Shown: in pieces, positions 1-33,194 of the stretch | Layout: every line of letters starts with the position of its first letter | How positions within the stretch are numbered: position 1 is the first letter of the stretch | NCBI GenBank assembly: GCA_016875995.1 | Contig: VGOG01000013.1 | Coordinates: 1-33,194 of the forward strand | Reading direction: 5' to 3' | DNA length: 33,194 bases | DNA from: Chloroflexota bacterium | GTDB taxonomy: Bacteria; Chloroflexota; Anaerolineae; VGOG01 | Notes under the pieces: generated by a model | Told to the model about the DNA's origin: nothing | Database searches by the model: none | Seen by the model: the letters and a program-made list of their open reading frames with translations, nothing else | Position numbers and translations under genes: made by a program

Positions 1-1322
1 AGCCTCTCCTGCAACGCCGCACGGCAGGCCAGCAGCGACACACCACCGCCAGGCACCACGCCGTCCGTGATCGCGCCCCGCAGGGCATCGGAGGCCCGCT
101 GTGCCAGTTCCTTGCGGGCATTGATCTCCAATTCCGTCGCCCCACCTACCCACAGCACCGCCGACCCGCCCATCAGTTTGCCAATGCGTTCCTGTAGTTT
201 CCTGCGCACCTCCGGATCGTCGGCCCGTCCAAAGGCGGCGCGCAGGCTGACGATGTGCTTACGCAACGCGCGGGGGTCGCCTTTGCCCCCAACGATGCCA
301 AAATAGGTGCGGTCGGCCCAGGCTCGGCGGGCACGCCCCAGGTGTTGGACCTTTACCCCACTCAGCGTATAGCCCGCTGTCTTTGCCAAAGGACGCCCAC
401 CGCTCAAGACAGCCAGATCCTCCAACGATGCTGCCTGATCACCGGCAGTCATCCCCGGAGTCTGCACAGCGATGGCCTGGAATTTGGCCGGGTCCCGACT
501 CGCCATCAGCAGCAGGGCTATGGCGTTATCGGAAAGCCTGCCCGCTACGATCAGCAGGGAGTGGATTTCAGCCTGCATCGCTGCCTCTATCACGGGTATC
601 AGTTGGCGTGGATCCTCAATATCGAGGTCGCTGATCAAGATGGCGGCGTTCTCCATCTCCGTTCTGAGGCTGGTATGGTCAGTGATCATCTGGCGGGAAA
701 GGATGCCGCCCTTCCAATACATCCCCTCTACGTATTCTCGCTCCAGCTCCCGGCTGCGGCCAGAGCGGATCTCAAGCTGGCCGTACTCGCCAATGATGTC
801 GAAAATCTCGCCCAGCATTTTGGCCAGGGACGGATCATGGCAGATCGTTTCGGCCATCTGGGCGAATTTCTCCTGGCCCTCCAGGTACACCGCCATACCA
901 GTCAACTCATTGAGGACGACCCCCATACCTTTCTCCAGGTAGTGACGCAACGCCATCCCGTTCCCACCGGAGACAATGTAGTGCACGCCCTGATTGTAGA
1001 CCGACTGGAACAACACGGCAGCGGTGGCCGTCCCATCGCCGACCTTTTCGTGCAGACGCCACAACACGTGGCGAAGGAGCATCGCGCCCACATCTTCGTC
1101 GCGGTCGGCCAACTCGATGATGCGTCGGGCAATGACACCACCATCGTCGAGGAGCTCCGGCGCTTTGTCCCTGGGAGATCGCTCAATGGCGACGGTACGG
1201 GGAAGCGGGCCCAGGGTTGGCCGGAGCGTATCGGCGATCTGGTTGATACCCTGTTGTAGGCCTCGATAAGCAGTGGGTTGAAAAACAACTCGTTGAGTCT
1301 GCCGTTTTGCCGCTTTTGCCAT
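1..1322 (-). CDS. Divergent GroEL-family chaperonin (Cpn60 paralogue), C-terminus beyond the left edge
   Basis: About 440 residues are visible from an ATG at 1322; the end of the gene is outside the window. The frame is open throughout and reads as group I chaperonin. It begins MAKAAKRQTQRVVF, has LGP at 37-39, the ATPase motif GDGTATAAVL around residues 95-104 (D96 equals E. coli D87), DDGGVIA at 59-65 (D60 equals D52), and SDAL followed by GVVPGGG near 411-427 (D412 equals D398). The ATP-hydrolysis aspartates are therefore kept. Two regions diverge. The nucleotide loop GPKG reads GPLP. The apical segment reads EGMYWKGGILSRQM, where canonical GroEL has tyrosines and phenylalanine (Y199, Y203, F204) that bind substrate. 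No groES is seen nearby. It is probably a specialised paralogue, not the housekeeping GroEL. The family call is confident; the role is unknown. Confidence 0.85.
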   Translation of the reverse strand, partial: MAKAAKRQTQRVVFQPTAYRGLQQGINQIADTLRPTLGPLPRTVAIERSPRDKAPELLDDGGVIARRIIELADRDEDVGAMLLRHVLWRLHEKVGDGTATAAVLFQSVYNQGVHYIVSGGNGMALRHYLEKGMGVVLNELTGMAVYLEGQEKFAQMAETICHDPSLAKMLGEIFDIIGEYGQLEIRSGRSRELEREYVEGMYWKGGILSRQMITDHTSLRTEMENAAILISDLDIEDPRQLIPVIEAAMQAEIHSLLIVAGRLSDNAIALLLMASRDPAKFQAIAVQTPGMTAGDQAASLEDLAVLSGGRPLAKTAGYTLSGVKVQHLGRARRAWADRTYFGIVGGKGDPRALRKHIVSLRAAFGRADDPEVRRKLQERIGKLMGGSAVLWVGGATELEINARKELAQRASDALRGAITDGVVPGGGVSLLACRAALQER

Positions 1323-1374
1323 AAAAGAAAACCTTTCACAATGGGGATTCGCTGCCCGTAACTACATCCTCTGT

Positions 1375-1462
1375 TGTCATTGCGAGCGTTTTTTGCGAAG
1401 CAATCCCCAACTTGCGAATTGGAGATTGCTTCGTCGGCAAAAACCGCCTCCTCGCAATGACA
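1375..1462. repeat. Palindromic intergenic repeat (REP-like), copy 1
   Basis: Long imperfect inverted repeat. It starts TGTCATTGCGAG and ends CTCGCAATGACA, with inner arms GAAGCAATC and GATTGCTTCG. It lies between the end of the GH51 gene and the start of the GroEL-like gene. A second copy with the same ends and the same flank (GCCTGAG) is at 29544-29625. The strong stem may stop transcripts from the GH51 operon, but no T-run follows it. Confidence 0.85.
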
Positions 1463-1483
1463 GCCTGAGTCGTTACCGCTGCC

Positions 1484-2947
1484 CTATCTCCGCAGGGTCA
1501 TCACCGTCAGCGAGTGGGCGGGGAACTGGTAGGTGAAATGCGCGGCCACGTCCACCTGGCTCTCCGCTACCCCCACGCGCTCGTGACCGAAATCGTTGGT
1601 GGCATCCACGTCGTCGGCGTTGACCGTGTAGGCCATCGCCGGGCTGGCTGGCTGCCATCCGCCCAGGTCAATCTCCGTCGTCAGCGCCGCTTCTTGGTGC
1701 CGGTTGATGGCTGCCAACGTCAGCGTGTCACCTGCCTCGGACAGGGTGGCGGACACGTCCAGATACGGAAACGGCCCCAGCCCGCGCAGCCGCCGGTCTT
1801 TCGGAGCCTCAGGGAAGGTGTGGGTGTCACACGCCACCCACGCCTCCAAGGCGATGGGCTGGCGGTGGGTTGCGTATAGCAGCAGCGGATAGTAGATCGT
1901 CTGGCGGAACAGGCCGTCCGGCCGGGTGAAGATAGGCGCGATCACGTTGACCATCTGGGCCAGGTTGGCCATGCCCATGGCCCTGGGGTGACGCTGGAAC
2001 TCGTTCAGGTAGGCGGCTACCGCCAGCGCATCGGCCAGGGTGTAGCGCTCCTCGAGCCGTCCCCCCTCGGCTTTCTCGCGGAACCAGACGTTCCACTCGT
2101 CAAAGGCGATGCGGATGGGATGCTCGATCCCCTGTTGAAAGCGGATGGTGTCAATGAGCACTTGCGTCGCCTCAATCATGCGGCCGGCGTGGTGTGGCTG
2201 GAAGACGTTGGCATAGTAGTCACTGCTGCCCGTGTAGAGGTGGATGCTGTGGAAATCCACGATGGGCGCCAGCACCTCCAGCACGATGCGATCCCACTCG
2301 CTGAGGCCGTCCAGACCACAACTGATGAGCTGGATGGATGGATCAACCCACTTCATCAGCTTGGCCGCCTCCCGCGCGTAGCGGGCATATTCTTCGGCTG
2401 GCTTGTGTCCCATCTGCCAGGGCCCATACATCTCATTTCCCAGCCCCCAGTACTTGACGCCGTATGGCTCCGCGTGGCCGCTCTGCCGACGCAGGTTGGC
2501 GTAGAGGGTGTTCCCGCTGCCGTTGCAGTACTCCACCCAGTTACGCGCCTCGTCCAGCGTGCCTGTGCCCAGGTTGATGCAGATGTACGGCTCCGCGCCC
2601 AGATCGCGACAGTAGGCGATGAACTCGTCCGTGCCGAAGCGATTGGACTCCTCGGCGTGCCAGGCCAGTTCCAGGCGCCGTGGCCGCCGCTCCTTGGGCC
2701 CGATACCGTCCTCCCAATGGTAGCCAGAGACGAAGTTGCCGCCCGGCCAGCGCAGGACCGGCGGTCGCAGCCCTTTGGCGGCCTCCAACACATCCCGTCG
2801 GAAGCCGCGGCCATCGCTCAGCGGCGAGCCTTCCTCGTAGATGCCGCCGTAAATGCACCGTCCCAGGTGCTCGATGAATTGACCGTAGATGAGGGGGGTG
2901 ATCCGGCCCAGCCAGCGGTCGGGGTCAATTTTGATGCGTGCGGACAT
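1484..2947 (-). CDS. GH51 alpha-L-arabinofuranosidase
   Basis: A 487-residue protein that should release terminal alpha-L-arabinofuranosyl groups from arabinan, arabinoxylan or arabinogalactan fragments by a retaining mechanism. The N-terminal part is the (beta/alpha)8 barrel: YGQFIEHLGRCIYGGIY at 21-37, LRWPGGNF near 65-72, the acid/base E172 in GLGNEMYG and the nucleophile E284 in AFDEWNVWF. The C-terminal ~150 residues form the usual beta domain. Length fits the family. There is no signal peptide, so it acts on imported oligosaccharides in the cytoplasm. The ATG is preceded by AAGGGGAAAG at a workable distance. Its first 23 bases overlap the end of the upstream UroD-fold gene, which implies translational coupling and places it last in the ribose-type ABC operon. 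Confidence 0.93.
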   Translation of the reverse strand: MSARIKIDPDRWLGRITPLIYGQFIEHLGRCIYGGIYEEGSPLSDGRGFRRDVLEAAKGLRPPVLRWPGGNFVSGYHWEDGIGPKERRPRRLELAWHAEESNRFGTDEFIAYCRDLGAEPYICINLGTGTLDEARNWVEYCNGSGNTLYANLRRQSGHAEPYGVKYWGLGNEMYGPWQMGHKPAEEYARYAREAAKLMKWVDPSIQLISCGLDGLSEWDRIVLEVLAPIVDFHSIHLYTGSSDYYANVFQPHHAGRMIEATQVLIDTIRFQQGIEHPIRIAFDEWNVWFREKAEGGRLEERYTLADALAVAAYLNEFQRHPRAMGMANLAQMVNVIAPIFTRPDGLFRQTIYYPLLLYATHRQPIALEAWVACDTHTFPEAPKDRRLRGLGPFPYLDVSATLSEAGDTLTLAAINRHQEAALTTEIDLGGWQPASPAMAYTVNADDVDATNDFGHERVGVAESQVDVAAHFTYQFPAHSLTVMTLRR

Positions 2948-3992
2948 ACGGTTTCTTTCCCCTTTCTTTCAACTCATTCACGTATCCAGGCTGCTGCTGG
3001 ACTGTCTCGATGAAAGCCAGCATGTTTTCCAGGGGCACATCCCCCTCCACATCGTGGGCCGGAGCAAAGATGTAGCCACCATCGCCGCCGAGTTTCAGGA
3101 GGGACACGGTCTCCCGACGGACATCATCGCTGGAGCCGTAGGGCAGGGTCCGCTGCGTGGACAGGCCTCCGTGGAAAGCCAGGCGACCACGATAGCGCCG
3201 GATCAGCGAGGTCACGTCCATGACCTCCGGCTGAAAGGGGTTGAAGCAATTCACCCCGATCTCGATCAGGTCATCGAACAGCTCGTCCACGTCCCCACAG
3301 GAATGGATCATCACATACTTGCCCGCCTCGCGCACGACACCGTACATGCGTTTCAGCACGGGATAGATGAACCTGTGCCACATAACAGGCCCCATCTGCA
3401 GGCCACGCTGCATGCCCCAATCATCTCCGAAGTAGACGGCGTCAATGTCGTATTGCAGGGCCTGCTTGACCTGGGCGATGTTATAATCGGCGATGGTGTT
3501 CAGCAGGTCGTGGACGAAACCTGGATGGTCGTGGAAATCCATCGTCAGGTTTTCCCAGCCGCGCAGCGTCCAGGCTCTCTCCCAGAGCGAAAAGCCGATC
3601 TGGAAGACGCGGAAGCGGTCGCCTTGTCTCTCGATTCGAGCGGGGATATCGGCGAAGAAGCGGGGGTCCAGGGGGTCAGGAAAGCCGTAGCTTTTGAGCG
3701 TGGGGTGCGGCAAAACGCGGTTCTTGGGGGTGCCGATGTCCTGGTCAATGCTTCTGTCCCATATCACCCCAAACACGTCCTGGAAACAGTCATCGCCGAG
3801 GTCGGTGAAAAACCCGATGTCGCTTCCCAAGCGGAGAAAGTGGTTTTGTAGTACGTCTTCCAGATCAGATTGGCCAAAATGCTGCTGGAGCTTCTCCCGC
3901 GCTTCTTTGGTCAATCCGATGCTCCAGGGAACGTAGGGCGGACGTTTGGCCTCCAGTGCAAGTTTAACGACTTCTCGCCTTGCCATTTTCAA
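2925..3992 (-). CDS. UroD/MtaA-fold protein 1 (putative methyltransferase-like)
   Basis: A 355-residue protein of the uroporphyrinogen decarboxylase superfamily (COG0407 type). It is not HemE: the N-terminal RQAGRY-like motif of true uroporphyrinogen decarboxylases is missing. Visible landmarks are WERAWTLRGWENL at 137-149, YFGDDWG at 187-193, IHSCGDVDELFDDLIEIG at 229-246 and PAHDVEGDVPLENM at 311-324. The H230-x-C232 pair matches two zinc ligands of the MtaA/MtbA methylcobamide:CoM methyltransferases. The position of their third ligand, a cysteine, holds H313 here. A second in-frame ATG lies two codons in (3986). Neither start has a good ribosome-binding site. It is the third of three paralogues in a row. 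The substrate is unknown; the methyl-transfer role is inferred from the family. Confidence 0.8.
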   Translation of the reverse strand: MKMARREVVKLALEAKRPPYVPWSIGLTKEAREKLQQHFGQSDLEDVLQNHFLRLGSDIGFFTDLGDDCFQDVFGVIWDRSIDQDIGTPKNRVLPHPTLKSYGFPDPLDPRFFADIPARIERQGDRFRVFQIGFSLWERAWTLRGWENLTMDFHDHPGFVHDLLNTIADYNIAQVKQALQYDIDAVYFGDDWGMQRGLQMGPVMWHRFIYPVLKRMYGVVREAGKYVMIHSCGDVDELFDDLIEIGVNCFNPFQPEVMDVTSLIRRYRGRLAFHGGLSTQRTLPYGSSDDVRRETVSLLKLGGDGGYIFAPAHDVEGDVPLENMLAFIETVQQQPGYVNELKERGKKPYVRTHQN

Positions 3993-4114
3993 AACTCAGC
4001 CAATACAAATTCTGAGCAGAGCGGACTCCCACGCCCAATGGCACTAACTTTTCAGGCCGCGCGGGCATGATGAATTTTGAGAGCTCACTCGGGTAACCGC
4101 AGGATGATGCTGCA

Positions 4115-4135
4115 CTACAGCTTGGAAAGCTGTAG
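4115..4135. promoter_or_regulatory. Perfect small stem-loop in the UroD1-UroD2 spacer
   Basis: Nine-base arms CTACAGCTT and AAGCTGTAG around a 3-base loop (GGA on the plus strand). It lies downstream of UroD2 in the transcribed strand and is the second of two perfect inverted repeats in this 239-bp spacer. No T-run follows it, so it is not a simple terminator. It could be an mRNA-stability or attenuation element. Confidence 0.55.
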
Positions 4136-4178
4136 ATTGAGTCCGTTCATATCTTCAAAAAGGCTGTCCTCTGCCCAA

Positions 4179-4200
4179 ACTACATCATTAATGATGTAGT
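4179..4200. promoter_or_regulatory. Perfect 22-bp palindrome, possible operator or mRNA hairpin
   Basis: The two 10-base halves ACTACATCAT and ATGATGTAGT flank a central TA and match exactly across all 22 bases. It is AT-rich and sits 31 bases after the end of UroD2 and about 190 bases before UroD1. The symmetry suits a dimeric DNA-binding protein. It does not resemble the LacI-type operators elsewhere in the window. As RNA it would fold with a TTAA loop. The rest of the spacer shows no convincing promoter. Confidence 0.6.
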
Positions 4201-4231
4201 GTCACTTTGCCATACCACCGTCTCACTACCT

Positions 4232-5380
4232 TCAGTACTTTCCGTATTCGAGGGCGGTCTCAAACAGGGTGACGATGTTTTCAGGAGGGACCAGTGCCTG
4301 GATGTTGTGGACGGCGGCGAAGACGAATCCGCCGCCAGGGGCCAGGTCGTCAATGCGTCGCCTGACCTCGTCGGCCACATCTTCCGGTGTGCCGAAAGGC
4401 AATACATGCTGGGTATCAACCCCGCCGCCCCAGAAGACGATGTCTTGGCCATACTCTCGCTTGAGTCGTTTGGTGTCCATGCCCCGCGCCGAGACCTGGA
4501 CCGGGTTGAGAATGTCGAAGCCCAGCTCGATCAAATCCGGGATCAGATCATAGACCGCCCCGCAACTGTGATAATAGACCTTGGCGTCTGTCTTGCTCTT
4601 GATCGCCTCCAGCAGGCGGCGTTGTTTGGGCTTGATCATACGGCGGTAAAGGTCGGGCGAGATGAGCCAGCCATCCTGGCCGCTTACATCGTCCCAATAG
4701 GTGAAGACCTGGAGGTATGGCCCCACCTGCTCCAGATAGTTGTGGCAGGACTCGATGTAGATTTCAGTGATCTGCTCCATCATTCGGTCGGCGAATTTCG
4801 GCTCTTTGACCAGGGCGATGAGGAAATTCTCCAGGCCCATGGTTCTGGCCGGTTGCTCAAAGATGCCGCCGCCGATGACGGCGCTGCCGACCAGGGCATA
4901 ATCGGTGTTTTCGTAGAGGTACCTGGCCTGCTGGCGAAGTCGGGCATTCACCTCTGGGGGGTCGGGGCGCGGCCAGGTATAGCCGTCCAGGGCTTTCATG
5001 GTAGCTTCCTTGATGGGAAAGTCCACCCAGTCGAAGTACAGTCCCTCATGTTTGGGCATGTGCAGCTTGGAGCCCCAGCGGTCAATGAAGGCGTAGTAGT
5101 CGCCGTCCTCGAAGATGTTCACGTCTGGCGCAGTAGCGGCGGGCAACTGGACCATCCGGAAGTCCACGCCGAAGCGCTCCAGAAGGGCCTCGTCCAGGTA
5201 GGGCAGTTGCTGGACGTAGTCTAGCATCCTGAGCTCCTCCACCTCCAGCCCCAGGTGTTTCTTGAGCGCGATGTAGGCGTTTTTGTGGATGGAAGAGCAG
5301 ATCGTACCGCCCAGATCAATGGGGATGCGGTCGGGCTGTTGGTGATTCAGGGCTAACATGACCCGTTCGCGTGGATTCAT
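4232..5380 (-). CDS. UroD/MtaA-fold protein 2 (putative methyltransferase-like)
   Basis: A 382-residue paralogue of the flanking genes, with the typical opening MNPRERVMLALNHQQPDRIP and a TIM-barrel URO-D domain over the full length. Motifs: WDDVSGQDGWLISPDLY at 229-245, YYHSCGAVYDLIPDLIELG at 269-287, VDTQHVLPFGTPEDV at 321-335 and AAVHNIQALVPPENI at 355-369. H271-x-C273 could bind zinc as in MtaA/MtbA, with H358 in place of their third cysteine ligand. HemE signatures are absent. The ATG has no Shine-Dalgarno sequence; it follows a CCTCC-rich heptad repeat that fills the junction with UroD3. Family assignment is solid. Reaction and substrate are not known, and annotation as heme-pathway UroD would be wrong. 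Confidence 0.82.
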   Translation of the reverse strand: MNPRERVMLALNHQQPDRIPIDLGGTICSSIHKNAYIALKKHLGLEVEELRMLDYVQQLPYLDEALLERFGVDFRMVQLPAATAPDVNIFEDGDYYAFIDRWGSKLHMPKHEGLYFDWVDFPIKEATMKALDGYTWPRPDPPEVNARLRQQARYLYENTDYALVGSAVIGGGIFEQPARTMGLENFLIALVKEPKFADRMMEQITEIYIESCHNYLEQVGPYLQVFTYWDDVSGQDGWLISPDLYRRMIKPKQRRLLEAIKSKTDAKVYYHSCGAVYDLIPDLIELGFDILNPVQVSARGMDTKRLKREYGQDIVFWGGGVDTQHVLPFGTPEDVADEVRRRIDDLAPGGGFVFAAVHNIQALVPPENIVTLFETALEYGKY

Positions 5381-5385
5381 AGTTT

Positions 5386-5456
5386 GGAAGTTGGAGGTTG
5401 GAAGTTGGAGGTTGGAGGTGCATGATCCACCTTCTAACCTCTAATCTCTAAACTCC
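5386..5456. repeat. Heptad array with inverted copies, UroD2/UroD3 junction
   Basis: Five heptads of the form GGARGTK lie end to end at 5386-5420. After an 8-base spacer come four pyrimidine heptads of the form AMYYTCY at 5429-5456, giving a long imperfect hairpin. The last codon and the stop codon of UroD3 (TAG at 5448-5450) lie inside the second set. See also 6543-6606, 7692-7760, 8563-8634, 14137-14152 and 19448-19531. Confidence 0.85.
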
Positions 5457-6539
5457 AGTTATGGTATTGACCATAGCCCAGAAGTTTTCCAGGGGGGTAT
5501 CCAGTTGCACGTGATGGGTCGGGCCGATGATCAATCCGCCGTTCTTGCCCAGCGTTTTCAGGCGGGTGATCGCTTCTCTTTCCACCTCGGCCGGTGTTCC
5601 AAAGGGCAGGGTGTATTGCTCATCTATCGAGCCCCAGAAGCACAGTTTGTCCCCGTACTCCTTTTTCAGTTTCTCAGGATCCATGCACCTGGGCTGAACT
5701 GGATTCAGAATGTCCAGGCCGATTTCGATCAGGTCGGGGATGATGGGGTAGATATTGCCGTCCGAATGATAGGCCACTTTCACGTCTGGATTGATGCTCT
5801 TCAGGCTGGAGATAAACGTCGCCAGGCGGGGCTTGAGGAAGCGGCGCCAGGTTTGGGGTGAGATGAGCATCCTATCCTGAGCGCCCACGTCATCCCCGAT
5901 CCAAATCATGTCTACACCCATTTGCACCAGCTTCTTAGCGGCAGTGAGGTGGTAGTTGAACGGTATATCTAAAAGTCTTTCGATGAGATCAGGATGGAGC
6001 GCCAAGTCCATCAGTGTCTTCTCGTATCCTCTGAGCGCCCAGGCGGTTTCAAAGATCGTGGTCACCGTCACGCCCACGATCCAGTATTCGTCCTTGAATT
6101 CCTTGATCACCCTTTCCGTTTCGACGTATAACTCAGGCCGGTTCGGATCGGGCGGTTGATATGACTCTACCGCTTTATCGTCGGCCAGAGGATGACCCAC
6201 TATTTCGGTATAACGGCCTTTGCCGAATCTGGTTTCATATTCTATGTTCTTCCATCCCACTCCCCACTCATCGGTATAGGAAACGCCGTCCTCACTGTAG
6301 AGCTCAGTGGCGTAGTAGGAGTTGGCCCATCCTACAGACGTTAGAAGCATGTCCTGATCCAGGATGCGCTCCAACACGTACGTGTTACCACCTCCGTGGG
6401 GGTTGTAGAAATCTTCATCTTTGAGCCCCAAGTCATCCTTAAGCCTGGTGACGAATTCAGGCGTAAAGCTGATCTGCATGGGACATCTATCAGGCTCCTC
6501 GTGGTGGAGAGCCATGAGTACTCGATCTCGATGCTTCAT
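5448..6539 (-). CDS. UroD/MtaA-fold protein 3 with HSDG in place of HSCG
   Basis: A 363-residue paralogue starting MKHRDRVLMALHHEEPDRCP from the ATG at 6539. A longer TTG-initiated frame to 6587 would only add repeat-derived residues. Motifs: ETAWALRGYEKTLMDL at 164-179, WIGDDVGAQDRMLISP at 213-228, AYHSDGNIYPIIPDLIEIG at 256-274, DEQYTLPFGTPAEV at 306-319 and GPTHHVQLDTPLENF at 339-353. The cysteine of the H-x-C pair is replaced by D260, so metal binding, if any, must differ from its two neighbours. There is no Shine-Dalgarno sequence before the ATG; the leader is a heptad array. It is the first of the three UroD-fold genes after the ABC permease. Confidence 0.82.
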   Translation of the reverse strand: MKHRDRVLMALHHEEPDRCPMQISFTPEFVTRLKDDLGLKDEDFYNPHGGGNTYVLERILDQDMLLTSVGWANSYYATELYSEDGVSYTDEWGVGWKNIEYETRFGKGRYTEIVGHPLADDKAVESYQPPDPNRPELYVETERVIKEFKDEYWIVGVTVTTIFETAWALRGYEKTLMDLALHPDLIERLLDIPFNYHLTAAKKLVQMGVDMIWIGDDVGAQDRMLISPQTWRRFLKPRLATFISSLKSINPDVKVAYHSDGNIYPIIPDLIEIGLDILNPVQPRCMDPEKLKKEYGDKLCFWGSIDEQYTLPFGTPAEVEREAITRLKTLGKNGGLIIGPTHHVQLDTPLENFWAMVNTITGV

Positions 6540-6542
6540 TTT

Positions 6543-6606
6543 GGAGGTTAAAGGTTCGAGGTTCGGGGTTGGAGATCTAACTTCCAACCTCCAATTTCCA
6601 ATCTCC
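6543..6606. repeat. Heptad array with inverted copies, permease/UroD3 junction
   Basis: Heptads GGAGGTT, AAAGGTT, CGAGGTT, CGGGGTT and GGAGATC at 6543-6577 are followed by four exact AAYYTCC heptads at 6579-6606. This fills the spacer between the permease stop (6612) and the UroD3 ATG (6539). The unit is the same type as at 5386-5456. Confidence 0.87.
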
Positions 6607-6611
6607 TATCG

Positions 6612-7637
6612 TTATGAACGCGCCAGCCTTCTTCTTAGCACAGAGTGCATCGAGACCGAGACGACGATAATCAAACCATAGATCAGTTGCGTCCAGAACC
6701 CTGACAGACCGATGGCCACCGTTCCGGCCTCGATAGCGCCGATGATGAAACAGCCGATAAAGGTCCCCAATATAGTCCCCACTCCGCCGAAAACCGAAGT
6801 GCCGCCCAAGAATACAGAGGCCAGCGTCCTCAGAAGATACCCTTCCCCCAGATTAACCCAGAAGTAGTTCACTTCCAGACTAGCCAAAAGGCCTGCGAAG
6901 GCCGCCGCAAGACCGACGATAGCGAAGGCTATCATCCTTGTTCGGTCAACATTGACACCCATAAGCATAGCACTATCTCTGTTATCCCCAACCAGATAGA
7001 CATGGGCTCCGAATCTGTGACGGTTCAAAAGGACCCACACAACTACGGCCACAATAATCGCCCAGATCATCTGAGCCGGTACGTATCCTGCCAACCTGCC
7101 CACCAGTGCTTGATGTAAGATCGTTCCTTTCAGCGGCACGAGAGAAGCCGGGCGTCCGCCTGTGACCACCAGCACCACTCCTCTCCAAAAGAACTGCGTA
7201 CCGATAGTTGCCACTAGCGAGGGGATTCCGAACTTAACCACTATGATCCCGTTTAGCAATCCTACCAGAAATCCAGTAACCAGTAATAAAACAAAAGCCA
7301 GTGCCCAATTTCCAGTTCTCGGCCAAACGTTGACAAATACCAGCACTCCTATGGCCATAATAGATCCGAAGGACAAATCTATCTCCCCCGCGATAATCAC
7401 CATCGTCAATGGCAAAGCCATAATGGCAAAAAAAGGTATGGTAGACATGAATGCGCCATAGATTTCGGGGGCCAGAAACGTGCGCGGCGCTCCTATGATA
7501 AAAAACGCCCACATGGCTAAAAAGACACCAACTATGCCGATCTGTAGGCCATACCGGCGAGCAAACCTGGCCAGATCCCCATGCCATAACCGCCTTCGGC
7601 TAATAGCCACGGCTGGATCTTCAACACGAGAGGTCAT
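6612..7637 (-). CDS. Ribose-type sugar ABC transporter permease (RbsC/FrcC family)
   Basis: A 341-residue integral membrane protein with about eight to ten hydrophobic segments, matching the family length. The first ~30 residues are cytoplasmic. The conserved stretch IIAGEIDLSFGSIMAI (RbsC signature), the GLLNGIIVVKFGIPSL region and the C-terminal FLGGTSVFGGVGTILGTF are clear. The ATG at 7637 was chosen because AGGGGGAAAG sits just upstream and because the longer frame to 7760 translates a palindromic repeat. It should form the channel of an importer with the ATPase at 7770-8525 and the lipoprotein at 8644-9663. A monosaccharide substrate is likely; which one cannot be told from the sequence. 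Confidence 0.93.
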   Translation of the reverse strand: MTSRVEDPAVAISRRRLWHGDLARFARRYGLQIGIVGVFLAMWAFFIIGAPRTFLAPEIYGAFMSTIPFFAIMALPLTMVIIAGEIDLSFGSIMAIGVLVFVNVWPRTGNWALAFVLLLVTGFLVGLLNGIIVVKFGIPSLVATIGTQFFWRGVVLVVTGGRPASLVPLKGTILHQALVGRLAGYVPAQMIWAIIVAVVVWVLLNRHRFGAHVYLVGDNRDSAMLMGVNVDRTRMIAFAIVGLAAAFAGLLASLEVNYFWVNLGEGYLLRTLASVFLGGTSVFGGVGTILGTFIGCFIIGAIEAGTVAIGLSGFWTQLIYGLIIVVSVSMHSVLRRRLARS

Positions 7638-7691
7638 TTTCTTTCCCCCTAGATTGATATTATTACTACTGCACATCAACTGGATAATCAC

Positions 7692-7760
7692 ATGGAGCAA
7701 GGTCGCAGGGGAGCAGGGTCGCACCCCCCCGCTTCGCTGCCCCCCCGTTCCTTGCTCCAT
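7692..7760. repeat. Octad-type repeat hairpin, ATPase/permease junction
   Basis: Outer arms ATGGAGCAAGG (7692-7702) and CCTTGCTCCAT (7750-7760) are exact inverse complements. Inside are two 16-base units beginning GGAGCA and containing GGTCGCA, then two C7 runs separated by GCTTCGCTG. It fills the spacer between the ATPase and permease genes and has the same architecture as the heptad arrays but a different unit. Confidence 0.8.
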
Positions 7761-7769
7761 TGATTTGTG

Positions 7770-8525
7770 TCAGTCTAGACTTCCTGTCTGTGCCACCCGA
7801 TACATCTTTTCCATAAGTTCGTCCAAAGTGATATCTTTGGTCAAGAACTCACCGGCCACCGCTCCTCTATCCAACACCACAATTCTATCGGCCACTGAAT
7901 ACACGTGAAATACGTTGTGATCAATGAATATGCTCGACTTGCCAGCCTTTTTGATCCCCTGCACAAACTCCAGGAATTTCCTCGTCTCCGACAGCGATAG
8001 ACCCATGGTCGGCTCATCCAGGATGATGAGTTCAGCATTAAAGTAGAGGGCTCTCACAATAGATACGCCTTGCTTTTCCCCCCCAGAAAAGGTCCCGACC
8101 ACCGCATCAGGCGCCACGGCTGCTGACGTAAACCCCATAGACCCGATCATCAGTTTCTCTGTTTCTTGCTTCATCCCATTCACATCGAGGAAGCCAAGGT
8201 GAGTCGTTAGCTCTCGCCCCATAAATATGTTCCTCCATAGGGTTTGGAGGTTTGCCAGGGCGCGTTCCTGATAAACGGTTTCGATTCCCAGTTGTCGGGC
8301 TTCGGCGACAGACAGGCCCTCCAATTTCTGGCCATTGAAATAGACCTCGCCACTGTCCGGTGTATGGTAGCCAGTAACGATTTTGATTAGAGTGGACTTG
8401 CCAGCACCGTTATCGCCTACCAACCCTACAACTTCATTGCAAGCGACTGCAAAGTTGACTTGACGCAGGGCGTTAACTTCTCCGAACCGCTTAGAGATGT
8501 TCCTCATTTCAAGTATATAATCCAT
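7770..8525 (-). CDS. Sugar ABC transporter ATPase, single nucleotide-binding domain
   Basis: A 251-residue ATPase of the ribose-importer class. Walker A GDNGAGKST is at 38-46, the Q-loop in VYQERAL at 84-90, the signature FSGGEKQ at 146-152, Walker B LIILDEP at 166-172 and the switch histidine H203 in IDHNVF. It carries one domain only, unlike two-domain RbsA or XylG, so two copies should pair (FrcA-like). The ATG at 8525 lies 8 bases after AAGGAG; a GTG one codon upstream is possible. It energises import with the flanking permease and binding protein. Confidence 0.93.
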   Translation of the reverse strand: MDYILEMRNISKRFGEVNALRQVNFAVACNEVVGLVGDNGAGKSTLIKIVTGYHTPDSGEVYFNGQKLEGLSVAEARQLGIETVYQERALANLQTLWRNIFMGRELTTHLGFLDVNGMKQETEKLMIGSMGFTSAAVAPDAVVGTFSGGEKQGVSIVRALYFNAELIILDEPTMGLSLSETRKFLEFVQGIKKAGKSSIFIDHNVFHVYSVADRIVVLDRGAVAGEFLTKDITLDELMEKMYRVAQTGSLD

Positions 8526-8562
8526 CACACACTCTCCTTGAGCAAGTACCAGGTACGGGTTA

Positions 8563-8634
8563 GGGAATCAGGGAATCAGTAATCAGGGAATCAGTGTCCT
8601 GATTCCCTGATTTCCTGCCCCTGATTCCCTGATA
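8563..8634. repeat. Octad array with inverted copies, binding protein/ATPase junction
   Basis: GGGAATCA occurs three times (8563, 8571, 8586) with a 7-base variant between. It is followed by CTGATTCC, CTGATTTC, CTGCCC, CTGATTCC and CTGATA to 8634. The two halves are inverse complements and give a strong hairpin between the binding-protein stop (8644) and the ATPase start (8525). It could protect the upstream message and set transporter stoichiometry. Confidence 0.87.
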
Positions 8635-8643
8635 CAAATGTCC

Positions 8644-9663
8644 CTACCGGATCTGCTTCTCGATAAGGGGAGCCAGTGCTTCGACGTTGTCTTTGCTGAT
8701 CAAACCTGACCCGGTGTCAATGTGCAGACCGGAGAATCCGTATTTCTTGGTCAGGCAGATCTGCACGATGGGCAGGTAGCCCTGCAGGAAGGGTTGCTGA
8801 TCGAGCACCAGGTCAGTCCACCCGCCCCTGATCGCTTCTAGCGTAGCGGGCGAGACGTCAAACCCGATGGCGTATATGTCGTCCGGGCCCTTGCCTGCCG
8901 CCGTCAGGTAGGTCTCCAGGGTAGAGGTCAGCCCCCCGTGATCGGTGCAGACCAACTTAACATCAGGCTTGGAGGAGACATATCCGGTGAAGACCGGGGT
9001 GCCTGCGGTAGCGTCAGCGTTTGTAGCCTTGTCAATCTCGATGTAGTCAACGGTCATCCCGGCTTCTTCCAGAGCATCTATGACCCCTTTGGTCCTCAAC
9101 CCGCGGGTCGGTTCGGCCAACAACCCCCAGACCATGGCCCGATCACCCTTTCCGAGGCCAGTCCTCTTGATGGCCTCTTTGCCCAGCAAATAGCCAGACT
9201 CATACAGTTCTTGCCCTACGTAACCGAACCCTACGCTCTTGTACTCCTCCTCGATGGGGGGCAGGGTGGTGTTCTGGCTGGTTACGATGATCCCCATGGC
9301 CGCGGCCTCATCCACTAACGGCCCAAAGGCCTCTGGTCCTGGATGGCCCATGACGGCGATCCCGTCGGGCTTGGTGGCCACAGCCTCCTTGAATTGGCTG
9401 ATCATCTTGTGCGTATCCCAGTCCGAGAACATGTATTCCACACTGGCACCCAGGTCTGCTGCGGCAGCTACGGCTCCATTGTAGACGACAGTGCCGAAGG
9501 GACACCCTGGTGGCCCTCCTGGGAAGAAGACGATTTTCACACCCTCACAGGTCTTGCCAGTGGGGGCTGCTGGGGCTTCTTCGACTGCCTTTGGCGCACA
9601 GGCGGCAACCAGCACCGATAGCACTATCAGGCTACAGATTAACCAACTGAGTTTCTTGTTCAT
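8644..9663 (-). CDS. Sugar-binding lipoprotein of the ribose-type ABC importer
   Basis: A 339-residue periplasmic-binding-protein type 1 (RbsB-like) lipoprotein. The signal peptide MNKKLSWLICSLIVLSVLVA ends at lipobox LVAAC with lipidated C22, followed by a short Ala/Pro linker. The body has the two-lobe fold: KIVFFPGGPPGCPF near the start, GIAVMGHPGPEAFGPLVDEA, and the C-terminal region YAIGFDVSPATLEAIRGGW typical of sugar-binding members. The ATG at 9663 follows AAGGAGG; the longer frame to 9786 runs into the regulator gene's 3' region and is not needed. It is the first structural gene after the LacI regulator. The ligand is unknown. Confidence 0.93.
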   Translation of the reverse strand: MNKKLSWLICSLIVLSVLVAACAPKAVEEAPAAPTGKTCEGVKIVFFPGGPPGCPFGTVVYNGAVAAAADLGASVEYMFSDWDTHKMISQFKEAVATKPDGIAVMGHPGPEAFGPLVDEAAAMGIIVTSQNTTLPPIEEEYKSVGFGYVGQELYESGYLLGKEAIKRTGLGKGDRAMVWGLLAEPTRGLRTKGVIDALEEAGMTVDYIEIDKATNADATAGTPVFTGYVSSKPDVKLVCTDHGGLTSTLETYLTAAGKGPDDIYAIGFDVSPATLEAIRGGWTDLVLDQQPFLQGYLPIVQICLTKKYGFSGLHIDTGSGLISKDNVEALAPLIEKQIR

Positions 9664-9782
9664 TTTTCCTCCTTGGGAAGATTGGTTGGGCTTCCACGTT
9701 GAATCCTTCTCGGGAAAGCCCAGTGTGTGAACCACAGAGCTATACATGGAAACAGCGGATAACATCATCGTTAGGCCATTTC

Positions 9783-10820
9783 TCACCCCCTTTCACGAAC
9801 CGAGCTCTCTCGGATAACCAACTGGGGTTGGAGCAAGACGGCCTTCGGTTCAACAGCCGCTCTACCCTGCTGACTGGCCTCTATGATGCAACCAAGCTCT
9901 CTGACCGCACAACGACCCAGCTCAACCATGTCCTGCCGTACAGTGGACAGCGGGGGATAGAAATAGGCCGACTCGGGGATATCATCGAAGCCCACCAGCG
10001 CCAGGTCTTCTGGTACCCGGATGCCCATTTTGCGCGCTGCCTGTAGCGCACCCAGGGCCATTTGATCGTTGCAGACAAACACCGCGTCTACGTCTGGGTG
10101 CTGTTCCAGTAGTTGGCGTAAGCACCACTCTCCACTTTCGGCCGTCCAATCCCCCTCCACAACGAGATGATCTTCGCTGCCCGCCTCTTTCAGTGCGTCT
10201 TGCCAGCCAAGCCGACGTTGGCGTGCCTCCCACCAATCCAGGGGGCCGGTGATCAGACCAATGGTTTGATATCCCTGATCGAGCAAATGTTCAGTGGCCA
10301 TGCGACCGCCACTTCGATTATCCACTGCGACAACGGACAGATTGGGATGAGGTTCCATGCTGAGGAAAACGATCGGTACCGAAAGTTGTGGGGTTCCCTG
10401 TTGTATCCAGTCCCGATTATTGCCAATTTCAGGCATGGCCCAGATGATACCATCCACATACCGCGATAACATATCACGTAACACCTGTTCCACGTCATTT
10501 TTCTCGGGCTGGCGCATCAGGCTCAGAAGGAGGCTATAGCCCAATTCATTTGCTTGCCGCTCGATTCCTGAAAGAGTACGTGAAGGGCCAAAGTATTCCA
10601 ATCCGTAGCCGACCACTCCCAGTGTGCCACTGGATCCCTGGATCAGGCTGCGGGCAATGTTGCTAGGCTGATATCCCAGCCGGTCGATGACTTGCAGTAC
10701 TCGCCGTCGGGTTTCTGGGGCAACGTTTGGATGGTAGTTAATGACGCGCGAAACAGTCTGCGTGGAAACCCCTGCCTCTGTTGCTACTTGGGTGATAGTT
10801 ACCCTTCTCTTGACGGTCAT
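9783..10820 (-). CDS. LacI-family transcriptional regulator 1
   Basis: A 345-residue regulator. Residues 8-30 (TITQVATEAGVSTQTVSRVIN) form the helix-turn-helix, and the hinge region RVLQVIDRLGYQPSNIARSL leads into a periplasmic-binding-protein-like effector domain with GRMATEHLLDQGYQTIGLITG and the dimer-region motif VGFDDIPESAYFYPPLSTVRQD. Length is standard. It is the first gene after a strong promoter with an operator in the start-site region, so it probably represses itself and the downstream ribose-type transporter, UroD-fold and GH51 genes until a sugar ligand binds. The effector is not identifiable. Confidence 0.93.
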   Translation of the reverse strand: MTVKRRVTITQVATEAGVSTQTVSRVINYHPNVAPETRRRVLQVIDRLGYQPSNIARSLIQGSSGTLGVVGYGLEYFGPSRTLSGIERQANELGYSLLLSLMRQPEKNDVEQVLRDMLSRYVDGIIWAMPEIGNNRDWIQQGTPQLSVPIVFLSMEPHPNLSVVAVDNRSGGRMATEHLLDQGYQTIGLITGPLDWWEARQRRLGWQDALKEAGSEDHLVVEGDWTAESGEWCLRQLLEQHPDVDAVFVCNDQMALGALQAARKMGIRVPEDLALVGFDDIPESAYFYPPLSTVRQDMVELGRCAVRELGCIIEASQQGRAAVEPKAVLLQPQLVIRESSVRERG

Positions 10821-10840
10821 GCTTGCAGCCCATTGACCAT

Positions 10841-10864
10841 GTTATCGTTCCCGGTAACGATAAC
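10841..10864. promoter_or_regulatory. LacI-type operator at the regulator 1 promoter
   Basis: A 24-bp palindrome: GTTATCGTT, then CCCGGT, then AACGATAAC. Only one symmetric base pair fails to match. The centre is CG, as in LacI-family operators. It begins directly after the -10 box of the promoter at 10865-10893 and covers the expected start of transcription, so binding would block initiation. Confidence 0.82.
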
Positions 10865-10893
10865 ATTATAACACAAAACAAAACCGGCGTCAA
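10865..10893 (-). promoter_or_regulatory. Sigma70 promoter of the regulator 1 / ribose-type ABC operon
   Basis: Read on the minus strand: -35 TTGACG (10893-10888), a 17-base spacer, then -10 TATAAT (10870-10865). Eleven of twelve consensus bases match with the ideal spacing. The start would fall near 10858, inside the operator, about 38 bases before the regulator ATG. Confidence 0.85.
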
Positions 10894-10908
10894 GTTTTAC
10901 TTGCCTCA

Positions 10909-11027
10909 AGTGAGTAGGGTCTTCATTTCGATGTCCCGCAGTTGTACTGCGGGACTGACCCACCCACCACGGAGCAACGCAACTCGCGGAGTCCAACTCC
11001 GCGGGATCAGGAGTGAGTAGGTCTTCA
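10909..11027. repeat. Two-hairpin repeat element bounded by direct repeats
   Basis: AGTGAGTAGGGTCTTCA at 10909-10925 recurs with one base missing at 11012-11027. Between them are two strong hairpins: GTCCCGCAGT/ACTGCGGGAC with loop TGT (10933-10955), and CGCGGAGT/ACTCCGCG with loop CCA (10985-11003). The right-hand direct repeat contains the stop codon of the M24-like gene. The hairpins are well placed to end transcription of the catabolic operon, although no T-run follows them. Confidence 0.8.
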
Positions 11028-12116
11028 CAGCATCTCCAAAATGGCGGGGCGCGCGAATGTCTGGCCGTTTACTGTCACCAGCAGCGTCGGCCAGTGCTCG
11101 ATAGCGGTGAGCACCTCGTTGCCCGCCTCGCCCACCAGGATGGTGTCCTCCGACTTCGTCCCGCTGATGGACGGGTTCCAGGCATAGACCTGTCCGACCG
11201 AGACGACGTCGGTCGAGCCGGGCGTGGCGACGTACTCGCGGGGCTCGTAGCCCGCCGGGCCGCCCTGATGATGTAGACGCCACTCGTCGGGAAAGCCAGC
11301 TTCGGCATAGGCGCCCATCCCGCGCCGGAAGATCTCACCGAGCGACCGGCCAGGGCGGGTGGCGGCGATGAACGTGGCGTCAACCTGTGCCACCGCCTGG
11401 GCTTTGCGACGCAGATTGTCTGGCAGACGGCCGAAGTGAACGAACCGCGTCAACGAGCACACCAGCCCCCACCGTCGTCCGCACAACACGAGCATGGCGT
11501 ACCGATCGAGCTTCTTGTCGGTAGGCAGCGGGTGGCGGAAGGCAAAGATACGCTCGTCGGTGGCGATCAGATTCACGATGGCCTGCACGCCACGGCTCTC
11601 CGCCTGGTGGGCCAGGAGCGCGGCGATCTGATACTCGGTCTGGCCGGGGCGGACGGCCCGCACAGCGCTGTCCATGGCCTCGGCGCACAGGCGGCCCAGC
11701 TCTCGAAAGCGCTCGCCCTCCTCGGGGGTCAGATTAGCGCGCCGGCGGGCCAGTTCGCCTGAGAGATCGGTTGCCCCAGGATAGGGCCTGTCGGCGCCGA
11801 GCCTCAATCCCTGGGTCAGTTCGGCCACGGTGTCCTGCGGTTCGTGCCAGGGTGTGACCCGAAACTCCCAACCCTGGGCCGCCAGTTTCTCTTCCTGCTC
11901 CAGGCGCGGGGCCTCGATGTTGTTGGTGATGAGGTAGCGGCCAGAGGGCGTGATCAGCAGCGCGGCCTCACCGTTGGTGGTCGCCGTGTTCACGTACGAC
12001 GCCGCGCCGCACATGGCCCAGGCGAAACTGCTCACCCGCCGCAGGAGCAGCGCATCCAGCTTACGCTCCGCCAGCAGAGCCTGGATACGATCCTGCTTTT
12101 GGCTGAATTCAGTCAT
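11025..12116 (-). CDS. M24-fold (aminopeptidase P/creatinase-like) protein lacking metal aspartates
   Basis: A 363-residue protein with the two-domain layout of Xaa-Pro peptidases: a creatinase-type N-terminal domain (LLAERKLDALLLRRVSSFAW) and a pita-bread C-terminal domain. The start at 12116 puts GAGGAG 7 bases upstream; an ATG at 12122 has it too close. In active M24 enzymes the metal site includes aspartates in VDFG and SDITRT-like motifs. Here these read VLCGRRWGLVCSLTRF (about 210-225), so both are replaced. A histidine in LHHQGG and a glutamate in SEDTILV remain. It may be a metal-free lyase or hydrolase (creatinase works without metal) or a binding protein. It overlaps the GH42 gene by 8 bases, so it belongs to the sugar operon. 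Confidence 0.82.
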   Translation of the reverse strand: MTEFSQKQDRIQALLAERKLDALLLRRVSSFAWAMCGAASYVNTATTNGEAALLITPSGRYLITNNIEAPRLEQEEKLAAQGWEFRVTPWHEPQDTVAELTQGLRLGADRPYPGATDLSGELARRRANLTPEEGERFRELGRLCAEAMDSAVRAVRPGQTEYQIAALLAHQAESRGVQAIVNLIATDERIFAFRHPLPTDKKLDRYAMLVLCGRRWGLVCSLTRFVHFGRLPDNLRRKAQAVAQVDATFIAATRPGRSLGEIFRRGMGAYAEAGFPDEWRLHHQGGPAGYEPREYVATPGSTDVVSVGQVYAWNPSISGTKSEDTILVGEAGNEVLTAIEHWPTLLVTVNGQTFARPAILEML

Positions 12117-14121
12117 TGGCATTCTCCTCGTCTAGCAGTATCAGAACGTCCCGCGGCGCAACGGCGGCCCTCCCTTCGAGGACCGCTGAGCCATCCAATA
12201 GATCCACGTAACGCCCATCCAAAGTGACCTCCTGCTCTCGCTCAGCGTGGTTGAGCACGAACAGCAGCCGATCTCCCTGCCACCGTTCGGTCACCTCGAC
12301 CCCTCTCGGTACGGCGAGGATCTCCTGCACTCCGGCCAGGTTGAGAAGCCAGCCAACCAGCGCCTCGTACAGGCGGGCATCGCCCACGGTGCCCACGTAC
12401 ACCACCTGGCCCTGGCCAAATCGGTTCAGCGTGATGGCGGGCTTACCAGCGTAATAATCCTGGGTGTAGCGTGCAATCGCCGTTGTCCCGTGGGGCTGCA
12501 GCACATCGCACCACACCTTCGCAGCGACGGGGGAGTGGGAAGCCAGTTCGGGCAAGGTAAACTCCACTTCGTTGTACATGTCGGCCCCCAGGGAATCGTA
12601 CTCCTCCACCTCGACGCCGCATAACTCGGCCAGCAGACCGGGCAGCCGCTGGTTCACCACCGCGTTGGCTTCGTCTTTCACGCCGCTGCGGGGAGTGACG
12701 ACGAGCACACCCCCCGCTGCTACGAAGCGCTTGAGGTTCCCAGCAACAGCGTCCGGCAGAACGTGCAAGGCCGGAGCCACGACCAACTGGTAGGACGAGA
12801 GGTCAGCGGTCGGAGCCACGACATCCACCAGGACGTGGCGACGATGAAGAGCGCGATAGACCTGATGGAAATGATTCGGATAACTGAACCCCGGGTTGTT
12901 GGCCTGAATCTGAAAAGCGAAACGCGAGTCGTAGGAGAGGATCATGGCGACAGACGGCTTGACGCTGGAGCCGACAAGCCGCTCGCCAATCGTCTTGATC
13001 TCGGCGCCCATGCGCTTGATTTCCTGGTAACGCCGACCGGCGTGTCCGTCGTGGTCGAGCAGGCCATGCCAGTATTGCTCCGTGCCAAAGCGTGCTGTAC
13101 GCCAGCGGAAAAAGAGGACGGCGTCCGCGCCGTGGGCGATGGCTTGATAGGCCCACAGCCGTAGCTCGCCAGGGCGCGGGGCCACGCTGACCATCTCCCA
13201 GCCGCCTTGCCCCGCCTGCTGTTCCATCACCCAGAAGTTCTGGCGCTTCAGGCCGCGCATGGCGTCGTGAGCGAGGGCGGCATAGCTAGGATCCACCTGG
13301 GCTTGTAGCAGCCAGCCCGTGCGTTGGTAATTATCCCAGGCCACGAAGTCAAGATCACGGGCCAGGTCGAAGTAATTGAGGCCCTCGTAATGGAAGCCAT
13401 GAAAGTTGTGGGTGACGAAATGCTCAGGGCACTTCTCGCGCAGGATGTCCACCTGCATCTGCTGATAGGCCACGTACGAGTCGGACGAGAAGCGGAAGAA
13501 GTCGAGGGCCAGGCCGGGGTTGGGCGAACCGCCGGTCTCGAGCGGCAGGGGGATTTGATCCCAGTCTGTGTAGACATGGCTCCAAAAAATGGTGCCCCAC
13601 TTTTCGTTGAGTTCGTCAAGAGACCCATAACGACGGCGCAGCCAGTCCTGAAATGCGCGAGCGCAGACAGGACAGTAGCAGCGGTCGCCGAACTCATTGT
13701 CAATCTGCCAGCCGATGACCGCCGGATGGTCTGCATAGTGTTCGGCCATCCTGGTCACGATGCGGTGGGTATACTCGCGATAGACCAGGTTGTTCGGGCA
13801 GTACTCGCGGCGATTGCCGAACGTGACCCGCTGACCGTCCTCGCGGACGCGGAAGCTGTCGGGATGCCTGGCCATCAGCCACGGGGGCGGTGAGGCGGTG
13901 GGAGTTCCCAGCACAACACGAATGTCATGAGAAGTCAGGATGTCAATCGCGCGGTCGAGCCAGTCGAAGTCGTATTGTCCCTGTTTGGGTTCCATCCTGG
14001 ACCAGGCGAACTCGGCCAGGCGCACCACGTTGAAGCCCGCCTCGGCCATCAACCGCGCATCCTCCGGCCAACGTTCTTCGGGCCAGTGTTCGGGGTAGTA
14101 GTCAACGCCAAAATAAAACAC
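12109..14121 (-). CDS. GH42 beta-galactosidase 1
   Basis: A 670-residue cytoplasmic glycosidase that removes terminal beta-galactose, and in some family members alpha-L-arabinopyranose, from imported oligosaccharides. The GH42 opening FYFGVDYYPEHWPEERW is clear. The acid/base is E143 in WQIDNEFG, the nucleophile E300 in FWVMEQQAGQ, and the structural zinc cysteines are C108 (EYCPNN) and C148, C150, C153 (CYCPVC). A trimerisation domain and a C-terminal beta domain follow, giving the usual length. Translation starts at GTG (14121), supported by GGAGGAG just upstream and by the family N-terminus. It follows the sugar kinase by 32 bases and overlaps the M24-fold gene. Confidence 0.94.
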   Translation of the reverse strand: MFYFGVDYYPEHWPEERWPEDARLMAEAGFNVVRLAEFAWSRMEPKQGQYDFDWLDRAIDILTSHDIRVVLGTPTASPPPWLMARHPDSFRVREDGQRVTFGNRREYCPNNLVYREYTHRIVTRMAEHYADHPAVIGWQIDNEFGDRCYCPVCARAFQDWLRRRYGSLDELNEKWGTIFWSHVYTDWDQIPLPLETGGSPNPGLALDFFRFSSDSYVAYQQMQVDILREKCPEHFVTHNFHGFHYEGLNYFDLARDLDFVAWDNYQRTGWLLQAQVDPSYAALAHDAMRGLKRQNFWVMEQQAGQGGWEMVSVAPRPGELRLWAYQAIAHGADAVLFFRWRTARFGTEQYWHGLLDHDGHAGRRYQEIKRMGAEIKTIGERLVGSSVKPSVAMILSYDSRFAFQIQANNPGFSYPNHFHQVYRALHRRHVLVDVVAPTADLSSYQLVVAPALHVLPDAVAGNLKRFVAAGGVLVVTPRSGVKDEANAVVNQRLPGLLAELCGVEVEEYDSLGADMYNEVEFTLPELASHSPVAAKVWCDVLQPHGTTAIARYTQDYYAGKPAITLNRFGQGQVVYVGTVGDARLYEALVGWLLNLAGVQEILAVPRGVEVTERWQGDRLLFVLNHAEREQEVTLDGRYVDLLDGSAVLEGRAAVAPRDVLILLDEENAND

Positions 14122-14136
14122 GGACTCCTCCTATTG

Positions 14137-14152
14137 CTGATTCGCTGATTCG
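14137..14152. repeat. Minimal octad repeat, kinase/GH42 junction
   Basis: CTGATTCG occurs twice in tandem in the 32-base gap between the kinase stop and the GH42 start. The unit resembles CTGATTCC of the array at 8563-8634 and CTNATTCC at 19477-19500, but inverted copies are absent. It is perhaps a young or decayed array. Confidence 0.6.
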
Positions 14153-14153
14153 G

Positions 14154-15665
14154 CTACTCAGATGCCAGGTCGCGCAGATACTCTCCCATCAGGGGCCACA
14201 GCCGTCTGTACTGTTCAAAGCGACTCTGGTAGAGCTCATGTTGGCGTGCGTTCGGCTCGAAGGTCTGCTCCAGGCCCACCATGGCCTCGACGCCGGCTTC
14301 ATACGATGGGAACACTCCGCTCCCAACCCCGGCCATGATCGCCGCCCCCAGAGCGCCAGCCTCGGTGATCCTGGGGCGAACGAAGGGCCGACCCATGATA
14401 TCCGCACAGAGCTGGATCCAGGCGTCCGACTTGCTGCCGCCGCCCACCGCCCGAAAGTCGGCGATCTCGATCCCGGTGGGAGGGAGCGATTCGACGCACT
14501 CCTTAAGATAAAACGTAGTCCCCTCCAGGATCCCCTTCAGAATGTCGCCCCGCGATGTCTCCAGCCGCAAGCCGGCCATGACCCCACAGGAGTCCGAAAT
14601 GAACTGCGGCGGCCCGGTGGTGGTGAAGTGCGGCAGAACCATGATGCCGCTTGGCCCCTCCGGGAGCTCCGAAAAGAGGTCGGCGTACACGTCCCTTCCC
14701 GCCTCTTCTGCCTGGCGATGCTCCACGGCGGCAAAGGTGTCCCTGAACCATTTGACCAGCGACCCGCCCTGGTTGTAGATGAAACATACGTACTTGCCCG
14801 ATACGGCGTGATGTTCCGTGTTCAGCCCCCGTTCGATCATCACCGCCGGCTCCCGCCGCTGGCTGAACACGGGCGTGATACAGATAAAGGTGCCCATCCC
14901 GTACACGGCGCGTCCTTCTTCGATCACCCCACAGCCCACGGCGTTGGCGCACTGGTCGTGCGCGCCGCTGACCACGGAGACGTTGGACGGCAGGCCGATT
15001 TCGCCTGCCACACGGTCAGAAACCGCGCCAATCACGGTACCCGAGGGGGCGGTGTCAGGAAGTTTGGAGCGATCGAGCCCGGCCAGCGCCAGTAACTCCT
15101 CCGACCAGGTTTCTCGGTCAATGTCGAAAAGCAGGGTGCGGTTGGCCAGGGAATAATCCACCACAGCATCCGCGCCGAGCATGAACGAGACGAAACTGCT
15201 CCACAGGAGAAACTTGTGTGCTCGCTGGTAGAGCTGGGACTGATGCTCCTTGATCCACTTGAGCTTCGTCAGGCCGTAATGGTTGCCGAGCGTGTTCCCG
15301 TTGATGCGGTAGAGCTGTTCGTTGGTCAGGGCACAGCTCAGGCTCTCCAGGTACTCCTCCCCTCGCCCGTCGAAGTTCAAGATGGACGGACCGAGCACCT
15401 GGCGGTCTTCGGTCACCGCAACCGTGGCCTCGCCCAGCGAGGATACAGCCAGGGCCTGGACCGGGTCCGAGGCAGAGTGGGATACGACCTGGCTTATCGT
15501 CCTTTTGACTTTGTCCCACACCTCAACCGCATCCAGTTCTGCCCACCCTGGCTTTGGCCTCTGGACGTCGTATTCCTCATAGGCCGAGGCAAGCAAACGC
15601 CCCTCTTCGGAGAACACAGCCGCCTTGCACCCTGTGGTGCCTACGTCAATTCCGAGCAGACTCAT
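14154..15665 (-). CDS. FGGY-family carbohydrate kinase (xylulokinase/fuculokinase-like)
   Basis: A 503-residue sugar kinase of standard FGGY length. The phosphate-1 motif LLGIDVGTTGCKAAVF is at 3-18, the substrate aspartate D237 in VSGAHDQCANAVGCG, and the adenosine motif in FRAVGGGSKSDAWIQLCADI, followed by GALGAAIMAG. It should phosphorylate a ketose made by the isomerase at 19524-20957, feeding the adjacent aldolase. Xylulose, ribulose and fuculose cannot be told apart by eye. Its ATG overlaps the aldolase stop (ATGA), a sign of coupled translation. Confidence 0.9.
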   Translation of the reverse strand: MSLLGIDVGTTGCKAAVFSEEGRLLASAYEEYDVQRPKPGWAELDAVEVWDKVKRTISQVVSHSASDPVQALAVSSLGEATVAVTEDRQVLGPSILNFDGRGEEYLESLSCALTNEQLYRINGNTLGNHYGLTKLKWIKEHQSQLYQRAHKFLLWSSFVSFMLGADAVVDYSLANRTLLFDIDRETWSEELLALAGLDRSKLPDTAPSGTVIGAVSDRVAGEIGLPSNVSVVSGAHDQCANAVGCGVIEEGRAVYGMGTFICITPVFSQRREPAVMIERGLNTEHHAVSGKYVCFIYNQGGSLVKWFRDTFAAVEHRQAEEAGRDVYADLFSELPEGPSGIMVLPHFTTTGPPQFISDSCGVMAGLRLETSRGDILKGILEGTTFYLKECVESLPPTGIEIADFRAVGGGSKSDAWIQLCADIMGRPFVRPRITEAGALGAAIMAGVGSGVFPSYEAGVEAMVGLEQTFEPNARQHELYQSRFEQYRRLWPLMGEYLRDLASE

Positions 15666-16579
15666 TTCACCAACCTTCTACTGCCGGCCAGGCCGAAGTA
15701 ATCCCGGATGAGCCAGCAGGTGCGTTCATACACCGCATCCTGGGCAGCAATTACATTGCCCGATTCCCTCAGGGCCGACTCGTAGGCCTGTCGGATCTCG
15801 GTGCCGATGTTCACCTTGGCGATACCCTTCTTGATGGCCGCAAGCAAATGCTCCCGTTTCACCCCGGAGCCGCCATGCAGGACCAGCGGTGTGCACGTCG
15901 CTTCACGAAGCCTGTCAAGGTGATCGAGGTTGAGCCTGGCCTCGACCTTCTTCTTATCTTTCAACACGCCGGAAACCGCCCCATGGATGTTCCCTATGGC
16001 CACCGAGAGCCAATCACAACCGCTTTCCCGCACAAATCGTTCCGCCTCTTGGATGTCGGTGAAGCCCAGGCCAGACTCAAAGAGGTCCTCATAAGGGGGG
16101 AGAGGCCCTGCTTCGTGTCCCAGCACCGCGCCCAGCTCGGCCTCGCAGGGTAGGCCCGCCTGGTGAGCCATCTCTACCACCTGCCGCGTGGCCTTGATGT
16201 TTTCCTCCAGGTCGAGGCGTGAGCCATCCACCATGACGGAGTGGTAGCCCAGCTCAATCGCCTCGCGGATGATGGCGAGGAAATCCACCCGTTGGTTGTC
16301 CTCGTCAATCACCGGCACGTGGTCCAGGTGAATCCGAACGTAATCGGGCTCGTTCCACTTCACGAATTCTGCCATGACGGCGGCCGGGCTTTGGGCCTCG
16401 AACTTGATCCACTCCAGCCGCGCCACTTCGATCAGGGCGAAGCAATCCTGATCCACCACCGCCCGGATCAGCGGTTCGACCATGGGGAGGTATGGTACGT
16501 TAAAGGCCGGGATCATCAGGCCCGCCCTTTGGGCGTTGTTGACGATGTCAGCGGTAGTTTGCAATTGAACGGTTTTCAT
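15662..16579 (-). CDS. Class II ketose-bisphosphate-type aldolase (FbaA/KbaY/GatY family)
   Basis: A 305-residue zinc aldolase starting MKTVQLQTTADIVNNAQRAG. The longer frame to 16819 only reads through the upstream gene in another frame. The catalytic aspartate and first zinc histidine are D86-H87 in IHLDHV. Further zinc histidines are H199 in GNIHG and H235 in LHGGSG, and NIGT near 257-260 binds phosphate. It should cleave a phosphorylated ketose to DHAP plus an aldehyde. The gap to the upstream aldo/keto reductase is two bases, and it overlaps the kinase by four. Substrate specificity (fructose, tagatose or a deoxyketose phosphate) is unresolved. Confidence 0.9.
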   Translation of the reverse strand: MKTVQLQTTADIVNNAQRAGLMIPAFNVPYLPMVEPLIRAVVDQDCFALIEVARLEWIKFEAQSPAAVMAEFVKWNEPDYVRIHLDHVPVIDEDNQRVDFLAIIREAIELGYHSVMVDGSRLDLEENIKATRQVVEMAHQAGLPCEAELGAVLGHEAGPLPPYEDLFESGLGFTDIQEAERFVRESGCDWLSVAIGNIHGAVSGVLKDKKKVEARLNLDHLDRLREATCTPLVLHGGSGVKREHLLAAIKKGIAKVNIGTEIRQAYESALRESGNVIAAQDAVYERTCWLIRDYFGLAGSRRLVK

Positions 16580-16581
16580 TG

Positions 16582-17436
16582 TCAATCGAAAATCGTTTCG
16601 TACTGGTCTGCCGTCGCGATCAACGTCTCCTGCTGGGCGGCACTCAGGGGCGTGAAGCGTTCGCACGCCTCCAGGGAGAGCGGCAGGAGGGTGACGTCGC
16701 CGACCGTGCACAGTCCCGTCACGTCCTGCGACAGAGCAAAGTTGACCGCCTGTTGGATGTGAGCGGCGTCGTCGAAGGGTTCGTACCAGGTGTTGTATCT
16801 CTTGGGCCGGTCCCCCCACGGCTGCTTGGCGATAGCCTTGATAACCATCACGCCCACATCACGGGCGCGGCACTGGCGCAGCAGCTCGTCAGCGTTACGC
16901 CGGTAGACGGGGTTGGCATACTCCACGAAGTTGAGGGGAAAGAGCACGGAGTCGAAGTCGAAGCGACGCAGCGCCTCCAAGAAGACCGCTGGCGCGTCCA
17001 CTCCGTGGCCGGTGATGCCGACGAATCGGGTCAGCCCCTCCTCCCGCGCATCGAGAATCGCCTCCAGTGCGCCACCCGGCCCGGTCGCCTGATCCAACTC
17101 CCCTATGCTGGTGACGGCGTGGATCTGGTACAGGTCGAAGGCGTCCACTTGCAGGCGCTCCAGGGAACGACGCAGCTCAGCCGCCGCACTCTCCCTCGTC
17201 CGCTCCATGGTCTTGCACCCCAGGAAGAAGCGATCCCGCTCTCGCGCCAGCCAGGGCCCCAGTCGCTCCTCGGCCTGGCCGTAGGAGGGGGCCACGTCAA
17301 TGTGGTTGACCCCGGCGGAGATCACCTGCTCCATGGCCGCGTCGGCCTCGGCCTGGGCGATCTCCCAGAAGGCGGCCGATCCGAAGATGGCCACAGTACT
17401 CATGTGTCCAGTTCGTCCGAAACGGCGTTTTTCCAT
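16582..17436 (-). CDS. Aldo/keto reductase
   Basis: A 284-residue NADPH-dependent oxidoreductase with the family opening MEKRRFGRTG. The full catalytic tetrad is visible: D47 and Y52 in HIDVAPSYG, K75 in LGCKTM, H106 in LYQIHAV. The ATG at 17436 follows AAGGAG; the longer frame to 17493 was rejected. It lies between GH42-2 (16 bases) and the aldolase (2 bases), so it could reduce the aldehyde released by the aldolase, for example a lactaldehyde, or act on the free sugar. The exact substrate is inferred from context only. Confidence 0.9.
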   Translation of the reverse strand: MEKRRFGRTGHMSTVAIFGSAAFWEIAQAEADAAMEQVISAGVNHIDVAPSYGQAEERLGPWLARERDRFFLGCKTMERTRESAAAELRRSLERLQVDAFDLYQIHAVTSIGELDQATGPGGALEAILDAREEGLTRFVGITGHGVDAPAVFLEALRRFDFDSVLFPLNFVEYANPVYRRNADELLRQCRARDVGVMVIKAIAKQPWGDRPKRYNTWYEPFDDAAHIQQAVNFALSQDVTGLCTVGDVTLLPLSLEACERFTPLSAAQQETLIATADQYETIFD

Positions 17437-17452
17437 GTTGCTCCTTTCGTCG

Positions 17453-19489
17453 TCAGGCCAGCCGGGTGAGAACAGCGACGCCGTAGGGGGCAAGCCTCAA
17501 CTCCTCCCCCACCGATTGCCCGCTCAGATGCTCACGCGCCGGCCAGGGCAGCCGCATTAGTTGCTCCGCCCGCTCGTGGTTGATGGCGATGAAAACCTCC
17601 TCACCCGCTGCGGTCACCCGCCTACGGGCCTCCACCCCAACCGGCGTTTCCATCACCGGCTGCACGCCGGCGGCCGAGGTAATGCGGTCCAGTAGCGATT
17701 GCTGCGAGACCTCATCGAGATACGCACCGACGAAAACCACGCGCCCCTGGCCGTGCGGATGCACCGTGACGGCAGGGTGACCATTGAGCCAACCATTGGA
17801 CTCGCCGTACCTGGCAATAACCTGGGTGCCAGTTTCATCCAGCACCCTGAGCCGCTCCGCCCAGAGACGGGATGTGCCGGTGAACCACTCGCCCGCAACC
17901 GGCACAGGGTCCAACAGTGCGTAGTACTCGACGATTTCGACGCCGGCCAGGTCAACCAGCGGCCCGGGCTGCCGCGAGGGCAGGAGGGCGTTGTAGTCAT
18001 CCTTCATCCCGCAGCGGATGGTCAGCACCAGATGTCCGCCACGGGCCACAAAATCCCTCAGCCGGGCAGCCCGACTCTCGTTCAACATCAGTAAGGCTGG
18101 GGCAATCACCAACTTGTAGTTGTCAAGCGGCGTGTCGGCGGAGATGACATCGGCGGCGATGTTTCGCGCTGCTAACGGGCGGTAGTAGTGGTTGAAGTGC
18201 GCTACGTAGTCGAAGTCGCGATGATGACGCTGCCACTGAATCGCCCAGCGGCTGTCGTAGGAGTTAAGAAGAGCCACCTCTGAGACAACCGCGGAATTGG
18301 CCAGTAGAGAGGAAACCGCAGCGAAGTCCCGGCCCAGTTGTTGGGCTTCCTCGTAGAATGGCCGGGGCTGGCCCGACGGGTCTACCAGCGTGCCGTGGTA
18401 TTGCTCCTGCCCGCCCAGGGCTGAACGCCACTGCCAGTACAGCACCGCATCCGCGCCGTGGGCTACCGCCTGCCAGGCCATGGCCCGCGCCTCACCTTTG
18501 TTGAGCATGTTGTTGATGGCCGACCAGTTTACGCTGCCCGGCTGGGTCTCCATCAGCCAGAAGTTGCGGCGCTTGAAGCCGCGCGTGAGGTCGTGGGCTG
18601 CACCGGAGCTCAGATAATCGTGATGGCCCGTGCCCACGTACCAGTCCCACGAGGCCAGGTCGAGGTCTTCGGTCAGCGCGTAATGGTCAAAGCCGTCGAA
18701 CCAGCCCATGAAGTTGTGCGTGACCCACACACCCCCCCCTGCCCCCCCCACAAGGAGGAGGGGACGCAGGTGCGGTCGCAAGACATCAAGCTGAAGCCGC
18801 TGGAACTGGCGATAGCTTTCGGTGACGAAGCGCTTGAACTCCAGCATTAGTCCGGGGTTGTGCAGGCCGATGGGGATGGGGATCTGCTCCCAGGCGGAGT
18901 AGGTCTGGCTCCAGTAGCGGGTGGTCCAGTGGGCGTTGAGGGCATCCAGCGAGCCAAACTTCTCAGCCAGGTAACGCTGGAAGAGGCTCCGGCAGCGGTC
19001 GCAATAGCAAACGCGGTTATACTCGTTGTCCAGTTGCCAGCCGATGACGTGCGGGTTCGAGCCAAACCGTTCCACCATCGCGCCGACGATACGGCGGGTT
19101 GCGGCGTGAAACTGCGGCGAATTGACGCAATAGTGGCAGCGGTTGCCGAATTGGACGTGGCGTCCGCTTTCATCAACAGCCAGCAAGTCTGGGTGCTGCT
19201 CGACCAGCCAGGCGGGCGGCGCAGCGGTGGGGGTTCCGAGAACGGTGGCTATACTGGCGGAAGCCAGGGCCGAGATGGCGCGATCAAGCCAGTCAAGGTG
19301 GAAGTCGCCCTCCGCCGGTTCGAGGGTGGACCAGGCAAACTCCGCCAGGCGGGCCACGGTCAGCCCGGCCTCGCGCATCAGGCGGATGTCTTCCGGCCAG
19401 CGTTCCTCCGGCCAGTGCTCAGGGTAGTATGCCGCGCCGAGGTGAAGACAGGTCACAGGTCGCAGGTCACAGGTCGCTGATTCCCTCAT
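17453..19489 (-). CDS. GH42 beta-galactosidase 2 with a repeat-encoded insert
   Basis: A 678-residue paralogue of the GH42 at 12109-14121. The core starts at LGAAYYPEHWPEERWPED. Acid/base E156 lies in WQLDNEYN, nucleophile E314 in FWLMETQPGS, and zinc cysteines are C121, C161, C163, C166. Two oddities are visible. The first ~16 residues are translated from a heptad repeat that spans the junction with the isomerase gene, and the ATG itself lies in that repeat; a GTG at residue 12 is an alternative start. Residues about 240-254, LRPLLLVGGAGGGVW, come from a G/C-run palindrome (18731-18770) inserted just before VTHNF, where GH42-1 has only LREKCPEHF. The catalytic residues are intact, so activity is likely. 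Confidence 0.92.
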   Translation of the reverse strand: MRESATCDLRPVTCLHLGAAYYPEHWPEERWPEDIRLMREAGLTVARLAEFAWSTLEPAEGDFHLDWLDRAISALASASIATVLGTPTAAPPAWLVEQHPDLLAVDESGRHVQFGNRCHYCVNSPQFHAATRRIVGAMVERFGSNPHVIGWQLDNEYNRVCYCDRCRSLFQRYLAEKFGSLDALNAHWTTRYWSQTYSAWEQIPIPIGLHNPGLMLEFKRFVTESYRQFQRLQLDVLRPHLRPLLLVGGAGGGVWVTHNFMGWFDGFDHYALTEDLDLASWDWYVGTGHHDYLSSGAAHDLTRGFKRRNFWLMETQPGSVNWSAINNMLNKGEARAMAWQAVAHGADAVLYWQWRSALGGQEQYHGTLVDPSGQPRPFYEEAQQLGRDFAAVSSLLANSAVVSEVALLNSYDSRWAIQWQRHHRDFDYVAHFNHYYRPLAARNIAADVISADTPLDNYKLVIAPALLMLNESRAARLRDFVARGGHLVLTIRCGMKDDYNALLPSRQPGPLVDLAGVEIVEYYALLDPVPVAGEWFTGTSRLWAERLRVLDETGTQVIARYGESNGWLNGHPAVTVHPHGQGRVVFVGAYLDEVSQQSLLDRITSAAGVQPVMETPVGVEARRRVTAAGEEVFIAINHERAEQLMRLPWPAREHLSGQSVGEELRLAPYGVAVLTRLA
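18731..18770. repeat. G/C-run palindromic element inside GH42-2, in frame
   Basis: The coding strand reads CCCCTCCTCC, a short loop, then two G8 runs separated by CA. It matches the right half of the elements at 27201-27250 and 30559-30657. It encodes the Leu/Val/Gly-rich insert at residues about 240-254 that the other GH42 of this window lacks. Confidence 0.7.
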
Positions 19490-19531
19490 TCCCTTATTCC
19501 CCTGAGACCTGAGACTTGAGACCTCAGACCT
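19448..19531. repeat. Heptad/octad array spanning the isomerase/GH42-2 junction
   Basis: Four RCAGGTC heptads (19448-19475), three CTNATTCC octads (19477-19500), then heptads GAGACCT, GAGACTT, GAGACCT and CAGACCT (19504-19531), which are near inverse complements of the first set. The isomerase stop (19524-19526) and the GH42-2 start (19487-19489) both lie inside the array, so the repeat supplies codons to both genes. Confidence 0.87.
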
Positions 19532-20957
19532 GATGATGGTACACCTCCCAACCCATGTACTTGCCCAGCGCCTCGCTCACGGCGGTGGCGGTCTGCGAGG
19601 GATTGATGGCCACGTGGTGCTCGAAGCCATTTTCGCAGATATGGCGCAGCAATCCTTGGAAGTCTGGAATGTGCACCACCCCGTGGCCGCCGAAGGTCTG
19701 CAGCGGGTCGTCGGTCAGCTCGCCCTCGCCCACGTAGGCGCGGATGACGCCCCACGAATCATCGGTGGACACCCGGCAGTAGGTGAACGAGCCACTCCGG
19801 GCGCGGCCTACTACTGTGCCGTAGGTGTTCTCCTGGCCCACTGTGCCGGCGATGATGTCCTGATAGGACATTTTCGCCTCCTCGAAGAAGTCCTTGGGCC
19901 AGTTGCTGCAGTGGAAGATGACCCCTTTGTCAGGATCGTCACCGTAGTTGTTGTTCCAGTCCACCAATGCACTGGGCCTGCCGGAGGCCAGGGCCATGGC
20001 ATACATGCCCACGGCGCCGGTGACGTCCGTCTCGCAGGCGCTGGGCATGAGGGTGTTGCTCATCATGCTCATCACCGCGCAGGGCACGATGCCGAAGAAC
20101 TCCTCCATGGAGGTCCAGCACTGAATCGCTGTGGCTACCAGACGGTTCTCGTCCATCCAGCGCTGGGTTACCAGGGCGAACCTGGCCATTTTGTTCAGGG
20201 CCTCGGCGGGGATGCCTTTGGTGGGCACGTAGGCCCTGATCTCGTCCAGTTTGCGGCGCACCTCTGGGTCGTCGTCGCTCAGACGATTGATGCGGCCAAA
20301 GGCTTCCGACAGGTCCAAGACCTCCACGCTGATGCCGGCCTCCTCCAGCAGCTTCTCGCTGTAGCGCACGGTGTTAAAGGCCGCCGGTCGGGCCCCTAGT
20401 GCCCCAATGCGAGCTCCTCGCAGGCCGCGCACCACCCGGCAGGTGCCGGCAAACTGGCGCAGGTCCTGGCGGAAGTCCTCGGAATCCGGGGCGACGGTAT
20501 GCAGCCTGGTCAGGCTGAAGGCAATGCCGTACTGCACCAGGTTGTTGCAGACCGACATCTTGCCGCAGAAGCTGTCTCTCCGATCCGCCAGGGTCATCTT
20601 GTCTGCGTCGTCGGGGAAGGCGTGAATCAGCACCGGCACGTTGAGGTCAGCCCAGCGCAGGGTGTTGGCCACCGCGCGCTCGTCGCCAAAGTTAGGCAGG
20701 GTGACCAGCACGCCATCAATCTCCTCGCGGTGCCGCTTGAACAGGGCAGCGCATTGCTCAGCATCCTGCAGCGTCTCCACCGAGCCGAACCTTGTACTGA
20801 GCGTAGCCGAAGTATCGGTGTCCGCGGGGCTTAAAGTTAATGCTGTGATCCCTTCTTCTTCCAGCACCCGCAAGACCTCTGCTCGACCGCTCTCGCAGAG
20901 GTGGTCGGGGAAGAAGCCGCGGTTGCCGACGATAAGACCCAACGTTGTCTTCTGCAT
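19524..20957 (-). CDS. L-fucose/L-arabinose isomerase-like protein (COG2407 type)
   Basis: A 477-residue protein of the FucI/AraA-like superfamily, expected to interconvert an aldose and a ketose with a divalent metal. Motifs: LIVGNRGFFP at 8-17, VLVTLPNFGDE at 83-93, WTSMEEFFGIVPC at 281-293 (E285 a probable metal or catalytic residue), ACETDVTGAVGMYAM at 307-321 and GGHGVVHIPDFQGLLRH near the C-terminus. Residues about 48-56, DTSATLSTR, are encoded by a dispersed palindrome inserted between DT and FGSVET, where family members normally run on directly. The ATG follows AAAGGAG. It is first in the catabolic run, behind its own putative promoter, and likely feeds the kinase and aldolase. The sugar is uncertain. 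Confidence 0.88.
   Translation of the reverse strand: MQKTTLGLIVGNRGFFPDHLCESGRAEVLRVLEEEGITALTLSPADTDTSATLSTRFGSVETLQDAEQCAALFKRHREEIDGVLVTLPNFGDERAVANTLRWADLNVPVLIHAFPDDADKMTLADRRDSFCGKMSVCNNLVQYGIAFSLTRLHTVAPDSEDFRQDLRQFAGTCRVVRGLRGARIGALGARPAAFNTVRYSEKLLEEAGISVEVLDLSEAFGRINRLSDDDPEVRRKLDEIRAYVPTKGIPAEALNKMARFALVTQRWMDENRLVATAIQCWTSMEEFFGIVPCAVMSMMSNTLMPSACETDVTGAVGMYAMALASGRPSALVDWNNNYGDDPDKGVIFHCSNWPKDFFEEAKMSYQDIIAGTVGQENTYGTVVGRARSGSFTYCRVSTDDSWGVIRAYVGEGELTDDPLQTFGGHGVVHIPDFQGLLRHICENGFEHHVAINPSQTATAVSEALGKYMGWEVYHHQV
20791..20816. repeat. Dispersed palindrome (CTTGTACTGAGC type) inside the isomerase gene
   Basis: CTTGTACTGAGC followed by GTAGCCGAAGTATC. Related copies are CTTGTCCTGAGC plus GAAGCCGAAGGA at 31022-31045, and a variant inside 30559-30657. 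It is in frame and codes for residues about 48-56 of the isomerase. Confidence 0.75.
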
Positions 20958-21053
20958 GTTGCTCTCCTTTCAATTTGCTATGATTTGGCTCTCCCACCCC
21001 GCCCTGGTTGACAGATGGATGTCCCTACCCAGGAGTGGTCACAGCCGGGGGAT

Positions 21054-21082
21054 AGTATAGCACATAACGCCCTTCCAGGCAA
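21054..21082 (-). promoter_or_regulatory. Putative sigma70 promoter of the catabolic run
   Basis: Read on the minus strand: -35 TTGCCT (21082-21077), a 17-base spacer, -10 TATACT (21059-21054). Three of six and five of six consensus bases match. It lies about 100 bases before the isomerase ATG in the 162-bp gap after the MalG-type permease. No LacI-type palindrome is seen beside it. Confidence 0.5.
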
Positions 21083-21119
21083 CGTGTGGCGTTTGACCTT
21101 GGGCCTCACCGCGTAGGGA

Positions 21120-21998
21120 CTACTCCTTGATCGCCCCCGCGGTGATGCCTTCGGTGAAGCGTCGCTGGAAGATGAGGAAGATAATCAGCAGGGGCACCAC
21201 GCTGACCACGGCCACGCCCATCAACTCTCGATACGGGGAGTAACCTGGGGGACCCGACATCTGCATCATGAACAGGGGCAAAGTGAATTTCTCGCTTGAC
21301 CTCAGATAGATCAGGGGCCCCAGGTAGTTGTTCCAGGCCCCCATGAAGAAGATGAGTCCCAGGCTGGTCAGGCCGGGCGCGCAGATGGGTAAAATGATTC
21401 GGCAGAAGATGCCGAACTCGCCGCAGCCGTCTATGCGGGCTGCGTCTATCAGCTCGTCGGAAATCGTACCGATGTACTGACGCATAAAGAAGATGCCAAA
21501 AGCGTTGGCTGCGCCGGGTACGATGAGGGGCCAGAAAGTGTCCAGCCATCTCAACTTGAGCATGATGACGTAAGTGGGCAGCATGGTCACCGCCCCAGGA
21601 ATGATCATCGTAGCCAGAAGGAAAGCAAAGAGTGGATTGCGTCCCGGGAAGCGGTACTTGGCGAAGCCATAGCCGCCCAAAGAGCAGAAGAAAAGCGAAA
21701 CGACGCTGAACGAGAAGGCAACGAAGAAGGTATTCCGTAGGGATTTGAGAACGCCATACTCTATGATATAGCGATAGCCATCCAGGCTCATGTTGCGCGA
21801 GATGAGCCTGGGCGGGATACCGAATATCTCGCCCTGGGGCATGAAAGAGGTACGCAGCATCCAAATGAACGGCAACATCATAAAGATGGCGATGAAAGTC
21901 AATAGCCCGTACAGGATGACTTTGACCCCTAGAGATCTTACCCGCTTCAGCAAGATTGTCATTCCTTCCCCCTTTTCCCGCGAAAGTGAGGTGATCAT
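21120..21998 (-). CDS. Carbohydrate ABC transporter permease, MalG type
   Basis: An inner-membrane permease of 292 residues (280 if started at the second ATG, 21962, which follows GGGGGAAGGA). Six hydrophobic segments are visible. The first is VILYGLLTFIAIFMMLPFIWML, and RTSFMPQGEIFG follows it. The ATPase-coupling EAA-type loop reads DELIDAARIDGCGEFGIFCRIILP near residues 175-200. It forms the channel with the MalF-type gene at 22002-22919, whose stop is 3 bases upstream. No dedicated ATPase gene is present in this cassette, so it probably uses a shared MsmK/UgpC-like ATPase encoded elsewhere, as is common for this class. Confidence 0.92.
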   Translation of the reverse strand: MITSLSREKGEGMTILLKRVRSLGVKVILYGLLTFIAIFMMLPFIWMLRTSFMPQGEIFGIPPRLISRNMSLDGYRYIIEYGVLKSLRNTFFVAFSFSVVSLFFCSLGGYGFAKYRFPGRNPLFAFLLATMIIPGAVTMLPTYVIMLKLRWLDTFWPLIVPGAANAFGIFFMRQYIGTISDELIDAARIDGCGEFGIFCRIILPICAPGLTSLGLIFFMGAWNNYLGPLIYLRSSEKFTLPLFMMQMSGPPGYSPYRELMGVAVVSVVPLLIIFLIFQRRFTEGITAGAIKE

Positions 21999-22001
21999 AC
22001 C

Positions 22002-22919
22002 TCATTCCTCGCGACCGAAATACCTGAACTGCAAGAGGGTGAGCACGAAGATCAGCGCGAAATAGGTGTAGGCCTGGGCTGAGGCTCGGCCGAACCGATA
22101 GTTGTTGAACGCCTCACCGTAGATTTGGACGAGGGTGGTGAGGGTGGCCCTCATCGGCCCGCCGCCGGTGAGAGCCATGACTTCGTTGAACAGACCGAAA
22201 CTGCCCATGGTGGAAAGGATCACCGAGAAGAGGATCACGGGGCGTAAAAGCGGGATGGTGATGTGAAAGAAAGCCTGAACGGAACTGGCCCCGTCAATGA
22301 GAGCCGCTTCCGTCAACTCGCGGGGGATGGTCTGCAGCCCGGCCAGCATAATCACCATGTTGTACCCCAGCCAGCCCCAGACGATGAGCAGGCAGAGGGA
22401 AACCCGCGCCCACCAGATGTTCTCCAGCCAGGGGACGCCGGGCAAGCCCACCATGTTCAGGAAGGCGTTGAACAGTCCGCCCTTCTGTTGCAGCATGAGG
22501 CCGAAGGTGAATCCCGCCGCGATCATGGAGGTGACGTAAGGGGCGAAGATCATGGTGCGGTAGGCCTGGAAGAAACGGACCAGCCTGGAGTTCAGAATCA
22601 CCGCCAGGACGAGGGCCAGGAAGGTCATAATGGGAACGTACATAAAGAACAGGATAATGCCGTTTTCAATGGACTGCCAGAAGGCTTTACCTCCCACGCC
22701 GAAGAGGTAGGTGTAGTTCTTCAGGCCGACGAATTCCATAGGCCCCAGCCCCTTCCATTTGTGGAAACTGAGATAGATGGAGAAAAGGACCGGCAAAAAG
22801 CCAAAGATGAGAAACGAGACGTAAAAAGGGGATATGAAAATGTATGCCCAGCGGTTCTTGACGATTTCGTGCCAGAGCCCTCTTCTGGTGGAAGGGCTAT
22901 CTGTCGCTGCTCGTGCCAT
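22002..22919 (-). CDS. Carbohydrate ABC transporter permease, MalF/UgpA type
   Basis: A 305-residue permease with a cytoplasmic N-terminus, then YIFISPFYVSFLIFGFLPVLFSIYLSF as first membrane segment and five more. The coupling loop is RELTEAALIDGASSVQAFFHITIPLLRPV, around residues 200-228. GAGGAGGT lies five bases before the ATG. It pairs with the MalG-type gene downstream and the binding protein upstream. A 15-bp stem-loop separates it from the binding-protein gene, a common place for a hairpin that keeps binding-protein message more abundant than permease message. Confidence 0.93.
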   Translation of the reverse strand: MARAATDSPSTRRGLWHEIVKNRWAYIFISPFYVSFLIFGFLPVLFSIYLSFHKWKGLGPMEFVGLKNYTYLFGVGGKAFWQSIENGIILFFMYVPIMTFLALVLAVILNSRLVRFFQAYRTMIFAPYVTSMIAAGFTFGLMLQQKGGLFNAFLNMVGLPGVPWLENIWWARVSLCLLIVWGWLGYNMVIMLAGLQTIPRELTEAALIDGASSVQAFFHITIPLLRPVILFSVILSTMGSFGLFNEVMALTGGGPMRATLTTLVQIYGEAFNNYRFGRASAQAYTYFALIFVLTLLQFRYFGREE

Positions 22920-22943
22920 CGCTTACCTCCTCGCCAGATGATA

Positions 22944-22976
22944 AGGTGAGGAGAGCCATGTTGGCTCTCCTCACCT
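22944..22976 (-). promoter_or_regulatory. Intercistronic stem-loop between binding protein 2 and permease
   Basis: Perfect 15-bp arms, AGGTGAGGAGAGCCA and TGGCTCTCCTCACCT, with a 3-base loop. There is no T-run on the minus strand side (TTATCATC follows), so it is more likely a processing and stability element or partial attenuator than a full terminator. Confidence 0.75.
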
Positions 22977-22990
22977 GTTGGGCTGGGTCA

Positions 22991-24454
22991 CTATTCGAGT
23001 GCGGCGCGGATCTCGGCCGCGGCTTCTTTCAGGGCCTGCTCGGCGGTGGCATCCCCCGTGGCGTAGCGCTGAATCGCCACCGAGACAGCACCGTTCATCA
23101 TGGCGTAGTTGGGACCGTAGACGGTGGCGGCGGGGATTTTCTCGTTCACGTCGGCGTAGATACCGTAGGTATTCTGGCCGCCGAAGAAGGAATCGGTCGC
23201 CAGGTAGATCGGGTCGTCGTAGGCGGACTTGATCGAGGGGATGAAGCCGCTGATGGCGAACATCTTGTTCACGCTATCGGGCCGACCAAGAGCGAACTCG
23301 GCGAAGGCCCAGGCCGCCTCGGGGTTCTGGGTTTGCGCAGGGATGACAAAGGTGGAGCCGCCATCGTTGGACGCCCGCGCCCCACCCTCCTTGTAGGCTG
23401 GCATGTAGGCCACACCCCACTTGCCGGCCGTGCCGGGGGCGATCCAGCTCTTCAGGAAGACGTCCATCCACGAGGCCTCGATGAGGGTGGCGATAGCGTT
23501 CTCACCTTCCGGCGCGCCCAGTTCGGCGTACCAGGGATCGGTCCACTCCAGCGCATCAGAGACCAGGTTTTCCTCCCAGAACTGGCCCAACATCTCCAGG
23601 GTGGCGATGTTCTCAGGGCTGTCCACGGTCACCTCGCCGGTATCGGCGTCGTAATAGCCCAGGCCTTGCTGCCAGAGGACCATCTCGTACAGGCGGCCGT
23701 AGTTGTTGGCCTTGTTGTGGGCGAAGCAGTAGTTGCCGGTCGTCTCCTTGATGGTCCGGCAGGCCTCCAGGTAGTCGCCCCAGGTGGCGATGGTGTCGCT
23801 CACCCCGGTCGGGTCGGTGGGCAGGCCGGCCGCCCCGAAGACATCGCGGCGGTAGTACATCACCACCGGGCCGCCGTCCCACGGGAAGCAGTAGTACTTG
23901 CCGTCCTTCTCGCAGTCCACCAGCTTGTATTCGACCAGGTCATCCATGTACGGCTGGAGCGCGTCCGTCAAGTCGAGCCGGCCGCCTAGATGGACGTACT
24001 CGGCCACGTGGCTGCTCTCCACCAGGCAGACGTCTGGCGCACCCTCGCCGGCGGTGAGGGCCAGGGGCAGGTTGGTGTAGACGGCTGGGGGGGCGTAGTA
24101 CTCAATCGCTACCTCCACATCGGGGTAGACCCCATTGAAGTCCTTGACGATGCCCGCCGCCTCAAGGGTGTCGCGGATGGCCGCCGTCCAGCCCCAGAGC
24201 AGGATCTTGCCCTTGGGCTTCGGTTTTTCCGGCAAGGGAGTCGGGGTCACCACTTTCTCGACCACCTTTTCGACCTCGACGGTTTCGACGACCTTCTTCT
24301 CGACCACCTTCTCCTTCTCCACCTCGACGGTAACCGGAACCTCTTTCTCGACGACTACCTGTTTCTCGATCACCTGAGGGGTAGCTGGGGCACAGGCGAC
24401 TAAGAAGCTGGCCAATGTGACCCCAACCAGGAACAATGTTGCTAACCTCTTCAT
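22991..24454 (-). CDS. Extracellular sugar-binding lipoprotein, family 1 (MalE/UgpB type)
   Basis: A 487-residue lipoprotein. Signal peptide MKRLATLFLVGVTLASFLVA ends at lipobox LVAC with lipidated C21. Residues about 28-82 are a low-complexity linker made of repeated V-E-K/V-V-E-K units ending in TPTPLPEKP, a style common in Chloroflexota lipoproteins, which would hold the domain away from the membrane. The rest is a solute-binding protein with GKILLWGW at its start, APDVCLVESSHVAEYV, and CFPWDGGPVVMYYRRDVFGAAGLP. The ATG follows AGGAGGAG. It follows LacI 2 in the operon and delivers its ligand to the two permeases downstream. An oligosaccharide ligand is likely. Confidence 0.94.
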   Translation of the reverse strand: MKRLATLFLVGVTLASFLVACAPATPQVIEKQVVVEKEVPVTVEVEKEKVVEKKVVETVEVEKVVEKVVTPTPLPEKPKPKGKILLWGWTAAIRDTLEAAGIVKDFNGVYPDVEVAIEYYAPPAVYTNLPLALTAGEGAPDVCLVESSHVAEYVHLGGRLDLTDALQPYMDDLVEYKLVDCEKDGKYYCFPWDGGPVVMYYRRDVFGAAGLPTDPTGVSDTIATWGDYLEACRTIKETTGNYCFAHNKANNYGRLYEMVLWQQGLGYYDADTGEVTVDSPENIATLEMLGQFWEENLVSDALEWTDPWYAELGAPEGENAIATLIEASWMDVFLKSWIAPGTAGKWGVAYMPAYKEGGARASNDGGSTFVIPAQTQNPEAAWAFAEFALGRPDSVNKMFAISGFIPSIKSAYDDPIYLATDSFFGGQNTYGIYADVNEKIPAATVYGPNYAMMNGAVSVAIQRYATGDATAEQALKEAAAEIRAALE

Positions 24455-24487
24455 TTTCGCTCTCCTCCTGAGTTTTGAGTTTGACTG

Positions 24488-24510
24488 GCGACGCTCTCAG
24501 CGAGCGTCGC
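24488..24510. promoter_or_regulatory. Stem-loop between LacI 2 and binding protein 2
   Basis: Nine-bp perfect arms GCGACGCTC and GAGCGTCGC with loop TCAGC. No T-run follows on the minus strand. It may limit read-through or stabilise the binding-protein message. Confidence 0.6.
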
Positions 24511-24559
24511 TATTATGGACCAACGAGAATAGACGATTCACCCACCTCCTTTCTTCACA

Positions 24560-25567
24560 TCAACTGCCGCACGTTTCCCGTCGAATTAACTCTGTTGTCA
24601 GCAAAACCTCCTTTCTCTCCACAGCGGAGCCGTTGACGAGTTGGATCAAGAGCTGCGTGGCTACCTCGCCTACCCGTTGCATGGGCTGACGTATCGTCGT
24701 CAGGGATGGATGGCAGTAGGCAGCGGCTGGAATATCATCGTAGCCGACCAGGGCCACATCGTCGGGGATCCTTCGCCCTGCCTCTCGCAGAGCCCTCATC
24801 GCTCCGATGGCCATCTGGTCGTTCTGGGCGAATAGGGCGGTGATCTGTGGGGACTTGGCCAACAGGCGATGCATCGCCTCGTAGCCACTTTGATAGGACC
24901 AATCCGCATACTCGACCAGAGAGGCGTCAAAGGGTATACCCGCCCTACTCAAAGCCAATTTGTAGCCTTCGGCTCTATCGTTCACCGATTTCCAGCCAGC
25001 GGGGCCGGTGATCATGCCGATCTTACGGTGCCCCAGCTCGATGAGACATTCCGTAGCTTGCAAGCCGCCATCAATATTGTCCACGTCCACCACCGTCAGC
25101 TTTTCGCCTGGCAACCAATAGGCCGTGGTGACCAGTGGCACGTCCTGCTGGATCAGTGAGACGATGTGACGGCTGTCCTCTTCCGTGCTGGGGCGGGCAA
25201 AGAGGATACCGTCCACCTGCCTTTCGGTCAGCAGCCTCAAGTATTCGGGCTCGTCAGCCGGGTTCCGCTCGGTGCTGCAGAGCATGAAGAAGTATCCCTG
25301 CTTTCTGGCCTCCACTTCGGCTCCAACGATGACCTGGGTAAAGAAATAATCGCTGAAATCGGCGGTGATCAGGCCCAGCGTATACGTCCTCTTGGAGACC
25401 AGACCGCGAGCGATGGCGCTGGGTTGATAGCCCAGTTCCTCGATCACCTGCCACACCCGCCGTCGGGTGTCCTCAGCCACATCCGGCCTGTTATTTATCA
25501 CCCGGGATACCGTCTGATAAGACACCACGGCTGCGGCGGCAACATCCTGAATAGTCACCCTTTTCAT
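24560..25567 (-). CDS. LacI-family transcriptional regulator 2
   Basis: A 335-residue regulator. The helix-turn-helix TIQDVAAAAVVSYQTVSRVIN is at 4-24, hinge QVIEELGYQPSAIARGLVS, and the effector domain has GLITADFSDYFFTQVIVGAE, GGLQATECLIELGHRKIGMITG and VGYDDIPAAAYCHPSLTTIRQP. GGAGAG lies 7 bases before the ATG. It heads the MalF/MalG-type transporter operon behind a consensus promoter whose start site is covered by a double operator, so self-repression and control of the transporter, and perhaps of the catabolic genes, is likely. The effector is unknown. Confidence 0.93.
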   Translation of the reverse strand: MKRVTIQDVAAAAVVSYQTVSRVINNRPDVAEDTRRRVWQVIEELGYQPSAIARGLVSKRTYTLGLITADFSDYFFTQVIVGAEVEARKQGYFFMLCSTERNPADEPEYLRLLTERQVDGILFARPSTEEDSRHIVSLIQQDVPLVTTAYWLPGEKLTVVDVDNIDGGLQATECLIELGHRKIGMITGPAGWKSVNDRAEGYKLALSRAGIPFDASLVEYADWSYQSGYEAMHRLLAKSPQITALFAQNDQMAIGAMRALREAGRRIPDDVALVGYDDIPAAAYCHPSLTTIRQPMQRVGEVATQLLIQLVNGSAVERKEVLLTTELIRRETCGS

Positions 25568-25586
25568 AGCTCATCTCTCCGTTATC

Positions 25587-25610
25587 GTGAACGTTCCCGT
25601 GAACGTTCAC
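25587..25610. promoter_or_regulatory. Double LacI-type operator at the regulator 2 promoter
   Basis: GTGAACGTTC, then CCGT, then GAACGTTCAC: perfect 10-bp arms. The right part, GTGAACGTTCAC, is itself a perfect palindrome with the AACGTT core typical of LacI-family sites. A second AACGTT core lies exactly 12 bases to the left. The site starts directly after the -10 box. Confidence 0.85.
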
Positions 25611-25639
25611 ATTATATCACAAAAATCGCTTTTTGTCAA
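25611..25639 (-). promoter_or_regulatory. Consensus sigma70 promoter of regulator 2 operon
   Basis: Minus strand: -35 TTGACA (25639-25634), 17-base spacer, -10 TATAAT (25616-25611). All twelve bases and the spacing match the consensus. Transcription should begin near 25604, inside the operator. Confidence 0.92.
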
Positions 25640-25644
25640 TACCC

Positions 25645-25684
25645 AAAAAACTAAGGGCTTGCACAACAGTTGGGTGCAAGCCCT
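25645..25684 (-). terminator. Intrinsic terminator after the AMIN-like lipoprotein gene
   Basis: Minus strand: 11-bp perfect stem AGGGCTTGCAC/GTGCAAGCCCT (25684-25654) with a 9-base loop, then TAGTTTTTT. It lies 55 bases past the lipoprotein stop and separates that unit from the LacI 2 promoter, whose -35 box begins only 6 bases further on. Confidence 0.9.
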
Positions 25685-25738
25685 AAGGTGTAGGGGAGAA
25701 GTATGAGGAGGATCCCAATCAGTCCCTGTGCCAATCGG

Positions 25739-26443
25739 TCAGTCACCTTGCAGCACGTCTATGACAATGCGCACGGGATCTGTCAACTCATACACTTCAT
25801 ACAGCGAAGGCTTCTTGAGCCCGATGGAGAAGCCCAGATGGGCGTCGCTGAAGGTCGGGTACAAGCCGATGCGGGTTACCAGAGGATTGTCAGGCGGGGT
25901 GATAGGCAATCGTCGGCCGAGGGGAAAGTCGTAAGCATACACATCGCTCATTACCAGATCAATACGCGCCACGCCCCACGAAAGGTCGTGGCCCAGGGGA
26001 AAGGGCTCGGCGGCGTTGTCCACCTGGACAGCCTCAAAGAAGGGGACGTGATCGCCGGGCTCAGCCATCTCCCACACCACTCGCAAGCGGTCTGGATGCA
26101 GGTGGTAGCGTACGTCGGCCAGGTTCCATATTGCCCCCAATTTGCCCCCTTGCCGCGTCACGCCCAGATAGGCGGAGGGGGTCGGCAATGGCGTGTTGGT
26201 AGGCGTCGGAGGTTGCGGCGTGGGCGTGCTGGTGGGCGCCTCGGGTCGTGGAGTCGGTGTGGGGTAGGGCGTGTACGTGGGCGCGGGGGGGACGGGCGTA
26301 TAAGTCGGGTACGGTGTGTAGGTCGGCAGCGGCTGCGGGGTGACGTAGACGACGACGGTCTCCTCGATGACCTCAGGCGTGGGCTGAGAGCACGCTGGCA
26401 GCAACAAGATGAGAATCAGAGCCAAGACGGTTAGACGTTTCAT
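25739..26443 (-). CDS. Lipoprotein with Pro/Thr-rich linker and AMIN-like domain
   Basis: A 234-residue secreted protein. The start at 26443 gives signal peptide MKRLTVLALILILLLPA and lipobox LPAC with lipidated C18; GGGAGGG lies 9 bases upstream. Residues about 35-88 are repeats of PTYTPYP and PTPTP, a flexible surface spacer. The C-terminal part ends YEVYELTDPVRIVIDVLQGD, which resembles the AMIN domain found in envelope proteins and amidases; I am only moderately sure of this. It is the last gene of the four-gene unit from the alcohol dehydrogenase, with a 21-base gap from the FAD oxidoreductase and a terminator behind it. The function is unknown, presumably cell-envelope attached. Confidence 0.8.
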   Translation of the reverse strand: MKRLTVLALILILLLPACSQPTPEVIEETVVVYVTPQPLPTYTPYPTYTPVPPAPTYTPYPTPTPRPEAPTSTPTPQPPTPTNTPLPTPSAYLGVTRQGGKLGAIWNLADVRYHLHPDRLRVVWEMAEPGDHVPFFEAVQVDNAAEPFPLGHDLSWGVARIDLVMSDVYAYDFPLGRRLPITPPDNPLVTRIGLYPTFSDAHLGFSIGLKKPSLYEVYELTDPVRIVIDVLQGD

Positions 26444-26464
26444 GGTATGTATCCCTCCCAAAGT

Positions 26465-28021
26465 TCACGGCAAGTCTATCGAAAACGGCTTCCCGCCCCG
26501 GTGACACAGAAGCTGTACCACGTGGCGGCCAGAATAGAGGCTGGGAGGCACACCGCCGCCCGGCATCACCCACTGCCCGGCCATGTAAAAGTTGGTCAGG
26601 CCAGGCAGGGTCCTTGCTATCCGCGTATTGATCACTTCCGGCGTCGGCAGCCAGCCCATGTAGGCTCCCCGGTGATTCCGCGTGTAGCGCCACCAGGTGT
26701 AAGGCGTGGCCACGTCGGTCATCTCTACCTGGGACGAAATGGCGGGGTAATGCGCCTCCAGCCGCTCCAGAAGCTCCACCGCCACCCGCTCCTTCTCGGC
26801 GTCGTAACGCGGCCGGTCCTGGCGCAGCTCGTTCCAGAAGTCCCACTCCGTCTCGAACGAGACCTGGACCACCGTCTTGCCTGGCGGAGCGAATCGGTCA
26901 CTGTAGTTGAAGATGCGGACTATGATCCAATCAATCACCTGGTTGCCCACGGCGAAGGGCCGCTCCAGCTTGATGATACTCATCCACGGTTCACCCGTGA
27001 ATTCCCGCGCCACCCCAAAGCTGGCCATGACCAGGGGGCGGATCAGTTTCCAGTTTCTGTAGCGGTTCCCGATTTTCTCATCCACGTAGCGACCGCCCAG
27101 CAGCTTGAAGATGGTGCTGTAACCATCGGCGGCGGAGACCACCACGTCGGCGCGGTGCTCGCGGCCGTCGGCCAGGCGCACGCCCACGGCTCGGTCGTCC
27201 CGCCCCCCCCTCCCCCCCAACTTTGGGGGGGAAGGGGGGGCGGGGAGGGGAGACTCCTCCACCAGAACTTCCTCGACGGTGGCTTTGTAGGTCACCCGCC
27301 CGCCCAGGTCCTGGTAGCGCTTCTCGATGGGCAGCACGAAGTCGAGGCACCCCCCTTCCAGCAGTCCCAGTTGTCCGTCCGCCAGCAGTGCCAGAATCAT
27401 GAAGATGAACCAGGCCGGCACCTCTGGCAGGAACAGGTACTTGATACACTCCCGCAGCCAGGGGTCATGAATGGCCTGTACGTAGTCGGCGACCGGCCTG
27501 GAGTACTTGCCGATCATGTACCTGAACAGCCGACGCATGACCCACATCTCTTTGAGTTGCTCCAGGAGGCCAACCAACTCAGGAGGCTTGCTCATTCCTG
27601 CTTCGCTCAGGTCGAGCCCCTGCATGGCGCGAGCGCCGGCGATCAGCTCGTCAACGATCCGGGCATCAGTTGGTGAGAGGGCCTTCAAGTCATCGGCCAG
27701 GCGGTCGAGGTTCTGGGTGACCAGCACACTGCGTCCGCTCACTTCGTCGGTGAAGCGGCCGTAGGTGGTCATGTCCACGCAGCGGGCGGTAATGCCCAAC
27801 TCGCGGTACAACTCGTAGAGCGCGGTGCCTGGTTTGTGCCCCATGACAAAGTGGATGCCACCGTCAATGAGGTAGCCCTGGCGTTTCCAGGCCGGAGCCA
27901 CCCCGCCCGGCTTGCTGTGGTGTTCGAAGATGTGGCTTTGATAGCCGTTCATCTGGGCGTAGCAGCCGGTGGACAGGCCGGCCAGCCCGGCTCCGATGAT
28001 GACGAGCGTTTTCTCAGCCAC
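26465..28021 (-). CDS. Phytoene-desaturase-like FAD-dependent oxidoreductase
   Basis: A 518-residue flavoprotein of the CrtI/retinol-saturase-like group. The dinucleotide motif VIIGAGLAGLSTGCYAQ is at 8-24 (G10, G12, G15), followed by a glutamate at the end of beta 2 (IFEHHSKPGG). GGIHFVMGHKPGT and the C-terminal TNFYMAGQWVMPGGGVPPSLYSGR are typical of the family. The GTG start at 28021 is supported by GAGGAGG upstream and overlaps the preceding gene by 8 bases. Residues about 254-273 (PLPAPPSPPKLGGRGGRDDR) are encoded by a G/C-run palindrome inserted in frame between VEEV and AVGVRLADG. Substrate is unknown; no other carotenoid genes are seen, so a carotenoid role is not supported. Confidence 0.87.
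   Translation of the reverse strand: MAEKTLVIIGAGLAGLSTGCYAQMNGYQSHIFEHHSKPGGVAPAWKRQGYLIDGGIHFVMGHKPGTALYELYRELGITARCVDMTTYGRFTDEVSGRSVLVTQNLDRLADDLKALSPTDARIVDELIAGARAMQGLDLSEAGMSKPPELVGLLEQLKEMWVMRRLFRYMIGKYSRPVADYVQAIHDPWLRECIKYLFLPEVPAWFIFMILALLADGQLGLLEGGCLDFVLPIEKRYQDLGGRVTYKATVEEVLVEESPLPAPPSPPKLGGRGGRDDRAVGVRLADGREHRADVVVSAADGYSTIFKLLGGRYVDEKIGNRYRNWKLIRPLVMASFGVAREFTGEPWMSIIKLERPFAVGNQVIDWIIVRIFNYSDRFAPPGKTVVQVSFETEWDFWNELRQDRPRYDAEKERVAVELLERLEAHYPAISSQVEMTDVATPYTWWRYTRNHRGAYMGWLPTPEVINTRIARTLPGLTNFYMAGQWVMPGGGVPPSLYSGRHVVQLLCHRGGKPFSIDLP
27201..27250. repeat. G/C-run palindrome inside the FAD oxidoreductase gene, in frame
   Basis: Runs of eight and seven C separated by T, a short AT loop, then two G7 runs separated by AA, then CGGGGAGGGG. 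The arms are mutually complementary. It encodes the Pro-then-Gly insert at residues about 254-273. The same architecture recurs at 30559-30657 and, decayed, at 18731-18770. Confidence 0.85.
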
Positions 28022-29504
28022 CTTCCCTCCTCTGTCGCAGCAGCATCTTTCCACCTGGATCAGGGACGTATTCCATCGGGCCTTGCGGAATGAGATTCTC
28101 CACCTCCAGGTAGCCAGCGTCCATGTATTCCCACATCACCTGGAACGGGGCCCTGCCGGGCAGCCACTTCTCTACGATGGCCACACCGTGGCCGGGCAGA
28201 ACCGTGAACACCACCGGGCGCGGATCCCCTGGATTCCGCAACGCCTCCGAGCGGGCAAAGGCATCTTTGATGCCCCGCGCCTGAGCATCGGTGCCACAGG
28301 AGACCGGGTAGTGGTAGTACGCCGGATCCATGGAAACGTACTCCACCCGGCGGGGATCGTAGGCGGCCATGCCGCGGTGGCCGTGCAGCTTGGAGCGCAC
28401 CACGGGCACCGGCCCACAGATGCCCCACGCTGGGTCGAGGCTGATGGTGGGCAGCGGACTATCCATGTCCATCATCTCCACCGCTTCGGTGGAAGGAGGG
28501 TCGTTGCGCTTCCCCTCCACCTGGCGCACCAGGGCTCCTTGTCCGTCGGGCCGCACCCCCACGATCACCGCCAGGTCATCTTCGGTGATGCTCCCCTTGT
28601 GTACCGGGCGGGCGCTACCGGTCACGGTGGTGATGAGAGCCCCCAGCGACGGGTCCCAGGTGGCAAAGCAGCCCTCGCTGTATTGCTCGGCCACTGCGTC
28701 CGACACCACCGGGACCTCCACCAGGTCGGCGATGCGCACCATCTCGGTGAAAAAGTTGCGGTGGCCCAGTTGCCGGGCGGCCTCACACATGGCGGCGGGC
28801 GTCCCGATGCCTTGCCAGAGGGTGCGGGGGATGATGCCTTCTACCACCTGGTGCTGGTTCACCTCGCTGGTGCAGAGGGTAGTCACCGTGCGCAGCACGA
28901 TGTCCTCGTAGAAGGCTTCCAGGTCACCTGCCTCGCTGCGGGGATGGGCGCCCACCAGGTCAAAGTGGTACGCTACCAGCGGGCGGTCGTCCCCCACCAC
29001 CAGAAGCACGCGAATGCTCTTGGTCTGAGCCTGCACCACCCGCTCCAGCGCCAGAATGGGTCCGCCACGGCGGCCTTGCTCGAAGAGGACGCGATAGGCG
29101 TGGGGGGCCAGGCCCGCAAAATCGTAGTCGGCCGGGTCGGGTGGCTTCTTGGCCAACACGGTCTGGAAGTGATCCAGCAATTCCTGAAGCCTGGTGGGGG
29201 ACACCTGCACCAGGGTATAGACGGTAGGAGCGTGGCTCAGATCAAAGTGCCGCCGGGCGAAGAGGGTCAGCGACTCGCGCCAATGCAGAGGTTCGCCAAA
29301 GGGGGCGGAGGTCAAGATGACGTCGGTGTCATCGTCGGGCATCGTCTGGACTTCATGCCCCAAACGATGGAAATGACGCTTCAGGCCCTCCATCACCTCT
29401 TCCAGCAGAGGTGTCAGCGGCCCCGGCACGAAAGCCACGTGCATCTCGTGCAACCACGGATGCGTGGGTTTGCCGGTTGTGGATTCCTCACATGCTGTGC
29501 TCAT
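28014..29504 (-). CDS. Unrecognised 496-aa protein
   Basis: I do not recognise this protein. It starts MSTACEESTTGKPTH from 29504, with GAAGGAG 9 bases upstream, and has no signal peptide or membrane segments. Visible stretches: HVAFVPGPLTPLLEEVMEG near 25-43, DVILTSAPFGEPLHW, VVGDDRPLVAYHFDLVGAHP, FYEDIVLRTVTTLCTSEVNQ, KLHGHRGMAAYDPRRVEYV and a C-terminal VIVEK-type region rich in Pro and Gly. The composition looks like a folded cytosolic enzyme with several His/Cys positions, but no known catalytic motif is obvious. Gaps are 31 bases to the upstream dehydrogenase and an 8-base overlap with the downstream FAD oxidoreductase, so the three probably act in one redox pathway. It codes like its neighbours, with no sign of decay. 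Confidence 0.8.
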   Translation of the reverse strand: MSTACEESTTGKPTHPWLHEMHVAFVPGPLTPLLEEVMEGLKRHFHRLGHEVQTMPDDDTDVILTSAPFGEPLHWRESLTLFARRHFDLSHAPTVYTLVQVSPTRLQELLDHFQTVLAKKPPDPADYDFAGLAPHAYRVLFEQGRRGGPILALERVVQAQTKSIRVLLVVGDDRPLVAYHFDLVGAHPRSEAGDLEAFYEDIVLRTVTTLCTSEVNQHQVVEGIIPRTLWQGIGTPAAMCEAARQLGHRNFFTEMVRIADLVEVPVVSDAVAEQYSEGCFATWDPSLGALITTVTGSARPVHKGSITEDDLAVIVGVRPDGQGALVRQVEGKRNDPPSTEAVEMMDMDSPLPTISLDPAWGICGPVPVVRSKLHGHRGMAAYDPRRVEYVSMDPAYYHYPVSCGTDAQARGIKDAFARSEALRNPGDPRPVVFTVLPGHGVAIVEKWLPGRAPFQVMWEYMDAGYLEVENLIPQGPMEYVPDPGGKMLLRQRREGG

Positions 29505-29535
29505 AACAAGCTTCTCCTTCCTCAAGGACAACTAC

Positions 29536-30945
29536 TCAAACCGTGTCATTGCGAGGAGCATTTTTCTGCGACGAAGCAATCTCCTCCTTGCATGTGGGGA
29601 TTGCTTCGCTTTGCTCGCAATGACAGCCTGAGGAGTCATAATCGAATACAAAGACAGACTTGACAACCTGGTGTCGGCCTTTGTCGGCCGTGACAGCCAG
29701 GGCTCGCCTATAGTCATCCAATCTGAACCGATGGGTCACCATCGGAGCCAGGTCCAGCTTGCCCTCGGCCATCCAATCCAGGGCCAACTGAAAGGTTCGC
29801 ACCCGCTGGCTCTGGAACGTCTCTGTGCTGCACCAGTAGCTGCCTTTGATCGTCAACTCGTTCAGCCAGATGGGAGTCCAGTCCACCCCTTTGGGGATGG
29901 CGGCCAGGCCCACCAGGACCACCGTGCCGCCGCTGCGGGTCAGGCGCAGGCTGTCGTCAATGCTGCTGGCGTTGCCCACGCACTCGTAAACGACGTCGGC
30001 CCCACCCACCAGGACCCGTTTGCCCAGCAGCGGTTTGTACAGCTTCCCGCCCGTGGCTTGGGCCACGGCCTGAAAATAATCTCCTTCCCGCAGATAGACG
30101 ACCTCATCGGCACCGAACCTGCAGGCCATCTCCCCCTGGAAAGGATACTTGGCCACCACGATCACCTGTGCGCGGCTACCTAACACCCGCAGCGCGGCCG
30201 CAATACATAGCCCGATGACCCCTGCTCCCAGTACCAGGACTGTATCGTCGTCCTGGGGAAGATTGCGCATCACCGCATGGAGAGCGGTGCAGAATGGTTC
30301 GACCATCAGGGCATTCTCGTCGCTGACGTTATCGGGCACGGAGAAGAGTTGAGATTGGTGAGCCACGAAGCAGGGACTCCAGCTCCCGCCCGTGTCGCGG
30401 CAGGTGCCGATGCTGAAGCCGGGCGACAGGTTCCCTGCGGCGAAGTTCTGGCACAGGGAGAACTCACCTCGCTGGCAGAACTCGCACGGCGGCTCAATGC
30501 CCCGCGTGGCACAGGGCAGCAAAGGTTCGGCCACCACCCGATGGCCGGGCGCGAAACCTTTCCCCCCCTTCATCCCCCCCAACCCTTCGACAGACCCTTC
30601 GTTTCTCTCAGGGCTTCGGCTCAGGGCAGGCTTTGGGGGGGAAAGAGGGGGGGCGCCAACCTCGGCGATGATGCCCACGTTCTCGTGGCCCAGGGTGAAG
30701 GGGAACGAGACAAAGGCCGACAGCGCCGGACTGTCTTTCAAGAAGATGGTGTTCACATCGCTGCCACAGATACCGCCGTAGCGGGTCTTGATCTTCACCC
30801 ACCGGTGGCCAGGGAGGGCAGGCTCGGGCACCTCGCGGTACTGGATCATAGCCAGGGAGCTCCAGAAAACCGGCGGGTAGACCGCGCCGACGGCTTTGGT
30901 CAGCGCATAGCGCGGGATGCTTTGGATCAGTTGGATGGCTTTCAT
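29536..30945 (-). CDS. Zinc-dependent alcohol/polyol dehydrogenase (MDR family) carrying two repeat-derived segments
   Basis: A 469-residue medium-chain dehydrogenase, longer than the usual ~350. Catalytic zinc ligands C60 (GGICGSDV), H87-E88 (LGHENVG) and probably E216; structural zinc cysteines C145, C154, C157, C165; NAD(P) motif GAGVIG at 240-245; VYECVGN near 318-324. The extra length is explained partly by repeats. Residues about 97-129 come from a composite G/C-run palindrome in the loop before FAPGHRVV, and the last 29 residues (from CHCEQSEAIP to RNDTV) are translated from a REP-like element that replaced the original stop. The core looks functional. It starts a four-gene unit; the substrate is unknown. 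Confidence 0.87.
   Translation of the reverse strand: MKAIQLIQSIPRYALTKAVGAVYPPVFWSSLAMIQYREVPEPALPGHRWVKIKTRYGGICGSDVNTIFLKDSPALSAFVSFPFTLGHENVGIIAEVGAPPLSPPKPALSRSPERNEGSVEGLGGMKGGKGFAPGHRVVAEPLLPCATRGIEPPCEFCQRGEFSLCQNFAAGNLSPGFSIGTCRDTGGSWSPCFVAHQSQLFSVPDNVSDENALMVEPFCTALHAVMRNLPQDDDTVLVLGAGVIGLCIAAALRVLGSRAQVIVVAKYPFQGEMACRFGADEVVYLREGDYFQAVAQATGGKLYKPLLGKRVLVGGADVVYECVGNASSIDDSLRLTRSGGTVVLVGLAAIPKGVDWTPIWLNELTIKGSYWCSTETFQSQRVRTFQLALDWMAEGKLDLAPMVTHRFRLDDYRRALAVTADKGRHQVVKSVFVFDYDSSGCHCEQSEAIPTCKEEIASSQKNAPRNDTV
29544..29625. repeat. Palindromic repeat (REP-like), copy 2, forming the dehydrogenase C-terminus
   Basis: Starts TGTCATTGCGAG and ends CTCGCAATGACA, inner arms GAAGCAATC and GATTGCTTCG, flank GCCTGAG, as in copy 1 at 1375-1462. 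It lies inside the dehydrogenase reading frame and provides its last 29 residues; the stop codon is 8 bases outside the element. Confidence 0.87.
30559..30657. repeat. Composite palindrome inside the dehydrogenase gene, in frame
   Basis: Outer C7/G7-run arms as at 27201-27250, with an inner part containing CCCTTCG, CTCTCAGGG and CTTCGGCTCAGGG, related to the palindrome family at 20791 and 31022. It looks like one repeat type nested inside another. It encodes residues about 97-129, including PPLSPPK and GLGGMKGGK. Confidence 0.82.
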
Positions 30946-30957
30946 TTATCTCTGTCG

Positions 30958-31167
30958 CTACAACAGAACCTCGCTACAGATGATGCGCGGGATCAGCGGC
31001 GCTTCCTCGGCGCGGTCGGCGCTTGTCCTGAGCGAAGCCGAAGGAATGGCGTGATGGGCTTCCTCCAGGCTGTAGTCCCGCACGATGCGCAGGAGTTGCT
31101 CGATCAGAGCCTGGCCGGTGATCTGGCTGCTGGGTGAACAGTTGCAGGGCGGCGTAGCCAGGAAATC
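30958..31167 (-). pseudogene. Orphan open frame after RicT, possible gene remnant
   Basis: Directly after the RicT stop, the same frame stays open for about 69 codons to a TAG at 30958-30960, just before the dehydrogenase ATG. It includes QALIEQLLRIVRDYSLEEAHH and EEAPLIPRIICSEVLL, which look like real protein. There is no good start codon or ribosome-binding site. A CTTGTCCTGAGC-type repeat sits in it, in frame. It could be the C-terminal remnant of a lost gene or of a longer RicT. I do not recognise the parent. Confidence 0.35.
31022..31045. repeat. Dispersed palindrome (CTTGTCCTGAGC type)
   Basis: CTTGTCCTGAGC followed by GAAGCCGAAGGA. Same family as 20791-20816 in the isomerase gene; inside the orphan frame at 30958-31167. 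Confidence 0.75.
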
Positions 31168-31956
31168 TTATTTTTTAGCCGGGATCTCGACGGTCACTTC
31201 GCTCTCTAATTGCACGCTGACCGTTTCTTTGAGGACGTTGACCCCGGTTACTTTGCCTGGGCCATAGGGGGTGTTCACCCTTGCCCCAATCCGAGGCAGC
31301 TTCTTTTTGGCTTCAGCGTAATACTCGTTTTCGTAGGTCAGACAGCAGAGCAGACGCCCACACAGCCCTGATACCTCCGCTGGGCTGAGAGGCAGATCCT
31401 GCTGTTTGGCCATTTTGATGGAGACGGGGGTAAATTCACCGAGGAAAGAAACACAGCACAGGAGACGCCCACAAGGGCCCAGGCCTCCCACCAGTTTGAC
31501 CTCGTCGCGTACCCCGACCTGTTTTAACTCGATCTTTGTCTTGAAGGTCTGGGCCAGGTCCCGCACCAGCTCTCGAAAGTCTATCCGTTTCTCAGCTACG
31601 AAGTAGAAAATCAGGTGGCTGCCGTCGAAGTTATATTCAGCCTTGATTATCTTCATGGACAAACCGTACTCGGCCACCTTTTTCCGGCATATCTCCAGGG
31701 CCTGGGGCTCAAGGCGATGATAATGCTCCATCTGCACCAGGTCCCAGGGTTCGGCCCGGCGAATGATGCCCTTCAATTTGCTGACCACCTCGTCCTCTGG
31801 CACTTCTTTAGGGGCCATGGCTACCTCCCCCGCCTCCCGGCCTCGCGTCGTCTCCACGATGACGTAATCACCAGCTTCTAAATCGTCGAAGCCAGCAGGG
31901 TCGAAATAGTAGATCTTGCTCACCGGTTTAAAACGAATTCCCACTATCTTTGGCAT
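31168..31956 (-). CDS. ricT: RicT/YaaT, PSP1-domain protein
   Basis: A 262-residue cytoplasmic protein of the PSP1 family. In Bacillus, RicT (YaaT) works with RicA and RicF in an Fe-S-containing complex that affects RNase Y-dependent mRNA processing. The N-terminal MPKIVGIRFKPVSKIYYFDP is typical. The two cysteine clusters PCGRLLCC (C162, C167, C168) and LCGRLLCC (C199, C204, C205) are intact and likely bind Fe-S clusters. AGGGG lies 6 bases before the ATG. It follows holB, a common arrangement. A C-terminal KK and a possible frame extension beyond the stop are noted separately. Confidence 0.93.
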   Translation of the reverse strand: MPKIVGIRFKPVSKIYYFDPAGFDDLEAGDYVIVETTRGREAGEVAMAPKEVPEDEVVSKLKGIIRRAEPWDLVQMEHYHRLEPQALEICRKKVAEYGLSMKIIKAEYNFDGSHLIFYFVAEKRIDFRELVRDLAQTFKTKIELKQVGVRDEVKLVGGLGPCGRLLCCVSFLGEFTPVSIKMAKQQDLPLSPAEVSGLCGRLLCCLTYENEYYAEAKKKLPRIGARVNTPYGPGKVTGVNVLKETVSVQLESEVTVEIPAKK

Positions 31957-31976
31957 CTGTTTCCCCTATCTGAGAG

Positions 31977-32078
31977 CCTTGCATAAATCAGTTAAGAAGG
32001 GTCAGGAGAGCCTTCCCCTGCTGCCGATCTGTAGCAGATGGGTAGCAGATGAAAAGCCGTTCTACAAATTATGCAAGG
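31977..32078. repeat. About 100-bp element with 10-bp terminal inverted repeats
   Basis: CCTTGCATAA at 31977-31986 and its exact inverse complement TTATGCAAGG at 32069-32078 bound a segment filling most of the holB-ricT gap. Inside are a direct repeat GTAGCAGATG (twice) and a weak hairpin CTGCT/AGCAG. No coding potential and no obvious target duplication. MITE-like or a structured untranslated region. Confidence 0.6.
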
Positions 32079-32083
32079 GTCTC

Positions 32084-33052
32084 CTATCTTGCAGGCAGGC
32101 TCAGCATCAGCACTTCCAGGGTCAGGCGGGTGTTGGCATTGTGTTCCAGTCGCCAGGCAGCGGCCCGCAGGGCCTCTACAAAGTCTCGCACCTGGCCTAA
32201 GCTGTACCGCTGTGCCTGGGCCCTTAAAGTGTCCTCCCGATCAATGTTGACGATCCCTACCGTGCTTCCACTTGCCGCCAGGAGCAGGTCCCGCCACCAA
32301 CTGAGCCACAAGTGGAGTAACTCTGGCGCTGCTTCGGGGTTGCGGCTGAGCTGTTGGGCATATTCCAGGCGTTCTATCCGCCCCTGGCCCATCAACTCCA
32401 GCATTTCATCGAGATGCTTCTCCCGTTGGGGCAGGACGACGTTGTTTTGACTGGCCGCTATTGCCCAGCCCAGCCGTCCGCCGGAGAGGCAGGCCAAAAG
32501 CCGAGTTCGTTCGACATCTACCCCCCATCGCTCCTGGAGAGCCCTTTGTACCGTTTCGGTGGTCAGAGGCCGCAGGTTGAGTACCTGGCAGCGAGAAACG
32601 ATGGTCGGTAACAGCGCTTCGGCCTCACTGGCGGTGAGCATCAGAATTACGTGGGGCGGGGGTTCTTCCAGTGTTTTGAGCAGGCAGTTGGCGGCTTCAG
32701 CGGTGGCTTGTTCCATCTGCCGTATGATATAGACCTTCCAGCGTCCCTCTAAAGGAGAGAGGGCTGCCTCGCGCCGCAGGGTCCGCATCTGGTCTATCTT
32801 GAGGGTTCCCCCCTCTCCTTCGATGACCTGGACATCGGGGTGACTACCGTGGGCTATTTTGCTGCACGCCAGGCATTGGCCGCAGGGCTTCTCCTCGTCG
32901 AGACAGTTGAGAGCCTGGGCGAAGTTGAGAGCCAGAGACCTCTTGCCGATCTGGGGCGGGCCTGTCAAAAGATAAGCGTGGGCCACCCGCTCACCAGCCA
33001 GGGCACGTCTCAACAGGTCCACAGCCCACTTGTGACCCACCACCTGCCACAT
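32084..33052 (-). CDS. holB: DNA polymerase III delta prime subunit
   Basis: A 322-residue clamp-loader subunit that helps place the sliding clamp on DNA. The start at 33052 (MWQVVGHKWAVDLLRRAL) has GGAGGG upstream; the longer frame to 33106 is unlikely. Motifs: P-loop-like GPPQIGKRS at 31-39 (degenerate, as expected for delta prime), zinc-module cysteines C50, C57, C60, C63, and the SRC sequence in TIVSRCQVL. CLLKTLEEPPPHVILML is the conserved sensor region. The C-terminal helical domain completes the family length. It probably forms a transcript with ricT; a weak -10 (TAAAAT at 33083-33078) lies just upstream. Confidence 0.93.
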   Translation of the reverse strand: MWQVVGHKWAVDLLRRALAGERVAHAYLLTGPPQIGKRSLALNFAQALNCLDEEKPCGQCLACSKIAHGSHPDVQVIEGEGGTLKIDQMRTLRREAALSPLEGRWKVYIIRQMEQATAEAANCLLKTLEEPPPHVILMLTASEAEALLPTIVSRCQVLNLRPLTTETVQRALQERWGVDVERTRLLACLSGGRLGWAIAASQNNVVLPQREKHLDEMLELMGQGRIERLEYAQQLSRNPEAAPELLHLWLSWWRDLLLAASGSTVGIVNIDREDTLRAQAQRYSLGQVRDFVEALRAAAWRLEHNANTRLTLEVLMLSLPAR

Positions 33053-33148
33053 GATGCCCTCCTCCCTCGTCCAGACTATTTTATCACAAATTCCGTTTTG
33101 CTCCAAATGTCTTTTGCCGTGATTCTTCCCAATCTCGAAAAATTGTTG

Positions 33149-33154
33149 TATAAT
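33149..33154 (+). promoter_or_regulatory. Possible -10 box of a divergent plus-strand gene
   Basis: TATAAT on the plus strand with no good -35 at 16-18 bases upstream. It precedes GGAGG (33162-33166) and an ATG at 33176, so it may start a divergent transcript with a very short leader. Confidence 0.4.
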
Positions 33155-33175
33155 TATTCTCGGAGGTTGTCGGAG

Positions 33176-33194
33176 ATGATACGGGGACAGAAAA
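33176..33194 (+). CDS. Possible start of a plus-strand gene, cut by the right edge
   Basis: ATG at 33176, nine bases after GGAGG, reads MIRGQK to the edge. Six codons are too few for identification. It is supported only by the ribosome-binding site and the -10 box at 33149, and would be the sole plus-strand gene in the window. Confidence 0.3.

Follow-up and report, generated by a model that had tools for sequence, protein, structure and literature searches.

A divergent GroEL paralogue of Chloroflexota that has lost the catalytic aspartate D398, encoded beside a seven-bladed propeller gene in nearly all relatives with room for one

Introduction

The window analyzed here is a 33,194-nucleotide stretch of DNA forming the whole of contig C13 of a Chloroflexota draft genome (G000; 4.29 Mb in 414 contigs), and it begins inside a gene for a GroEL-like chaperonin. 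A preliminary description presented the product as a GroEL paralogue that keeps the three ATPase aspartates and has an altered substrate-binding face, and proposed that it has specialized or non-canonical clients or lacks the usual mode of GroES binding. The locus raises the question of whether such a protein is still an ordinary GroEL and, if it is not, what it works with.

Results

A Group I chaperonin outside the curated GroEL family

The gene is real. An uninterrupted reading frame of 440 codons begins with an ATG at 1322, runs along the minus strand and leaves the window through the start of the contig, with the C-terminal ~100 residues and the stop codon lying beyond the contig edge (Table 1). 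Its product scores 61.1 bits against a cut-off of 34.3 with the Pfam model Cpn60_TCP1 (PF00118), and so carries a Cpn60/TCP1 domain. The truncated window protein (291.7 bits) and a full-length paralogue encoded on contig C8 of the same genome (359.2 bits) both fall below the 582.1-bit cut-off of the NCBIfam GroEL equivalog TIGR02348. With NF038370 and NF038369, the models for chlamydial GroEL2 and GroEL3, the window protein reaches 50.3 and 80.4 bits against cut-offs of 600. The C8 protein clears the cut-off of one NCBIfam subfamily model that bears the name chaperonin GroEL (379.3 versus 352 bits), with the Anaerolinea thermolimosa copy narrowly under the same cut-off (348.1 bits). The three-domain GroEL fold was found in a model of the full-length C8 paralogue rather than of the truncated window protein; this model (pLDDT 88.4) matches GroES-bound GroEL (5opx) with a TM-score of 0.92 by target length and 0.87 by query. 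Fold and family place the window protein among the Group I chaperonins, outside the GroEL equivalog as curated. PADLOC gave no match for the three proteins submitted. The missing end of the gene was not found elsewhere in the assembly, and the first 150 bases of the window match no other contig except at the C8 paralogue (77%).

Table 1. Positions in the window of the chaperonin gene, its diagnostic residues and the adjoining contig edge
Feature	Position	Strand	Basis
Divergent GroEL-like chaperonin gene, first 440 codons	3..1322	-	ORF; Pfam PF00118; NCBIfam; 62% identity to G000:C8
D60, equivalent of E. coli D52	1143..1145	-	Alignment; D in 27/72 subfamily rows
D96, equivalent of E. coli D87, in GDGTAT	1035..1037	-	Alignment; D in 72/72 subfamily rows
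R409, true equivalent of catalytic E. coli D398	96..98	-	Gap-free register to GGG motif; HMMER alignment to 9rwr
D412, aligns with E. coli H401	87..89	-	Gap-free register to GGG motif
Apical I207-L-S-R-Q211-M212, replacing Y199-L-S-P-Y203-F204	687..704	-	Alignment
GPLP, residues 38-41, replacing GPKG	1200..1211	-	Alignment
Contig edge; expected propeller partner gene beyond	1..2	.	Window is the whole of contig G000:C13

One catalytic aspartate is lost across the subfamily

Residues were compared with E. coli GroEL (GroL, NC_000913 b4143) in a subfamily alignment of 75 rows. Among these are two fragments each of the split genes L108 and L125, one protein with a broken N-terminus (L107) and a stray ORF (L129); gaps are excluded from each denominator. 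The alignment pairs D60 and D96 with D52 and D87, as the preliminary description had it. Its third assignment, of D412 to D398, does not hold. D398 is the 16th residue before a GGG motif shared by the two proteins, the window protein has R409 at the same place with no gaps, and an independent HMMER alignment to the solved chaperonin 9rwr gives the same register. Since R409 rather than D412 occupies the D398 position, the window copy, judged by its sequence, keeps two of the three ATPase aspartates and not three. Across the subfamily, aspartate is found at this position in 0/71 rows, the residue being R in 46, A in 10, K in 6, Y in 3, Q in 2 and N, E, S or T in one each. At the D52 position, the C8 copy has N.

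The reported apical and GPLP substitutions are genuine and subfamily-wide. Tyrosine occurs at position 199 in 0/73 rows (one row has X) and at 203 in two of 73, being replaced in the other 71; phenylalanine at 204 is replaced in 66/72 rows, with M present in 57; and the K51 position is D in 68/71. Relatives sharing these substitutions are roughly 42-71% identical to the C8 copy. No frame problem is seen in the apical region, and one was rejected from the open frame and the subfamily alignment. At least seven of the eight sites that we take to be the apical contacts are still hydrophobic in the window protein, counting alanine, which leaves room for broad client binding.

D398A GroEL is reported to have ~2-3% ATPase activity and to bind ATP normally (PMC3326522, PMC3813556), and still to encapsulate and fold proteins with GroES (PMC3326522). 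Loss of D398 turns the expected enzymology around: the chaperonin probably still binds ATP, and its hydrolysis of ATP is probably impaired. The GDGTxT loop is mostly intact and D87 is present, from which we infer that ATP would still be bound. Since D398A GroEL encapsulates with GroES, loss of D398 by itself leaves a GroES cycle in trans possible.

A divergent paralogue in a genome that keeps canonical GroEL

The genome contains two further Cpn60 matches, namely the full-length divergent C8 copy, 62% identical to the window copy, and a canonical C-terminal end on contig C67. The C67 fragment, at a contig end, is 72% identical over 107 residues to the canonical G017_C11 and 34% over 95 residues to the divergent C8. 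It was considered as the missing end of the window gene and rejected on these identities as a canonical GroEL tail. There are also two groES 5' ends, both cut by contig edges and one with a perfect CIRCE element upstream. Because the genome has this canonical tail and groES, the window copy is not its sole GroEL, and its status as a paralogue stands. The groES ends (L056 and L057, the first 131 bases of contigs C151 and C259) are identical by eye over their first 127 contig bases; one has the CIRCE element and the other lies beside an apparent small heat-shock protein gene. These shared ends are probably why the canonical groESL region failed to assemble.

The phylogeny agrees. For the tree, a quick search rooted on E. 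coli alone, 157 rows were thinned at 80% identity to 100 (which removed L190, L185-L187, L192, L195 and L198). A branch of length 0.84 with SH-aLRT support of 100 separates canonical Chloroflexota GroEL, E. coli GroEL and the groES-linked L199 from 74 divergent rows that include the window protein. The gene belongs to a large clade of divergent GroEL paralogues, mainly from Chloroflexota.

Propeller linkage instead of groES linkage at divergent chaperonin loci

Two samples of genomes were used to examine the neighborhood. In named genomes, a scan turned up relatives at 71 loci, by title 63 from Chloroflexota (with one isolate, Anaerolinea thermolimosa), four from Actinomycetota or Acidimicrobiia, and four from other or unnamed sources. 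The second sample, 60 related genomes among which is that of the window, gave 59 canonical and 21 divergent GroEL-like ORFs, the short fragments G025:C11 and G037:C15 being left out of the counts. The two sets of counts overlap in part, 7 of the 71 loci lying on the same contigs as loci of the 60-genome set. Neighbors come from a greedy choice of ORFs rather than a gene finder, with gene names read by eye.

Clustering the neighbors of the 71 loci reveals one constant companion directly downstream of the chaperonin. By an HMM built from this companion, a propeller gene is next on the same strand in 66 of the 69 loci with at least 300 nt downstream (the other two of the 71 lack this room), is adjacent on the opposite strand in one (L071) and is absent from two (L114 and L120). 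In the 60 genomes a propeller lies downstream of 16/18 divergent ORFs with room versus 0/49 canonical ones, and groES lies upstream of 51/53 canonical ORFs versus 0/20 divergent ones. Searched in reverse, the 14 best propeller matches in these genomes all adjoin a divergent chaperonin; the 15th does not. Of 219 loci, 34 have an exact CIRCE core; every one of these is a canonical groES/groEL locus (two being the same place), and neither CIRCE nor groES was found beside divergent chaperonin loci (219 loci; 20 divergent ORFs). In the window itself there is no CIRCE match, and no groES match beside the chaperonin gene. The window's branch has lost D398 and forms a cassette with a seven-bladed Asp-box propeller gene in nearly all relatives with room for it.

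The two genes also co-vary. Chaperonin and propeller distances correlate with r 0.97 over 22 loci, compared with 0.87 for the chaperonin and the linked MalG-like permease; the partial r is 0.94, and over all 51 usable pairs r is 0.89. The rows compared are related to one another rather than independent. In one 37-row set four rows were left out (L076, L081, L095 and L121), L081 having a stop codon. The gene upstream is MalG-like in 22 of 61 loci and lies on the opposite strand in 13. Since the other neighbors vary, the chaperonin-propeller pair is what is kept. In the C8 cassette the two genes are 5 nt apart. The partner side of the window copy is off the contig, and its partner is predicted to lie just beyond the contig edge; no propeller gene belonging to it was found elsewhere in the assembly, where the sole strong match adjoins the C8 copy.

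Some individual loci deserve mention. In L114 (10744-12464), which has no adjacent propeller, the chaperonin is followed by what appear by eye to be two phytanoyl-CoA dioxygenase genes. L112, which also has a propeller start, and L129 carry Chloroflexota-type chaperonin sequence and come from bins labeled Falkowbacteria and Burkholderiales; these are possibly misbinned contigs or cases of transfer. The cassettes of L065, L074, L081 and L098, from bins named Acidimicrobiia or Actinomycetota, largely agree in gene order and group as one clade (SH-aLRT 99), a pattern that suggests passage of the cassette between phyla.

The partner is a seven-bladed Asp-box propeller

The partner usually has 310-340 residues with about six Asp-boxes and, by eye, no evident signal peptide. 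The AlphaFold model of the C8 partner is a seven-bladed propeller (pLDDT 93.7) with structural matches of Z ~29 to seven-bladed propellers, its fold being closest to GH74, YCF48 and WD40/RACK1 propellers. The best 50 rows of VIA-align comprise WD40/RACK1-type, designed and GH74 propellers, and Ycf48 is not among them. Pfam recognizes Asp-box/Sortilin/Ycf48-like repeats in the partners; none of three partners scanned reaches an NCBIfam cut-off, the Ycf48 model giving 39 against 326 bits. The loop pattern NFGLLDL...NGGRAW is matched in full in 48 of the 68 propeller hits of L059-L129; it misses the other 20, several of them truncated, and so serves as a guide only. The remaining Asp-box proteins of the genome, encoded on C7 and C1, lack it. 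Double-length partner ORFs (627-711 residues) lie beside the divergent chaperonins of L046, L047, L048, L049, L118, L121, L122 and L126, of which L046-L049 belong to the second divergent group.

Possible intermediates include chaperonins that keep D398

A survey of 400 genomes of the phylum first scored at most five candidates per genome. Examined from it were 20 chaperonin loci high on the list, together with 20 propeller loci, of which some came from the 60-genome reverse search. Ten of these 20 high-scoring chaperonins are adjacent to a propeller, three are linked to groES and seven to neither. All seven genomes with neither neighbor have a propeller match elsewhere at an E-value of 1e-50 or better, and five of the six such unlinked propellers examined carry the partner signature. 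Both genes are thus present and unlinked in some genomes (L184-L187 with L208, L212, L200 and L213). L191 is a chaperonin of the divergent clade with both D398 and groES, and L190, which is not in the tree, is of the same kind; L182, L183 and L188 keep D398 and have a propeller of ~670 residues downstream. Propellers of similar size stand without an adjacent chaperonin in several genomes of the f54 family (L202, L204 and L211 among the places examined), which shows that a double-length propeller need not go with a chaperonin.

On the tree, the loss of D398 is a single change. Among 96 rows, with L163 left out for ambiguous letters and the opposite-strand propeller of L071 scored as linked, 61 are propeller-linked without D398, 26 are unlinked with D398, six have neither and three have both (L182, L183 and L188). 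These three rows imply that propeller pairing does not need the loss of D398. Because D398 loss changes once, its coincidence with propeller linkage does not represent many independent events: an independent-pairs test on this once-changing trait gives p = 1, and the Fisher value of 1.4e-13 is computed over related, non-independent rows.

Discussion

We favor, by a little better than an even chance, the interpretation that the divergent chaperonin and the propeller are a dedicated pair, in which the chaperonin binds ATP, turns it over slowly and acts without GroES, and the propeller is its client or stable partner. The chaperonin would assemble GroEL-like rings that bind ATP and split it very slowly, and its altered apical face would bind the co-expressed propeller rather than GroES and general clients. 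Aided by the adjacency of the genes, the ring might capture the propeller as it is made and hold or complete it, by analogy with the way eukaryotic CCT handles seven-bladed WD40 propellers. The contact between the two proteins is proposed from gene order and co-variation. The earlier suggestion of specialized or non-canonical clients, or of unusual GroES binding, is a good fit to these data, given the missing groES link and the propeller gene that adjoins nearly all relatives with room for one; the claim coupled to it, that the ATPase aspartates are kept, was wrong at D398.

The same exchange of groES linkage for propeller linkage could be read as placing the propeller on the ring as a cap or regulator, with one seven-bladed protein on a seven-fold ring replacing the GroES lid or locking the ring. 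Several features would suit a cap: most of the aromatics at 199, 203 and 204 are gone, the modeled propeller is seven-bladed, and the NFGLLDL...NGGRAW loop is conserved in many partners and absent from the C7 and C1 Asp-box proteins. We nevertheless consider this role unlikely. GroES is larger than a single propeller, a cursory look at the propeller revealed no GroES-like mobile loop, and the partner is about twice as long in L046-L049 and others, so that a pairing of seven blades with seven subunits would not apply throughout. An evolutionary version, in which the GroES heptamer was exchanged as co-chaperonin for a single co-encoded seven-bladed propeller matching the ring and ATP became a binding switch rather than fuel, strikes us as rather doubtful; on such an account the order would be groES with D398 (L191, L190), then propeller with D398 (L182, L183, L188), then propeller without D398 (the window's branch).

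Another possibility is that the protein serves as an additional general chaperonin, using GroES from elsewhere in the genome in trans, and that the propeller gene is an unrelated one that travels with it. Canonical groES is indeed present, the C8 model fits the GroES-bound conformation, and D398A GroEL is reported to fold proteins with GroES (PMC3326522). We regard this as distinctly unlikely, since the pair persists while its neighborhood changes, co-varies more tightly than the chaperonin does with the linked permease, and is held by four f81 genomes in which the two genes are unlinked, and since Y203 and F204 are so widely replaced. The neighborhood itself could point to a sensor or scaffold for sugar-uptake operons with ABC permeases, LacI regulators and kinases: a MalG-like permease gene is directly upstream at the 22 loci noted above, the C8 copy begins where a permease gene ends, and by eye the window copy is next to an apparent arabinofuranosidase gene and sugar transport genes. 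The upstream gene falls outside the permease cluster in 39/61 loci, however, and by eye some cassettes are near two-component or unrelated genes, which makes such a role quite improbable. Simple decay of a duplicate toward a pseudogene would account for the lost catalytic residues, and a few members are damaged (the N-terminal part is broken in L107, which shares its contig with L044, and L108 and L125 are split); it is extremely hard to square with a frame open over 440 codons, motifs conserved subfamily-wide, and a diverse tree whose members are mostly intact.

Among known systems, the divergent chaperonins resemble E. coli GroEL in the whole fold (C8 copy) and in the GDGTxT nucleotide loop and the D52 and D87 equivalents (window copy). 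The window protein differs from it in having R for D398, in its replaced apical aromatics and in scoring below the NCBIfam GroEL equivalog cut-off, and the divergent copies differ in that no groES or CIRCE was found alongside and that a propeller gene lies downstream in relatives. Chlamydial GroEL2 and GroEL3 are likewise divergent paralogues that coexist with a standard GroEL in the genome, and we know of no propeller partner for them. CCT is a Group II, hetero-oligomeric chaperonin. It is reported to bind seven-bladed propellers (PMC8544692), and CCT/TRiC with its WD40 clients and PhLP1 offers a parallel for a chaperonin coupled to such proteins; here, in contrast, the chaperonin is of Group I and has the gene of a single propeller next to its own. 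The partner shares the seven-bladed Asp-box propeller fold with Ycf48/HCF136 and GH74, and is set apart from Ycf48 by its score far below the cut-off of that model. GH74 enzymes pair two propellers, whereas the partner is a single propeller in most loci and by eye has no evident signal peptide. We found no description of a GroEL-propeller cassette among the papers of one open-access library, which does not cover preprints.

If the pairing is functional, it would provide a bacterial chaperonin with one dedicated partner that naturally lacks the residue biochemists remove to slow GroEL. How a general folding machine becomes a dedicated one would then be testable in a two-gene system, as would the reason why chaperonins and β-propellers are coupled, as they are in eukaryotic CCT. 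For annotation, a score above the cut-off of a model labeled chaperonin GroEL, such as that of the C8 copy, does not guarantee the catalytic residue or the link to groES.

Other features of the window

A nested inverted repeat, with the structure TGTCATTGCGAG...CTCGCAATGACA around CGAAGCAATC...GATTGCTTCG, is present in two intergenic copies, at 1375-1462, just upstream of the chaperonin gene, and at 29544-29625. It was seen as inverted repeats, and a fixed-pattern search for the repeat upstream of the chaperonin gave no matches. Three consecutive genes at 2925-6587, beside sugar transport genes, appear by eye to be of the uroporphyrinogen decarboxylase type. Two apparent family 42 β-galactosidase genes, at 12109-14121 and 17453-19489, lie by eye in one sugar-use cluster.

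Follow-up and report, generated by a model that had tools for sequence, protein, structure and literature searches.

Plant and algal polysaccharides contain methylated sugars. Removal of a sugar methyl group, enabling catabolism, has been described in marine bacteria, where a cytochrome P450 oxidatively demethylates 6-O-methyl-galactose (PMC10033563); this route needs oxygen and releases formaldehyde, and its enzyme is unrelated to the UroD-fold proteins considered here. Among corrinoid-dependent systems, the known substrates of UroD-fold substrate:corrinoid methyltransferases (MTI) are aromatic methyl ethers and haloalkanes (PMC13222342). The O-demethylases of acetogens and methanogens (MtvB, OdmB, VdmB or MtoB with a corrinoid protein, an MTII and an activase) resemble the system proposed below in their UroD-fold MTI, MtaC-type protein, pterin-binding MTII and RACo-type activase. 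In the chloromethane:corrinoid methyltransferase CmuA, one polypeptide combines a UroD-fold and a corrinoid-binding domain; proteins in two of the related loci (L227 and L198) are built likewise. The MtaA/MtbA methylcobamide:CoM methyltransferases and Mlp gene clusters (PMC10418091) share the fold. No description of corrinoid demethylation of methylated sugars was found in the open-access literature searched.

The window analysed here is a stretch of 33,194 nucleotides from a Chloroflexota bacterium. It carries three adjacent UroD-fold genes on the minus strand, flanked by a ribose-type ABC importer with its LacI regulator and by an arabinofuranosidase; the open reading frames and their Pfam context agree with the LacI-controlled sugar operon of the preliminary description. 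We consider it likely, from sequence comparison, that the three proteins act as MTI enzymes in the anaerobic, corrinoid-dependent removal of methyl groups from methylated sugars. The features of the locus are as follows:

1484-2947, minus strand: alpha-L-arabinofuranosidase, GH51 type (PF06964, E=3.8e-38)
2925-3986, minus strand: UroD1, 353 aa, UroD-fold, E136 / H228-S-C230-G / H311, proposed methyl-sugar:corrinoid methyltransferase (MTI) (PF01208, E=2e-24)
4232-5380, minus strand: UroD2, 382 aa, UroD-fold, E175 / H271-S-C273-G / H358, proposed MTI (PF01208, E=4e-23)
5448-6539, minus strand: UroD3, 363 aa, UroD-fold, E164 / H258-S-D260-G / H342, proposed MTI (PF01208, E=3e-30)
6612-7760, minus strand: sugar ABC permease, ribose type, BPD_transp_2 (PF02653, E=1.5e-40)
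7770-8528, minus strand: sugar ABC ATPase (PF00005), best NCBIfam matches to xylose, galactofuranose and ribose ATPases
8644-9786, minus strand: sugar-binding protein, Peripla_BP_4 (PF13407, E=1e-31)
9783-10820, minus strand: LacI-family regulator of the cassette (PF00356 and Peripla_BP_3)
14154-15665, minus strand: FGGY sugar kinase, xylulokinase-like (PF00370 and PF02782)
15662-16819, minus strand: class II aldolase (PF01116, E=1.4e-60)
19524-20957, minus strand: fucose-isomerase-like sugar isomerase (PF02952, E=2.6e-30)

The arabinofuranosidase gene and the end of UroD1 overlap by 23 bp, and the true start of the permease probably lies downstream of its ORF start. Genes for a corrinoid protein, MTII or RACo are absent from the window, which also has no match to the PHROGs phage families; neither a cobalamin riboswitch nor any other Rfam element reached the gathering threshold in the window or in five related loci.

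All three proteins belong to the URO-D superfamily (PF01208; 86.7, 82.4 and 105.7 bits for UroD1, UroD2 and UroD3, respectively, against a gathering cut-off of 23.9), and they score far under the curated cut-offs for HemE, MtaA and MtbA. Like them, HemE possesses the fold and a C-terminal His; its model (TIGR01464, curated cut-off 303) yields 27.1 bits for UroD1, 18.4 bits for UroD2 and no match for UroD3, so that the earlier statement that none is HemE-like holds. The MtaA/CmuA subfamily model (TIGR01463) gives 65.2, 54.1 and 75.4 bits, respectively, against a curated cut-off of 235, which together with the sugar operon setting separates the trio from CmuA.

Examination of the putative site residues shows the motifs as originally reported, namely HSCG with APAHDV in UroD1, HSCG with AAVHNI in UroD2 and HSDG with GPTHHV in UroD3, i.e., Glu plus H-C-H in the first two and Glu plus H-D-H in the third. 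The H-x-C...C zinc triad of the MtaA/MtbA CoM methyltransferases is thus matched in its H-x-C part by two of the three proteins, whereas the position of the third ligand is occupied by His throughout; the bacterial sugar context is a further difference. In an alignment of 144 UroD ORFs and the three window proteins, the Glu plus H-C-H pattern occurs in 79 rows and Glu plus H-D-H in 36, compared to two rows with the MtaA-like H-C-C. Orthologs of at least 60% identity retain H, C and H (12 for UroD1 and 7 for UroD2) or H, D and H (21 for UroD3, with H258, D260 and H342 invariant across 21 homologs), and the motifs are therefore not due to chance. The preliminary description was right in placing a His where MtaA has its third Cys, but this is not a special replacement: in profile alignments the residue shares a column with the histidine of the HemE NLGHGI motif. 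The sites thus combine the His of HemE with the H-x-C of MtaA, or with H-x-D.

In both structure models examined, the best PDB match is MtaA (4ay7, methylcobamide:CoM methyltransferase). For UroD1 (AlphaFold, mean pLDDT 93.6) the match has an E-value of 1.2e-13, and E136, D188/D189, H228/C230 and H311 are positioned after the barrel strands of the model. The conserved Glu together with H-C/D-H makes up a putative metal site. CdmB (PDB 9rui), a member of the MTI clade and the single protein through which the MtvB/OdmB/VdmB/MtoB clade was compared, matches weakly (E=0.008), more poorly than MtaA and HemE. The present proteins appear to represent a branch distinct from the acetogen and methanogen enzymes, from which they also differ in their H-C-H or H-D-H residues, in the several MTI copies per cassette and in their location in sugar operons and polysaccharide loci rather than with aromatics.

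The resemblance to MtaA, in both the closest solved structure and the H-x-C motif, would also suit an MTII function, in which the UroDs hand the methyl of the methylated corrinoid on to an acceptor such as a thiol and another protein is the true demethylase. We regard this as improbable for the trio, since none of UroD1-3 has the third Cys and UroD3 has neither Cys; moreover, three related operons already contain a pterin methyltransferase as MTII, which leaves UroD as the sole MTI candidate there. These operons comprise MeTr-MtaC-UroD with an Rbs-type ATPase and sugar-binding protein, an SDR and an enolase-type dehydratase (L193); MeTr-MtaC-UroD with a PfkB kinase and KDPG aldolase (L194); and RACo-MeTr-MtaC with a UroD and a member of the glucosamine-6-P isomerase family (L200). 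MTII or activase genes also lie in-operon in L293. The many UroD paralogs of individual genomes may have diverse roles, and those close to MtaC could in some cases be MTII.

The assignment of UroD1-3 as MTI enzymes is based on gene association, fusions, conserved residues and fold, all shown by comparison; the chemistry and the metal, the identity of the sugar and the choice of a partner among the genome's own corrinoid proteins are inferred. Genes for an MtaC-type corrinoid protein occur inside two orthologous cassettes. In genome G138 (L124), whose UroDs are 87-88% identical to those of the window, MtaC sits between UroD2 and UroD3 and adjoins the former. In G057 (L127) the single-strand order is LacI-RbsBAC-UroD2-UroD3-isomerase-aldolase-kinase-UroD1-MtaC-isomerase, with MtaC directly after the UroD1 ortholog. 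UroD3 relatives adjoin MtaC in G138, G108 and G245 and Rbs-type ABC genes in many genomes; UroD3 is the member of the trio most tightly linked to the importer. In addition, G200 and G096 encode natural fusions of a UroD2-type protein (46% and 43% identity) with a complete MtaC, and in G176 MtaC is joined to a divergent UroD.

The survey of neighbourhoods for corrinoid and one-carbon genes, recommended at the outset, revealed strong co-occurrence, including MtaC in orthologous cassettes, pterin methyltransferase and RACo, contrary to the absence of such genes that had been named as grounds for refuting the proposal. Among the matches listed, MtaC lies within 6 kb of 7 of 68 relatives of UroD1, 14 of 150 of UroD2 and 4 of 22 of UroD3, compared to 0.27, 0.70 and 0.14, respectively, expected under uniform placement. 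RACo and MtaC are both encoded in all 22 sampled genomes with UroD3; in the other genomes the numbers are 158 of 227 for RACo and 149 of 227 for MtaC (p = 8e-4 and 2e-4, respectively, values which ignore the shared ancestry of the genomes). Corrinoid-mediated methyl transfer by UroD1-3 is well supported on comparative grounds. Of the earlier proposal that UroD-fold and corrinoid proteins demethylate O-methylated plant sugars, the corrinoid-linked methyl transfer is sustained by the co-occurrence, the MtaC fusions and the predicted fold nearest to 4ay7; a sugar oxygen as the site of the methyl, a plant source of the sugar and a metal bound at the site are presumptive.

Tight linkage to sugar genes would also be expected had the UroD barrel been recruited for carbohydrate chemistry without methyl transfer (a decarboxylase, isomerase or lyase activity). 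The alignment of the C-terminal His with that of HemE, a LacI-UroD fusion in the same genome and the distribution of MtaC, which is absent from the window and from most UroD3 loci (nearby in 11 of 80), are in keeping with such a reaction. It is nevertheless very improbable, as it leaves no place for the MtaC fusions, for MtaC in orthologous cassettes or for the exclusive co-location of RACo and MtaC in Bacteroidota genomes (see below).

The genome of the bacterium itself codes for five MtaC-type proteins. A UroD-MtaC-UroD arrangement is found on contig C118, and on C177 RACo adjoins a pterin methyltransferase, so that MTII and activase are available. These MtaC proteins fall either with the methylamine/betaine type or outside the main UroD-operon clade; the MtaC of C168, considered as an obvious partner of UroD1-3, is not supported in that role, as it groups with the methylamine/betaine type. 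The presumption that the corrinoid protein is encoded elsewhere applies to this genome, whose MtaC-type proteins are candidate partners, but not to the several orthologous operons that hold a corrinoid gene themselves.

Operon content suggests an O-methyl sugar as the substrate. The conserved partners of the UroD genes are the sugar importer, isomerase, kinase, aldolase, dehydratases, glycosidases and SusC/SusD. Orthologs of the isomerase (63-73% identical) accompany UroD cassettes in L127, L128, L129, L132, L136 and L140, those of the FGGY kinase (64-69%) in L127, L128 and L132, and those of the class II aldolase (65-75%) in L127, L128, L129 and L132; this conserved synteny places the three enzymes in the UroD pathway. 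A search for PDB relatives of the isomerase, intended to fix the identity of the sugar, returned none, and the sugar-binding protein gave matches to generic sugar binders only.

Corrinoid methyl transfer may be correct and the donor different: it could be a sugar or inositol methylated on N or S, or else a non-sugar with methoxy groups (e.g., lignin-derived) that is co-degraded with plant polysaccharide. Rhizopine is an O-methyl inosamine, and the best NCBIfam match of the sugar-binding protein, albeit sub-threshold (93.7 bits against a cut-off of 420), is the rhizopine binding protein NF052284; glucosamine-6-P isomerase-family genes in some related loci suggest amino sugars, and the aromatic methyl ethers and haloalkanes used by known UroD-fold MTI enzymes (PMC13222342) provide precedent. 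Such a donor is nonetheless unlikely, given that the conserved partners are sugar genes, that no aromatic-degradation genes were seen and that the MTI-clade CdmB matches so weakly.

In the proposed demethylation of methylated sugars, the ABC importer would take up a sugar bearing one or more methyl groups, which UroD would bind at the mouth of its TIM barrel. There the ether oxygen would be activated by the conserved Glu and the H-C/D-H side chains as a probable metal site. Co(I) of the MtaC-type protein would accept the methyl group, which would move on, through the pterin-binding methyltransferase, to tetrahydrofolate, or in Bacteroidota, through an MtaA-type UroD, to a thiol. RACo would re-reduce inactive Co(II). 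The demethylated sugar would enter the adjacent isomerase-kinase-aldolase route (isomerisation, phosphorylation and aldol cleavage), and the several UroDs of a cassette may serve different methyl positions or different sugars.

Gut Bacteroidota contain a related arrangement. In the genome of Phocaeicola coprophilus, RACo and free MtaC are each encoded once and UroD twice, and all four genes lie in a 20-kb stretch (C54:57056-76966) that also encodes SusC/SusD, a GH2 glycosidase and a sodium:solute symporter. In Parabacteroides, the same four genes (two UroD, RACo and MtaC) lie within about 6 kb. The UroD3 of these loci has H-D-H and the second UroD is of the MtaA type (H-C-C), probably serving as an MTII that passes methyl to a thiol. 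We believe, with somewhat less assurance than for the window itself, that the UroD branch with H-C-H or H-D-H represents a widespread and hitherto undescribed anaerobic O-methyl-sugar pathway, built into sugar ABC operons in Chloroflexota, Spirochaetota and other groups and, in gut Bacteroidota, into a polysaccharide utilization locus, and delivering methyl to folate or thiol. If true, this corrinoid route would explain how methylated sugars are used by anaerobes of sediments, digesters and the gut. It would then also link the breakdown of glycans with one-carbon metabolism and the supply of B12, and provide a function for a large set of UroD-like proteins currently misnamed heme enzymes. The type strain Phocaeicola coprophilus DSM 18228 holds a compact version of the system, which is thus directly testable.

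The three adjacent UroD-fold genes follow, on the same strand, genes for a LacI regulator, a Peripla_BP_4 sugar-binding protein, an ATPase and a BPD_transp_2 permease, and lie upstream of a GH51-type arabinofuranosidase gene. The intergenic gaps from LacI to the arabinofuranosidase are -4, 115, 9, 72, 67, 245 and -23 bp.

2925-3986, minus strand: UroD1, UroD-fold protein, 353 aa
4232-5380, minus strand: UroD2, UroD-fold protein, 382 aa
5448-6539, minus strand: UroD3, UroD-fold protein, 363 aa

Despite a second LacI/ABC operon ahead of them (21120-25567), the sugar genes of 11025-20957 form one unit with the UroD cassette, since UroD3 recurs elsewhere with the same isomerase, aldolase, kinase and M24 protein. 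The latter, of M24/creatinase type (11025-12122; orthologs 63-73% identical in L124, L128, L132, L136 and L140), is a conserved member of these sugar loci. A search of the window for Rfam elements found none. Elsewhere in it, 3-1322 encodes a divergent Cpn60/GroEL-type chaperonin cut by the window edge (61 bits, profile positions 1-388 of 490), and the 505-aa protein of 28014-29531 has no Pfam match at E 1e-6.

Examination of the active-site residues shows Glu, H-x-C and His in UroD1 and UroD2, and Glu, H-x-D and His in UroD3; in an alignment of 144 relatives with the three window proteins, E/H-C-H occupies 79 rows and E/H-D-H 36. Compared with the methylcobamide:CoM methyltransferase MtaA (PDB 4ay7), UroD1 and UroD2 retain two of the three ligand positions, and alignment with 4ay7 confirms that His replaces the third Cys in both, as noted in the preliminary description; this His aligns with that of the NLGHGI motif in uroporphyrinogen decarboxylase, HemE. 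Assignment of UroD1-3 to HemE, MtaA, MtbA or MtaA/CmuA was rejected, all curated models scoring far under cut-off, which bears out the earlier view that none is HemE-like. 4ay7 is the top match among solved structures for the AlphaFold models of UroD1 and UroD3 (mean pLDDT 93.6 and 83.7). In the predicted UroD1 model, the conserved residues directly follow barrel strands E125-130, E183-187, E224-228 and E305-309, a placement that would fit a common pocket.

Of 249 class genomes, 22 have a UroD3 ortholog, 100 a UroD2-type protein and 46 a UroD1-type protein, counts that depend on the E-value limits used. All three are found together in L123, L124 and L127 (genomes G048, G138 and G057). In many genomes UroD3 adjoins the same importer (RbsB/A/C 57-86% identical) and occurs with counterparts of the window's isomerase, class II aldolase, FGGY kinase and M24 protein. 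A family of about 365 aa without Pfam match (E up to 0.001) occurs in L130 (8433-9530), L132 (7499-8602), L133, L135, L136 and L155, in five of them immediately beside UroD3. At first look, some class genomes (G060, G007, G244) contain more than 60, and up to 84, UroD candidates, pointing to a large family expansion.

The neighbourhood check proposed earlier, for corrinoid or one-carbon genes, gave a positive answer: an MtaC-type corrinoid protein (PF02607 and PF02310, GDLHDIGKN motif) occurs within some orthologous cassettes and in fusions, and the corrinoid activase RACo and a pterin methyltransferase co-occur. MtaC lies between UroD2 and UroD3 in G138 and after UroD1 in G057; it adjoins UroD3 in G108 and G245, and is one gene off in G111. 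UroD2-type proteins 46% and 43% identical to that of the window have an entire MtaC as fusion partner in G200 (L227:5412-7388) and G096 (L198:8856-10913), and in G176 (L206:3242-5173) a divergent UroD is joined to MtaC. Among the relatives listed, MtaC is within 6 kb of at least 7 of 68 UroD1-type, 14 of 150 UroD2-type and 4 of 22 UroD3 proteins, where uniform placement would predict 0.27, 0.70 and 0.14. In tests that ignore phylogeny, RACo is present in 22/22 genomes with UroD3 versus 158/227 without (p 8e-4), in 95/100 versus 85/149 for UroD2-type (p 3e-12) and in 44/46 versus 136/203 for UroD1-type (p 2e-5); MtaC, likewise with phylogeny ignored, is present in 22/22 (p 2e-4), 94/100 (p 7e-14) and 45/46 (p 1e-7), respectively.

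Larger corrinoid sets are embedded in sugar operons, and sugar families predominate in a Pfam tally of 87 neighbours.

L193 (G034): enolase-type dehydratase, SDR, pterin methyltransferase, MtaC, UroD, ABC ATPase, SBP
L194 (G138): pterin methyltransferase, MtaC, UroD, PfkB kinase, KDPG aldolase
L200 (G039): RACo, pterin methyltransferase, MtaC, UroD, glucosamine-6-P isomerase family, amidohydrolase
L202, L204, L205: UroDs, MtaC, galactokinase-type kinase, FGGY kinase, xylose-isomerase-like TIM barrels

In L195 (10960-15445) and L197 (599-5213), four more tandem UroD genes adjoin a UroD-MtaC pair.

Beyond the class, the UroD3 family numbers at least 80 loci in Chloroflexota, Acidobacteriota, Spirochaetota, Bacteroidota, Planctomycetota, Verrucomicrobiota and others, as tallied from record titles; MtaC lies in 11 of the 80, RACo in 4 and the pterin methyltransferase in 2. 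Across its whole genome, Phocaeicola coprophilus DSM 18228 encodes two UroDs, a single RACo and a single free MtaC, and these four genes cluster at C54:57056-76966 alongside SusC/SusD, GH2 and sodium:solute symporter genes; the other PF02607 match, a 916-residue frame, is presumably MetH. In Parabacteroides (G250), two UroDs, RACo and MtaC fall within about 6 kb, with a symporter of the same type and a GH2. The Bacteroidota pair consists of a UroD3 homolog (52% identical) retaining H-D-H and a second UroD with the MtaA-type H-C-C, and suggests a division of labour: H-D-H/H-C-H UroDs would demethylate the substrate, and the H-C-C UroD would hand the methyl group to a thiol.

Methyl transfer by the UroD module likely runs via a corrinoid, judging from neighbours and fusions; that the substrate is an O-methyl sugar, as the genomic context suggests, is somewhat less likely. 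Corrinoid-dependent demethylation of methylated sugars, as first proposed, is the best supported reading. By its parts list the module is a variant of known O-demethylase systems, but its proposed substrate, its branch of UroDs, its active-site pattern and its wide occurrence appear to be new; no description of a corrinoid-dependent sugar demethylation system was found in the open-access literature searched.

The corrinoid protein had been expected to be encoded elsewhere. This holds for the window's own genome, whose five MtaC genes are on other contigs (C39, C104, C118, C168 and C172), but not for G138 and G057, with MtaC inside the cassette. Because the window has no cis corrinoid gene and none of the five belongs to the main UroD-operon MtaC clade, any candidate partner in this genome is a guess. 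Contig C118 carries UroD-MtaC-UroD beside a GH31 gene, and RACo shares contig C177 with a pterin methyltransferase. On C137 of the same genome (L021:8765-10945), a 726-aa open frame encodes an entire LacI repressor together with a UroD domain, a natural fusion adjoining ABC permeases and an FGGY kinase.
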